Below the pieces are notes generated by a model, which worked only from the letters and a program-made list of their open reading frames with translations, was not told the origin of the DNA and searched no databases. The position numbers and the translations under genes are program-made. Source: an uncultured Clostridia bacterium (GTDB taxonomy: Bacteria > Bacillota > Clostridia > Christensenellales > CAG-138). Taken from it: DNA of 39,270 bases. Below are positions 1 to 39,270 of the stretch, piece by piece. How positions within the stretch are numbered: the first letter of the stretch is position 1; each line of letters starts with the position of its first letter. Where the stretch lies: NCBI GenBank assembly GCA_947166925.1, contig CAMVGD010000009.1:1-39270 (forward strand). Direction: 5' to 3'.

Positions 1-2
1 CT

Positions 3-722
3 CCCCGATGCGCGAGAGGGCCAGGCCCGGCAACGCCGCGGCCCCCGGGGGCGGCGACGGCCATGCCGTCAGCCGCGCCGACATCCGCACCGACGGAGAA
101 ACCGACGCCGGAACCGCAGCCGACCGCCGTGCCGGAGGATTACGATCTCTGGAAAGCCGCCGAGGTCGAACTGTACGAGGACCTGAACGGCGGGTATACG
201 ATCAAGATCACGGCAGCCGTCCCGGCACGGGCGACGCTGAAGGTCGAGCTTCCCGGGCAGACGGATTATGAATACAGCAACGACAAGGACGAACTGACCT
301 ACCGCAAGGTCCATGTTCCGATCAAGACCTACTTCCCGAACGCCCCGCTCGATACGGCTGAGGCGGATTATACGCCGCACGTCACGATCACGACCGCGGA
401 CGGTACGGAATGCGAGATCGCGTGCCCGTCCGTGCACTATACGTTCCCGACGCTCGCGATCGGGATCACGTCCGCGTTTGAAACGGACAGCGACGGCACC
501 GTTCGCGTCAAGGCGGGAGAGAACGGCGTATATGCGCTGACCTTCACGGTGAGCGAAGCGGACGCGCGCGTGCGCCTCGGTGAAACGGAGCTGACCGCGG
601 ACGAGGAGGGCGTGTTTACGGCGGAGCTGTCGCCCGTCGGCGGCGCGTCGCAGACCTATGCGCTCATCGCGGAGAAGGACAACTGCGTCACCGCGTCCGT
701 CACGATCGTCGTCGAGCCGTAA
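3..722 (+). CDS. surface lipoprotein-like protein, 5' end cut by window edge
   Basis: The reading frame is open from the first bases to the stop at 722, so the real start and any signal peptide lie outside the window. An internal ATG at 63 is not preceded by a ribosome binding site. After a Pro/Thr/Glu-rich linker (TEKPTPEPQPTAVPE) comes a beta-rich region of about 190 residues that is clearly paralogous to the C-terminal half of the next gene. Shared features include ITAA(V/I)PA.AT, the (L/V)RKV.(I/V)P(I/V)..(F/Y)FPN segment, T(I/L)ADGTE...CPS and the ending TY.L(I/V)AEKDN..T. No enzymatic motif is seen. It is probably an exported cell-surface protein of unknown function in tandem with its paralogue. 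The first 60 bases are about 85% G+C and encode an Arg/Pro/Ala-rich stretch unlike its sister, so the extreme 5' sequence may be unreliable. Confidence 0.75.
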   Translation, partial: PRCARGPGPATPRPPGAATAMPSAAPTSAPTEKPTPEPQPTAVPEDYDLWKAAEVELYEDLNGGYTIKITAAVPARATLKVELPGQTDYEYSNDKDELTYRKVHVPIKTYFPNAPLDTAEADYTPHVTITTADGTECEIACPSVHYTFPTLAIGITSAFETDSDGTVRVKAGENGVYALTFTVSEADARVRLGETELTADEEGVFTAELSPVGGASQTYALIAEKDNCVTASVTIVVEP

Positions 723-775
723 GCGCATGACAGGACCGAATAAGGCGCTTTCCGCTGAACAATAAGGAGAAAATG

Positions 776-1879
776 ATGAAGAAGACAATGATCCTTGCGC
801 TTACGCTCATGCTTGCGCTGCTTTGCACCGTCGGCTGCAGCTTGATACGGCGCGTCGCTGCGACGGAGCCGGACAGCGCGCAGGAAACGCAGGAGACGCC
901 TGCACCGACGGAAGCGCCGTCCTGCCTGGATGCGATCCTCGGCGACTGGAAGATCGTCTATGTCGAGATAGGCGGCACGATCCGTGATCCGGAGTCGGTC
1001 GGGATGCAGTCGGAGTTTTCGTTCTATCCGAACGGCGCGGGCAAGCTGGAGGCAGGGGTGGGCGAAGATGTGCACGGCGGGATCTTCGTTTATACCGTTT
1101 CGGGCAATACGATCACGATCGTTGATGAGGAAAATGATGAGCAGACGGTGATCTACGATCCCGATGCCGATACGCTCCGCATGGAGCATGACGATGCGGC
1201 AGTCGTCTTTGTCCGCAAAACCGGCGATGCGTCCGAAGCAGCGTCCGAACCGGCGGAGGAGCCGGACTGGAAATCGGTGCAGCTTGAAAAGACCGTGGAT
1301 GACACGGGTCATGAAATGATCGTGATCACAGCGGCGATCCCGGCAGGCGCAACGATTCGCATCCTGTTTTCGCATCAGGACGATTATTCCTACATCAACA
1401 TGGAAAATGTGCAAAAGCTTCGCAAGGTCAAGATTCCGGTCGAGGTTTTCTTTCCGAACGAGCCGCTTACGGACAATGTGCTTGAAATCAGACCTTCCGT
1501 GACAATGACGTTGGCGGACGGCACGGAGCACGCGGTGGAATGTCCGTCGTTTACGCACGAATTCCCGATGCTGCTGCTCGCGTTCGACTCCGAAGGCGAA
1601 GCAAGCGAGGGCGTATACAACGTCAGCGCGGACAGGGACGGCGTCTACCGGTTGATCGGTATGCTGCTCAGCAGCGAGGATGAAACGCCCGCGATCGACA
1701 GGGACGTAACGCTCACGGTCAACGGCACCAAAGCCGTCGTGTATGAGCACGGTATCTTTTTTGCCAATCTGAAGCTTGTCGGCAATGCGCCGACGACGTA
1801 TACACTGGTCGCAGAGAAGGACAATTACATGACCGTGACCGTGGATGTGATCGTATCGCCGGGCACTGCGGACGCCTGA
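776..1879 (+). CDS. lipoprotein with lipocalin-like domain and C-terminal domain shared with the preceding gene
   Basis: This exported lipoprotein has a signal peptide ending in LLCTVGC (Cys21) and then a Thr/Glu/Pro linker. Residues about 48-150 resemble a small lipocalin-like beta-barrel: they start with GDWK, followed by F.F..NG.G.LE and Y.V.GNTITI, and end in VVFVRK. Residues about 165-367 are paralogous to the preceding gene (ITAAIPAGAT, LRKVKIPVEVFFPN, TLADGTEHAVECPS, TLVAEKDNY). Two ATGs stand in tandem at 773 and 776. The second is better spaced from the AAGGAG at 764-769. The gap to the preceding stop is about 50 nt, so the two are likely co-transcribed and stop at the hairpin at 1909-1941. 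The function is unknown; no catalytic residues are recognisable. Confidence 0.85.
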   Translation: MKKTMILALTLMLALLCTVGCSLIRRVAATEPDSAQETQETPAPTEAPSCLDAILGDWKIVYVEIGGTIRDPESVGMQSEFSFYPNGAGKLEAGVGEDVHGGIFVYTVSGNTITIVDEENDEQTVIYDPDADTLRMEHDDAAVVFVRKTGDASEAASEPAEEPDWKSVQLEKTVDDTGHEMIVITAAIPAGATIRILFSHQDDYSYINMENVQKLRKVKIPVEVFFPNEPLTDNVLEIRPSVTMTLADGTEHAVECPSFTHEFPMLLLAFDSEGEASEGVYNVSADRDGVYRLIGMLLSSEDETPAIDRDVTLTVNGTKAVVYEHGIFFANLKLVGNAPTTYTLVAEKDNYMTVTVDVIVSPGTADA

Positions 1880-1908
1880 AAACAAGCACAGCGTTTCTGC
1901 GAAAAAAC

Positions 1909-1941
1909 AAGGACTGTCCGAACCTGCGGGCAGTCCTTTTT
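1909..1941. terminator. two-way intrinsic terminator between convergent genes
   Basis: The stem AAGGACTG-TCC pairs with GGG-CAGTCCTT around a short loop. A T-run follows on the plus strand and, read the other way, TTGTTTTTT follows on the minus strand. It can therefore end both the plus-strand lipoprotein transcript and the minus-strand DUF1540 transcript. Confidence 0.85.
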
Positions 1942-1945
1942 GCGT

Positions 1946-2110
1946 TCAGTTGCGGTGCTCGTAGGAGCCGCAAAGGCTCTCGTTCTCACGTTCGGACGAA
2001 CAGCCCCACGCAGGGCGGACGCAGATGCTTCTGAGCGCGCAGCGTTTGCCCTGCTCGTTATAGCGGCAGCTTTCTACCTCGCAGCCGATCTGCTGATCGT
2101 TTCGTTCCAT
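1946..2110 (-). CDS. DUF1540 small cysteine-rich protein
   Basis: This 54-codon gene is too short for usual ORF cut-offs. It begins MERNDQQIGCEVESCRYNEQ and has six cysteines (positions 10, 15, 24, 30, 37 and 47). The pattern C-x4-C-x-YN-x5-C-A-L-x-x-I-C-V, ending in LCGSYEHRN, matches the DUF1540 family of small, probably metal-binding proteins common in Clostridia and bacilli. An excellent ribosome binding site (AAAGGAGG) lies just upstream of the ATG on the minus strand, and the stop sits a few bases before the two-way terminator at 1909-1941. The role is unknown; DUF1540 proteins often turn up in spore-forming Firmicutes. A plus-strand reading of the same bases has no ribosome binding site and is a shadow. 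Confidence 0.88.
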   Translation of the reverse strand: MERNDQQIGCEVESCRYNEQGKRCALRSICVRPAWGCSSERENESLCGSYEHRN

Positions 2111-2186
2111 GACGGGACCTCCTTTCGTTTTCGTTAGTTTGCGCCGCGAGCGGTCGGTTCATGTGTGTTTTCAATAAAAATGCGGG

Positions 2187-2215
2187 TTGAAAAAGCTGCG
2201 GTTTCGTATTATACT
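2187..2215 (+). promoter_or_regulatory. sigma-A-type promoter of the BMP lipoprotein gene
   Basis: A -35 TTGAAA (2187-2192) and a -10 TATACT (2210-2215) are separated by exactly 17 bp. The expected start is near 2222, giving a leader of about 35 nt that is too short for a purine riboswitch; none was seen. Confidence 0.8.
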
Positions 2216-2257
2216 GATATCGTACCCGAAAAGGGCAATACGCAGGAGGATAATGAA

Positions 2258-3295
2258 ATGAAAAAAATCATCGCATTGCTGTTGGTGCTTGTGCTGACGC
2301 TTGGCTGCTTTGCGGCATGCAAGAAGGCAGATAAACCCGAAACACCCGCAACGGAAGCGACGCCCGAGCCGCCGTCCACCGAGCCGGACAAGACCGTCGT
2401 GACGATCGTCGTTGCCGGCACGTTCGGCGACCGTTCCTTCTATGATTCTTCCAAAGAGGGCGGCGAACGCCTCGCGAAGGATTTCACCGGTCTCGACGTG
2501 AAGTTTGTCGAGTGCAACAACGAGAACCACACCGTCCGTATGCAGAACGCGGCGGCGCAGTCGAACATCGTCGTATGCGTCGGCTGGGAGTTCTATGACA
2601 TCGAGACCGTTGCGCCGGAGTTCCCGGACGTCAAGTTCATCTGGATCGACAACGAGACCTCCGCACCGGTTCCAAACGTGCTGAACATTGTCTACGCGCA
2701 GAACGAGGGATCGTTCCTGGCGGGCTACATTGCGGCGGCGATGAGCAAGACCGGCACGGTCGGCGCGGTCGGCGGCGAGGACAGCATCACGATCAACGAC
2801 TTTATCGTGGGCTACAAGCAGGGCGCGGCATACTTCAACGAAGCGACCAAGGTCGAGATCAACTACACCAACGACTATGACGACCCGGCAAAGGGCAAGG
2901 ACTGCGCAAAGGTGCTCCATGACCGCGGCGCGGACGTCATCTTCCAGATCGCATCGAAAGCCGGCGACGGCGTGTTCGAGGCGGCGCAGGAGGGGAGCTT
3001 CTACGCGATCGGCGTTGACTCCGACCAGAAGTACATCAACGACGCCGTTATCATCTGCTCGATGAAGAAGGAAGTCGGCAAGTCGATCTATGACGCGATC
3101 TCCAAGATCGTCGGCGGTGACGCGTCCCAGCTCGGCACGACCTGGGTCGCCGACATGTCGAACGGCTACGTCGGCATCGGCTACGGCGAGGAGGGCGCGA
3201 CCCAGCAGATCCCGGACGAGATCAAAGCACAGGTGGAAGAGATCCGCGCAAAGATCGTCTCCGGCGAGATCAAGGTCGACACCACCAGAAACTGA
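2258..3295 (+). CDS. BMP-family ABC transporter substrate-binding lipoprotein (nucleoside type)
   Basis: This is an extracellular nucleoside or purine receptor of the PF02608 (BMP/PnrA/NupN) family, delivering substrate to the ATPase and permeases downstream. The start is the ATG seven bases after GGAGGA, giving MKKIIALL, a signal peptide with lipobox Cys21 and an acidic Pro/Thr linker. The mature part shows family landmarks: VAGTFGDRSFYDS near the start, NEGSFLAGYIAAAMSKTG, VGAVGG, GADVIFQIAS and YAIGVDSDQ, then a tail with VGIGYGEEG. Length (345 aa) is normal. A strong terminator follows at 3309-3341, separating it from the transporter genes. This fits a receptor made in excess, with the rest read through. 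Whether guanosine, inosine or another nucleoside is bound cannot be told. Confidence 0.93.
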   Translation: MKKIIALLLVLVLTLGCFAACKKADKPETPATEATPEPPSTEPDKTVVTIVVAGTFGDRSFYDSSKEGGERLAKDFTGLDVKFVECNNENHTVRMQNAAAQSNIVVCVGWEFYDIETVAPEFPDVKFIWIDNETSAPVPNVLNIVYAQNEGSFLAGYIAAAMSKTGTVGAVGGEDSITINDFIVGYKQGAAYFNEATKVEINYTNDYDDPAKGKDCAKVLHDRGADVIFQIASKAGDGVFEAAQEGSFYAIGVDSDQKYINDAVIICSMKKEVGKSIYDAISKIVGGDASQLGTTWVADMSNGYVGIGYGEEGATQQIPDEIKAQVEEIRAKIVSGEIKVDTTRN

Positions 3296-3308
3296 GGTTT
3301 TTTGACAG

Positions 3309-3341
3309 GGAAGCTGCTCGTTCGGGCGGCTTCCGCTTTTT
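3309..3341 (+). terminator. intrinsic terminator (likely partial) between receptor and ATPase genes
   Basis: GGAAGC (3309-3314) pairs with GCTTCC (3329-3334), extended inward by GCTC/GGGC, followed by a run of five T. The next gene belongs to the same transporter and no promoter is obvious in the 165-nt gap, so partial read-through is likely. Confidence 0.8.
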
Positions 3342-3368
3342 ATAGCCGAATGGATCGCTTGACCTGAG

Positions 3369-3410
3369 AGCCTTCTCCTTGAGGAGAAGGTGCCGTCAGG
3401 CGGATGAGGT
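3369..3410 (+). repeat. CCTTCTCC-type palindromic intergenic repeat
   Basis: The perfect stem CCTTCTCC-TTGA-GGAGAAGG is followed by TGCCGTCAGGCGGATGAGG. Elements of this design, a G/C-rich stem then a GGATGAGG tail, are widespread in gut Clostridia. It sits directly between a terminator and a hairpin array. Confidence 0.7.
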
Positions 3411-3412
3411 GA

Positions 3413-3490
3413 ATGAATTGCACCTTCGGTGCATGAATTGTCCTTTGGACATGAATTGGCTCCGCCATGAATTGCGCATGCGCGCATGAA
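3413..3490 (+). repeat. hairpin array, ATGAATT-linker type (array 1)
   Basis: Four small palindromes alternate with an invariant 7-nt linker ATGAATT at 3413, 3433, 3451 and 3467. The palindromes are GCACC-TTC-GGTGC, GTCC-TTT-GGAC, GGC-TCC-GCC and GCGCATGCGC. A truncated linker ATGAA closes the array ten bases before the ATPase start. It lies in the nucleoside transporter operon. Confidence 0.85.
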
Positions 3491-3504
3491 AAGGGGTGAT
3501 ATGA

Positions 3505-5034
3505 TTGACGGACGAGATCCGGTTTGAACACATTTCCATGGAGTTTCCGGGCGTGCTCGCGAACGACGACATTTCGCTGTCGATCAAAAACGGCGAGGTG
3601 TTCGCCCTGGTCGGCGAAAACGGCGCGGGCAAGTCGACGCTGATGAACATCCTGTACGGCATCAACACGCCGACGGCGGGCGATCTGTATGTGCGCGGCG
3701 AGAAGATCACGAACTTTTCTCCGAAGGCGGCGATCGACCGCGGCATCGGCATGGTGCATCAGCACTTTATGCTGGTCCCGTCGTTCACGGTCGCGCAGAA
3801 CATCGTGCTGGGACGCGAGCCGAAAAACGCGGGCGTGTTGTTCGACAATAAAAAGGCGGAACAGCTCACGCGCGAGCTCGTCAAAGAGTACGGGCTCGAA
3901 GTCGATCCGTCCGCGGAGGTGCGCGACATCTCCGTAGGTTTGCAGCAGCGTGTGGAGATCCTGAAAACGCTGTACCGCGGCGCGGACATCCTGATCCTGG
4001 ACGAGCCGACGGCGGTGCTGACGCCGCAGGAAACGGACGAGCTCTTTGAGGTCATCCGCCGCATCGTGCGTGAAAAGGAGATGACCGTCATCATCATCAC
4101 GCACAAGCTCTATGAGGTCATGGCGATCTCCGACCGCGTCGGCGTCATGCGGCAGGGCAAGCTCATCGGCGTCGAAAACACCTGCGACGTGGACGAGAAA
4201 AAGCTGGCGTCCATGATGGTCGGCAGGCCCGTGCTGTTCGACCACCTCGAAAAGACCGGAACGCCCGGCGACGTCGCGATCGAGGTCGACGATCTCTATG
4301 TTGCGGACAACCGCGGACTGCCCGCGGTGCGCGGCGTGTCGCTCAGCGTGCGGAAGGGCGAGGTGCTCGGCATCGCAGCGATCGAGGGCAACGGGCAGAG
4401 CGAGCTTTTGGAAGCGATCACCGGCATGCGGAAGATCAACCGCGGTCATATCACGGTCTGCGGGCACGACGCAACGGGCAAAACGCCCGGCGAGATCCGC
4501 GCGCTGGGGCTTTCGCATGTGCCGGAGGACCGGCTCTCCACCGGCGTCGACAAGGTCGCGTCGGTCGCGGACAACCTGCTCGTCGGCAAGCAAAAGGACA
4601 AGCGTTTCAATCTGTTCGGCTTCCATCAGCGCCGGTCGACCGTCGACCGCTACGCCGAGGAGCTTTACAAAAAATTCGACATCCGCGGCGCCGGCATCCA
4701 TACCGAGGTCGGCTCGATGTCCGGCGGCAACATGCAGAAGGTCGTCGTCGCGCGCGAATTCAGCTTTGACACGCCGGTGCTGATCATTTCGCAGCCGACG
4801 CGCGGCGTGGACATCGGCGCGATGGAGTTCTTCCACACGCGCATCATCGAACAGCGCAACGCGGGCGCGGCGATCCTCCTTAGCTCTGCGGACCTTGACG
4901 AGGTCTTCCGCCTGTCCGACCGCATCATTACGCTCTATGAGGGAAAGATCACCGGCGAGTTCAAAGCGTCCGAGATCACCAAGGAGGAGATCGGTCTCTA
5001 CATGACCGGGACAGGAGAGGGGGCAAAGGCATGA
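3505..5034 (+). CDS. nucleoside-type ABC transporter, double ATP-binding protein
   Basis: This is the energising subunit of the importer, with two fused ABC domains (509 aa, normal for the NupO/RbsA-like class). Domain 1 has Walker A GENGAGKST, the variant signature ISVGLQQRVEI and Walker B ILILDEPTAVLTP. Domain 2 has a degenerate Walker A (IEGNGQSELL, lacking the usual GKS/T), signature MSGGNMQKVVVARE and LIISQPTRGVDIG in place of a full Walker B. A degenerate second site is normal in this family. The start is a TTG at 3505 after AAGGGGTGAT; the nearby ATG at 3501 is out of frame and the first in-frame ATG is residue 12. The stop overlaps the permease start by four bases (ATGA), showing translational coupling. 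Confidence 0.94.
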   Translation: MTDEIRFEHISMEFPGVLANDDISLSIKNGEVFALVGENGAGKSTLMNILYGINTPTAGDLYVRGEKITNFSPKAAIDRGIGMVHQHFMLVPSFTVAQNIVLGREPKNAGVLFDNKKAEQLTRELVKEYGLEVDPSAEVRDISVGLQQRVEILKTLYRGADILILDEPTAVLTPQETDELFEVIRRIVREKEMTVIIITHKLYEVMAISDRVGVMRQGKLIGVENTCDVDEKKLASMMVGRPVLFDHLEKTGTPGDVAIEVDDLYVADNRGLPAVRGVSLSVRKGEVLGIAAIEGNGQSELLEAITGMRKINRGHITVCGHDATGKTPGEIRALGLSHVPEDRLSTGVDKVASVADNLLVGKQKDKRFNLFGFHQRRSTVDRYAEELYKKFDIRGAGIHTEVGSMSGGNMQKVVVAREFSFDTPVLIISQPTRGVDIGAMEFFHTRIIEQRNAGAAILLSSADLDEVFRLSDRIITLYEGKITGEFKASEITKEEIGLYMTGTGEGAKA

Positions 5035-6125
5035 AGAAACGGTTTGATTTCGGCTATTTGATCGCGCTTGTGATCAGCCTCTCCGTCGCGCTGCTGATCG
5101 GCACCGTGATCCTGACGATCACCGGCTACGACACCGGCAAGGCGCTCGGCGCGCTGCTCGGAGGATCCTTCTCTTCCAATCTGTATTTCGGGAACATGCT
5201 CGAATACGCGATGGTGCTGTGCCTGTGCGGTCTCGCGTGCGACGTCGGCAGCCGCGCCGGCATCTTCAACGTCGGCGGCGAAGGACAGCTGATCCTCGGC
5301 GCGCTGTTTGCCGCGCAGATCGGCGTCTGGCTCAAGGACGCGTCCCCGTGGATCGCGATCCCGTGCGCGGTACTCGGCGCGATCGCCGTCGGCGGCTTCT
5401 ACGCATTTATTCCGGGCGTATTGAAGGTCAAGCTCAAGGTCAACGAGGTCATCACCACGATCATGCTGAACTCGGTCGCGGTGTTCATCTGCGGCTATTT
5501 TTCCAAAGGTCCGTGGAAAAACCCGAGCCCGCGCGTCGTCAGCGACACGAGCCCGCTGAACCGCTCGTTCCTGTTCGGAAAGCTCATCCCGAGCTCGAAC
5601 CTGTCCACCGCGATCCTCATTTCCGCTGCGCTGACGTTCCTCGTATGGTACATTCTGCAAAAGACGACCAAGGGCTATGAAATGCGTTTGACCGGCGACA
5701 ATCCGCGGTTCGCGCGGTTTGCGGGGCTCAAGGCGGACCGGATCGTGATCCTCGCAATGGTGGTCTCCGGCATGATGTGCGGACTTTGCGGCATGTTCCG
5801 CGTGTACGGCGCCGCCGGCAAGTACCAGTCGTCGATCTCAAACGAATACTATTTTGAAGGGCTGATGGTCGCGATGATCGCGCAGTATCAGCCGATCCCG
5901 ACGATCATCATTTCGCTGATCTTTGCAGTCCTTAAGTGGGGCGCGATTTACATGGAGGATACCGTCGGCGTACCGATCCAGATCTACTGGATCATTCAGA
6001 CTGCCGTCATCTTCTGCATGGCGGGCGAAAAGGGCGTTCGCGCCGCGATTCATAATGCGAGGGAGACACGCGCAGCAAAGCGCGCGATCCTTGCGCGCAG
6101 GGAAGGAGGCGCCGCAAATGAATGA
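5031..6125 (+). CDS. nucleoside-type ABC transporter permease 1
   Basis: This polytopic membrane protein of the BPD_transp_2 family (PF02653) is 364 aa. The conserved cytoplasmic and membrane segment GLACDVGSRAGIFNVGGEGQLILGAL is typical of NupP/YufP-like permeases and is matched in the next gene by TEHAGIMNIGMDGMILMGA. Further marks are KVNEVITTIMLN and the EYYFEGLMVAMIA.YQP segment. It should pair with the following permease to form the channel for a nucleoside presented by the BMP lipoprotein. The ATG overlaps the ATPase stop, and the last codons overlap the next gene by eight bases. Confidence 0.93.
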   Translation: MKKRFDFGYLIALVISLSVALLIGTVILTITGYDTGKALGALLGGSFSSNLYFGNMLEYAMVLCLCGLACDVGSRAGIFNVGGEGQLILGALFAAQIGVWLKDASPWIAIPCAVLGAIAVGGFYAFIPGVLKVKLKVNEVITTIMLNSVAVFICGYFSKGPWKNPSPRVVSDTSPLNRSFLFGKLIPSSNLSTAILISAALTFLVWYILQKTTKGYEMRLTGDNPRFARFAGLKADRIVILAMVVSGMMCGLCGMFRVYGAAGKYQSSISNEYYFEGLMVAMIAQYQPIPTIIISLIFAVLKWGAIYMEDTVGVPIQIYWIIQTAVIFCMAGEKGVRAAIHNARETRAAKRAILARREGGAANE

Positions 6126-7071
6126 GAATACCTGGAATTTCTGGACGGTCGCATCCAGCACGCTGAACCAGATGCTGCGCAGCGCCACGCCGGTCGCGCT
6201 CGCCGCTTTGGGCGGGCTTATGACCGAGCACGCGGGCATCATGAATATCGGTATGGACGGCATGATCCTGATGGGTGCGTTCACCGCGGCGGCGGTTTCT
6301 ACCGCACTTGCAAGCGCCGCGCTCGGCATCGTCGCCTCGATCATATTCGGCATCCTCGTCGGGTTGTTCTTCGCCCTGTTTACGGTAAAGCTCCGGAGCG
6401 ACGAATTCATCATCGGCTGCGCGCTGAACACGTTTGCGTTGGGCATCACCGTGTATCTTTCCCGCACGCTGTTCGACTCCGCGGGCATCTCCAACGCTCC
6501 GCATCTGCACAATATCGCGATCCCGCTTATCAAGGATATTCCGTTCCTCGGCAGCGTCATCAGCGGGCACAGCCTGTTTGTGTACATGACCTGGGCGTTG
6601 GTAGCGCTGATGTGGCTGTTCGTGTACCGGACGCCGCTCGGCTTCTGGATCCGCGCGTCCGGCGAATCGCCCGAAACGCTGCGCACCGCGGGCAAGAACC
6701 CTGAACGCATGAAGTGGATCGCCTCGATCCTGTGCGGCGTATTCTGCGGGCTTGCCGGCGCGCATCTGTCGCTCGGCAACCTCAACGGGCAGTTCGGTCA
6801 GCGCATGGTCGCCGGCCGCGGCTATATCGCGTTCGCCTGCGTCATCTTCGGCGGCGCGAACCCGGTCAAGGTGTTCCTTGCCGCGCTGATGTTCGGCTTC
6901 TTCGATGCGATCGGTCTGCAGCTGCAGAGCTCCAAGCTTGTCGACGCCGACTTGACCTCGGCGATCCCGTACGTCATCACGATCATCATGATGGTCTACG
7001 TCGTCGTGAGCGGACAGCGCCGCCGCGAGCGCATCGCAAAGCAGCAGCTCAAAAAGCTCGAATTGAAATAA
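6118..7071 (+). CDS. nucleoside-type ABC transporter permease 2
   Basis: This is the second BPD_transp_2 permease (317 aa), equivalent to NupQ/YufQ. Landmarks are TEHAGIMNIGMDGMILMGA near residue 40, the SDEFIIGCALN segment and GRGYIAFACVIFGGANP near residue 230. The ATG at 6118 has AAGGAGG at 6103-6109 and overlaps the end of permease 1. The open frame continues upstream to 5923, but that part only shadows permease 1. A clean terminator follows at 7087-7116, ending the operon. Confidence 0.93.
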   Translation: MNENTWNFWTVASSTLNQMLRSATPVALAALGGLMTEHAGIMNIGMDGMILMGAFTAAAVSTALASAALGIVASIIFGILVGLFFALFTVKLRSDEFIIGCALNTFALGITVYLSRTLFDSAGISNAPHLHNIAIPLIKDIPFLGSVISGHSLFVYMTWALVALMWLFVYRTPLGFWIRASGESPETLRTAGKNPERMKWIASILCGVFCGLAGAHLSLGNLNGQFGQRMVAGRGYIAFACVIFGGANPVKVFLAALMFGFFDAIGLQLQSSKLVDADLTSAIPYVITIIMMVYVVVSGQRRRERIAKQQLKKLELK

Positions 7072-7086
7072 CAAAGCCCCGAACGG

Positions 7087-7116
7087 GCAGCCGTGCGCGC
7101 AGCACGGCTGCTTTTT
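7087..7116 (+). terminator. intrinsic terminator of the nucleoside importer operon
   Basis: The 10-bp stem GCAGCCGTGC pairs with GCACGGCTGC around a short loop and is followed by five T. Confidence 0.92.
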
Positions 7117-7131
7117 ATATGAAAAAAGCTC

Positions 7132-7160
7132 TGTACAAGCGTCGGAATCTGCGGTATACT
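7132..7160 (+). promoter_or_regulatory. promoter giving an apparently leaderless M15 peptidase transcript
   Basis: TGTACA (7132-7137), a 17-bp spacer and TATACT (7155-7160). The ATG of the peptidase is at 7168, about where transcription should start, and no ribosome binding site is visible between them. Confidence 0.7.
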
Positions 7161-7167
7161 GACATTT

Positions 7168-8049
7168 ATGAAACGCCTTCTGCCGCTCTTGTGTGCCATG
7201 CTCCTGCTTGCCTGCACGGTACAGCCGAATCAGACAGTCGAAACGACGGAACCGCCCGCGACGGCGGTCCCGACGGAGGAGCCTGCCGTTGGAGACGACG
7301 TGATCGTCGCGATCGAAACGGACGAGCCGAAAACGCTTCCGCCGCTGCCGACGCCTGCGCCTACGCCGGAGCCGACCCCGGAACCGACGCCGGAACCCAC
7401 GCCGACCCCGAATCCGTATCGCGGAGAGAAGATCACGGCGTCCGAAACGAACGAGGCGTTCTGGTACTGTGCGCCGACCGAAGCGCTGAAAAGCTACGTC
7501 ACCGGCATGAGCTATCCGGAGAATCCGAAGGACGCGCCGGTGAAGCTCGACGATCTGCGTTATGTGCACATCCTGTACGTCGATTTTGACGGCGCGGAGC
7601 ACGAGGGCGAGCTGCTGGTGCATAAGAAGGTCGCAAAGGACGTGATCGAGATCTTCGAGGCGCTGTACGACGCGCGCTACCCGCTGCGCTCGGTCAGGCT
7701 TTTGGACGATTTCGGACAGCCGTTCGACGACGGGCTTTCGATGTCGGCGGACAATACCTCGGCGTACTGCTGCCGCAGGGTCACCGGCAAGAAATACTTT
7801 TCGCGGCACAGCTACGGCACGGCGATCGACGTCAATCCGGTCGAGAACCCGTATGTGAAGCCGGATGGGAGCTTTTCACCGAAGGAGAGCGAGCCGTATC
7901 TGGATCGTACGGATTTGCGCCCCGGCATGATCACGAAGGACGATCTCTGCTACAAGCTGTTCAAACAGCACGGCTGGAAGTGGGGCGGCGACTTTTCCGA
8001 GCCCGACTATCAGCATTTCTCGAAGGACGTAAAGGGGGTCACGCCATGA
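7168..8049 (+). CDS. M15-family D,D-carboxypeptidase/endopeptidase-like lipoprotein
   Basis: This is a cell-wall peptidase anchored as a lipoprotein (lipobox LLLAC, Cys16). Residues about 20-90 form a flexible linker rich in TPEPTPEP repeats. The C-terminal domain carries the M15 zinc-site motifs SRHSYGTAIDVN (SxHxxGxAxD, first His and Asp ligands) and WGGDFSEPDYQHF (second His). They match the VanY/CwlK-like M15_4 group, which cleaves peptidoglycan stem peptides. The final His-x-His is QHF here, as in many M15_4 members. The start is the only ATG that provides a signal peptide, yet it lacks a ribosome binding site and lies seven bases after the -10, suggesting a leaderless mRNA. The stop overlaps the next gene (ATGA). 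Confidence 0.9.
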   Translation: MKRLLPLLCAMLLLACTVQPNQTVETTEPPATAVPTEEPAVGDDVIVAIETDEPKTLPPLPTPAPTPEPTPEPTPEPTPTPNPYRGEKITASETNEAFWYCAPTEALKSYVTGMSYPENPKDAPVKLDDLRYVHILYVDFDGAEHEGELLVHKKVAKDVIEIFEALYDARYPLRSVRLLDDFGQPFDDGLSMSADNTSAYCCRRVTGKKYFSRHSYGTAIDVNPVENPYVKPDGSFSPKESEPYLDRTDLRPGMITKDDLCYKLFKQHGWKWGGDFSEPDYQHFSKDVKGVTP

Positions 8050-8759
8050 CCGAGCAGGAGATTCTTGCGTATCTGGAGCAGGACAAGACGCTTCGCATCG
8101 ACATGATCGAGGCGATCCGGCGCGGCGGCGCAAAGATCCTGTACGCTGAACCGGACGCGGTGCTGCTCACCAAGATGGATCGCTTCTGCCTCGTTGTGTC
8201 TGACACGGTCGAAGCGGGTCTCAAGGCGCTCGAAACGGTCCCGGCGGACATTCACCTGTTCGTGGCGCATAACGAAGCCTCGCGCGATGCGGTGTTTCAT
8301 ACGTTTCCGTTCATCAACCACGCGTCGGCGTGCTGGCAGGCGTATTATCCGGGCAGGGAGCCGATCCCGCTGCCGCAGGTGTGCGAGATCCGGCCGTTTC
8401 CGAAGGAGGAGCTGCAGCTTCTGCTGTCGGTCTACGACCCGGAGGGCGATCCCGAACGCTATCGGGAGCGCATCGAAAAGGGCGACGTGCTTGCCGCTTA
8501 CCGGGACGGCGAGATCGCGGGGTTCATCGGCTTCCACGGCGACGGCTCCGGCGGCATGCTGGAGGTTTTGCCGAAGTTCAGAAGACTCGGCATCGGCTCC
8601 GCGCTGGAGATCGCGCTGCATAACCTCGCGCTCAGCCGCGGGTGGACGCCGTACGGGCAGATCTACACGACCAACGACGCGTCGCGGAAGCTGCAGGAAA
8701 GCCTCGGCATGGTCGTTTCCGACGGCGCGATCTATTGGATGTACGAGGAATCCGTCTGA
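8046..8759 (+). CDS. GNAT-family N-acetyltransferase
   Basis: This 237-aa protein has an N-terminal region of about 110 residues without recognisable motifs. It is followed by a GNAT fold whose acetyl-CoA loop is VLPKFRRLGIGSALE (R-x-x-G-x-G), with the later strand and helix TTNDASRKLQESLGM. The substrate is unknown. The ATG at 8046 overlaps the stop of the M15 gene, so the two are translationally coupled; the longer upstream frame is a shadow. A 12-bp perfect palindrome spans its stop codon (8752-8778). Confidence 0.88.
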   Translation: MTEQEILAYLEQDKTLRIDMIEAIRRGGAKILYAEPDAVLLTKMDRFCLVVSDTVEAGLKALETVPADIHLFVAHNEASRDAVFHTFPFINHASACWQAYYPGREPIPLPQVCEIRPFPKEELQLLLSVYDPEGDPERYRERIEKGDVLAAYRDGEIAGFIGFHGDGSGGMLEVLPKFRRLGIGSALEIALHNLALSRGWTPYGQIYTTNDASRKLQESLGMVVSDGAIYWMYEESV

Positions 8760-8778
8760 AAACTGTGTTTTCAGACGG
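8752..8778 (+). repeat. 12-bp perfect hairpin over the GNAT stop codon
   Basis: CCGTCTGAAAAC-TGT-GTTTTCAGACGG includes the TGA stop. It has no T-run of terminator type, but it could act as a weak terminator or as a 3' end protecting hairpin. Confidence 0.6.
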
Positions 8779-8950
8779 GGCTTCATTCCGCGCCTATGCA
8801 TCTTTGATGCACCGGGCGGCGCGAAATGCAAGGAGTCAGACGCACCGCGCATGTCGCTGCGTCTGACGGATTGATGTGAGTAACAAAACAGTAGGGACGG
8901 GCATTGCCCATCCGATGAAGCAAAACACACAAACCATTTTGGAGGAGCAT
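8779..8950 (+). other. proS leader region with a 10-bp hairpin, no T-box seen
   Basis: The gap before proS holds a perfect 10-bp inverted repeat (GTCAGACGCA / TGCGTCTGAC, 8835-8867) and a small palindrome GGGCATTGCCC near 8900. I looked for T-box landmarks (specifier stem, AGGGTGG-like antiterminator bulge) and found none. Confidence 0.5.
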
Positions 8951-10690
8951 ATGAAGGTAAAGAACATTTTGGGCGAACGGTTCAAGGAGCGCGCGTTTGA
9001 CATCGAGAGTCAGAATCTCATGACGCGCGGCGGCTATATCAAGCAGGTCGGCAACGGCATCTACTCGCTGTTCATGCCGGCAAAGCGCATTCAGAACAAG
9101 ATCGAGCAGATCCTCAGGGAGGAGATGGACGCGATCGACGGGCAGGAGGTCCTGTTCCCGGTCGTCATGCCCGCGACGCTCTGGCAGAGCTCGGGCAGAT
9201 TCGACTCCATCGGCAAGGAGCTTTTGCGGTTCAAGGATCGTGGCGGCGCCGACATGGTCCTCGGCATGACGCACGAGGAGGCGGCGGTGCAGATGGCGAT
9301 GAACGTGGCGGGCACGTATCAGAAGTACCCGTTCATGATCTATCAGATCCAGACCAAGTTCCGCGACGAGCCGCGCGCAAGAGGCGGATTGATCCGCGTG
9401 CGCGAGTTTACGATGAAGGACGCGTATTCGTTCCATACATCGCAGGAGGACCTCGAGGCGTACTACGATCGCGCCTACCGCGCGTATGAGCGCATCTACG
9501 CCCGCGCGGGCGTGCCCGAGGTGCTTGCGGTCAAATCCGACTCCGGTATGATGGGCGGCAAGGTCAGCCACGAGTTCATGCTTCTGACCGACATCGGCGA
9601 AGACACCATCGTGACCTGCCCCGAATGCGGCTTCCGCGCCAACATGGAAGCGTGCGACGCGATCACCGAAAACAAAGCGGACGAGACGCTCGCGCCTTTG
9701 ACTGAGGTCTTCACCGGCGAAGCCGCGACGATCGCTGAGGTCGGCGAGCTTCTGCATATGCCGGATGAAAAGTCCTGCAAAGCAGTCGTCTATCAGCGCA
9801 ACGCAGACGATTCCTACGTGCTGATCTTCGTGCGCGGCGATAAGGAGGTCAACGAGACCAAGCTCACGAACTTCCTGAAGTCGGAGATCCATCCGGCGGT
9901 CGATATCGAGAATGCAAACCTTTCCGCAGGCAACATCGGACCGGTCAACCTCAAGACGAACGCGACCGTGCTGTTCGACCGCTCACTGGTCGGCGCGACG
10001 AACCTCGTCTGCGGCGCAAACAAGCCCGAGTATCACTATACCGGCTTCACGCCCGCGCGCGATCTGCCCGAGGATACGCAGTACCTCGATTTAAGTAAAG
10101 CCGTCGAGGGCGGCACCTGCCCGAACTGCAAACGGCACAGCCTGAAGATCTCCCGCGGCATCGAGGTCGGCAACATCTTCCAGCTCGGCAAGCGCTACAC
10201 GGAAGCCATGGGCATGACCTACGACGCGGAGAACGGCGAGCGCAAGAACCCGATCATGGGCTGCTACGGCATCGGCGTCGGCAGACTCATTGCGTCGGTT
10301 TGCGAAGCGCATCACGACGATTACGGCCCCATCTGGCCGATCACGATCGCGCCGTGGCAGGTCGAGATCTGCGCGCTGCGCATCGACAACGAGGACGTGA
10401 AGAACGCGGCGGATAAGCTCTGCGGCGAACTCGAAGCCATGGGCGTCGAGGTGCTGTACGACGACCGTCCTGTTTCCGCGGGCGTCATGTTCTCCGACGC
10501 GGACCTTTTGGGCGCACCGGTGCGCGTGGTCATTTCCCCGAAGACGCTCGGACGGAACGCGTTCGAGCTTGCCGCGCGCGACAAGTCCTTCCGCGAGGAC
10601 ATCGCGATCGACGGCGCCGCCGAAACGGTCGCCGCCAAGGTCAGAGAGCTGATCGCCGCAGTCAACGCCAAGGTGCCGGAACGGCTGTAA
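8951..10690 (+). CDS. proS: proline--tRNA ligase
   Basis: Class II aminoacyl-tRNA synthetase charging tRNA-Pro, 579 aa, normal for the bacterial type. The N-terminal catalytic part has LMTRGGYIKQVGNGIYS, GKELLRFKDR, GMTHEEA and the motif 2 region TKFRDEPRARGGLIRVREF. A CPEC zinc-like pair (near residue 220) and the INS/YbaK-type editing insertion follow. Motif 3 is YGIGVGRLIASVCE, then the anticodon-binding domain (IWPITIAPWQVEI onwards). The start is ATG 8951, four bases after GGAGGAG; the upstream in-frame extension has no ribosome binding site and is unlike proS. Transcription ends at a terminator (10778-10809) built into the hairpin array directly after its stop. Confidence 0.97.
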   Translation: MKVKNILGERFKERAFDIESQNLMTRGGYIKQVGNGIYSLFMPAKRIQNKIEQILREEMDAIDGQEVLFPVVMPATLWQSSGRFDSIGKELLRFKDRGGADMVLGMTHEEAAVQMAMNVAGTYQKYPFMIYQIQTKFRDEPRARGGLIRVREFTMKDAYSFHTSQEDLEAYYDRAYRAYERIYARAGVPEVLAVKSDSGMMGGKVSHEFMLLTDIGEDTIVTCPECGFRANMEACDAITENKADETLAPLTEVFTGEAATIAEVGELLHMPDEKSCKAVVYQRNADDSYVLIFVRGDKEVNETKLTNFLKSEIHPAVDIENANLSAGNIGPVNLKTNATVLFDRSLVGATNLVCGANKPEYHYTGFTPARDLPEDTQYLDLSKAVEGGTCPNCKRHSLKISRGIEVGNIFQLGKRYTEAMGMTYDAENGERKNPIMGCYGIGVGRLIASVCEAHHDDYGPIWPITIAPWQVEICALRIDNEDVKNAADKLCGELEAMGVEVLYDDRPVSAGVMFSDADLLGAPVRVVISPKTLGRNAFELAARDKSFREDIAIDGAAETVAAKVRELIAAVNAKVPERL

Positions 10691-10777
10691 GCGCTTTCAG
10701 CGCAGTGATATTTGCCGCTATGCGGCAAGTGATATCTGCTTCGCAGGTGATATCTTTCCTGCGGGAAAGTTCATGTA
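10691..10777 (+). repeat. hairpin array, TGATAT-linker type (array 2)
   Basis: The array begins with the base after the proS stop. Palindromes GCGC-TTTCA-GCGC, TTGCCGC-TAT-GCGGCAA, CTGC-TTC-GCAG and CTTTCC-TGC-GGGAAAG are joined by linkers AGTGATA, GTGATAT and GTGATAT. The final module is a true terminator, given separately. Confidence 0.85.
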
Positions 10778-10809
10778 GATTCTCCGAGAGATCGGAGAAT
10801 CTTTTTTTT
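10778..10809 (+). terminator. intrinsic terminator of proS, abutting a TTACAA operator
   Basis: The perfect stem GATTCTCCGA-GAGA-TCGGAGAATC is followed by eight T. The last T residues are also the first bases of the first TTACAA box of the next promoter. Confidence 0.92.
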
Positions 10810-10871
10810 ACAACTCTGTTACAACTATGTGACACTTTTGTGACGTTTCGGACGAATTTCGATGCTATTCT
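10808..10871 (+). promoter_or_regulatory. TTACAA-box operator and promoter of the lipoprotein pair
   Basis: Four 6-bp boxes are each separated by exactly 5 bp: TTACAA (10808), TTACAA (10819), TGACAC (10830) and TGACGT (10841). They are followed by GGACGAATTT and a -10 TATTCT (10866-10871). No -35 sits at normal spacing, as expected for a promoter that needs an activator bound over that position. The layout, repeats with 11-bp period, is that of OmpR/PhoP-type regulators such as Bacillus PhoP (TTHACA-N5). Confidence 0.75.
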
Positions 10872-10903
10872 CATCTTGAAAAACAGAATGGGGGAACTCT
10901 GCC

Positions 10904-12451
10904 ATGAAACGAATCTTTGTTTTGCTGTTTGCGGTCTTGCTGCTGATTGCCTGCCAGCCCACGCCGGAAACGGAGTTTGTGACGCACAAGGACACCGAGG
11001 AGATGCTTGAAAAGGCGGCGGCGACGCCGGTTTCCGACGTTGTGGGCTTCGCGGGCGGCACGGAACAGAACGGCGAACTGCCCGAAGCGCCGCACATCCG
11101 CGAACGGTATCAGATCCCGGAAACGCTTTCCGAAACCGTCACCGAAGCGGACGGGCATTTTACGGTCAACATCGACGCGCGGGTCGAGGTCCCGGACGTT
11201 GCCGATATCCCCATCATCCGCGTGGAGCACGGGACGTTTACGCAGGAAGAGATCACGCGCATCTTCAACGCGCTGACGGGCGGGCGCACGATGTACCTTA
11301 ACAGCAATGTGATGACAAAATCGCAGATCGCCGACACGATCGCGTGGCTCGAAAACCAGCTGAACGACCCCGCGCTGCGCGCCGAACTCGACGAAGAGGA
11401 CCTTGCATCCATCCCGGAGTCGATCGCGGAGCTGAAGGAGCTGTGGCAGACCGCACCGGACACGGTCGACGAGGACGTTTGCGACGGCACGATCGGCGTC
11501 ATGCAGATCGAATACGATGGCAAAAAGGTCACGCGTTACGGCTTCGACGCGGTCTCGCGCGACGAGCAGCCCCGGCTGATCGTTCAGCTGACGATTCCGG
11601 GGCAGGATGAGATCAGCAGTCACCGGCTTGAAGATACGTATCTGTCCGTCATGAACACCCGCTCGGCTCTGTACGGCGGCGAGGGAGACGTGGACGCGCA
11701 TACGCCGAAGATCGCGATCCGCGATCCCGAAAACCCCGCGGAGCTTGCGGCATATCCGTTTATCACCTACACCCCCGCGCAGGCGATGGCGGACACGGAG
11801 GCGTTCTTTGCGTCCGCGGGCTTCCCCGAAATCAGGGCGGATTCAATTATGTGCTATCCGGATACCAAAAGCGAGCAATGCGGCTACCGCGTCAGCTGCG
11901 TGCGCTCGGTCGCGGGCGTTAAAAATGCCTTTCTCGGCAGGATGATGTCGACCAGAGGGACCCCTGCCGGGGATCAGGTCTTTGCGCCGAGATGGGAGTA
12001 TGAGAGCATTTCCGTCTGCATCGACGAGCAGGGCGTCTACATTCTTTCATGGCATGCGCCGCTTGGGATCAGGGAGACCGTGCTGTCTGCGTCGAATCTG
12101 CTGCCGCTTGACGAAATCATGAAGCGGTTCAAATGTCAGATCTGGATCGAGCACAAGCCGTGGCTCATTTTGGACGAATCGAAGGTGATCGAATCGGATT
12201 ACCCGTCCGATATGCATATGGAGATTACGCGCATTTCGCTCGGCTTACAGCGCGTGATGGAAAAGAACCGGTTCGATACGGGGCTGCTCGTGCCGGTATG
12301 GAACTTTTACGGCACGACAATGATCACGCGTACGAACGTCAAAACGCGCGAAACGCGTGAGGAGCCGCATTATCAATATATGAATGATTCGCCGATCATC
12401 TCGATCAACGCGATCGACGGCAGCATTATCGACCTGAACAAAGGATATTGA
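10904..12451 (+). CDS. lipoprotein, DUF6034-like, paralogue A
   Basis: This 515-aa exported lipoprotein (MKRIFVLL, lipobox LLIAC, Cys17) belongs with 12461-13960 and 18342-19868. Shared traits are C-x-x-TPE at the mature N-terminus followed by an F(V/I)..KD motif, the segment ERYQIPET, a strand pair DGHFTVNIDA..EVPDV..IPI.RVE, and a C-terminal signature SINAIDGSIIDLNKGY. From memory it resembles DUF6034, lipoproteins of unknown function in Clostridia; this naming is tentative. No enzyme motif is seen. The start has GGGGGA at 10890-10895. The next gene starts 9 nt after its stop, so the two form an operon under the TTACAA-box promoter and probably belong to the regulon of the nearby two-component system. 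Confidence 0.85.
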   Translation: MKRIFVLLFAVLLLIACQPTPETEFVTHKDTEEMLEKAAATPVSDVVGFAGGTEQNGELPEAPHIRERYQIPETLSETVTEADGHFTVNIDARVEVPDVADIPIIRVEHGTFTQEEITRIFNALTGGRTMYLNSNVMTKSQIADTIAWLENQLNDPALRAELDEEDLASIPESIAELKELWQTAPDTVDEDVCDGTIGVMQIEYDGKKVTRYGFDAVSRDEQPRLIVQLTIPGQDEISSHRLEDTYLSVMNTRSALYGGEGDVDAHTPKIAIRDPENPAELAAYPFITYTPAQAMADTEAFFASAGFPEIRADSIMCYPDTKSEQCGYRVSCVRSVAGVKNAFLGRMMSTRGTPAGDQVFAPRWEYESISVCIDEQGVYILSWHAPLGIRETVLSASNLLPLDEIMKRFKCQIWIEHKPWLILDESKVIESDYPSDMHMEITRISLGLQRVMEKNRFDTGLLVPVWNFYGTTMITRTNVKTRETREEPHYQYMNDSPIISINAIDGSIIDLNKGY

Positions 12452-12460
12452 GGTGAGAAA

Positions 12461-13960
12461 ATGAAACGCATGATTTTGATTTTATCGGCGCTTGTATTGC
12501 TCCTTGCCTGCGTGCCCACGCCGACGGAGGACTTTGTGCCGCAAAAGGATACGGTCGCCATGCTTGAAATGGCGAAGACCACGCCTGCGCCCGAGGAGGA
12601 TGTGGTCGGGCGAGTACAGACTGAAGGCGACAGGTACACCGCGCTGCCCCTGCCGTCGCTTAAAGAACGCTATCAGATCCCGGAGACGTATCGGTATCAC
12701 GCCGATCTTGCGGATGGACACTTTGTCCTGAACGTCGACGCCAAGGTGCTGGTGCCGGACGTTTCGGCGATCCCGATCGTGCGCGTCGAGCGGAGCGGCT
12801 TCGATCCGGCGTTCATCCGCACCCTGTTTCAGAACCTGTGCGGCGATGCAGAGTTCTATTATCTCGACCGCACCTATACAAAGACGCAGATCGCCGAGCG
12901 CATCAAATACCTTTCGGAAAACATTTCGGACGAGCAGGCGTACAGCCGTGAGCACGGCGCGGAAAGCCTTGCCGACGTCAAGGCGGAGATCGAACGGCTG
13001 AAGGCAAGCTATGCCGACGCGCCGGATTCCGTCGAGCCGGTCCGCTGTTACGGCGAACAGCAGACGATCGCGCACAACTATATCACAAACGGCGCAGACG
13101 GACCGGTTTCCCATGAATCCACCTCCTTGGGCATCGAGGCGTATACGAAGGCGATGGACCGTTGGTTCGTTTTGCTGAACACGGACCCGGATTCTCCGCT
13201 GGGAAACAGGAAGGGTGCGTATCTGATATACGGAAAAGTCAAGAGCCGCCCGGATGAGATCGGATGCTTCCCGGTTCCCGACACGTATCAGAACGACAGC
13301 TACACGCCGCAGCAGGCGAAAGCGGACGTCGAAGCGTTCCTCAAACAAAACGGAATGGATGACTTTGCGGTCTGGTCGGTCCTGTACGCGCCGGATCAGG
13401 TCAAGGAACAGCCGGACGATCCGATGTATTGGGTGAAATGCGTGCGCACGGTCAACGGCGTGAATACGTCGTTTATCCGGGGGCAAACGTGGGACACGAC
13501 TGATATCTTGGGCCCGATGTGGGAATATGAAATCCTGTCGTTCTGGATGGACCGCGACGGCATTGCCGGCATGGACTGGCATGCGCCGATACAAGTGTGC
13601 GACACGGTCGTGGAGAACGCGAATCTGCTGCCGTTCGACAAGATCATGAAGATCTATCTCAAAATGGTCAACACGAAATTTGCCGCCGCAATGAACATCA
13701 CCGAGCCGGACCTGAAGTACGGCGCAACGACGCAGAATCAATACGACATCGACCGCATCGAGCTTACATTGCAGCGCATTCAGGAGCCGAACGAATGGGA
13801 CAGCGCGCTGCTCGTGCCGGTGTGGAGCTTCTACGGCGTCAACACGCGCACCGAGGTCGAGGACTATATCGAGACGACCGAAAGCACCTATCCGTACGAG
13901 CCCATGCTCTCGATCAACGCGATCGACGGCACGGTGATCGACGTGCGGAAAGGATATTGA
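12461..13960 (+). CDS. lipoprotein, DUF6034-like, paralogue B
   Basis: This 499-aa lipoprotein (lipobox LLLAC, Cys17) is the closest paralogue of the preceding gene. Shared stretches include KERYQIPET, DGHFVLNVDAKVLVPDVS, TKTQIAERIKYL, V(K/S)CVR(T/S)V.GV..(S/A)F and, at the end, LSINAIDGTVIDVRKGY. The start follows AGGTGAG closely, 9 nt after the previous stop, so it depends on the same promoter. Function unknown; outer-face location is inferred from the lipobox. No terminator is visible after it, only a hairpin array (13996-14073), so some transcription may run into the response regulator gene. Confidence 0.85.
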   Translation: MKRMILILSALVLLLACVPTPTEDFVPQKDTVAMLEMAKTTPAPEEDVVGRVQTEGDRYTALPLPSLKERYQIPETYRYHADLADGHFVLNVDAKVLVPDVSAIPIVRVERSGFDPAFIRTLFQNLCGDAEFYYLDRTYTKTQIAERIKYLSENISDEQAYSREHGAESLADVKAEIERLKASYADAPDSVEPVRCYGEQQTIAHNYITNGADGPVSHESTSLGIEAYTKAMDRWFVLLNTDPDSPLGNRKGAYLIYGKVKSRPDEIGCFPVPDTYQNDSYTPQQAKADVEAFLKQNGMDDFAVWSVLYAPDQVKEQPDDPMYWVKCVRTVNGVNTSFIRGQTWDTTDILGPMWEYEILSFWMDRDGIAGMDWHAPIQVCDTVVENANLLPFDKIMKIYLKMVNTKFAAAMNITEPDLKYGATTQNQYDIDRIELTLQRIQEPNEWDSALLVPVWSFYGVNTRTEVEDYIETTESTYPYEPMLSINAIDGTVIDVRKGY

Positions 13961-13995
13961 ACGCCGGGGCTGCGCAAAGATGTTCGCCTTGTCGC

Positions 13996-14073
13996 ATGAA
14001 TTGACCTGACGGTCATGAATTGTTCCTGCGGAACATGAATTATCTTCGACATGAATTGCGGCAAAGCCGCATG
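13996..14073 (+). repeat. hairpin array, ATGAATT-linker type (array 3)
   Basis: Linkers ATGAATT at 13996, 14015, 14035 and 14051 alternate with GACC-TGAC-GGTC, GTTCC-TGC-GGAAC, an imperfect ATC-TTC-GAC, and GCGGC-AAA-GCCGC. The array ends three bases before the TTACAA boxes of the response regulator promoter. Confidence 0.85.
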
Positions 14074-14075
14074 TT

Positions 14076-14107
14076 TTACAACTTGGTTACAACTAATATG
14101 TTACAAT
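14076..14107 (+). promoter_or_regulatory. TTACAA-box operator and promoter of the response regulator gene
   Basis: TTACAA (14076) and TTACAA (14087) are separated by 5 bp. A third TTACAA (14101-14106) overlaps a likely -10 TACAAT (14102-14107). The gap between the second box and the -10 is 9 bp, the same as at 16326-16336. This suggests that the regulator controls its own gene. Confidence 0.7.
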
Positions 14108-14126
14108 ACACCTGAGGAGGGGGCAT

Positions 14127-14780
14127 ATGGCACGGATTTTGGTGATTGAGGATGAATACGCGATCAACGATCTCATCGCGCTGAACCTCGGTATGGTGGG
14201 ACACACGGCGGTGCAGGCGTACACCGGAAGGGAAGCGATCAAGGCAGCGCAGGAGACGCCGTTCGATCTTCTGATCGTCGATGTGATGCTGCCGGACACG
14301 GACGGCTTCAAGGTGTATGAGAAGCTCAAGGGCACGCCGGCGATCTTCGTGACCGCGCTCGGTGAAACCGCGGACAAGGTCAAGGGCTTCGAGCGCGGCG
14401 CGGACGACTATATCGTCAAGCCGTTCGAGATGACGGAGCTTCTGCTGCGCGTCGAGGCGGTGCTGCGCCGCACGCACAAGAGCGAAAGCTGCTATCGGAT
14501 CGACGATCTTGTGATCGACTTTGAGGCGAAGACGGTGACGAAGGGCGGCGAGCCGGTCGATCTCACCATGCAGGAATACGCGCTCTTGGAGGTCCTTGTC
14601 AAGAACCGCAACATCGCGCTGTCGCGGCAGAAGCTGATGCGCGAGGCGTGGGACGTTTCTTTCTTAGGCGAGTCTCGTACGATCGACGTGCACATCCAGA
14701 GGATTCGCAAGAAGCTCGGACTGGACGAACGGATCAAAACGGTCTACCGGCTTGGATACCGGTTTGAGGAGATGCCGTGA
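14127..14780 (+). CDS. OmpR/PhoB-family response regulator
   Basis: DNA-binding response regulator of 217 aa. The receiver domain (1-115) has the acidic pair E8/D9, phospho-acceptor D52 in LLIVDVMLPD, T76 and K98 (YIVKPF). The C-terminal winged-helix domain (about 120-217) has LTMQEYALLEVLVKN, SRQKLMREAWD and the recognition region RTIDVHIQRIRKKLG, ending VYRLGYRFE. It is phosphorylated by the kinase encoded next (GTGA overlap). Its own promoter and three others nearby carry TTACAA direct repeats with an 11-bp period, the spacing bound by tandem OmpR-family dimers, so it is the natural candidate to bind them. Strong ribosome binding site GAGGAGGGGG. Confidence 0.96.
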   Translation: MARILVIEDEYAINDLIALNLGMVGHTAVQAYTGREAIKAAQETPFDLLIVDVMLPDTDGFKVYEKLKGTPAIFVTALGETADKVKGFERGADDYIVKPFEMTELLLRVEAVLRRTHKSESCYRIDDLVIDFEAKTVTKGGEPVDLTMQEYALLEVLVKNRNIALSRQKLMREAWDVSFLGESRTIDVHIQRIRKKLGLDERIKTVYRLGYRFEEMP

Positions 14781-15913
14781 AGCTCAGACAAAAAAGCTAT
14801 GTATTGACGGTGGCGCTTGTGGCGGCGGTGCTGTTTGTCAGCACGTTTGTTCTCGTGCTGCAGAATCTGCGGGCGACGTTCAGCGCGATCGAATCACGCG
14901 CGATCGGCGAGGAAAAGGCGCTTGCGCTGTCGGTCGACGGGATGCTGGCGCAAACGCCGGAGCAGAACCGCGCCGCATACGTGCGCGGCTTTGCGCTGTA
15001 TGACAGCAACGGCGCGACCTTTGCGCTGGGACGCGGGGAAAAGACCTGGGTCTCGATCGAGCCGGTCCCGCCCGAAGTCGAGCCCGGCAGGGTGCACCGG
15101 ATCACACAGAACGGACGCACCGTGCTTGCAATGGCGGATACGCTGTCGGACGGCGTATGGCTGCGCTTCGGGCTCGACGTGACCGACGAGCTTGACCGGA
15201 CGGTGCGGCAAGCGATCGGATCGGTGCTCGTTTGCACGCTTCTGACCGCCGGCATTGCGGCGGCGCTGTATTTCATGTTAGAGCGCGTCAACCAGCCGGT
15301 CGAACGGCTTGCGCACGAGCTTCGGACGCCGCTGACCGTCATTCGCGGCTACGGCGAGCTTCTGGAGCGCGCCAAGCTGACGCCGGAGCAGCAGCACACG
15401 GCGGCAAGCTATATCGTATCGGAGAGCGAACGGCTCGGCGAGATCTCGCAAAAGCTTCTGACCCTTGCGGACGCGCGCAAGAACGTGTTTCAGCCGGAGC
15501 GCGTAAAGCTCAACGACCTTGCGGCGCACCTGAAGCAAACCTATCCGACGCTCGAAACGGAGATCGGATGGGACACGATGACTGCGGACCGTGCGCTGAT
15601 CCTCAGCATGCTCGGCAACCTGATCGGCAACGCCGTCAAGGCGTCCGACCCTGGCGCGCCGGTCAGAATGCGGGCGACGCCCGGCGTGATCGAGATCATC
15701 GATCACGGTTCCGGCATGACGCCGGAACAGCTCCGCTACGTCAACGACCCGTCGCATGCGAAAAATCCCTCGATCCGGAGCGGGCTCGGCGTGCCGCTGT
15801 GTCACGAGATCGCCGCGCTCCACAGCGCGACGCTGCGGTTTGCATCCAAGGAGGGCGAGGGAACGACGGCGACGGTCCGGTTCGGAGCGGATGCGGCGCC
15901 TATGGCGCAGTGA
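14777..15913 (+). CDS. sensor histidine kinase without HAMP domain
   Basis: Membrane kinase of 378 aa, partner of the preceding regulator; it starts with GTG overlapping the regulator stop. TM1 is at about 8-28, an extracytoplasmic sensor region of about 115 residues follows, and TM2 is at about 146-167. The phospho-accepting His180 lies in ERLAHELRTPLTVIRGY only a dozen residues after TM2, so there is no room for a normal HAMP; only the phrase NQPVERLAHE remains. The catalytic domain has the N box (GNLIGNAVKAS), EIIDHGSGMT and SGLGVPLCHEI. The last five residues (APMAQ) are encoded by the first hairpin of array 4, so repeat sequence forms the end of the gene. The sensed signal is unknown. 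Confidence 0.94.
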   Translation: MKLRQKSYVLTVALVAAVLFVSTFVLVLQNLRATFSAIESRAIGEEKALALSVDGMLAQTPEQNRAAYVRGFALYDSNGATFALGRGEKTWVSIEPVPPEVEPGRVHRITQNGRTVLAMADTLSDGVWLRFGLDVTDELDRTVRQAIGSVLVCTLLTAGIAAALYFMLERVNQPVERLAHELRTPLTVIRGYGELLERAKLTPEQQHTAASYIVSESERLGEISQKLLTLADARKNVFQPERVKLNDLAAHLKQTYPTLETEIGWDTMTADRALILSMLGNLIGNAVKASDPGAPVRMRATPGVIEIIDHGSGMTPEQLRYVNDPSHAKNPSIRSGLGVPLCHEIAALHSATLRFASKEGEGTTATVRFGADAAPMAQ

Positions 15914-15982
15914 TATCCGCGCTGCGCGCGGGTGATAGATGCCCTTCGGGCATGTTCAGGACGATTCTCCTTGCGGAGAATC
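15896..15982 (+). repeat. hairpin array, TGATAT-linker type (array 4), overlapping the kinase 3' end
   Basis: GCGCC-TAT-GGCGC (15896-15908, coding), linker AGTGATAT which supplies the stop codon, CCGCGC-TGC-GCGCGG, linker GTGATAG, ATGCCC-TTC-GGGCAT, then GATTCTCC-TTGC-GGAGAATC. The last module is nearly the proS terminator stem but has no T-run after it. Confidence 0.85.
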
Positions 15983-15994
15983 ATGGGATCATAC

Positions 15995-16096
15995 CCCCCG
16001 TCAGTCACCTGACGGTGACAGCTTCCCCACCCTGGGGGAAGCCTCTGCGTGAGCGCAGCCAAAAGCCTTCCCCCTATGGGATTCGCGCGCATTCTT
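15995..16096 (+). repeat. cluster of palindromic intergenic repeats
   Basis: Consecutive hairpins GTCACC-TGAC-GGTGAC, GCTTCCCC-ACCCT-GGGGAAGC and CTGCG-TGAG-CGCAG, then CCTTCCCCCTATGGG. They are of the CTTCCCC class seen across gut Clostridia. No gene was found here. Confidence 0.65.
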
Positions 16097-16145
16097 GCCC
16101 TCCCTGTGTAAGGGAGGGTGGCGAGGAACGAGCCGGGAGGGTTGT
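16097..16145 (+). repeat. CCCTCCCTGTGTAAGGGAGGG-family element, left copy (plus orientation)
   Basis: The stem CCCTCCC/GGGAGGG is followed by TGGC, a short variable part, then GGGAGGGTTGT. The inverse copy lies at 16207-16260. Confidence 0.75.
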
Positions 16146-16147
16146 CA

Positions 16148-16207
16148 ATGAATCGGCTTTCGTGAAGGATTGTCCAGCGGACGTGAATTGCGGCAAAACC
16201 GCGTGAA
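16148..16207 (+). repeat. hairpin array, RTGAATT-linker type (array 5)
   Basis: ATGAATC, a degenerate unit, GTCC-AGC-GGAC (16172-16182), GTGAATT, GCGG-CAAAA-CCGC (16190-16202), GTGAA. The array is enclosed by two inverted palindromic elements. Confidence 0.75.
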
Positions 16208-16260
16208 CAACCCTTCCGGGTTCACTGCGTTCACCCACCTCCCCTTACACAGGGGAGGCA
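16207..16260 (-). repeat. CCTCCCCTGTGTAAGGGGAGG-family element, right copy (minus orientation)
   Basis: Read on the minus strand it has a CCTCCCC stem, TGTGTAA loop, GGGGAGG, GTGGG and an ending GGAAGGGTTGT. This mirrors the copy at 16097-16145. Confidence 0.75.
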
Positions 16261-16287
16261 AGAAAAGCCGAGCAGGCTCCGACGATT

Positions 16288-16341
16288 TTACAACTCTCTT
16301 ACAACTCTGTGATGACTCTGTTACAAGTTCCATGCTACGAT
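16288..16341 (+). promoter_or_regulatory. TTACAA-box operator and promoter of the membrane-anchored protein gene
   Basis: Boxes TTACAA (16288), TTACAA (16299), TGATGA (16310) and TTACAA (16321) are each 5 bp apart. A -10 TACGAT at 16336-16341 lies 9 bp after the last box. The bases around the -10 (TTCCATGCTA) match those at 10866 (TTCGATGCTA). Confidence 0.75.
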
Positions 16342-16367
16342 GGGATCGCAGAAAGGAGGCAAATGCC

Positions 16368-17936
16368 ATGAAAACACTCTTACACAAGCACAAGGTGCTT
16401 CTGATCACGCTTTCCGCGGTCCTGTGCCTCGGCATCTTTTCCGGACTTTTGCTCACTGGCGTGATTCGCTTCTCGAAGGAAGGAAGCACGTTTGCGACCG
16501 TCGCCGACGCGAAGACGGAAGCAAAGATGCAGACAAGCGAGACCGAAGCGGAATATGACCCGGAAAACGGATCCGTCGAGGACCTGAACAGGTCGGAACC
16601 GACGCCCTCGCCTGCGGCGCAGGGCGCAAAGCTCTCCGCGGAACAGATCAAGTGGATCACGGAGGACGTGCAGAGACGGAGAGAACGGGTGATCCCGATC
16701 CGGTCCAGCATCTGGATCGCCGACAACCGGTTCCTGTGGACCGATCAAGAGCCGAGCGCGGAACAGACTGCTGCCGCATGTAAAGAGGCGGACCGGCTGA
16801 CGCAAATCCTGTTCGGACGGTCGTACGCGGAACTGACCGGATATGAACCGGACAGCGCGTATACAGCGCTTTTCACCGACGCTTCGGGCGAACGCGACGC
16901 GTTTCTGATCACGCGCGATCCCGCCGGCGTGTACATCCTGGCGCTGCGTGCATCGGATTATTCGCTGATCTGTGCAGACCTTCTGACCTATCCGGAGGGT
17001 AAGGCGGTCGACCGTGAGAAGGAGAATATTGCGCTTGCGGAACAGCTCGGATACCAAGCGAAGCCGATCCGGACACGGTCGGGGATGCAGTTTGAATATA
17101 CCAGCGAGCTGGTTTATTCGTACACGACCGACACGGACACCTGTCTGACCTTTGCGTACATCGGCGACAAGCTGTGGCAGGTCGCGGTCTTCCCGAGCCA
17201 GAATGCGATGCTCGAAAGCGAGTACTTCCTTGCGGACCTGCAGAACAGCTTTTCGGAAAAGGCATATCCGCAGCATTTCGTCGAGGCGGAACCGCCGGAA
17301 TTGGACGAAAGCAAAATGGCGAACGTCATGAAGATCGAAGACATGCTTTGCACGCTCTATCAGGATCTTTCCGGTGAGAAGCTCTATGCCGGAAACATTC
17401 AATGGACGTTCTACCGCGACGAAAGCGGCGTACGCGAGGACTGCTGGGAGCTTAAGGGTGACGGGTTCGCGATGATCGTATCGGCGTATTCGCGCGATCT
17501 GATCTCGTTTACCGGCACCATTCCCTGCAAGGACCTGCAGGACGTTCCGTATGAAAGATGGGGCGAGAAGGAGTACGAGGACGCAACGACGATCATTGCG
17601 CAGGATTTCATCTGCGCGCTCGGCATGTACGGCCCGGATGAAACAAACACGCACGGTAAGGGTCTGAAGGAGGTCAGCGTCAACGCGGTCGTGGACGGTA
17701 TCGTCTGCACGATGGATATCGAGCTTGAGGACGGCACCTGGTACGAGTGCGAGTTCCGCAACGGCGTGCTGAAGGAGATCTGGCATTTTGCGAACGACAG
17801 GATGTTCATGGAAGGTCCCATGACCGGCTGGGTTGCGGACGCTGTGTACATCAACGAAGTGACCGGTAAGCCGTTTATTCCGGATTACCGCGACTGGGAC
17901 GGCGATTTCCACGTCACGGCACGCCCCGAAAACTGA
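16368..17936 (+). CDS. membrane-anchored extracytoplasmic protein of unknown function
   Basis: This 522-aa protein has a single N-terminal membrane anchor (VLLITLSAVLCLGIFSGLLL) and no lipobox, then an acidic low-complexity linker (about 40-90) and a large soluble region outside the cell. I recognise no family; alternating strands such as YTALFTDASGERDAFLITRD and CLTFAYIGDKLWQVAVFP hint at repeated PepSY-like or beta-propeller-like modules, which is only an impression. It does not share the INAIDGSI ending of the neighbouring lipoproteins. The ATG at 16368 follows AAAGGAGG (16352-16359); the frame upstream of it runs through repeats and is not coding. Its promoter carries four TTACAA boxes, so it probably belongs to the same regulon. 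A terminator follows. Confidence 0.8.
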   Translation: MKTLLHKHKVLLITLSAVLCLGIFSGLLLTGVIRFSKEGSTFATVADAKTEAKMQTSETEAEYDPENGSVEDLNRSEPTPSPAAQGAKLSAEQIKWITEDVQRRRERVIPIRSSIWIADNRFLWTDQEPSAEQTAAACKEADRLTQILFGRSYAELTGYEPDSAYTALFTDASGERDAFLITRDPAGVYILALRASDYSLICADLLTYPEGKAVDREKENIALAEQLGYQAKPIRTRSGMQFEYTSELVYSYTTDTDTCLTFAYIGDKLWQVAVFPSQNAMLESEYFLADLQNSFSEKAYPQHFVEAEPPELDESKMANVMKIEDMLCTLYQDLSGEKLYAGNIQWTFYRDESGVREDCWELKGDGFAMIVSAYSRDLISFTGTIPCKDLQDVPYERWGEKEYEDATTIIAQDFICALGMYGPDETNTHGKGLKEVSVNAVVDGIVCTMDIELEDGTWYECEFRNGVLKEIWHFANDRMFMEGPMTGWVADAVYINEVTGKPFIPDYRDWDGDFHVTARPEN

Positions 17937-17951
17937 ATCCTCTGCGCAAAC

Positions 17952-17984
17952 GAGCGACCGGCAAACCCGGTCGCTCTTATTTTC
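17952..17984 (+). terminator. intrinsic terminator
   Basis: GAGCGACCGG pairs with CCGGTCGCTC around CAAAC, followed by TTATTTT. Confidence 0.9.
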
Positions 17985-18019
17985 TGCACCTGTTTGCACA
18001 GGAAAGCCGCGTGCATGCG

Positions 18020-18086
18020 ATCCCAAAAGCCCTCCCCTCCGAGGGAGCGCTCAACTCTGTGCCCTCGGCGTCCCGTTTGCGAGTGA
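18020..18086 (+). repeat. degenerate palindromic repeat (CCCTC...GAGGG)
   Basis: AAAAGCCCTCCCCTCCGAGGG resembles a decayed copy of the CCTTCCCC/CCCTCCC element family. The rest of this stretch up to array 6 shows nothing else. Confidence 0.45.
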
Positions 18087-18201
18087 ATGAATTGCGCTTA
18101 CACGCATGAATAGGCTTCGCCGTGAATTGACCTGACGGTCATGAATAGGATTCGCCGTGAATTGTTCCTTCGGGACATGCAGGGCGTCCGGGAGGACGCC
18201 C
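18087..18201 (+). repeat. hairpin array, RTGAATW-linker type (array 6)
   Basis: Linkers at 18087, 18106, 18122, 18141 and 18157 (ATGAATT, ATGAATA, GTGAATT, ATGAATA, GTGAATT) alternate with an imperfect GCG..CGC, GGC-TTC-GCC, GACC-TGAC-GGTC, GGA-TTC-GCC and GTTCC-TTC-GGGAC. A bigger hairpin GGGCGTCC-GGGA-GGACGCCC closes it. The GACC-TGAC-GGTC unit is identical to the one in array 3. Confidence 0.82.
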
Positions 18202-18246
18202 CCTACACGGTCATACTTGTTCGCGACAGGGAACACGACCTTGTTT

Positions 18247-18310
18247 TTACAACTTCGATACAACTATCTTACATCCTTGTGACGTTTTGGACGAATTTGG
18301 GCGGTATGAT
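18247..18310 (+). promoter_or_regulatory. TTACAA-box operator and promoter of lipoprotein paralogue C
   Basis: Boxes TTACAA (18247), ATACAA (18258), TTACAT (18269) and TGACGT (18280) have exact 5-bp gaps, then GGACGAATTT, and -10 TATGAT at 18305-18310. First box to -10 is 58 bp, identical to the promoter at 10808. The stretch TGACGTTTYGGACGAATTT is common to both. Confidence 0.78.
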
Positions 18311-18341
18311 GATGACAGACCGAAGGAAGGGGATGATTCTG

Positions 18342-19868
18342 ATGAAACGACTATGGATATTGCTGCTTGCGGCGCTGCTGCTTGCCGCGTGCGTGGCGAC
18401 GCCGGAGTCGGAGTTGATCGTGAATAAGAACTACGGCGTTGCGGAACAAAAGCTGAACGAGCTGTACACCGATACGGTCGGGACCGCGGACGAGCCGCAG
18501 AACGGAGCGCTTCCGCGCGATCCGCTTGCGCCGCAGGTCTTTTTGGATCGCTGGCAAAAGGAGCCGTATCGAACGGATTTTACGGCGCTGGAAACGACGG
18601 GCGCCCGAATGGAGGGCGATCGGAAGATCGTTGACACGCGAGAGGTGCACGGCACGCTGCAGCTTACGATCGACGCCGCGATCGGGCAGAAGGCGGACGG
18701 GCTGTATCCGGTGTACCGGACGCGGACGACGACGCTCGGGAAGGCGCAGACCACGGCGATCCTTCAAAACCTCTTTGCCGCGCCGACCGAGGTATACGTC
18801 TATGAAAGGACAAAGGAAGAACTGGACGCGGAGTTTCAGGCGTATCTCGATCTCGTGCAGGAAAAGCGCGAATGGGACGCAGCGGGAAGACCGGATCGCG
18901 ACGATTGGGACGAGTATGTGCCGACCGAGGAGGAGGTCGCGGAGCGTTCGCAGCAGTATATGGCGGAGATCGCCGCGGCGCCGGACAGGCTCGAAACGCG
19001 GACGGTTTCGGATTATGCCGATGTGCCGTACGACGTCTGGAGCGTCTATACGCTTTCGGACGGGCACGCGCTCTCCGTGCATGCCTCCGAAACGGGTGTG
19101 AGCGCCGTCGTCGACAGAGGGATCGTCTATCCGTCGTACGAGTATGAATGGGACAAGAAACACAAGGAGGGCGATTATCGGCACTGGAAGGACGTCGAAA
19201 TGCCGCGCGAGGATGCGGATCGTTTGCTCGAAGCCGCGCTCTCCCGCACGGGGCTTGTTGGCTTTTCCGTGACCTGGGCGTATCCTGCAAACCTGATGGG
19301 CGAGAAGAACGGAAAGACCAAAGCGCTTGCGACCGGCTGGTCCTATAAGCTGCACCGGGATTACGGCGGCTATCCCGTGCCGGACGTCAACTGGCAGCTC
19401 GACCGGAGCCTGAACTACGAAAACGACCGGGCGGAAACGTACGCCGCGCCGATCATGACCGAAATGCTCGACGTCATGGTGGGACCGAACGGTGTGCTGA
19501 GCTTCACCTGGTACAACCCGCGCGAGATCGTCGATCTGGTCAACGAGAACGTGGAGCTTCTGCCGTTCGATACGATCGCGTCGCGTGCGGAGACCGCGAT
19601 CACGACGCTGACGAACCCGCTGCATCTGCGGCGGCATTCGCTCGAATGGTACGACACGCAGGGCTGTATTCCGGTCACGGTCCACCGGGTGATCCTCTCG
19701 ACCTATACGATCCGCGAGCGCAACGCGGACACGTTCTTTGAAATGCCGTGCTGGCTCGTCTTTTTCGGAGAGGACGACACGGACCGGCACAACATGGACA
19801 TGGGCTACGACTGTCTGATCCTCAACGCCGTGGACGGCTCGATCGTGCATCCCGACGCGGGATATTGA
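18342..19868 (+). CDS. lipoprotein, DUF6034-like, paralogue C
   Basis: This 508-aa lipoprotein (MKRLWILLLAALLLAAC, Cys17) is more diverged than paralogues A and B. It keeps the same plan: CVATPESELIVNKN at the mature start, a central LQLTIDA strand, and the C-terminal signature CLILNAVDGSIVHPDAGY. The ATG at 18342 is nine bases after AAGGAAGGGG; an in-frame ATG at 18333 touches that ribosome binding site and is less likely. Its own TTACAA-box promoter is nearly identical to that of the A/B operon. Function unknown; presumably anchored on the outer face of the membrane. A hairpin array begins at the base after the stop codon. Confidence 0.83.
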   Translation: MKRLWILLLAALLLAACVATPESELIVNKNYGVAEQKLNELYTDTVGTADEPQNGALPRDPLAPQVFLDRWQKEPYRTDFTALETTGARMEGDRKIVDTREVHGTLQLTIDAAIGQKADGLYPVYRTRTTTLGKAQTTAILQNLFAAPTEVYVYERTKEELDAEFQAYLDLVQEKREWDAAGRPDRDDWDEYVPTEEEVAERSQQYMAEIAAAPDRLETRTVSDYADVPYDVWSVYTLSDGHALSVHASETGVSAVVDRGIVYPSYEYEWDKKHKEGDYRHWKDVEMPREDADRLLEAALSRTGLVGFSVTWAYPANLMGEKNGKTKALATGWSYKLHRDYGGYPVPDVNWQLDRSLNYENDRAETYAAPIMTEMLDVMVGPNGVLSFTWYNPREIVDLVNENVELLPFDTIASRAETAITTLTNPLHLRRHSLEWYDTQGCIPVTVHRVILSTYTIRERNADTFFEMPCWLVFFGEDDTDRHNMDMGYDCLILNAVDGSIVHPDAGY

Positions 19869-19953
19869 GCGCCTGCGGCGCATTGATGTTTGCCGCTTTG
19901 CGGCAAGTGATACCTGCTTCGCAGGTGAAATGTTCCCTTCGGGAACGCTCAGG
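19869..19953 (+). repeat. hairpin array, TGATAT-linker type (array 7)
   Basis: GCGCC-TGC-GGCGC directly after the stop codon, ATTGATG, TTGCCGC-TTT-GCGGCAA, GTGATAC, CTGC-TTC-GCAG, GTGAAAT, GTTCCC-TTC-GGGAAC. The order and several units repeat those of array 2 after proS. Confidence 0.85.
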
Positions 19954-20000
19954 AAGATTGCGCGCTGCACATCAACGCGCTCGACGGCAGTATCATGTAA
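19950..20000 (+). pseudogene. remnant of the 3' end of a fourth DUF6034-like lipoprotein gene
   Basis: One frame reads QEDCALHINALDGSIM then TAA. This matches the C-terminal signature of the three lipoproteins (for example DCLILNAVDGSIV in the gene just upstream and LSINAIDGTVIDV in paralogue B). There is no start, no ribosome binding site and no upstream coding sequence, because array 7 lies directly before it. It looks like the surviving tail of a tandem duplicate, or a segment left after recombination between paralogues. The match is short (about 12 residues), so chance is not excluded. Confidence 0.55.
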
Positions 20001-20001
20001 T

Positions 20002-20055
20002 AAAAACGGCAAACGAAAAGGGTGCTGAGACGTCCTCAGCACCCTTGCTGTTTTT
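20002..20055. terminator. two-way intrinsic terminator between convergent genes
   Basis: AAGGGTGCTGAG (20018-20029) pairs perfectly with CTCAGCACCCTT (20035-20046). TTTTT follows on the plus strand (20051-20055), and AAAAA precedes (20002-20006), serving as the U-tract for the minus-strand exporter operon. Confidence 0.92.
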
Positions 20056-20059
20056 GGCT

Positions 20060-21313
20060 TTATTCGTGACGCAGCGCTTCGATCGGGTCGAGGCGCGCCG
20101 CGCGGTAGGCAGGGATCGCGCCGAAGAACATGCCGATCACGAACGAGAATACGACCGTTGCGGCGACGATGACCCAGCTGATGAAGATCGGCACGCCGGA
20201 CATCTTGGAAATGCCGTAGGCGAGTATGATGCCGACGATCACACCGAGGATGCCGCCGAGGCAGGTCAACACGCCCGCTTCGATCAGAAACTGCGCCGAG
20301 ATGCGCCGTCTGCGCGCGCCGAGCGCTTTTTTGAGTCCGATCTCCGGCGTGCGCTCGGTGACCGACACCAGCATGATGTTCATGACGCCGATGCCGCCGA
20401 CGATCAGCGAGATGCCCGCAACGAGGATGAGCTGCCGGTTTGTGGCGCTCGAAAGCTCCTGAAGGTTCTTTGCCTGCTCCAGAAGGTCCTCGCTCTTATA
20501 GCGGACCTCCGGATTCTCCTGCCGGATGGTGCCGTTCAGAATCTCCTCGGCTTTTCTGCCCGCAACCGTCATGGAATCGGTATCGACCGCGCGGATCACG
20601 AGCGAGCGCGGTTCGTCGTAGCGGAACAGCACGGGCCACGTCGAGAACGGGATCAGCACCTTGCCGCCGGACGACTGGTTATAGGTGAAATACTCGTCGA
20701 GCGTGCTCACCTTCGGGCGGAAGTCCGAGGCGCGCGTGAATTCGCCGATCACGATGTACGGCTCGCCGCAGATGTCGATCGTTTTGCCGATCGGATTCGC
20801 GCCGGAAAACAGCGCCGCGGAGACCGTTTCGTCGATCATGGCGACCTTGCGGAAATGCGTGCAGTCGCTGTCCGTGATGCTGCGTCCCGAGCGGACGGTG
20901 TAGCCGTACACGGACGGATAGGACCGGTCGATGCCGTAGACCGTGCCGGCGGAAAGCGCGTTGCCGCCGCTCCGGATCTGTCCGTAGGCGTCACGCTGCG
21001 CATAGTACGCGGCGCTCGCGACCTCCGGGATCGCGCGGATCTCCTCGAGCGTGCTGTCGGTCAGCGCCGTGATATAGTCCGGCGCGGTCGCCCATGCGGT
21101 CTCGAACGGGTAATCGCCCTGATACAGACGCACGGTCACGACGTTCGAGCCCGAGCCGACCAGGTTTTCCTTGATCTGTTCGTTCGTGCCCATGATCGTG
21201 GACGAGATCGCAATGATGCTTGCGATGCCGATGATGATGCCGAGCATCGTCAGGGCGCTGCGGAGCTTGTGGGAACGGATGCCGTCAAAGGCTTCGCGGA
21301 AATTTTCCAACAT
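20060..21313 (-). CDS. MacB/YknZ-like ABC transporter permease (FtsX fold)
   Basis: This is the last gene of the exporter operon, 417 aa. The N-terminus MLENFREAFDGIRSHKLRSALTMLGIIIGIASII is the classic MacB start with TM1. A large extracytoplasmic MacB_PCD-type domain follows (about 45-280, with SVYGYTVRSGRSITDSDC). Three C-terminal helices hold the conserved GGIGVMNIMLVSVTERTPEIGLKKALGARRRRI stretch. It works with the ATPase at 23459 and the adaptors to drive export by mechanotransmission. The ATG at 21313 has AAGGGGG at good spacing; a GTG nine bases upstream is possible but sits on that ribosome binding site. It ends at the two-way terminator. Confidence 0.94.
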   Translation of the reverse strand: MLENFREAFDGIRSHKLRSALTMLGIIIGIASIIAISSTIMGTNEQIKENLVGSGSNVVTVRLYQGDYPFETAWATAPDYITALTDSTLEEIRAIPEVASAAYYAQRDAYGQIRSGGNALSAGTVYGIDRSYPSVYGYTVRSGRSITDSDCTHFRKVAMIDETVSAALFSGANPIGKTIDICGEPYIVIGEFTRASDFRPKVSTLDEYFTYNQSSGGKVLIPFSTWPVLFRYDEPRSLVIRAVDTDSMTVAGRKAEEILNGTIRQENPEVRYKSEDLLEQAKNLQELSSATNRQLILVAGISLIVGGIGVMNIMLVSVTERTPEIGLKKALGARRRRISAQFLIEAGVLTCLGGILGVIVGIILAYGISKMSGVPIFISWVIVAATVVFSFVIGMFFGAIPAYRAARLDPIEALRHE

Positions 21314-21326
21314 CGGCGACACCCCC

Positions 21327-23462
21327 TTACCAGCCGCCGTAGAACAGACTGTTCTTCGCGTCCTCGACCGGACTGCCTTCCTTGCAGTTCTTGTCGTACG
21401 GGAACGCGATGCGGTCCTCCGACGTGATCGGCGTGTCGATCAGCTCGACGTATTCGTTCATATGTCTGCCCGTCTTCACGACGCGCTTCTCCAGCAGACC
21501 TTCTTCGTTCGCGACATAGATGCAGGTCTCGCCGTCGGCGTCCTTCAGGAACGCCTCGTGCAGGAAGACGGTGCCCTGCTCATAGAGCGAGGACAGGTTC
21601 GAGAATTCGATGTATTCGCCGACGCCGGGCGTGGCGCCGCCGGTGATGTCGAGCACCAGCAGGTAACCGGACGAGTTCGGATTGCCGCTGCCCGAATAGC
21701 TCGTGCTGATCGGCATCGTGCCGACCTTCGAGACCGTCGCGGTCACATTGTCCTGCATCTGGTAGGAGAAGCCGGTGAGCTCGGTCCCGACGGGGTAGTT
21801 AAAGAGGTCGTCTTCGCCGACGATCACGCTGATGTGCAGTCCCGTTCCGCCGCGGATCTCGATGAGCACGCCGCCGTTCTGCACGTCGTCGGGGGACATG
21901 ACGGTCATCACGGTGCCGTTGACCTCGGAGAACAGAATGCCGTCCAGACCGCTGCGCTCCGCCTTTGCGATATCGAGCACGAGCTGACGATAGCGAAGCT
22001 CGTCGTCACGGATCCGCTCCGTAAGCTCGTTGAGCTGCATATTGGGGCTCGGCGTCGGAGTCCTGCGGTACGGCGTCGCGGTCGGCTTCTTTGTAGGCGT
22101 CGCGGTCGGCTTCTTTGTAGGCGTCGCGGTCGGCTTCTTCGTTGGCGTCGCGGTCGGCGTCGCGGTCGGGGTCGCCGTCGGCTCATTCGTAAGCGTCGCG
22201 GTCGGCGTTTTTGTAGGCGCCGCGGCCGGCGTTGTTGTCGGCGTCGCGGTCGGTTTTGTCGTCGGCGTCGCAGTAGGCGTTGCCGTCGGGGTCGCCGTTG
22301 CGGTCGCGGTCGGCGTGGGCGTCGGGGTGTCGGTCGGGTCCGGGGTATCCGTCGGGTCCGGGGTATCGGTCGGGTCCGGGGTATCCGTGGGGTCCGGGGT
22401 GTCCGTAGGCGTGGGCGTCGGGGTCGCAGTCGGCGTCGCGGTCGGGGTCGCCGTCGGCGTCGCCGTGGGCGTAGGCGTCGGGGTGTCCGTCGGTTCGGGC
22501 TGCAGTACGGTCGTGGTAAAGGAGTACGCGCCTTCCGGCGTGAACAGCAGATCGACCGTAAAGCGCACCGCCTCGAGCTTCACATAAACGTCCTGCTCCT
22601 GTTCGGCGGCGGCTTCACACTGCGCGCACAAAAATGCGTACGGAACGACCGCTTCGGACGCGTACGCGTAGACGAGCGGATCGGCTTCCGTGCCGGTGCC
22701 CGCCTTCGGGGTTTTCAGGTCCGCGGTTCCGGTATCGTTCCCGACCGTGACCGAGAAGGAAAGCGTTCCTTCCGGCTGAGCGGAGAACAGGATCTCCGCT
22801 TCGGGCTGGACGATCTTTGCAAACACGGCGGTCTCCCGCTCTGCGGATTGTTGCAGCAGCCACTGCATGAACGCGAAGCTGACGCGGTCCTCCGCGCCGA
22901 GCGTATACACGTAGGGATCGTTCTCGGCGCCGGTGCCGGGGACCGGCTGATCGGGATCCGGCAGGTCTGGCAGGGGCGAAGGATCGACGGGATCGAGCCG
23001 GATGATGCGTCCGCGGCGCGGCGCCGTCGAGCTTGTCGGCGCGGGCGTCGGGGTCAGGAGCGGCTTCGGATAATCTTTTTTTGCAAGCTTCTTGTACTCG
23101 GCATATTCGGAGCGGAGCTCGTTTTCGAGCTTCAGAAGCTCGATCTGGCTTTGCTCGAAGGAGAGCTGCGCGCGCGTCGCGTCGTAGCGCAGCAGCGGAT
23201 CGCCGATGGAAACGACGTCGCCGGGGCTTACGAGGATCTCGAGCACCGTGCGGTCGGCGGTCTTTGTCACGACCTGCGAGGCGTCCGAGGTCACGATGCC
23301 GTACAGGTAGGTCTGATTCGGCATGTACGACATCATCCACTGCATGGCGGGGTAGACCTCGCAGGGGGTCGGCTTGCGGAACAGCAGATAGGTGGAGACG
23401 CCGCCGATCACGAGACCGACGCACAGCACGCAGATGAGAATGATCCTGAGCGTCCGTTTCAC
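21327..23462 (-). CDS. large HlyD-like adaptor whose hairpin is opened by a Thr/Pro-rich insert
   Basis: Membrane fusion/adaptor protein of 711 aa, about 300 longer than usual. A signal anchor (about 5-28) leads to a biotinyl-lipoyl half ([17 protein letters not shown], 78-94) and the first hairpin helix (101-130). The second helix (476-505) and the other lipoyl half ([16 protein letters not shown]) come only after an insert of about 345 residues. The insert holds two related domains (about 177-241 and 255-319), each starting GTG.E.DP.VY and ending (P)EG..SF..TV, then about 150 residues of [12 protein letters not shown] and PTKKPTAT repeats. The C-terminus is the usual beta-barrel and membrane-proximal part. 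GTG start overlapping the ATPase stop (GTGA). The second adaptor in the operon. Confidence 0.88.
22074..22145 (-). repeat. 24-bp tandem repeat, three copies, encoding PTKKPTAT
   Basis: On the plus strand the unit reads GGCGTCGCGGTCGGCTTCTT plus TGTA, three times with one variant copy (TCGT). It lies inside the large adaptor and is prone to length change. Confidence 0.8.
22323..22412 (-). repeat. 18-bp tandem repeat, four to five copies, encoding DTPDPT
   Basis: On the plus strand the unit is close to TCGGTCGGGTCCGGGGTA. Near-identical DNA copies, unlike the looser PTAT codons around them, indicate recent expansion. Confidence 0.8.
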
Positions 23463-24136
23463 TCCGCGTCACCTCCCGTCAGAACGCCGTCGTAGATATG
23501 CAGCATGCGGGAAGCGCGTTCCGCCACCGCGTGCTCGTGTGTGATCATGATGATCGACATGCCGCGTTCGTGCAGCCCATCGAAGATGTCCATGATCTGC
23601 TGACCGGATCTGGAATCCAGCGCGCCGGTCGGCTCGTCGGCAAGCAGCAGCTTCGGTCGCGTGCAGATCGCCCGCGCGATCGCAACGCGCTGACACTGGC
23701 CGCCGGAAAGCTGCGTGGGGTAAAAATCCATACGGTCCTTGAGACCGACCTCGCAAAGCGCCTGCTCGGCGCGTTCGCGCCGTTCCCGCTTCGGCACGTT
23801 TCCGTACATCAGCGGCAGCGCGACGTTTTCCCACGCGCGGCGGCGCTGCAGAAGGTGGAACGACTGGAACACGAATCCGATCTTTTCGTTGCGGATGCGC
23901 GCCATCTTCACGTCGGACGCGCGGCTGTTGTCGACGTCCTCAAAGTAATACGTTCCCGACGTGGGCGTGTCGAGATAGCCGAGGATGTTCATCAGCGTCG
24001 ATTTGCCCGAGCCGGAGGGTCCCATGACCGCGTAGTACGCGCCTTCCTCCATGGTAAAGTTGACGTCGTGCAGCACCGGAACGGGATGTTCCGGCGTGCC
24101 GTACGTTTTTTCGATGTGTTCGAGACGGATCAGCAT
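23459..24136 (-). CDS. MacB/LolD-type ABC transporter ATP-binding protein
   Basis: ATPase of the exporter, 225 aa. Walker [10 protein letters not shown], a Q-loop with [14 protein letters not shown], signature [14 protein letters not shown], Walker [13 protein letters not shown] and the H-loop ITHEH are all intact. The family (LolD/YknY/MacB ATPase) powers FtsX-fold permeases. The ATG at 24136 has GGAGG at 5-nt spacing and begins one base after the first adaptor's stop; the longer frame upstream overlaps that gene and is not used. Its stop overlaps the second adaptor start. Confidence 0.96.
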
Positions 24137-24137
24137 A

Positions 24138-25490
24138 TCAGCCTCCGAAGCCGTCGCCGGCAGAGTCGTCCGGATTCCAATCTTCGTCCATATCATTCCA
24201 ATCGATGATCAATCCGTCGTCCGAATCTTCCCAACCGCCTTCCATGCCGCCCTGAAGCGCGGGTTCGCCGCCGTCCTGAAACGCGGGTCCGCCGCCGTTT
24301 TCGGCAGGATCGTTATAGACCGTCTCGTCCGCGAGCATGCCGGCGCGGATCGTTTCGTCCGGGAACGCGATGCGGTCGCGAAGCGTCAGACCCTTGACGA
24401 TCTTGAAGCTCTCGGTCTCCTCGAAATAGGCGTCGACGATGACGCTGCGCTTTTCGATGCGTCCGTTTTCGTCCGCCGCCCATGCGTAATAGTTTCCGCC
24501 TTCCTCGAACAGGAAGGATGCGGGCAGCATCAGTCCGTTGACCGTACTCGTATCCGTATTGAGGTCGATCAAAACGTGCTGACCCATCAGCAGACCCTCC
24601 ACGGTATCCGGCTCCACGTAGAACGCGTACTTGCTGGCGCGTTCGCCGCCGTCGTAATAGTAGCCGGACTGATCGTTTTCCGGCGCGTCCGTATTGATGC
24701 GGTAGATCGTGCCGTGATAGACGGTGTCGTCCACGCGCGAGCGAATCAGCACCGGCATGCCGACGTAGAGCGTATGGATCGTCTGCTCGTTCACGGTGCC
24801 CTTGACGCAGTACGCCGTGCCCGCGATGATCGTGATATAGGCGCTGCTGCCGCCGCTGCCGTAGCCGAACGGATCGTATGTGCCGGAATCGTCGCGCACG
24901 GAGCGCACCGTTCCGGTGACGGGGGAACTGACCTCGCTCGCGTCGATCAGCTTCTGCATCTCGCTCGCCCTGCGCTGCTTGTCGCTGAGGTCGTATTCCG
25001 CCTTTTTGATATCCAGCTCGATCGTCTGAATCTCGAGCTCGATCTGATAGCGTTCGCTGTCGGTTTCCTTCAGCTTCGAAAGCTGTTTTTTGAGCGTGTC
25101 GAGCCGGTCGCGATAGGTGCGCAGATTGTTCTGCACGCCGGTGATGTCGATCTGGATCTGGGCGTACTGCAGCTTGAGGTCCTCCACGTCGTAGCAGAAC
25201 AGCGGATCGCCTGCGTTGACGTGACTGCCGGCGACGACATAGCATTCCTTGACGGGCATGCTGCCGGAGGGGTTGATCTCGACGACGTCCTTCGCCTCCA
25301 CAATGCCGTTGTACTGCGCAAGCAGTCCGACGTATCCCGTGCCGGTGATCGACGCGACGGACTGCACGTAGACCGTGCTTTTGTCGCCGCCTGAAAGACG
25401 CTGGTAGACGAAGTATGCGCCGCCGCCGAGCAGAGCGATCGCCGAGAAGATCACAAGGATCCGTACCCAGCCTCTGCGTATTTTCTTCAT
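24138..25490 (-). CDS. HlyD/YknX-like adaptor protein of the exporter, standard hairpin
   Basis: This 450-aa adaptor is the first gene of the exporter operon. A signal anchor (about 8-30) is followed by a lipoyl half (GIVEAKDVVEINPSGSMPVKECYVVAGSHV...), then a long uninterrupted coiled-coil hairpin (about 110-190, IDITGVQNNLRTYRDRLDTLKKQL...) and the second lipoyl half (SEVSSPVTGTVRSV). A beta-barrel and an acidic Gly/Asp/Trp-rich C-terminal tail with a small internal repeat complete it. Ribosome binding site GAGGTG before the ATG. The operon therefore encodes one normal and one heavily enlarged adaptor. Upstream lie a SAM-class riboswitch and a terminator. Confidence 0.93.
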   Translation of the reverse strand: MKKIRRGWVRILVIFSAIALLGGGAYFVYQRLSGGDKSTVYVQSVASITGTGYVGLLAQYNGIVEAKDVVEINPSGSMPVKECYVVAGSHVNAGDPLFCYDVEDLKLQYAQIQIDITGVQNNLRTYRDRLDTLKKQLSKLKETDSERYQIELEIQTIELDIKKAEYDLSDKQRRASEMQKLIDASEVSSPVTGTVRSVRDDSGTYDPFGYGSGGSSAYITIIAGTAYCVKGTVNEQTIHTLYVGMPVLIRSRVDDTVYHGTIYRINTDAPENDQSGYYYDGGERASKYAFYVEPDTVEGLLMGQHVLIDLNTDTSTVNGLMLPASFLFEEGGNYYAWAADENGRIEKRSVIVDAYFEETESFKIVKGLTLRDRIAFPDETIRAGMLADETVYNDPAENGGGPAFQDGGEPALQGGMEGGWEDSDDGLIIDWNDMDEDWNPDDSAGDGFGG

Positions 25491-25590
25491 AAAGCACCTC
25501 GCTTTGAAAACTCTTTCTTAATAATACCACATAATGAACGGTTTTGTCGCACTTTTTTTCATTTTCAAACGTAAATTTTTCCGTGAAACG

Positions 25591-25617
25591 AAAAAGTCCC
25601 GACCGAAGGATCGGGAC
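25591..25617 (-). terminator. riboswitch-linked intrinsic terminator
   Basis: On the minus strand GTCCCGA pairs with TCGGGAC around TCCTTCGG, followed by five U (25595-25591). It lies just after the SAM aptamer and about 100 nt before the exporter operon, the position expected of an expression platform. Confidence 0.88.
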
Positions 25618-25631
25618 GAAGCTTTTTGACA

Positions 25632-25714
25632 TGCCATCATGCAAGCTTTAGCACCTTACTGAGGCAGGTTGCTGTGCGGTCACGGAGCTTGTCTCTCGCG
25701 CACTCTCGATGGCA
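25632..25714 (-). promoter_or_regulatory. SAM riboswitch aptamer (SAM-I clan) that appears to lack P4
   Basis: On the minus strand, P1 is TGCCATC paired with GATGGCA. After GAGAG comes P2 GTGCG/CGCAC with the inner part GAGAGACAAGCTCCGTGAC, matching the S-box pattern GAGGGA..GCCC.(G/A)TGA(A/C). Then comes AGCAACCT, P3 loop, AAGGTGCTAA, the most conserved S-box strings. The P2 loop CAAG can pair with CTTG just after GGTGCTAA, the expected pseudoknot. Between that and P1 there is no room for a normal P4, so this is a shortened SAM-I or SAM-I/IV-like variant. Binding SAM would favour P1 and the terminator at 25591, turning the exporter operon off. Confidence 0.86.
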
Positions 25715-25719
25715 ATGCG

Positions 25720-25748
25720 AGTATAGCACCTTGCATAAAAAAATGCAA
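25720..25748 (-). promoter_or_regulatory. promoter of the riboswitch and exporter operon
   Basis: On the minus strand: -35 TTGCAT (25748-25743), 17-bp spacer, -10 TATACT (25725-25720). The predicted start is about 25713, right at P1 of the aptamer. The -35 is one arm of an inverted repeat TTGCAT-N6-ATGCAA (25731-25748), and GATTTTAC-N11-GTAAAATC lies just upstream (25772-25798). Both could be repressor sites. Confidence 0.82.
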
Positions 25749-25802
25749 ATTTTATATGAATTTTTTTCGTGGATTTTACATGAATCACACGTAAAATCAT
25801 GC

Positions 25803-25833
25803 AAAAACGCCGCATACAGGAGTATACAGCGTT
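25803..25833 (-). terminator. intrinsic terminator of the HerA-like operon
   Basis: On the minus strand a 12-bp stem with two G-U pairs (AACGCTGTATAC with GTATGCGGCGTT, loop TCCT) is followed by TTT. Confidence 0.8.
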
Positions 25834-25859
25834 TGCAGAAATATACAGGAACAGGTCGA

Positions 25860-26435
25860 TTATTCAGGCGTACCGGCGGGTTCGTCCGCGACGGGCTCGA
25901 AGCGGTATTCCTGCATAGCGTCGGGATATTTCTCCCGGTCGACCGGGGACAAAAACATCGCCTTCGGGCGGATCCAGAGCGACCGGTCGCCGTAGAGCTT
26001 GCGGTAGACGACATATTCCTCGAGCGTTTCGGAATGCTTCGCGACGTCCTCGACCCGGTACAGACCGCCCTTGAAGTGACGGTAGACGCAGCCGATCAGA
26101 AGCTCGCGCGGTTCGGACGGCGTTTCCGTAGCGCCGTTGAAATAGACGTCGTAGAGCTCCTTAGCAAACTCCAGCCGGTCGTAGGGCACGTAGAGCCGCG
26201 TCAGCCCGACGTTGACGCCGAGGTTCACGGTGATCCCCGCGCCGAGCACGGACCGTTCCGTGCAGGGGATGTCGTTGTCGGCATACAGCTCCTTCAGCAT
26301 TTCCGCCTGCATATAGTGCACCTCCGCGACGAGACAGAAATCGCCCGGCTCGACGGGGCGGAGCTTCCGGTTTCTGCAGGTGCGGCAGGAAGGTCCGTCG
26401 ACAAGCTTCATGCAGTTTTCACAGTACAGCGCCAT
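25860..26435 (-). CDS. zinc-ribbon/DUF2007-like protein with C-terminal DUF1653
   Basis: This 191-aa cytoplasmic protein has three parts. Residues 1-25 contain two CxxC pairs (YCENCMKL and SCRTCRNRKL), a likely zinc ribbon. Residues about 30-95 (FCLVAEVHYMQAEMLKELYADNDIPCTERS) resemble the DUF2007 putative signalling fold. Residues about 115-170 (GCVYRHFKGGLYRVEDVAKHSETLEEYVVYRKLYGDRSLWIRP) are a clear DUF1653 domain. It lies 21 nt downstream of the HerA-like ATPase gene and has AAAGGAG ahead of its ATG, so the two probably form an operon. Function unknown. Confidence 0.88.
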   Translation of the reverse strand: MALYCENCMKLVDGPSCRTCRNRKLRPVEPGDFCLVAEVHYMQAEMLKELYADNDIPCTERSVLGAGITVNLGVNVGLTRLYVPYDRLEFAKELYDVYFNGATETPSEPRELLIGCVYRHFKGGLYRVEDVAKHSETLEEYVVYRKLYGDRSLWIRPKAMFLSPVDREKYPDAMQEYRFEPVADEPAGTPE

Positions 26436-26456
26436 AGAGCGTCTCCTTTCTATGGA

Positions 26457-28028
26457 TCAGAAGATTTTTTTCAGCGTGCCCAGAAGCCCGCGGAACAGCG
26501 AGTTGCCGACCTGCCGTCCGATCGAGCTTGCGGCGGAGGATGCAACCTTGCCGAGCGCGGACGAGGTCTTCTTTTTCTTCTTCGCCTTTTCCCGCAGCGC
26601 TTCCTTTTCCGCCTGCGCCTTTGCCTTCGCTTCTTCCTTTTCGGCCTTTTCCTTTGCCTTGGCTTCTTCCTTCTCCTGCCGTTCGCGCTCCTTCTGCTCG
26701 GCTTCGGCGCGTTCCGCCTCCGCCTTTTGTTCGGCCTCCTCCTGCGCTTTTCCGGTCAGGATCTCGTATGCGGATTCGTTGTCGACGGCGTCGTCGTATT
26801 TGCCGTAAAGCTCGTCTGCCATGATCTCGCTCTTTCTGCGCTCGTCGTCGATCATACCCATCATCGACTGCGGGGGCAGGATCGTGCAGCGTTCGACGAT
26901 CGACGGACGTCCCTTCTCGTCGAGAAAGCTCACCAGCGCTTCGCCGGTGCCGAGCTCGGAGAGCACCTCCTCGGTGTTGAACTTCGGGTTCACGCGGAAC
27001 GTCGCCGCGGCGGTCTTGATCGCCTTCTGCTCGGCGGGGGTGTAGGCGCGGAGCGCGTGCTGCACGCGGTTGGATAGCTGCGCGAGCACCGGATCCGGCA
27101 GATCGCTCGGCTGCTGCGAAATGAAATACACGCCGACGCCCTTCGAACGGATCAGCTTCACGACCTGTTCGACCTTGCCCTTCAGCGCCTTTTTCGCGTC
27201 GGAGAACAAGAGATGCGCCTCGTCGAAGAAGAACACGAGCTTCGGCTTTTCGGGATCGCCGACCTCCGGCAGCTCCTCAAAAAGCTCCGCCAGAAGCCAC
27301 AGCATGAAGGTCGAATACAGGAGCGGGCTCTGATAGAGCTTCGCGCAGTGGAACACGTTGATGTAGCCTCTGCCGTCCGCGTCGGTCTGCATCCAGTCGC
27401 GGAGGTCGATCGCGGGTTCGCCGAAGAACAGGTTTCCGCCCGCGTCCTCGAGCTGCAAAAGCGCGCGCTGGATCGCGCCCGCGGACTGCTTTGAAATATT
27501 GCCGTACTGATGCAGAAGCTCCGTCGCATGCTCGGTGACGTACGCGATCATCGCGCGGAGGTCTTTGAGGTCAATGAGCAGCCATCCGTTGTCGTCCGCG
27601 ACGCGGAACGCGATGGAGAGCACGCCGGCCTGCACGTCGGTGAGGTTCAGAAGCCGCGCGAGAAGCTCCGCGCCCATCTCGGAAACGGTCGTGCGCACGG
27701 GATGTCCGCCCTCGCCGTACACGTCCCAGAAGCGCACGGGATAGCGCCGCATGGCAAAGCTTTCGGGATCGATCCCGATCCCCGTAAGCCGGGACGCGAT
27801 CTTGTCGTTCATTTCGCCGGGCTTGCAGCAGCCGGAAAGATCCCCCTTGACGTCTGCCAGAAACACCGGCACGCCGAGGTCGGAAAACGATTCCGCCATG
27901 ACCTTCAGGGTGATGGTCTTGCCCGTGCCGGTCGCGCCGGCGATCATGCCGTGGCGGTTCGCCATCTCGGGACGGATAAAGGCTTCGGTCTCGCCCTTGC
28001 CGACGAGGATTCGGTTGTCGATCAGCAT
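26457..28028 (-). CDS. HerA-like ATPase, DUF853 (YjgR) family
   Basis: This 523-aa P-loop ATPase has Walker A GATGTGKT (31-38), [10 protein letters not shown], Walker [13 protein letters not shown], and the arginine-finger and sensor region [15 protein letters not shown]...[14 protein letters not shown]. These features place it in the DUF853/helicase HerA-like C-terminal family, whose role is unproven. The C-terminus (about 420-500) is a highly charged Glu/Ala/Lys coiled coil followed by a short Gly/Ser-rich tail. The ATG at 28028 has GGAGG at good spacing; an in-frame codon five residues upstream lacks one. A promoter is visible at 28064-28092. The following gene encodes the DUF2007/DUF1653 protein. 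Confidence 0.93.
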
Positions 28029-28063
28029 AGTATGCCTCCGCAAAACTCGATATTTTCAATAAT

Positions 28064-28092
28064 ATCATATCACACTCTTTCCGAAATGTCCA
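28064..28092 (-). promoter_or_regulatory. promoter of the HerA-like operon
   Basis: Minus strand -35 TGGACA (28092-28087), 17-bp spacer, -10 TATGAT (28069-28064). Confidence 0.72.
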
Positions 28093-28121
28093 CGAAAACC
28101 GCAGGCGCTTTCGGAATGTGT

Positions 28122-28154
28122 CAGAGGCTGCCCAAAACCTTTGAGCAGCCTCTG
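28122..28154 (-). terminator. hairpin after ktrA, probable weak terminator
   Basis: The 10-bp perfect stem CAGAGGCTGC/GCAGCCTCTG lies 20 nt after the ktrA stop. No U-tract follows on either strand, so termination is uncertain. Confidence 0.5.
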
Positions 28155-28174
28155 TCGATCCAAGGATATATCGT

Positions 28175-28822
28175 TCAGTGCAGGACGCGGTCGAGCTTGC
28201 TGCGCTCCGCTACGGCGAACAGCTCGGCGTCGGCGACGAGCGCCTCGTCCGGGTTCACCGTCGCGCTTGCCTTGCCGCCCTCGCGGATCGCAATGACGTT
28301 GAGCCCGAAGCGGTCGCGGAGCCGAAGCTCGCGCAGCGTCTTGCCGATCCAGTCCTTTTTCGGCTTCATGCTGAACACGCAAAGCTCGGAGCCGAGGTCG
28401 AAGAACTCCAGGAAGTCGGAGGACAGCAGCCGCCTTGCGGTCAGCTCGGCGCTCTCCTTTTCGGGATAGATGATCTCGTCCGCGCCGACGCGCCGCAGGA
28501 TCTCGCCCATGCGCAGGGAGGCGGCTTTCGCGATCACGTGCGGCACGCCGAGCTCCTTTGCCACCATGACGCACATGATGCTCGAATCCAGACTGCTGCC
28601 CATCGAAACGACGACCGTATCCACGCCGGCAAGTCCGAGATTGCGGATGACATCGGGATCGTTGAGATCCGCCTTCAGCGCGCAGCTGACGCTGTTGGCG
28701 TATCTGCGCACGGTCTCCTCGTCGCCGTCGGCGACCAGAACGTCTGCGCCGCCTTTGGAAAGCTCCGAGGTCAGAAACTGTCCGAACCGTCCAAGACCCA
28801 GGACTGCGATGGATTTTTTCAT
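28175..28822 (-). CDS. ktrA: Ktr/Trk potassium uptake regulatory subunit (RCK protein)
   Basis: This 215-aa cytoplasmic gating subunit binds nucleotide and controls the KtrB channel. The N-terminal RCK_N Rossmann domain has LGLGRFGQF and the acidic strand end VLVADGDEE. The C-terminal RCK_C domain covers about 135-215 (SELCVFSMKPKKDWIGKTLRELRLRDRFGLNVIAI...). ATG 28822 follows GGAGG; an upstream in-frame TTG is less likely. It begins 13 nt after the ktrB stop, so it is co-transcribed. Confidence 0.94.
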   Translation of the reverse strand: MKKSIAVLGLGRFGQFLTSELSKGGADVLVADGDEETVRRYANSVSCALKADLNDPDVIRNLGLAGVDTVVVSMGSSLDSSIMCVMVAKELGVPHVIAKAASLRMGEILRRVGADEIIYPEKESAELTARRLLSSDFLEFFDLGSELCVFSMKPKKDWIGKTLRELRLRDRFGLNVIAIREGGKASATVNPDEALVADAELFAVAERSKLDRVLH

Positions 28823-28835
28823 AGTTGCCTCCTTA

Positions 28836-30200
28836 TTATCCGACAAAATAGCGTCCCTGCGCGTAGCGGATGTTCTTGCCGCCGGACAGGTCCGTATGGA
28901 AGAACAGCGCCAGAGAGATCGGGCCGATCCTTCCGAGATACATGCAGAGAATGATCAGGATCCGTCCGAAGACGGACAGCTGCGGCGTGATCCCGCGGGA
29001 CAGTCCGACCGTGCCCGTCGCGCTGAAGACCTCAAAGACCGCGTCCGTAAGCGGCACACCGTCCGCCGCGGACAGCAGAACGGAGGAGAGCAGCGACAGC
29101 AGCAGGCTGAAGGACAGGATCGCCGCGGCTTTTTTCACCAGGCTCTGCTCGATGCGGCGGCGGAACACGACGGTGTCCGCGTGCCCGCGCACGTACGACA
29201 GCGCGCTCAGCAGCAGAACGGCAAGCGTGACGGTCTTGACGCCGCCGGCGGTACCCATCGGCGAACCGCCGATGAACATCATCACGGTGCCGAACAGCAC
29301 CGAGCCGTCGGACAATCCGCTCTGCGGGATCGCGGCGAAGCCTGCGGTGCGGTAGGTCACCGACTGAAACACCGCGTTCAGGATCCGTTCGCCCCAGGGC
29401 AACGCGCCGAGCGTCAGCGGATTGCGCATTTCGAGAAGCAGCGTCGCGCCCGCGCCGAACACGATCAGAAACGCGGTCGCGGAGAGGACGAGCTTCGTAT
29501 GCTCGCTGAGATGCCGGAAAAACCAGCGCACGCCGAAGCGGCGCCGGACCGACTCCCGCGCGGTCGAAAACGTATCGAACCAGACGATATAGCCGAGACC
29601 GCCGAAGATGATCAGCGCCATCGTCACGAGCAGCACGTAGGGGCTGTCATGGAACGGCTGAAAGCTGTCCGGACCGATCAGGTCGAGACCGGCGTTGCAG
29701 AACGCCGAAATCGCGTGGAACACCGCGTACCAGATCCCGCGGGCAAAGCCGAACCGCGGCACGAACGCGATCGCGTACAACACGGCGCCGATCCCTTCGA
29801 CCGTGAGGACGCCGAGGACCACCCTGCGCAGAAACGGAAGCACGCCGTGCAGCGAATCGAGATCGAAGGAGTCGCGCAGCATCGCGCGGCCGCGGATCGA
29901 AAACGATTTGTGCAGCAGCATGATCAGGGAAGCGGAAACGGCAAGGATCCCGAGTCCGCCGATCTGGATCAGCATAAGGATCACCGCTTTGCCGAACAGC
30001 GACCAGTAGGAGAAGGTGTCGACGACGACGAGCCCGGTCACGCATACCGAGGTTGTGGAGGTGAACAGCGCGGTCAGAAACGGCGCGCGCTGTCCGCTTG
30101 CCGTTGCGAACGGAAGCGACAAAAGTCCCGTGCCGAGCGCGATCATCAGCAGAAAGCCGATCGGGATGATCTGCGCGGCGGACAGCTCTTTCCGTTTCAT
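28836..30200 (-). CDS. ktrB: Ktr/Trk potassium channel subunit
   Basis: This 454-aa potassium translocating subunit of the Trk/Ktr/HKT superfamily has four membrane-pore-membrane repeats. The four selectivity-filter loops are visible: SVCVTGLVVVDT, SAFCNAGLDLIG, TYRTAGFAAIP and SATGTVGLSRG. The ATG at 30200 follows AAGGACG. It is driven by a near-perfect promoter (30253-30281) divergent from the dlt-like operon. Together with ktrA it forms a complete potassium uptake system at the cell membrane. Confidence 0.95.
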   Translation of the reverse strand: MKRKELSAAQIIPIGFLLMIALGTGLLSLPFATASGQRAPFLTALFTSTTSVCVTGLVVVDTFSYWSLFGKAVILMLIQIGGLGILAVSASLIMLLHKSFSIRGRAMLRDSFDLDSLHGVLPFLRRVVLGVLTVEGIGAVLYAIAFVPRFGFARGIWYAVFHAISAFCNAGLDLIGPDSFQPFHDSPYVLLVTMALIIFGGLGYIVWFDTFSTARESVRRRFGVRWFFRHLSEHTKLVLSATAFLIVFGAGATLLLEMRNPLTLGALPWGERILNAVFQSVTYRTAGFAAIPQSGLSDGSVLFGTVMMFIGGSPMGTAGGVKTVTLAVLLLSALSYVRGHADTVVFRRRIEQSLVKKAAAILSFSLLLSLLSSVLLSAADGVPLTDAVFEVFSATGTVGLSRGITPQLSVFGRILIILCMYLGRIGPISLALFFHTDLSGGKNIRYAQGRYFVG

Positions 30201-30252
30201 CGCAAACGTCCTTTCCGTCCGCGTACAGCGGACCGTATATCATATCTATTTT

Positions 30253-30281
30253 ATTATAGCGGAACCGCGCCGGTTTTGCAA
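30253..30281 (-). promoter_or_regulatory. promoter of the ktrBA operon
   Basis: Minus strand -35 TTGCAA (30281-30276), 17-bp spacer, -10 TATAAT (30258-30253, consensus). Confidence 0.85.
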
Positions 30282-30329
30282 GCCTGGCGGACGGCGGACA
30301 AAAAGATGCCGGAAATTGTCGCTTCGGAC

Positions 30330-30358
30330 TTGAACGGCGCGAAAAAAAGAGGTATGAT
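30330..30358 (+). promoter_or_regulatory. promoter of the dlt-like operon
   Basis: -35 TTGAAC (30330-30335), 17-bp spacer, -10 TATGAT (30353-30358). The short leader carries AAGGAGG before the first gene. Confidence 0.82.
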
Positions 30359-30394
30359 ATACTGTACGATTATAGGACGAAGGAGGATCGGCGC

Positions 30395-31240
30395 ATGCCT
30401 GCGGTCGGCTGGTACAACGGAACGCTCGGCGATCTCGATCAGATGAAGGTGCCGATGAACGACCGCGCCGTGTATTTCGGCGACGGCTGTTACGAAGCGT
30501 GCCTTGCGGTCGGAACGCGCGCGTTTGCGGCGGAGGCGCATCTTTTGCGATTCTGCCGGAGCCTCCGCGCGCTTCGGATCCCGTTTCACATGGACCGGAA
30601 CGCGCTTGCGGGCGTGCTGTCCGAATGCCTCGCCGCGGCGGACGAGCCGTGCGCGGTGCTTTACTGGCAGGTTTCCCGCGGGACGGCGCGGCGCGCGCAC
30701 GCGTTCCCGGAGGGCGATCCGGAACCGAACCTTCTGGTGACCGTCACGCCGAAAACGCTCCTGCCGCGGGACCGGACGCTGCGGCTGATCACGGCGGAGG
30801 ACCTTCGCTACGGGATGTGCGACGTCAAGACGCTGAACCTGATCCCGAACATCCTCGCAAACCAGCGCGCAAAGGAAGCGGGCGCGGACGAGGCGGTCTT
30901 TCTCCGCGACGGACTTGTCACCGAAGGCACGCATACGAACGTCCATATCCTGAAGGACGGAACGCTTTTCACGCATCCGGACGACCGGTTCATCCTTTCG
31001 GGCGTCACGCGCGCGATCCTGCTGGACGTTTGCCGGGCGAACGGAGTTCCGGTCGTGCAGCGGGCGTTTTCAAAGGAAGAACTGACGGCGGCGGACGAGG
31101 TGCTGATCACCTCCAGCACGCTCGGCGTTCGCCGGGCGGAATCGGTCGACGGCATGCCCGCCGGCGGAAAAGCGGAGCGCCTGTTCCGGGTGCTCGAGGA
31201 AGGATACCAACATATTTTCAGCATGGAGACAGGCGCATGA
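30395..31240 (+). CDS. aminotransferase class IV, D-amino acid transaminase-like
   Basis: PLP enzyme of fold type IV, 281 aa. The active-site lysine is K145 in CDVKTLNLIPNILANQRAKE, very close to the RCDIKSLNLLGNVLAKQ pattern of D-amino acid transaminases (Dat). Also present are NDRAVYFGDGCYE at the start and LVTEGTHTNVHI, whose Glu177 contacts the cofactor. The likely reaction interconverts D-alanine and D-glutamate, supplying D-amino acids to the pathway downstream; a branched-chain or aminodeoxychorismate role is possible but fits the motif less well. It is the first gene after the promoter, and its stop overlaps the next start (ATGA). Confidence 0.85.
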   Translation: MPAVGWYNGTLGDLDQMKVPMNDRAVYFGDGCYEACLAVGTRAFAAEAHLLRFCRSLRALRIPFHMDRNALAGVLSECLAAADEPCAVLYWQVSRGTARRAHAFPEGDPEPNLLVTVTPKTLLPRDRTLRLITAEDLRYGMCDVKTLNLIPNILANQRAKEAGADEAVFLRDGLVTEGTHTNVHILKDGTLFTHPDDRFILSGVTRAILLDVCRANGVPVVQRAFSKEELTAADEVLITSSTLGVRRAESVDGMPAGGKAERLFRVLEEGYQHIFSMETGA

Positions 31241-33297
31241 AACGAAGCAAAAGGGCAGAGAAGCCGCAGGGCGAAGACCGCGTGCGCAGGGCGTCCCCGT
31301 GGGCGGCGCTTTTGCCGGTCCTCGCGCTTGCGGTCTCCGTTTCGTTCGTGCTGCTGTGCATGTATTACGGCGCCGTGCGCAGAACGCTTACGATCGAGCT
31401 CGGCGAGGAAACGCCGGAGGCGTCGGCGTTTCTGCGCCGTGAAACCGGCGAGGCGGAATACGGGTCCGAACCGGAGGCGTTCTACCGGAAGGCGGGCGTC
31501 TACCGCCTGACGGTCCGGGCGGACGGCCGCGCCGTGCCGGTGATCCTGCGCGTTCGCGATACGCAGCCGCCGACCGCGGACGGACCCGAACAGACCGTTC
31601 CCGCGGGGCAGACGCTGACCCCGGACAAGCTGATCAGGAATCTTCGCGACAAAAGCCGCATCAAGGTGACATACGAAACCGCGCCGGACTTTATGACCGT
31701 CGGCGATTACGAGGCGGTCGTGCTTCTGGAGGACGAAAGCCGCAACAGGACGCGCGTTCCGGTCACGGTCCACGTGCGGATCGCGCGGGACGAGATCACG
31801 GCGGAGGCGGGCGATCCGGCTCCGGCGGCGGACGCGATCCTGACCGCGGCGTATGAAGACGCCCAGATCGATCCGATCACGGAGGAAATGATGCGCGAGC
31901 CGGGCGAGTATACGATTCGCGTCAAGGCGGACGGCATGGAGTCCGAAACGCGCCTGATCGTGCGGGACACGGTCCCGCCTGCCGCGGACAGCGTTACCTG
32001 CATTGCGCAGCCGGGGGAGACGATCCTGCCGGAGATGTTGATCGGCAGCGTCACGGACGAGACGGCGGTCACGCTGTCGTTTCTTGAACCGCCCGATCCG
32101 GACAGCCTCGACCCGCAGACGATCGGCGTAGTGATCACCGACCGCGGCGGCAATACCGCAACGGTGTATGCAACGCTGCTGTTTTCAAATATCGTTCCGA
32201 CGGTGATCGAAGCGCGCGAGATGGGGCTTTCGGTCTCGGAGCTTTTGGAGGACGGGACCTATACGGAAGCGTCGCTCAGCATGCAGTTCATTCCCGTTGA
32301 TCTCGGGCTGCACGTGCTTGCGGTCACGGTCGACGGCGCGCAGAATCTCGCGCTGGTCGACGTGCAGGATACCACGCCGCCTTCGATCGAGATCGTGCGG
32401 TCGCAATGGTATCTGGATACGCCGATCCCCGTGGATCAGCTTGCGCGGGCGAAGGACGTGACGGAGGTCACGCTGTCCTACCGGACGGAACCGGACTGGT
32501 CGAAGGAATCGCAGCCGGTCACGTTCGTCGCGGTCGATACGAGCGGAAACTGCAGGGAGGAAACGATCACCCTGACGCTGATACACGATACCGAACCGCC
32601 GGAGCTGTTTGGCGTGCGCGACCGCTACTGTTATGTGAACGAAAGCGTGTCGTATCTTGCGGAAGCCTTTGCGTGGGATGACTGCGACGGCGACGTCGAG
32701 GTCACGGTCGACGCATCCGGGGTGGATCTTTCGCGGATCGGCAACTACCGCGTCACCTATTACGCCAAGGATCGCTGCGGCAATACGGCAAAGAAAAACG
32801 CCGTGCTGCACGTCGTCACGTCCATGGTCGAGGAGGACCGCGCGCAGAAGGTGGCGGAGGAGGTCATTGCGCAGATCCTGACGGACAACATGACGCTTGC
32901 CGAGCAGATCGAGGCGATCTACGACTACGTGTTCACGAACGTACATTACGTTTCGACCTCGAACAAGCAGGATTGGCGGCTCGAGGCGGTGCGCGGACTT
33001 ACATCCGGCAGGGGCGACTGCTTCACGTCGTACGCGGCGGCGCGGCTGCTGCTCGAACAGACGGACGCCGAGATCCGCAGCGTCCAGCGCAGCGGCGCGA
33101 ACACGCATCACTACTGGCTGCTTGTCAACGTCGGTACCGGCTGGTACCATTTCGACGCGTGCAACGCATGGACGGGTGTGAACCGCTGCTTTATGTGGAC
33201 GGACGCGCAGACTCAGCGGCACAGCAGGTCGTACTGGCGCTATGACAAATCGCTGTATCCGGCGGTTGCGACCGAGCCGTACAACGGAGGAAAATGA
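31237..33297 (+). CDS. membrane-anchored protein with Ig-like repeats and a transglutaminase-like domain
   Basis: This 686-aa protein starts with a charged cytoplasmic tail and one membrane helix (about 24-46). The outside part has several Ig-like modules of about 80 residues (DTQPPTADG..., DTVPPAADS..., DTTPPSIEI..., DTEPPELFG...), each opening with D-T-x-P-P, as in HYR/DUF5011-like surface proteins. The C-terminal 130 residues are a transglutaminase-like fold with a plausible triad Cys595 (GRGDCFTSYA), His624/625 (NTHHYWLLVN) and Asp640 (WYHFDAC). It may cleave or cross-link peptides at the cell wall. Translation is coupled to the aminotransferase (ATGA overlap), and the stop is one base before the next start. 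Confidence 0.88.
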   Translation: MKRSKRAEKPQGEDRVRRASPWAALLPVLALAVSVSFVLLCMYYGAVRRTLTIELGEETPEASAFLRRETGEAEYGSEPEAFYRKAGVYRLTVRADGRAVPVILRVRDTQPPTADGPEQTVPAGQTLTPDKLIRNLRDKSRIKVTYETAPDFMTVGDYEAVVLLEDESRNRTRVPVTVHVRIARDEITAEAGDPAPAADAILTAAYEDAQIDPITEEMMREPGEYTIRVKADGMESETRLIVRDTVPPAADSVTCIAQPGETILPEMLIGSVTDETAVTLSFLEPPDPDSLDPQTIGVVITDRGGNTATVYATLLFSNIVPTVIEAREMGLSVSELLEDGTYTEASLSMQFIPVDLGLHVLAVTVDGAQNLALVDVQDTTPPSIEIVRSQWYLDTPIPVDQLARAKDVTEVTLSYRTEPDWSKESQPVTFVAVDTSGNCREETITLTLIHDTEPPELFGVRDRYCYVNESVSYLAEAFAWDDCDGDVEVTVDASGVDLSRIGNYRVTYYAKDRCGNTAKKNAVLHVVTSMVEEDRAQKVAEEVIAQILTDNMTLAEQIEAIYDYVFTNVHYVSTSNKQDWRLEAVRGLTSGRGDCFTSYAAARLLLEQTDAEIRSVQRSGANTHHYWLLVNVGTGWYHFDACNAWTGVNRCFMWTDAQTQRHSRSYWRYDKSLYPAVATEPYNGGK

Positions 33298-33298
33298 G

Positions 33299-34792
33299 AT
33301 GAAAACGGTTTTGGAATATCTGTCCGCGCGGCAGAGCGCCGGGCCCGACCGCCCGATGTTTTCGGACGAACGGGAAACGCTGACGGCAGAAGACGTCGCG
33401 TTGCGGTCCGACCGCATCGGCTCCGCACTGATTATGCGCGGCGCCTCGCGTGAGCCGGTGCTCGTGTGGATGCGGCGCGGCGGGGCGATGATCGCGGCGT
33501 TTTTCGGCGTGTGGAAGGCGAACTGCTTCTATGTGCCGGTCGACACGGAGATGGGCGAAAGCCGCATCCGTTCGATCGTCGAGCGGGTCAAACCGCGCTT
33601 TGCCATCGTCGACGAAAGCGCGGACGCGCTGCTTTCGGCATGCGGATATACGGGCGAAGCGCTCGACGCTTCGACGCTCCTTTCCGAACCGGCCGATCCC
33701 GATGCGCTCGAGACGGCGGGAAAACAAACGCTCGATTCCGACCCCGCGTATCTGGTGTTCACAAGCGGCAGCACCGGCGCGCCGAAGGGCGTCGTCGGCG
33801 TGCACCGCGCGCTCATTGACTACGCGGAGCAGATCACGAAAACGCTTCGCGCGACCGATTCCGATGTGTTCGGCATGCAGGCGCCGCTCTATGTGGACGC
33901 GTGCATGAAGGAGATTTTATCGGCGCTGAAATGCGGCTCGTCCGTTGTGCTTGTGCCGAAAAAGCTGTTCATGACGCCCGTGCCGCTCGTGGAATTTCTG
34001 AACGCGCACCGCGTCACGGCGCTTTGCTGGGTCGTGCCCGCGCTGACGCTGATCTCCGCGCTGCATACGTTCGACGCGGTCGTACCGCAGTATCTTAAGA
34101 CCGTCGCGTTCGGCAGCGAGGTCATGCCTCCGAAGCAGCTTTCCGTCTGGCGCGCGCATGTCAAGGCGCGGTATCTGAACCTGTACGGACCGACCGAATG
34201 CACCGGCATGTCGTGCTTCTATGAGGTCGACCGCGACTTTGCGGACGACGAACGCATCCCGATCGGACGCGCGTTCGACAACACGGAGATCTTTCTGATT
34301 GACGAGAACGGACGGCGGTCGGACGAGGGCGAGATCTTCATCCGCGGGACATGCGTGTGCCACGGCTACTACCGTGATCCGGAGCGCACGGCAAAGGCGT
34401 TCGTACAGAATCCGCTGAATCCCGATTACCCCGAAACGGTCTACCGGACCGGCGATCTCGGGCGGATCAACGACCGCGGCGAGCTCGAGTTTCTCGGCAG
34501 GCGGGACGATCAGATCAAGCATATGGGACACCGCATCGAGCTCGGCGAGCTGGAGGCGGCGGCAAAGGCGGTCGCGGGCGTCGACGCCGCGTGCGCGGTG
34601 TTCGACCGCGAACGAAGCGTGCTCGGACTCGTCTATACCGGCGCGATCGAAAAGGCGGCGCTGCTTTCCGCGCTGCGGGAGAAGCTGCCCGAATACCTGC
34701 TGCCGAAGCGCACCGCGCAGACGGAGCGCCTGCCGCTCACCGAAAACGGCAAGACGGACCGCAAAGCGGCGGCATTGCTTTTATACCGATAG
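33299..34792 (+). CDS. DltA-like amino acid adenylating enzyme
   Basis: This stand-alone ANL-family adenylation enzyme of 497 aa activates an amino acid with ATP and loads it on the carrier protein encoded next. Core motifs are A3 LVFTSGSTGAPKGV, A5 NLYGPTECTGMS, A7 VYRTGDLGRI, A8 GRRDDQIKHMGHRIELGELE and A10 LPLTENGKTDRKA. The A4 region APLYVDACMKEIL keeps the aspartate that holds the substrate amino group in DltA-type enzymes. The A8 loop is closer to NRPS than to classical DltA. Substrate is probably D-alanine or another small amino acid, judged mainly from context. ATG after GGAGG. Confidence 0.88.
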   Translation: MKTVLEYLSARQSAGPDRPMFSDERETLTAEDVALRSDRIGSALIMRGASREPVLVWMRRGGAMIAAFFGVWKANCFYVPVDTEMGESRIRSIVERVKPRFAIVDESADALLSACGYTGEALDASTLLSEPADPDALETAGKQTLDSDPAYLVFTSGSTGAPKGVVGVHRALIDYAEQITKTLRATDSDVFGMQAPLYVDACMKEILSALKCGSSVVLVPKKLFMTPVPLVEFLNAHRVTALCWVVPALTLISALHTFDAVVPQYLKTVAFGSEVMPPKQLSVWRAHVKARYLNLYGPTECTGMSCFYEVDRDFADDERIPIGRAFDNTEIFLIDENGRRSDEGEIFIRGTCVCHGYYRDPERTAKAFVQNPLNPDYPETVYRTGDLGRINDRGELEFLGRRDDQIKHMGHRIELGELEAAAKAVAGVDAACAVFDRERSVLGLVYTGAIEKAALLSALREKLPEYLLPKRTAQTERLPLTENGKTDRKAAALLLYR

Positions 34793-34800
34793 GAGGACCG

Positions 34801-35034
34801 ATGGAAAAACTGCTGGATATTTTGCGGGAGCTGCATCCCGAAACGGATTTTGAGACCGAAACGCGTCTGGTCGACGGCGGGATCCTCGCCTCGTTCGACG
34901 TCGTCATGCTGATCACGCGGATCGAGGAGGAATTCGGCGTCGTGATCCCGGCAAAGGAGATCGTGCCGAAGAACTTCAACTCCGCGGCGGCGCTCTTTGC
35001 GCTGATCACCAGGATCGGGGAGCAGGACGACTGA
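34801..35034 (+). CDS. acyl/D-alanyl carrier protein, DltC-like
   Basis: 77-aa carrier protein; its start follows AGGAGG. The phosphopantetheine serine is most likely Ser31 in DGGILASFDVVMLI. In DltC and most carrier proteins the residue before it is Asp (DSF or DSL); here it is Ala. Helix 2 and the EEFGVVIPAKEIVPKNFNSAAAL segment are typical of DltC-like carriers. It receives the amino acid from the adenylating enzyme and offers it to the MBOAT protein. The stop overlaps the MBOAT start by one base. Confidence 0.88.
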   Translation: MEKLLDILRELHPETDFETETRLVDGGILASFDVVMLITRIEEEFGVVIPAKEIVPKNFNSAAALFALITRIGEQDD

Positions 35035-36611
35035 TGCTGTTCCCCTCGTGGGCGTTTCTTCTGTTTCTGGCGGTACTTGTGCCCGTGTACTACCTTGTGC
35101 CGAAACGGATCCAATGGATCGTGCTGCTGCTCGCAAACGCAGTCTTCGTCTGCTTCGCGGGCTTTTTGGGCGCGGTCTTTATGGCCGTAACGATCGTCAC
35201 GGTGTACGCGGCGTCGCGCGCGATCGACGCGCTGTTTGTCCGTCAGCGCGAAACGATCGCCGCCATGAAAGCGACGCACACGAAGGAGGAGCGCAAGGCG
35301 GCACGGCTGCGGTTTGAAAAGAAGCGGCGGCTCGTGCTGATCGTCTGCCTGATCCTCAATTTCGGGATCCTCTTTGCGCTCAAATACGGCGCGATGCTCG
35401 GCAGGCTTTCCGCGGGACTGTTCGGCGGGAAGCCGTTCGGACAGGATCTTGCGCTCACGATGGGCATTTCGTTCTACACGTTCTCGACGGTGGGATATCT
35501 GCTCGACGTGTACCGCGAGTCGGTCCCGGCGGAGAAGAACCCCCTGAAGCTTGCGCTGTTCACGTCGTTCTTCCCGCTCCTCGTGCAGGGACCGATCACG
35601 CGCTGGGAAACGGTGGGGAAGACCCTGACCGAGCCGCATGCGTTCGACGGCAGGCGCTTTCTGTCCGCATCATTGCGCATCGCATGGGGGTACTGGAAAA
35701 AGCTGATCGTCGCCGACCGGCTGCTCGTCGCGGTCAAGGCGCTCTGCGCGCGGCCCGGCGTGTACCGCGGAGACTTCATCTTTGTCGAAATGCTCTTATA
35801 CGCCGCCTGCCTCTACGCGGACTTCACCGGCGGCATCGACATCACGATCGGCGTCGGCGAAATGCTCGGCGTTTCCATCGAGGAAAACTTCCTGCGTCCG
35901 TACTTTTCCAAGAGCATTTCGGAATACTGGCGGCGCTGGCACATCACGCTCGGCGAGTGGTTCAAGCGTTACGTTTATTACCCGCTGTCGGTATCGAAGC
36001 CGATGCGCGCGCTCTCCAAGGGCACGCGGCGGCTGGGCGTCGGCGTTTCGCGGCGCGTGCCGGTTTACCTTGCGACGCTGCTCGTGTGGGCGCTGACCGG
36101 CGCGTGGCACGGCAGCAATCTGACCTTCCTCGTCTGGGGACTTTTGAACGGCGTCGTGATCCTGCTTTCCGAGGAGCTGAAGCCGCTGTACGCGCGGTTT
36201 CACGCAAGGTTTCCGCGGCTTACCGAAAGCGCGTTCTACCGTGGCTTCACCGTGATCCGCACGGTGCTGCTGCTGTCGTCGCTGCGCATCCTCGACTGCT
36301 ACGGCACGGTGCGCGACGCGTTCTCGTCCTTCTTCTCCATGTTCACGACGTGGAACTGGGGCGCGGTATTTCGCGGCGGCATACAGTCGCTGGGACTTTC
36401 CTACTTCGATTACGCGGTCGCTTTTTCGGGCGTGCTCGTCATGTTTGCGCTTTCGCTGGTACAGCGGAAGGGCGCGATCCGGAAGCGAATCTTAAAACGC
36501 GGCACGGTCTGTTCCGTCTGCGTGCTGCTCGTGCTGATCGGCACGATCCTGATCTTCGGGCGCTACGGCTTCGGCTTCGACGCCTCGCAGTTTATCTACA
36601 ACCGGTTCTGA
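35034..36611 (+). CDS. MBOAT-family membrane acyltransferase (DltB/AlgI-like)
   Basis: This polytopic membrane protein of 525 aa belongs to the MBOAT superfamily. The invariant histidine is His359 in ALTGAWHGSNLTFLVWG. Other family marks are TMGISFYTFSTVGYLLDVYR, LLVQGPITRW, LYADFTGGIDITIGVGEMLG and ISEYWRRWHITLGEWFKRYVYYP. It should take the amino acid or acyl group from the carrier protein and pass it through the membrane to a surface polymer, as DltB does for teichoic acids and AlgI/PatA for other polymers. The overlap with the carrier gene and the SGNH gene after it support a single pathway. Confidence 0.94.
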   Translation: MLFPSWAFLLFLAVLVPVYYLVPKRIQWIVLLLANAVFVCFAGFLGAVFMAVTIVTVYAASRAIDALFVRQRETIAAMKATHTKEERKAARLRFEKKRRLVLIVCLILNFGILFALKYGAMLGRLSAGLFGGKPFGQDLALTMGISFYTFSTVGYLLDVYRESVPAEKNPLKLALFTSFFPLLVQGPITRWETVGKTLTEPHAFDGRRFLSASLRIAWGYWKKLIVADRLLVAVKALCARPGVYRGDFIFVEMLLYAACLYADFTGGIDITIGVGEMLGVSIEENFLRPYFSKSISEYWRRWHITLGEWFKRYVYYPLSVSKPMRALSKGTRRLGVGVSRRVPVYLATLLVWALTGAWHGSNLTFLVWGLLNGVVILLSEELKPLYARFHARFPRLTESAFYRGFTVIRTVLLLSSLRILDCYGTVRDAFSSFFSMFTTWNWGAVFRGGIQSLGLSYFDYAVAFSGVLVMFALSLVQRKGAIRKRILKRGTVCSVCVLLVLIGTILIFGRYGFGFDASQFIYNRF

Positions 36612-36612
36612 T

Positions 36613-37644
36613 ATGAAACGAAATCTTCTTGTCATCGGCGGCGTCGTGCTTGCCTGCATCGTGTGTTTCGGAGCGCTGTTCGCGGTCTCGCGCCTCGTCG
36701 CGCCGAAATATCACGACACGCTGATCGACGGGCACCTGACCGGCGAGTATTATCGGGAAACGACGGACCACGACGTGCTGTTTGTCGGCGACTGCGAGGT
36801 ATTCGAGCATTTTTCGCCGGTGACGCTGTACAACGAATACGGGATCACGTCCTATATCCGCGGCGGGGCGCAGCAGCTCGTCTGGCATTCGTACTACCTG
36901 CTGGAGGACGCCTTCCGCACCGAAACGCCGAAGGTCGTCGTATACAACGTCCTTGCGCTGAAGTACGGCGAGCCGCAGTCCGAGGCGTACAACCGCCTCA
37001 ACCTCGACGGCATGCGCTTCGGACGGGCAAAGCTCGGCGCGATCCGGGCGGGCATGACGGACGGCGAGGACTTCATGAGCTATCTGTTCCCGCTGCTCCG
37101 CTATCACGACCGCATCGACAAGCTTTCGAAGGAGGATTGGACGTACTGGTTTTCGGACGGCGATCCGGTCTCGTTCAAGGGCTATGTGATGCACACGGGC
37201 GTCGACCCCGCCACCGAAACGCCGAAGGAGCCGTACGATCCGAAGCTGCCCGAAACGAGCATGGCGTGGCTCGAACGGATCGCGGCGCTGTGCGAGACGC
37301 ACGGCACGGCGCTCGTTCTGATCAAGTCGCCCTCGATCTATCCGGAATGGCACGCGGAGTGGGACGCCGAGATCGCGGCGTTTGCAAAATCGCACGGTCT
37401 GCGGTATGATAATATGATCGCGGAAAACGACGCGATCGGCATTGATATGCAGACCGACACCTATGACCAGGGGCAGCATCTGAACGTCAGCGGCGCGGAA
37501 AAGGTCTCGCGCTGGTTCGGCGCGGTGCTGCAGAAGGAATACGGATTACGGGACCATCGGGGCGAAGCGGCGTACGATGCGGACTACGCGGCGCTGACCG
37601 AACGGTATGAAAACGAAAAACGACGGTTATCGGAGGGAAACTGA
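36613..37644 (+). CDS. membrane-anchored SGNH/DltD-like protein with Cys at the nucleophile position
   Basis: This 343-aa protein has one N-terminal membrane helix (about 5-27) and an SGNH-hydrolase-like domain outside. Block I reads VLFVGDCEVFEHFSP, so Cys61 takes the place of the usual serine of GDS. Block V may be YDQGQHLNVSGA with His289. It is placed directly after the MBOAT gene, like dltD after dltB, and alginate-type acyltransferases are also paired with SGNH partners. It probably finishes transfer of the group to the polymer or trims it. I infer that Cys61 is functional because the rest of the site looks kept; a catalytically dead protein is possible. Confidence 0.84.
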   Translation: MKRNLLVIGGVVLACIVCFGALFAVSRLVAPKYHDTLIDGHLTGEYYRETTDHDVLFVGDCEVFEHFSPVTLYNEYGITSYIRGGAQQLVWHSYYLLEDAFRTETPKVVVYNVLALKYGEPQSEAYNRLNLDGMRFGRAKLGAIRAGMTDGEDFMSYLFPLLRYHDRIDKLSKEDWTYWFSDGDPVSFKGYVMHTGVDPATETPKEPYDPKLPETSMAWLERIAALCETHGTALVLIKSPSIYPEWHAEWDAEIAAFAKSHGLRYDNMIAENDAIGIDMQTDTYDQGQHLNVSGAEKVSRWFGAVLQKEYGLRDHRGEAAYDADYAALTERYENEKRRLSEGN

Positions 37645-37645
37645 T

Positions 37646-38164
37646 ATGAGACGAACGGCGATCCTGCTTCTGGCGGCGCTTCTGCTCCTGTCGTTCGGCT
37701 GCGGCGCGAACGGACAGGACGATCCGAACGCGGTGTTCATCGACCCGAACGCGGTGCGCGGCGGCGAATACGGCGCGCTGTATTTCGAGGCGGACGGCGT
37801 GCGCTTCGGCATCTATGACGAGGCGGAGCCGGTCCTTTCGGCGCTTCCCGCGCGCAGCACGTTTACGCGCGGAAGTTGCGCGTTCGATACCGAGGACGTG
37901 TTCCACACCTACGATTCGTTCGAGATCCGGACGAACGAGATTGACGGCGTCGCGCGCATCACGTCGATTTCGGTCCACGACGACCGCATCAGAACGCCGC
38001 AGGGACTCTATATCGGCATGTCCGAGGAGGACGCCGCGAAGGCGTTTCCCGAATTGAAGGACGCGGACTGGAATCTTGCGGACGGAACGGCGCTGCTGTC
38101 CGTCACGTTTGCGGACGGCGTCGTATACGGCATCACCTATACGCCTGCGGATACGGAAGGCTGA
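37646..38164 (+). CDS. small lipoprotein of unknown function
   Basis: 172-aa lipoprotein (MRRTAILLLAALLLLSFGC, Cys19). The ATG has GGAGGG upstream and follows the previous stop by one base. The mature part is a small alpha/beta domain with alternating strands (ALYFEADGVRFGIYDEAEPVL, ITSISVHDDRIRTPQGLYIGMSEED), reminiscent of clostridial lipoproteins that carry a G(L/I)..GMS..D motif. No catalytic residues are recognisable. Position inside the dlt-like operon suggests a cell-envelope role. Confidence 0.82.
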   Translation: MRRTAILLLAALLLLSFGCGANGQDDPNAVFIDPNAVRGGEYGALYFEADGVRFGIYDEAEPVLSALPARSTFTRGSCAFDTEDVFHTYDSFEIRTNEIDGVARITSISVHDDRIRTPQGLYIGMSEEDAAKAFPELKDADWNLADGTALLSVTFADGVVYGITYTPADTEG

Positions 38165-38166
38165 AC

Positions 38167-39249
38167 ATGCGGAAATTCGGTTTGATTTTACTGATCCTGT
38201 GCCTGCTGTGCGCCTGCTCGGCTTCGGACGTGCAGACGGAAGCGGCAGCGCCGACTGCGGCGCCGACCGCCGTACCGACGCCGGAGCCTGTCGCGGAGGA
38301 GGTCATTTTTCTGACGCAGACGATCGCGCCGACGCTTCCGCCGACACCGGAACCGACCCCGACGCCGGAACCGACCCCCGCTCCGACGCCGACGCCGGAG
38401 CCGACGCCGGAACCGACGGGGCTTCTGGGCGTAAAATACCTTGAGCGGTTTTCGACCGAGCCGGTCCTGGACGGCTGGAGCTACCGCGACGATTCGATGA
38501 GCCTTTCCGTGGAGAAGTTCACGGTGTATGAGACCTACGGAAAAGTCCAGACCTACTATGTGGCGGATATCTACGTGCAGGACGTCACGCTGATCCGCAC
38601 CGCGGCGGCGCGCGGCGACTTCAAACGCGGCTACGGACGCCGGGTCGACGAGATCGCGACGGACGTCAACGCGCTGCTGGCGATCGACGGCGACTCGTAT
38701 TTCGGGTTCAAGGACAGCATCGTGTACCGCAACGGCGAGCTGTACCGGAAGAACCTCCGGACCAATACGGATCTCTGCATCCTGTACCGCGACGGCGTCA
38801 TGGAGACGAAGAAATGGGGCACCTTCAGCCTCAGGGACATCATCGACGCCGATCCCTGGCAGGTGTGGAGCTTCGGTCCGCGGCTTCTCGAGGAGGACGG
38901 CAGCCCGAGAACGATCAAGCACCGGCTCGCCTATGAGAATCCGCGCGCCGCGATCGGGTATTACGAACCGGGTCATTACTGCTTCGTGATCGTCGACGGA
39001 CGGCAGATCGTGGACGATGCGGGGACCTTCTCGGACGGTATGACGCTCGATCAGCTGAGTCAGCTCATGTCGGATCTCGGCTGCAGCGCGGCGTACAATC
39101 TGGACGGCGGCGGGTCCGCGGAGATGTACTGGAACGGCGGCGTCATCAGCCATACCAGCAACGCGAAGCGCGTGGTGAGCGACATCATCTATCTCGTTCC
39201 GGCATGGATGGAAGCGTCGTCCGAAGCGCCGGAAACGGAGGAGCCGTAA
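38167..39249 (+). CDS. lipoprotein with phosphodiester glycosidase (NAGPA) domain
   Basis: 360-aa lipoprotein (lipobox LLCAC, Cys17) with a long TPEPTP linker (about 25-85) and a C-terminal NAGPA domain (PF09992). Motifs include LLAIDGDSYF, FGPRLLEEDG, NPRAAIGYYEPGHYCFVIVDGR and AYNLDGGGSAEMYWNGGVISHTSN. Relatives cleave alpha-GlcNAc phosphodiesters; bacterial members are thought to act on wall polymers or exopolysaccharides. The substrate here is unknown, but the location after a polymer-acylation set fits a teichoic-acid-like or capsule substrate. It starts two bases after the previous stop. No terminator is seen in the last 21 bases of the window. Confidence 0.92.
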   Translation: MRKFGLILLILCLLCACSASDVQTEAAAPTAAPTAVPTPEPVAEEVIFLTQTIAPTLPPTPEPTPTPEPTPAPTPTPEPTPEPTGLLGVKYLERFSTEPVLDGWSYRDDSMSLSVEKFTVYETYGKVQTYYVADIYVQDVTLIRTAAARGDFKRGYGRRVDEIATDVNALLAIDGDSYFGFKDSIVYRNGELYRKNLRTNTDLCILYRDGVMETKKWGTFSLRDIIDADPWQVWSFGPRLLEEDGSPRTIKHRLAYENPRAAIGYYEPGHYCFVIVDGRQIVDDAGTFSDGMTLDQLSQLMSDLGCSAAYNLDGGGSAEMYWNGGVISHTSNAKRVVSDIIYLVPAWMEASSEAPETEEP

Positions 39250-39270
39250 GCTTTTGCGATCAAATACACA

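Follow-up and report, generated by a model that had tools for sequence, protein, structure and literature searches.

Which protein reads the tandem TTACAA hexamers in front of a set of lipoprotein genes, and how far does its control reach? The question is raised by a window (the whole stretch of DNA analysed, 39,270 nucleotides) from an uncultured Clostridia bacterium, probably an inhabitant of the ruminant gut. The arrays belong to a real OmpR/PhoB-type regulon. The response regulator encoded among them, RR1, is most likely the protein that binds them, and we consider it fairly probable from the arrangement of the modules that RR1 on the upstream modules and another OmpR-type regulator, RR3, next to the -10 element hold dispersed lipoprotein genes under joint control.

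Genes and promoters of the window

All genes and promoter elements described here lie on the plus strand. Three genes encode lipoproteins of the DUF6034 family (PF19499): one of 515 amino acids at 10904..12451 (E 1.8e-71), a second at 12461..13960 (E 1.9e-69), which follows 9 bp behind the first and presumably forms one operon with it, and a third of 508 amino acids at 18342..19868 (E 2.1e-30). They score 242, 235.2 and 106.5 bits against a gathering score of 27, and the family is a large paralogous one in this genome, with 37 reading frames. One array had been taken by an earlier, sequence-only reading for the promoter of an OmpR-type regulator, and the gene behind it is indeed that of RR1 (14127..14780, 217 amino acids), with a receiver domain (Response_reg, E 2.2e-21) and a winged-helix DNA-binding domain (Trans_reg_C, E 2.2e-22); RR1 matched 97 NCBIfam models and reached the cut-off in none of the best 25. 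It is followed by the histidine kinase gene HK1 (14777..15913; HisKA, HATPase_c), for which hydropathy predicts two membrane helices with about 110 amino acids separating them and a Pfam search gave no HAMP match, and by P16368 (16368..17936), whose one predicted membrane helix is accompanied by a large extracytoplasmic part. P16368 belongs to no Pfam family: the window protein had no match at E 1, and among 15 members the matches were confined to single members, at E 0.066 or worse. Its homologues occur in 17 of 22 same-genus genomes, the identical set to that of RR1. Profile searches against the PDB returned weak, scattered matches for DUF6034 (best E 0.0069) and P16368 (best E 0.74); YPEB PepSY was touched by one of 33 DUF6034 members (E 0.017). 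Our literature searches found no paper naming DUF6034, and none for Christensenellales combined with two-component and lipoprotein.

The coordinates given earlier for the four TTACAA-N5 arrays proved exact on rereading. At 10808 the array is TTACAA/TTACAA/TGACAC/TGACGT, with a -10 read as TATTCT behind TGC (10866..10871); the T-run of a terminator-like hairpin behind proS (10777..10809) overlaps its first box. The RR1 promoter holds TTACAA/TTACAA from 14076 (modules at 14075..14092) and a -10 TACAAT behind TGT (14102..14107). In front of P16368, the array TTACAA/TTACAA/TGATGA/TTACAA from 16288 (16287..16326) leads to the -10 TACGAT behind TGC (16336..16341); modules 1, 2 and 4 are RR1 modules, and the third, at 16310, is a conserved non-consensus one that agrees with TTACAA at 3 of 6 positions. 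The promoter of the 18342 gene carries two RR1-type modules, TTACAA and ATACAA, and two intermediate ones, TTACAT and TGACGT, from 18247 (18246..18285), with a -10 TATGAT at 18305..18310. The sequence-only reading had also denied all four a proper -35. A consensus scan for -35/-10 pairs (9 of 12) did give one pair overlapping the arrays, TTTACA at 14075 with TATGTT at 14097; its promoter-like sites number 4 in all, compared with 3.3 in shuffles. The -10 at 14102 is preferred over this pair because TATAAT stands at that position in 8 of the 10 other scored orthologous promoters.

Genome-wide distribution and conservation of the arrays

TTACAAN5TTACAA with at most 2 mismatches matched the window 7 times (6 in the arrays, 1 elsewhere) against 0.37 expected, and none of 100 shuffled windows held 7 matches. 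Across the genome, with at most one mismatch, it matched 25 times and its reversed counterpart 5 times; some matches to the forward pattern clearly fall at unrelated sites. Box-like hexamer pairs were counted in 285 kb of sequence from the same genome, an enriched sample since much of it surrounds matches: they outnumber pairs of control hexamers 28 to 1 at 11 bp, 14 to 2 at 22 bp and 6 to 1 at 33 bp. A 12-bp-period pattern, used as a negative control, gave 45 matches against 98 for its own control, and the 12/24/36-bp period was set aside as mostly a single tandem repeat in L077. The excess over shuffles, reversed pattern and control hexamers rules out a chance origin, and the possibility that such boxes are common at random positions found no support in these counts.

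The regulon is not local to the window, as had been supposed. Exact matches to TTTTACAACTNNNWKACA, a pattern modelled on sites already known, lie genome-wide upstream of DUF6034 genes (9), RR1 or gene 16368 in 11 of 11 cases, and with at most 2 mismatches there are 28 matches against 14 in the control. Arrays also precede non-homologous genes, namely those of RR1, P16368, a NAGPA protein and an SH3_3 protein. RR1 arrays are missing in front of many DUF6034 genes. Of 30 scored promoters that lack a GGACG element, 28 keep a distance of 9 bp between the end of the final TTACAA-type box and the -10; the scored set was picked for strong boxes, and the 7 RR1 and 4 P16368 promoters left out of it were read separately. 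C59c has a 19-bp gap and no GACGAA module, and in C59b the gap is 8 bp.

The boxes are present in orthologous promoters of related genomes, and the clade as well shows an excess of arrays over controls. Of the 18 genomes whose RR1 promoter was read, 15 carry two good boxes there, L168 and L172 one each, and L173 none; L176 and G005 show a gap of 19-20 bp to the -10, and about 220 bp separate the array from the start codon in L174. Boxes 1 and 4 of the P16368 promoter are kept in 18 of 18 genomes, a count that leaves out G005 and includes G034, of another genus, where RR1 is 63% identical. Same-genus genomes average 5.4 matches without RR1 vs 9.9 with it (one-sided p 0.049); that the former mean is not zero counts against binding by RR1.

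A second module type on the same lattice

The gaps between last box and -10 are as claimed, 9 bp at 14102 and 16336 and 19 bp at 10866 and 18305. Their division into two spacing classes a helical turn apart was dropped for one lattice with a further module: in both 19-bp promoters (10808 and 18247) the 11-bp lattice holds one more, previously uncounted module, the promoter-proximal GACGAATTT, whose hexamer GACGAA (10851..10856 in the first) itself ends 9 bp ahead of the -10. At 10850..10859 and 18289..18298 this RR3-type module reads GGACGAATTT.

In all 22 genomes read, a pair of modules at 11-bp distance precedes the -10 of the RR3 promoter. We built matrices from each regulator's own promoters, using 11 of 18 RR1 promoters and all 22 of RR3 that were read. 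The RR3 alignment was scripted to find a hexamer followed at 9 bp by a -10-like site, which partly builds in that distance; the conservation of the RR3 promoter is visible without this alignment. With these matrices, seven promoters of the genome divide into an upstream part with RR1 modules and a downstream part with RR3 modules. In the 10904 promoter the RR1 matrix gives the two RR1-type modules (10807..10824, boxes 10808-10813 and 10819-10824) 15.9 and 15.7 bits, and the proximal module scores 10.8 bits with the RR3 matrix and -15.4 with that of RR1. The intermediate modules TGACAC and TGACGT (10830..10846) are low with both, under 4 bits in lattice position. In a nine-base frame, RR1 modules of the seven composite promoters start at -1, 10, 21 or 32 and RR3 modules at 21, 32, 43 or 54; all equal 10 modulo 11, with the phase kept at the junction, leaving out two off-lattice matches of 6.4 and 4.0 bits in the 10904 promoter.

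Proposed mechanism and its alternatives

These arrays would be operators for head-to-tail binding of OmpR/PhoB-type regulators, each 11-bp module taking one subunit and the bound subunits standing in for a -35 element. Most likely it is RR1 that binds the upstream modules, [T/G]TTACAACT, and RR1 would activate its own operon, and so probably be autoregulated, together with its membrane partner P16368, the dispersed DUF6034 genes and a few other envelope-protein genes. In the 10808 and 18247 promoters and at least 5 more of the same genome, the lattice continues into GTGACATTTTG / GACGAATTT modules, which resemble the RR3 promoter and are most likely bound by RR3 beside RNA polymerase. RR3 modules beside the polymerase with RR1 modules upstream would mean joint control by two sensor systems. 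The earlier suggestion that the encoded regulator binds all four promoters is thus likely for the upstream modules only, since the GACGAA modules resemble the box of a second regulator. It is conceivable, though we hold it only tentatively, that RR1 and RR3 form a mixed head-to-tail filament on one continuous lattice and that the lipoproteins need both sensors.

RR1 may instead bind the whole lattice alone, with the proximal GACGAATTT modules serving it as low-affinity sites and tuning the response, and we regard this as unlikely though deserving of attention. All modules do share one 11-bp lattice, the recognition helix is largely common to RR1 and RR3, and boxes within a single Pho regulon are described as varying in sequence and affinity in passages of PMC4415409; in addition, just 5 of 22 genomes have GACGAA as the proximal hexamer of the RR3 promoter, and the genome analysed here has TCCGCA. 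Yet the RR3 promoter consists of such modules in all 22 genomes, including five same-genus genomes where RR1 was not found (G007, G009, G016, G020 and G021), the RR1 matrix gives GACGAATTT -15 bits, and GGACG between boxes and -10 occurs in 0 of 25 scored RR1 and P16368 promoters.

The RR1-less genomes might also point to another OmpR-type regulator, spread through the genus, that binds the TTACAACT modules and has RR1 merely as a target. Good arrays are kept in G007 (95% complete) and G009 (78%), where no RR1 was detected, in particular not within 14.6 kb and 2.6 kb, respectively, behind proS; many of these genomes have several OmpR-type regulators, and RR3, with the related core GTTACA, was read in 21 of the 22 same-genus genomes. 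However, RR1 lies off the contig of proS in G005, G018 and G019, so that failing to find it behind proS means little, and incompleteness alone is expected to hide any one locus in about 4.1 of 22 genomes, which makes five genomes without RR1 unsurprising. Outside the genus and G034, 37 genomes show no excess, with 56 matches to the controls' 109, and 2 of the 4 matches in G034 are the RR1 and P16368 promoters; we judge such a regulator quite improbable. Least credible, to the point of being very improbable, is that the arrays were copied along with duplicated lipoprotein genes and not selected as operators. DUF6034 is a paralogous family, as noted above, but over 78 pairs the arrays are 76% identical against 25% in the upstream flanks, and only 2 flank pairs are similar, apparently via a dispersed repeat. 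With flanks that are unrelated, recent duplication does not explain the arrays, which moreover keep a rigid spacing to the -10 and precede the non-homologous genes listed earlier; we therefore rejected them as by-products of gene duplication.

Under the preferred proposal, with RR1 upstream and RR3 beside the -10, the DUF6034 family would be tied to a specific two-component system and gains a genome-wide regulon readable from sequence, in uncultured Clostridia. A mixed lattice, if true, would be a simple natural grammar for two paralogous response regulators on one promoter, and a mixed filament would make it a DNA-encoded AND gate in which surface lipoproteins are made only when two envelope sensors agree. 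Having RR1-only, RR3-only and composite promoters in one genome renders specificity and cooperation of the paralogues directly testable.

Relation to known systems

The Bacillus PhoP box is TTHACA-N5, and the likeness in design that had been noted holds, PhoB and Bacillus PhoP likewise using 11-bp direct repeats. As far as the cited passages go, Pho boxes consist of direct repeats of 11 nt on which the regulator sits in head-to-tail order, and the operator overlaps the -35 region (PMC4415409, PMC3348028), and tandem subunits on 11-bp direct repeats are usual for the OmpR-type family (PMC4415409, PMC4832192). A Pho regulon was nevertheless rejected on model score and on PstB, the one phosphate gene looked for. 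RR1 reaches 180.8 bits of the 296.2 needed for the PhoB model (TIGR02154) and 130.4 of 471 for NF007546, and no PstB over cut-off was found in this genome (90.7% complete; best 156.1 vs 343.2 bits), whereas the same search yielded a PstB over cut-off in 13 of the 14 genomes used as controls. Instead of phosphate genes, the arrays target DUF6034 lipoproteins and envelope genes, as the sequence-only reading had it.

The gene order, a regulator followed by a kinase and a membrane-anchored extracytoplasmic protein, recalls WalRK-YycHI, in which YycHI are kinase accessory proteins (PMC7355866). P16368, having no Pfam family, shows no YycH/YycI homology, and the protein behind HK3 has no family at E 0.001. 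P16368 also has its own RR1-type promoter, unlike in WalRK-YycHI, and HK1, unlike the kinase there, gave no HAMP match. The S. aureus WalR motif is given as TGTHH-N6-WGTNDD in the cited section of PMC10746227; over both strands it matches the window 6 times, and the four arrays, all of which match on the minus strand, account for 5 of these matches, although 3.34 matches are expected and 11 of 100 shuffles reach 6. Despite this fit to a loose motif, a WalR orthologue was rejected on model score (YycF cut-off 340 bits; RR1 147.6, RR3 182.9). For Mycobacterium tuberculosis PhoP, passages of PMC4832192 describe tandem dimers on 7-bp motifs with a 4-bp spacer, hence an 11-bp period, and tighter binding where three or four motifs follow one another; its box sequence differs from ours, and there the whole array is described as read by one regulator.

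Repeat arrays and their targets

The four arrays of TTACAA-N5 direct repeats that the sequence-only reading placed at 10808, 14076, 16288 and 18247 matched exactly on re-reading. With at most 2 mismatches, TTACAAN5TTACAA has 7 matches in the window, 6 of them within the four arrays, against 0.37 expected; with at most 1 mismatch it has 25 matches genome-wide, against 5 for the reversed pattern. Spacings between pairs of box-like hexamers peak at 11 bp (28 versus 1 for control hexamers), 22 bp (14 versus 2) and 33 bp (6 versus 1), as counted in 285 kb of own-genome sequence, much of it picked around matches. Judged by these two counts, the boxes are not common at random positions.

Each of the 11 exact matches to TTTTACAACTNNNWKACA in the genome precedes a gene in the matching orientation: nine of these genes encode DUF6034 (PF19499) lipoproteins, and the others are the regulator gene RR1 (14127–14780) and gene 16368 (16368–17936), which encodes the membrane protein P16368. 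This pattern was shaped on sites seen beforehand, and with up to 2 mismatches its 28 matches stand against 14 in the control. The suggestion of a local regulon was not borne out, since the 11 sites are spread over the genome. Somewhat weaker arrays precede a gene for an NAGPA-domain lipoprotein-like protein (contig C2), a gene whose product has four SH3_3 stretches (C46) and two more DUF6034 genes (C61 and C3:25945). DUF6034 reading frames number 37 in this genome, some of them truncated by contig ends; several lie downstream of an array-bearing gene within the same run, and many (C5, C28, C70, C3:53298, C15, C6, C77, C84) have no RR1-type array. Our literature search found no paper that names DUF6034.

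The arrays could be a mere by-product of gene duplication. The 78 pairs formed by 13 own-genome promoters speak against this: identity is 25% over the 55 bp preceding the arrays and 76% over the initial 28 bp of the arrays themselves; in 2 of the 78 pairs the upstream flanks are more alike, apparently via a dispersed repeat.

Conservation of the RR1 locus

RR1, which has OmpR/PhoB-type regulator domains, is followed by the kinase gene HK1 (14777–15913) and the P16368 gene in 13 named relatives (RR1 78–88% identical), among them Christensenella sp. UBA3792; for 6 of the 13, the title mentions rumen, reticulum or omasum. The proS gene lies upstream of RR1 in nine; it is absent at locus L166 despite enough sequence, and L167, L169 and L171 end before it could appear. 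Within the genus, 17 of 22 genomes carry RR1 (at least 59% identity; a contig-edge fragment in G019), and exactly these 17 have a P16368 homologue, weak in some. Outside the genus, G034 has both RR1 and a P16368 homologue; G026 and G031 have a P16368 homologue with no close RR1. In HK1 the stretch that links the second membrane helix to the phospho-accepting helix is short, and there is no HAMP match. Two large reading frames at 19748–23495 match no Pfam family; homologues of them lie downstream of P16368 in L169 and L177.

The boxes proved to be present in orthologous promoters. The RR1 promoter, read in 18 genomes, has two good boxes (the second fitting at least 5/6) in 15, a single one in two (L168 and L172) and none in L173. 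Boxes 1 and 4 of the P16368 promoter are retained in 18/18 read, with 9 bp from the end of box 4 to the −10, and box 2 fits at least 5/6 in 15/18. In G034, which belongs to another genus, the same boxes precede both genes at the same distance. In the RR1 promoters of L176 and G005 boxes are present, but 19–20 bp away from the −10; the L174 array is ~220 bp ahead of the start codon. The third module of P16368-type promoters, placed roughly at the −35 position, is TGANGA or a near variant and agrees with the consensus at 3/6 in 14/14.

Proposed composite promoters

The window promoters had been divided into two classes, with 9 and 19 bp between the last box and the −10. The distances stand, the two spacings do not: the GACGAA element keeps the 11-bp register and ends 9 bp before the −10, so the 19-bp gap consists of a 9-bp gap and one module that had not been counted. 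Among 30 scored promoters without GGACG between boxes and −10, the last TTACAA-type box ends 9 bp before the −10 in 28, the exceptions being C59b (8 bp) and C59c (19 bp, GACGAA absent). In seven scored own-genome promoters, including those of the DUF6034 genes 10904 and 18342, GGACG lies 16 bp before the −10, and GACGAA therefore ends 9 bp before it; relatives have the same placement in ten promoters and TACGAA or GACGCA instead in three more. A difference of one module in array length leaves the element in register, and GTGACNTTTTGGACGAATTT with at most 3 mismatches gives 9 genome-wide matches (two overlapping) against 0 in the control.

This GGACG/GACGAA element resembles the promoter of RR3, a second OmpR-type regulator (G000:C10:3971–4618) with orthologues read in 21/22 same-genus genomes; the genes downstream of it encode a HAMP-containing kinase and a 257-aa protein that matches no Pfam family. 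Two modules 11 bp apart stand ahead of the −10 of RR3 in 22/22 genomes, own included, also in the five that lack RR1. Of the proximal hexamers, 5/22 (G002, G005, G018, G020, G021) read GACGAA, like those of the lipoprotein promoters in the window, 3/22 read GACGCA, and 14/22 read TCCGCA or TCCGAA, the own genome belonging to this last group.

Matrices each trained solely on the promoters of RR1 or RR3 themselves split seven own-genome promoters (10904, 18342, C2, C25, C59a, C92, C46b) into RR1 modules upstream (10.2–15.9 bits) and RR3 modules downstream (4.5–10.8 bits). Only RR1 modules were found in the P16368, C34, C36 and C46a promoters, and only RR3 modules in that of C3:26810 (a VanZ-like protein, identified by eye); C59b is mixed, C61 and C3:26010 weak. 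In the 10904 promoter, TGACGT and TGACAC at lattice positions score below 4 bits with both matrices, and two matrix matches lie off the lattice. The recognition helix is largely common to RR1 (SRTIDVHIQRIRKKL) and RR3 (TRTLDSHVQRLRRKL), and with helices so alike the assignment of module types is putative.

Upstream of the DUF6034 gene G000:C25:23402 (L027), the order was seen by eye to be reversed, with RR3-like ACGCAT and ACGCAA upstream and one TTACAACT module beside the −10. In L170:7859–8000 and L171:628–768, tandem promoters precede RR1, a composite RR1/RR3 promoter lying 92–93 bp upstream of an RR1-only one.

Candidate regulators and probable mechanism

Matches to TTACAACTNNNWTACAACT (at most 2 mismatches) number 169 versus 13 in controls in the 17 RR1-bearing same-genus genomes and 27 versus 5 in the five without RR1; no excess is seen in 37 more distantly related genomes, excluding G034 (56 versus 109). 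RR1 was not found in G007 (95% complete) or G009 despite excellent arrays, such as three perfect boxes consecutively at C63:3825 in G007 and the array at C68:7206 in G009. Behind proS, neither RR1, HK1 nor P16368 appeared in the 14.6 kb searched in G007 or the 2.6 kb up to the contig end in G009; in G016 the contig stops within proS. This absence proves little, since G005, G018 and G019 carry RR1 on another contig than proS. Incompleteness alone is expected to hide any one locus in ~4.1 of 22 genomes, and RR1 may simply be missing from the assemblies of G007 and G009. G008, G012 and G014 carry RR1 as well as pattern matches, yet have 0 or 1 DUF6034 match, which suggests that RR1 and P16368 form the core of the putative regulon and DUF6034 its variable part.

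The arrays would work like PhoB/PhoP/WalR-type operators, and RR1 is of OmpR/PhoB type. The arrays match the S. aureus WalR motif, a loose one, on the minus strand; by model score WalR is rejected, RR1 and RR3 both missing the YycF model. Against a Pho regulon stand the model score and PstB, for which the 91%-complete own genome has no hit over the cut-off, a hit of that strength being present in 13/14 control genomes; another system may serve phosphate uptake here. The earlier view that the targets are not phosphate genes is thereby upheld, these being DUF6034 lipoproteins.

RR1, the likeliest binder of the TTACAACT modules, would probably activate itself, P16368 and the lipoprotein genes. 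Head-to-tail binding on ~11-bp direct repeats is described for this regulator family (PMC4415409, PMC4832192), and an operator spanning the −35 region for the PhoB model (PMC3348028). Given the 9-bp distance to the −10, the last module falls at roughly −27 to −22. At composite promoters, RR3 would be added at the polymerase-proximal position. The unusual feature, which we do not call unprecedented, is two module types on one continuous lattice. P16368, membrane-anchored, extracytoplasmic and fixed beside RR1-HK1, could modulate HK1; its likeness to YycH/YycI, which modulate WalK (PMC7355866), is one of analogy only, not homology.

Other repeats and regulators nearby

Short hairpin units, linked into runs by TGAATTG or GTGATAT (e.g. 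TGAATTGACCTGACGGTCATGAAT), were noticed by eye at 18088–18157, 13990–14070 and 10705–10770, and similar units upstream of other DUF6034 genes. At 16092–16264, inverted arms of 30 nt around CTCCCCTTACACAGGGGAG, with 87% complementarity and 113 nt between them, possibly mark a miniature mobile element; the region upstream of C77:8259 contains a similar stretch. A 12-bp tandem repeat with ATACAA at most steps occurs at L077:9459–9597 on contig G000:C41, which, judged by eye, is richer in AT than the remainder and is a possible contaminant. Two further OmpR-type regulators adjoin DUF6034 genes, at G000:C5:47000–60000 (L246) and G000:C28:6000–15000 (L247), with 11-bp arrays of their own (TTACATTTTGATTACAT in C5; TTACGA/AGACGT/TTGCAT in C28). 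Perhaps each DUF6034 cluster is paired with a regulator of different specificity.
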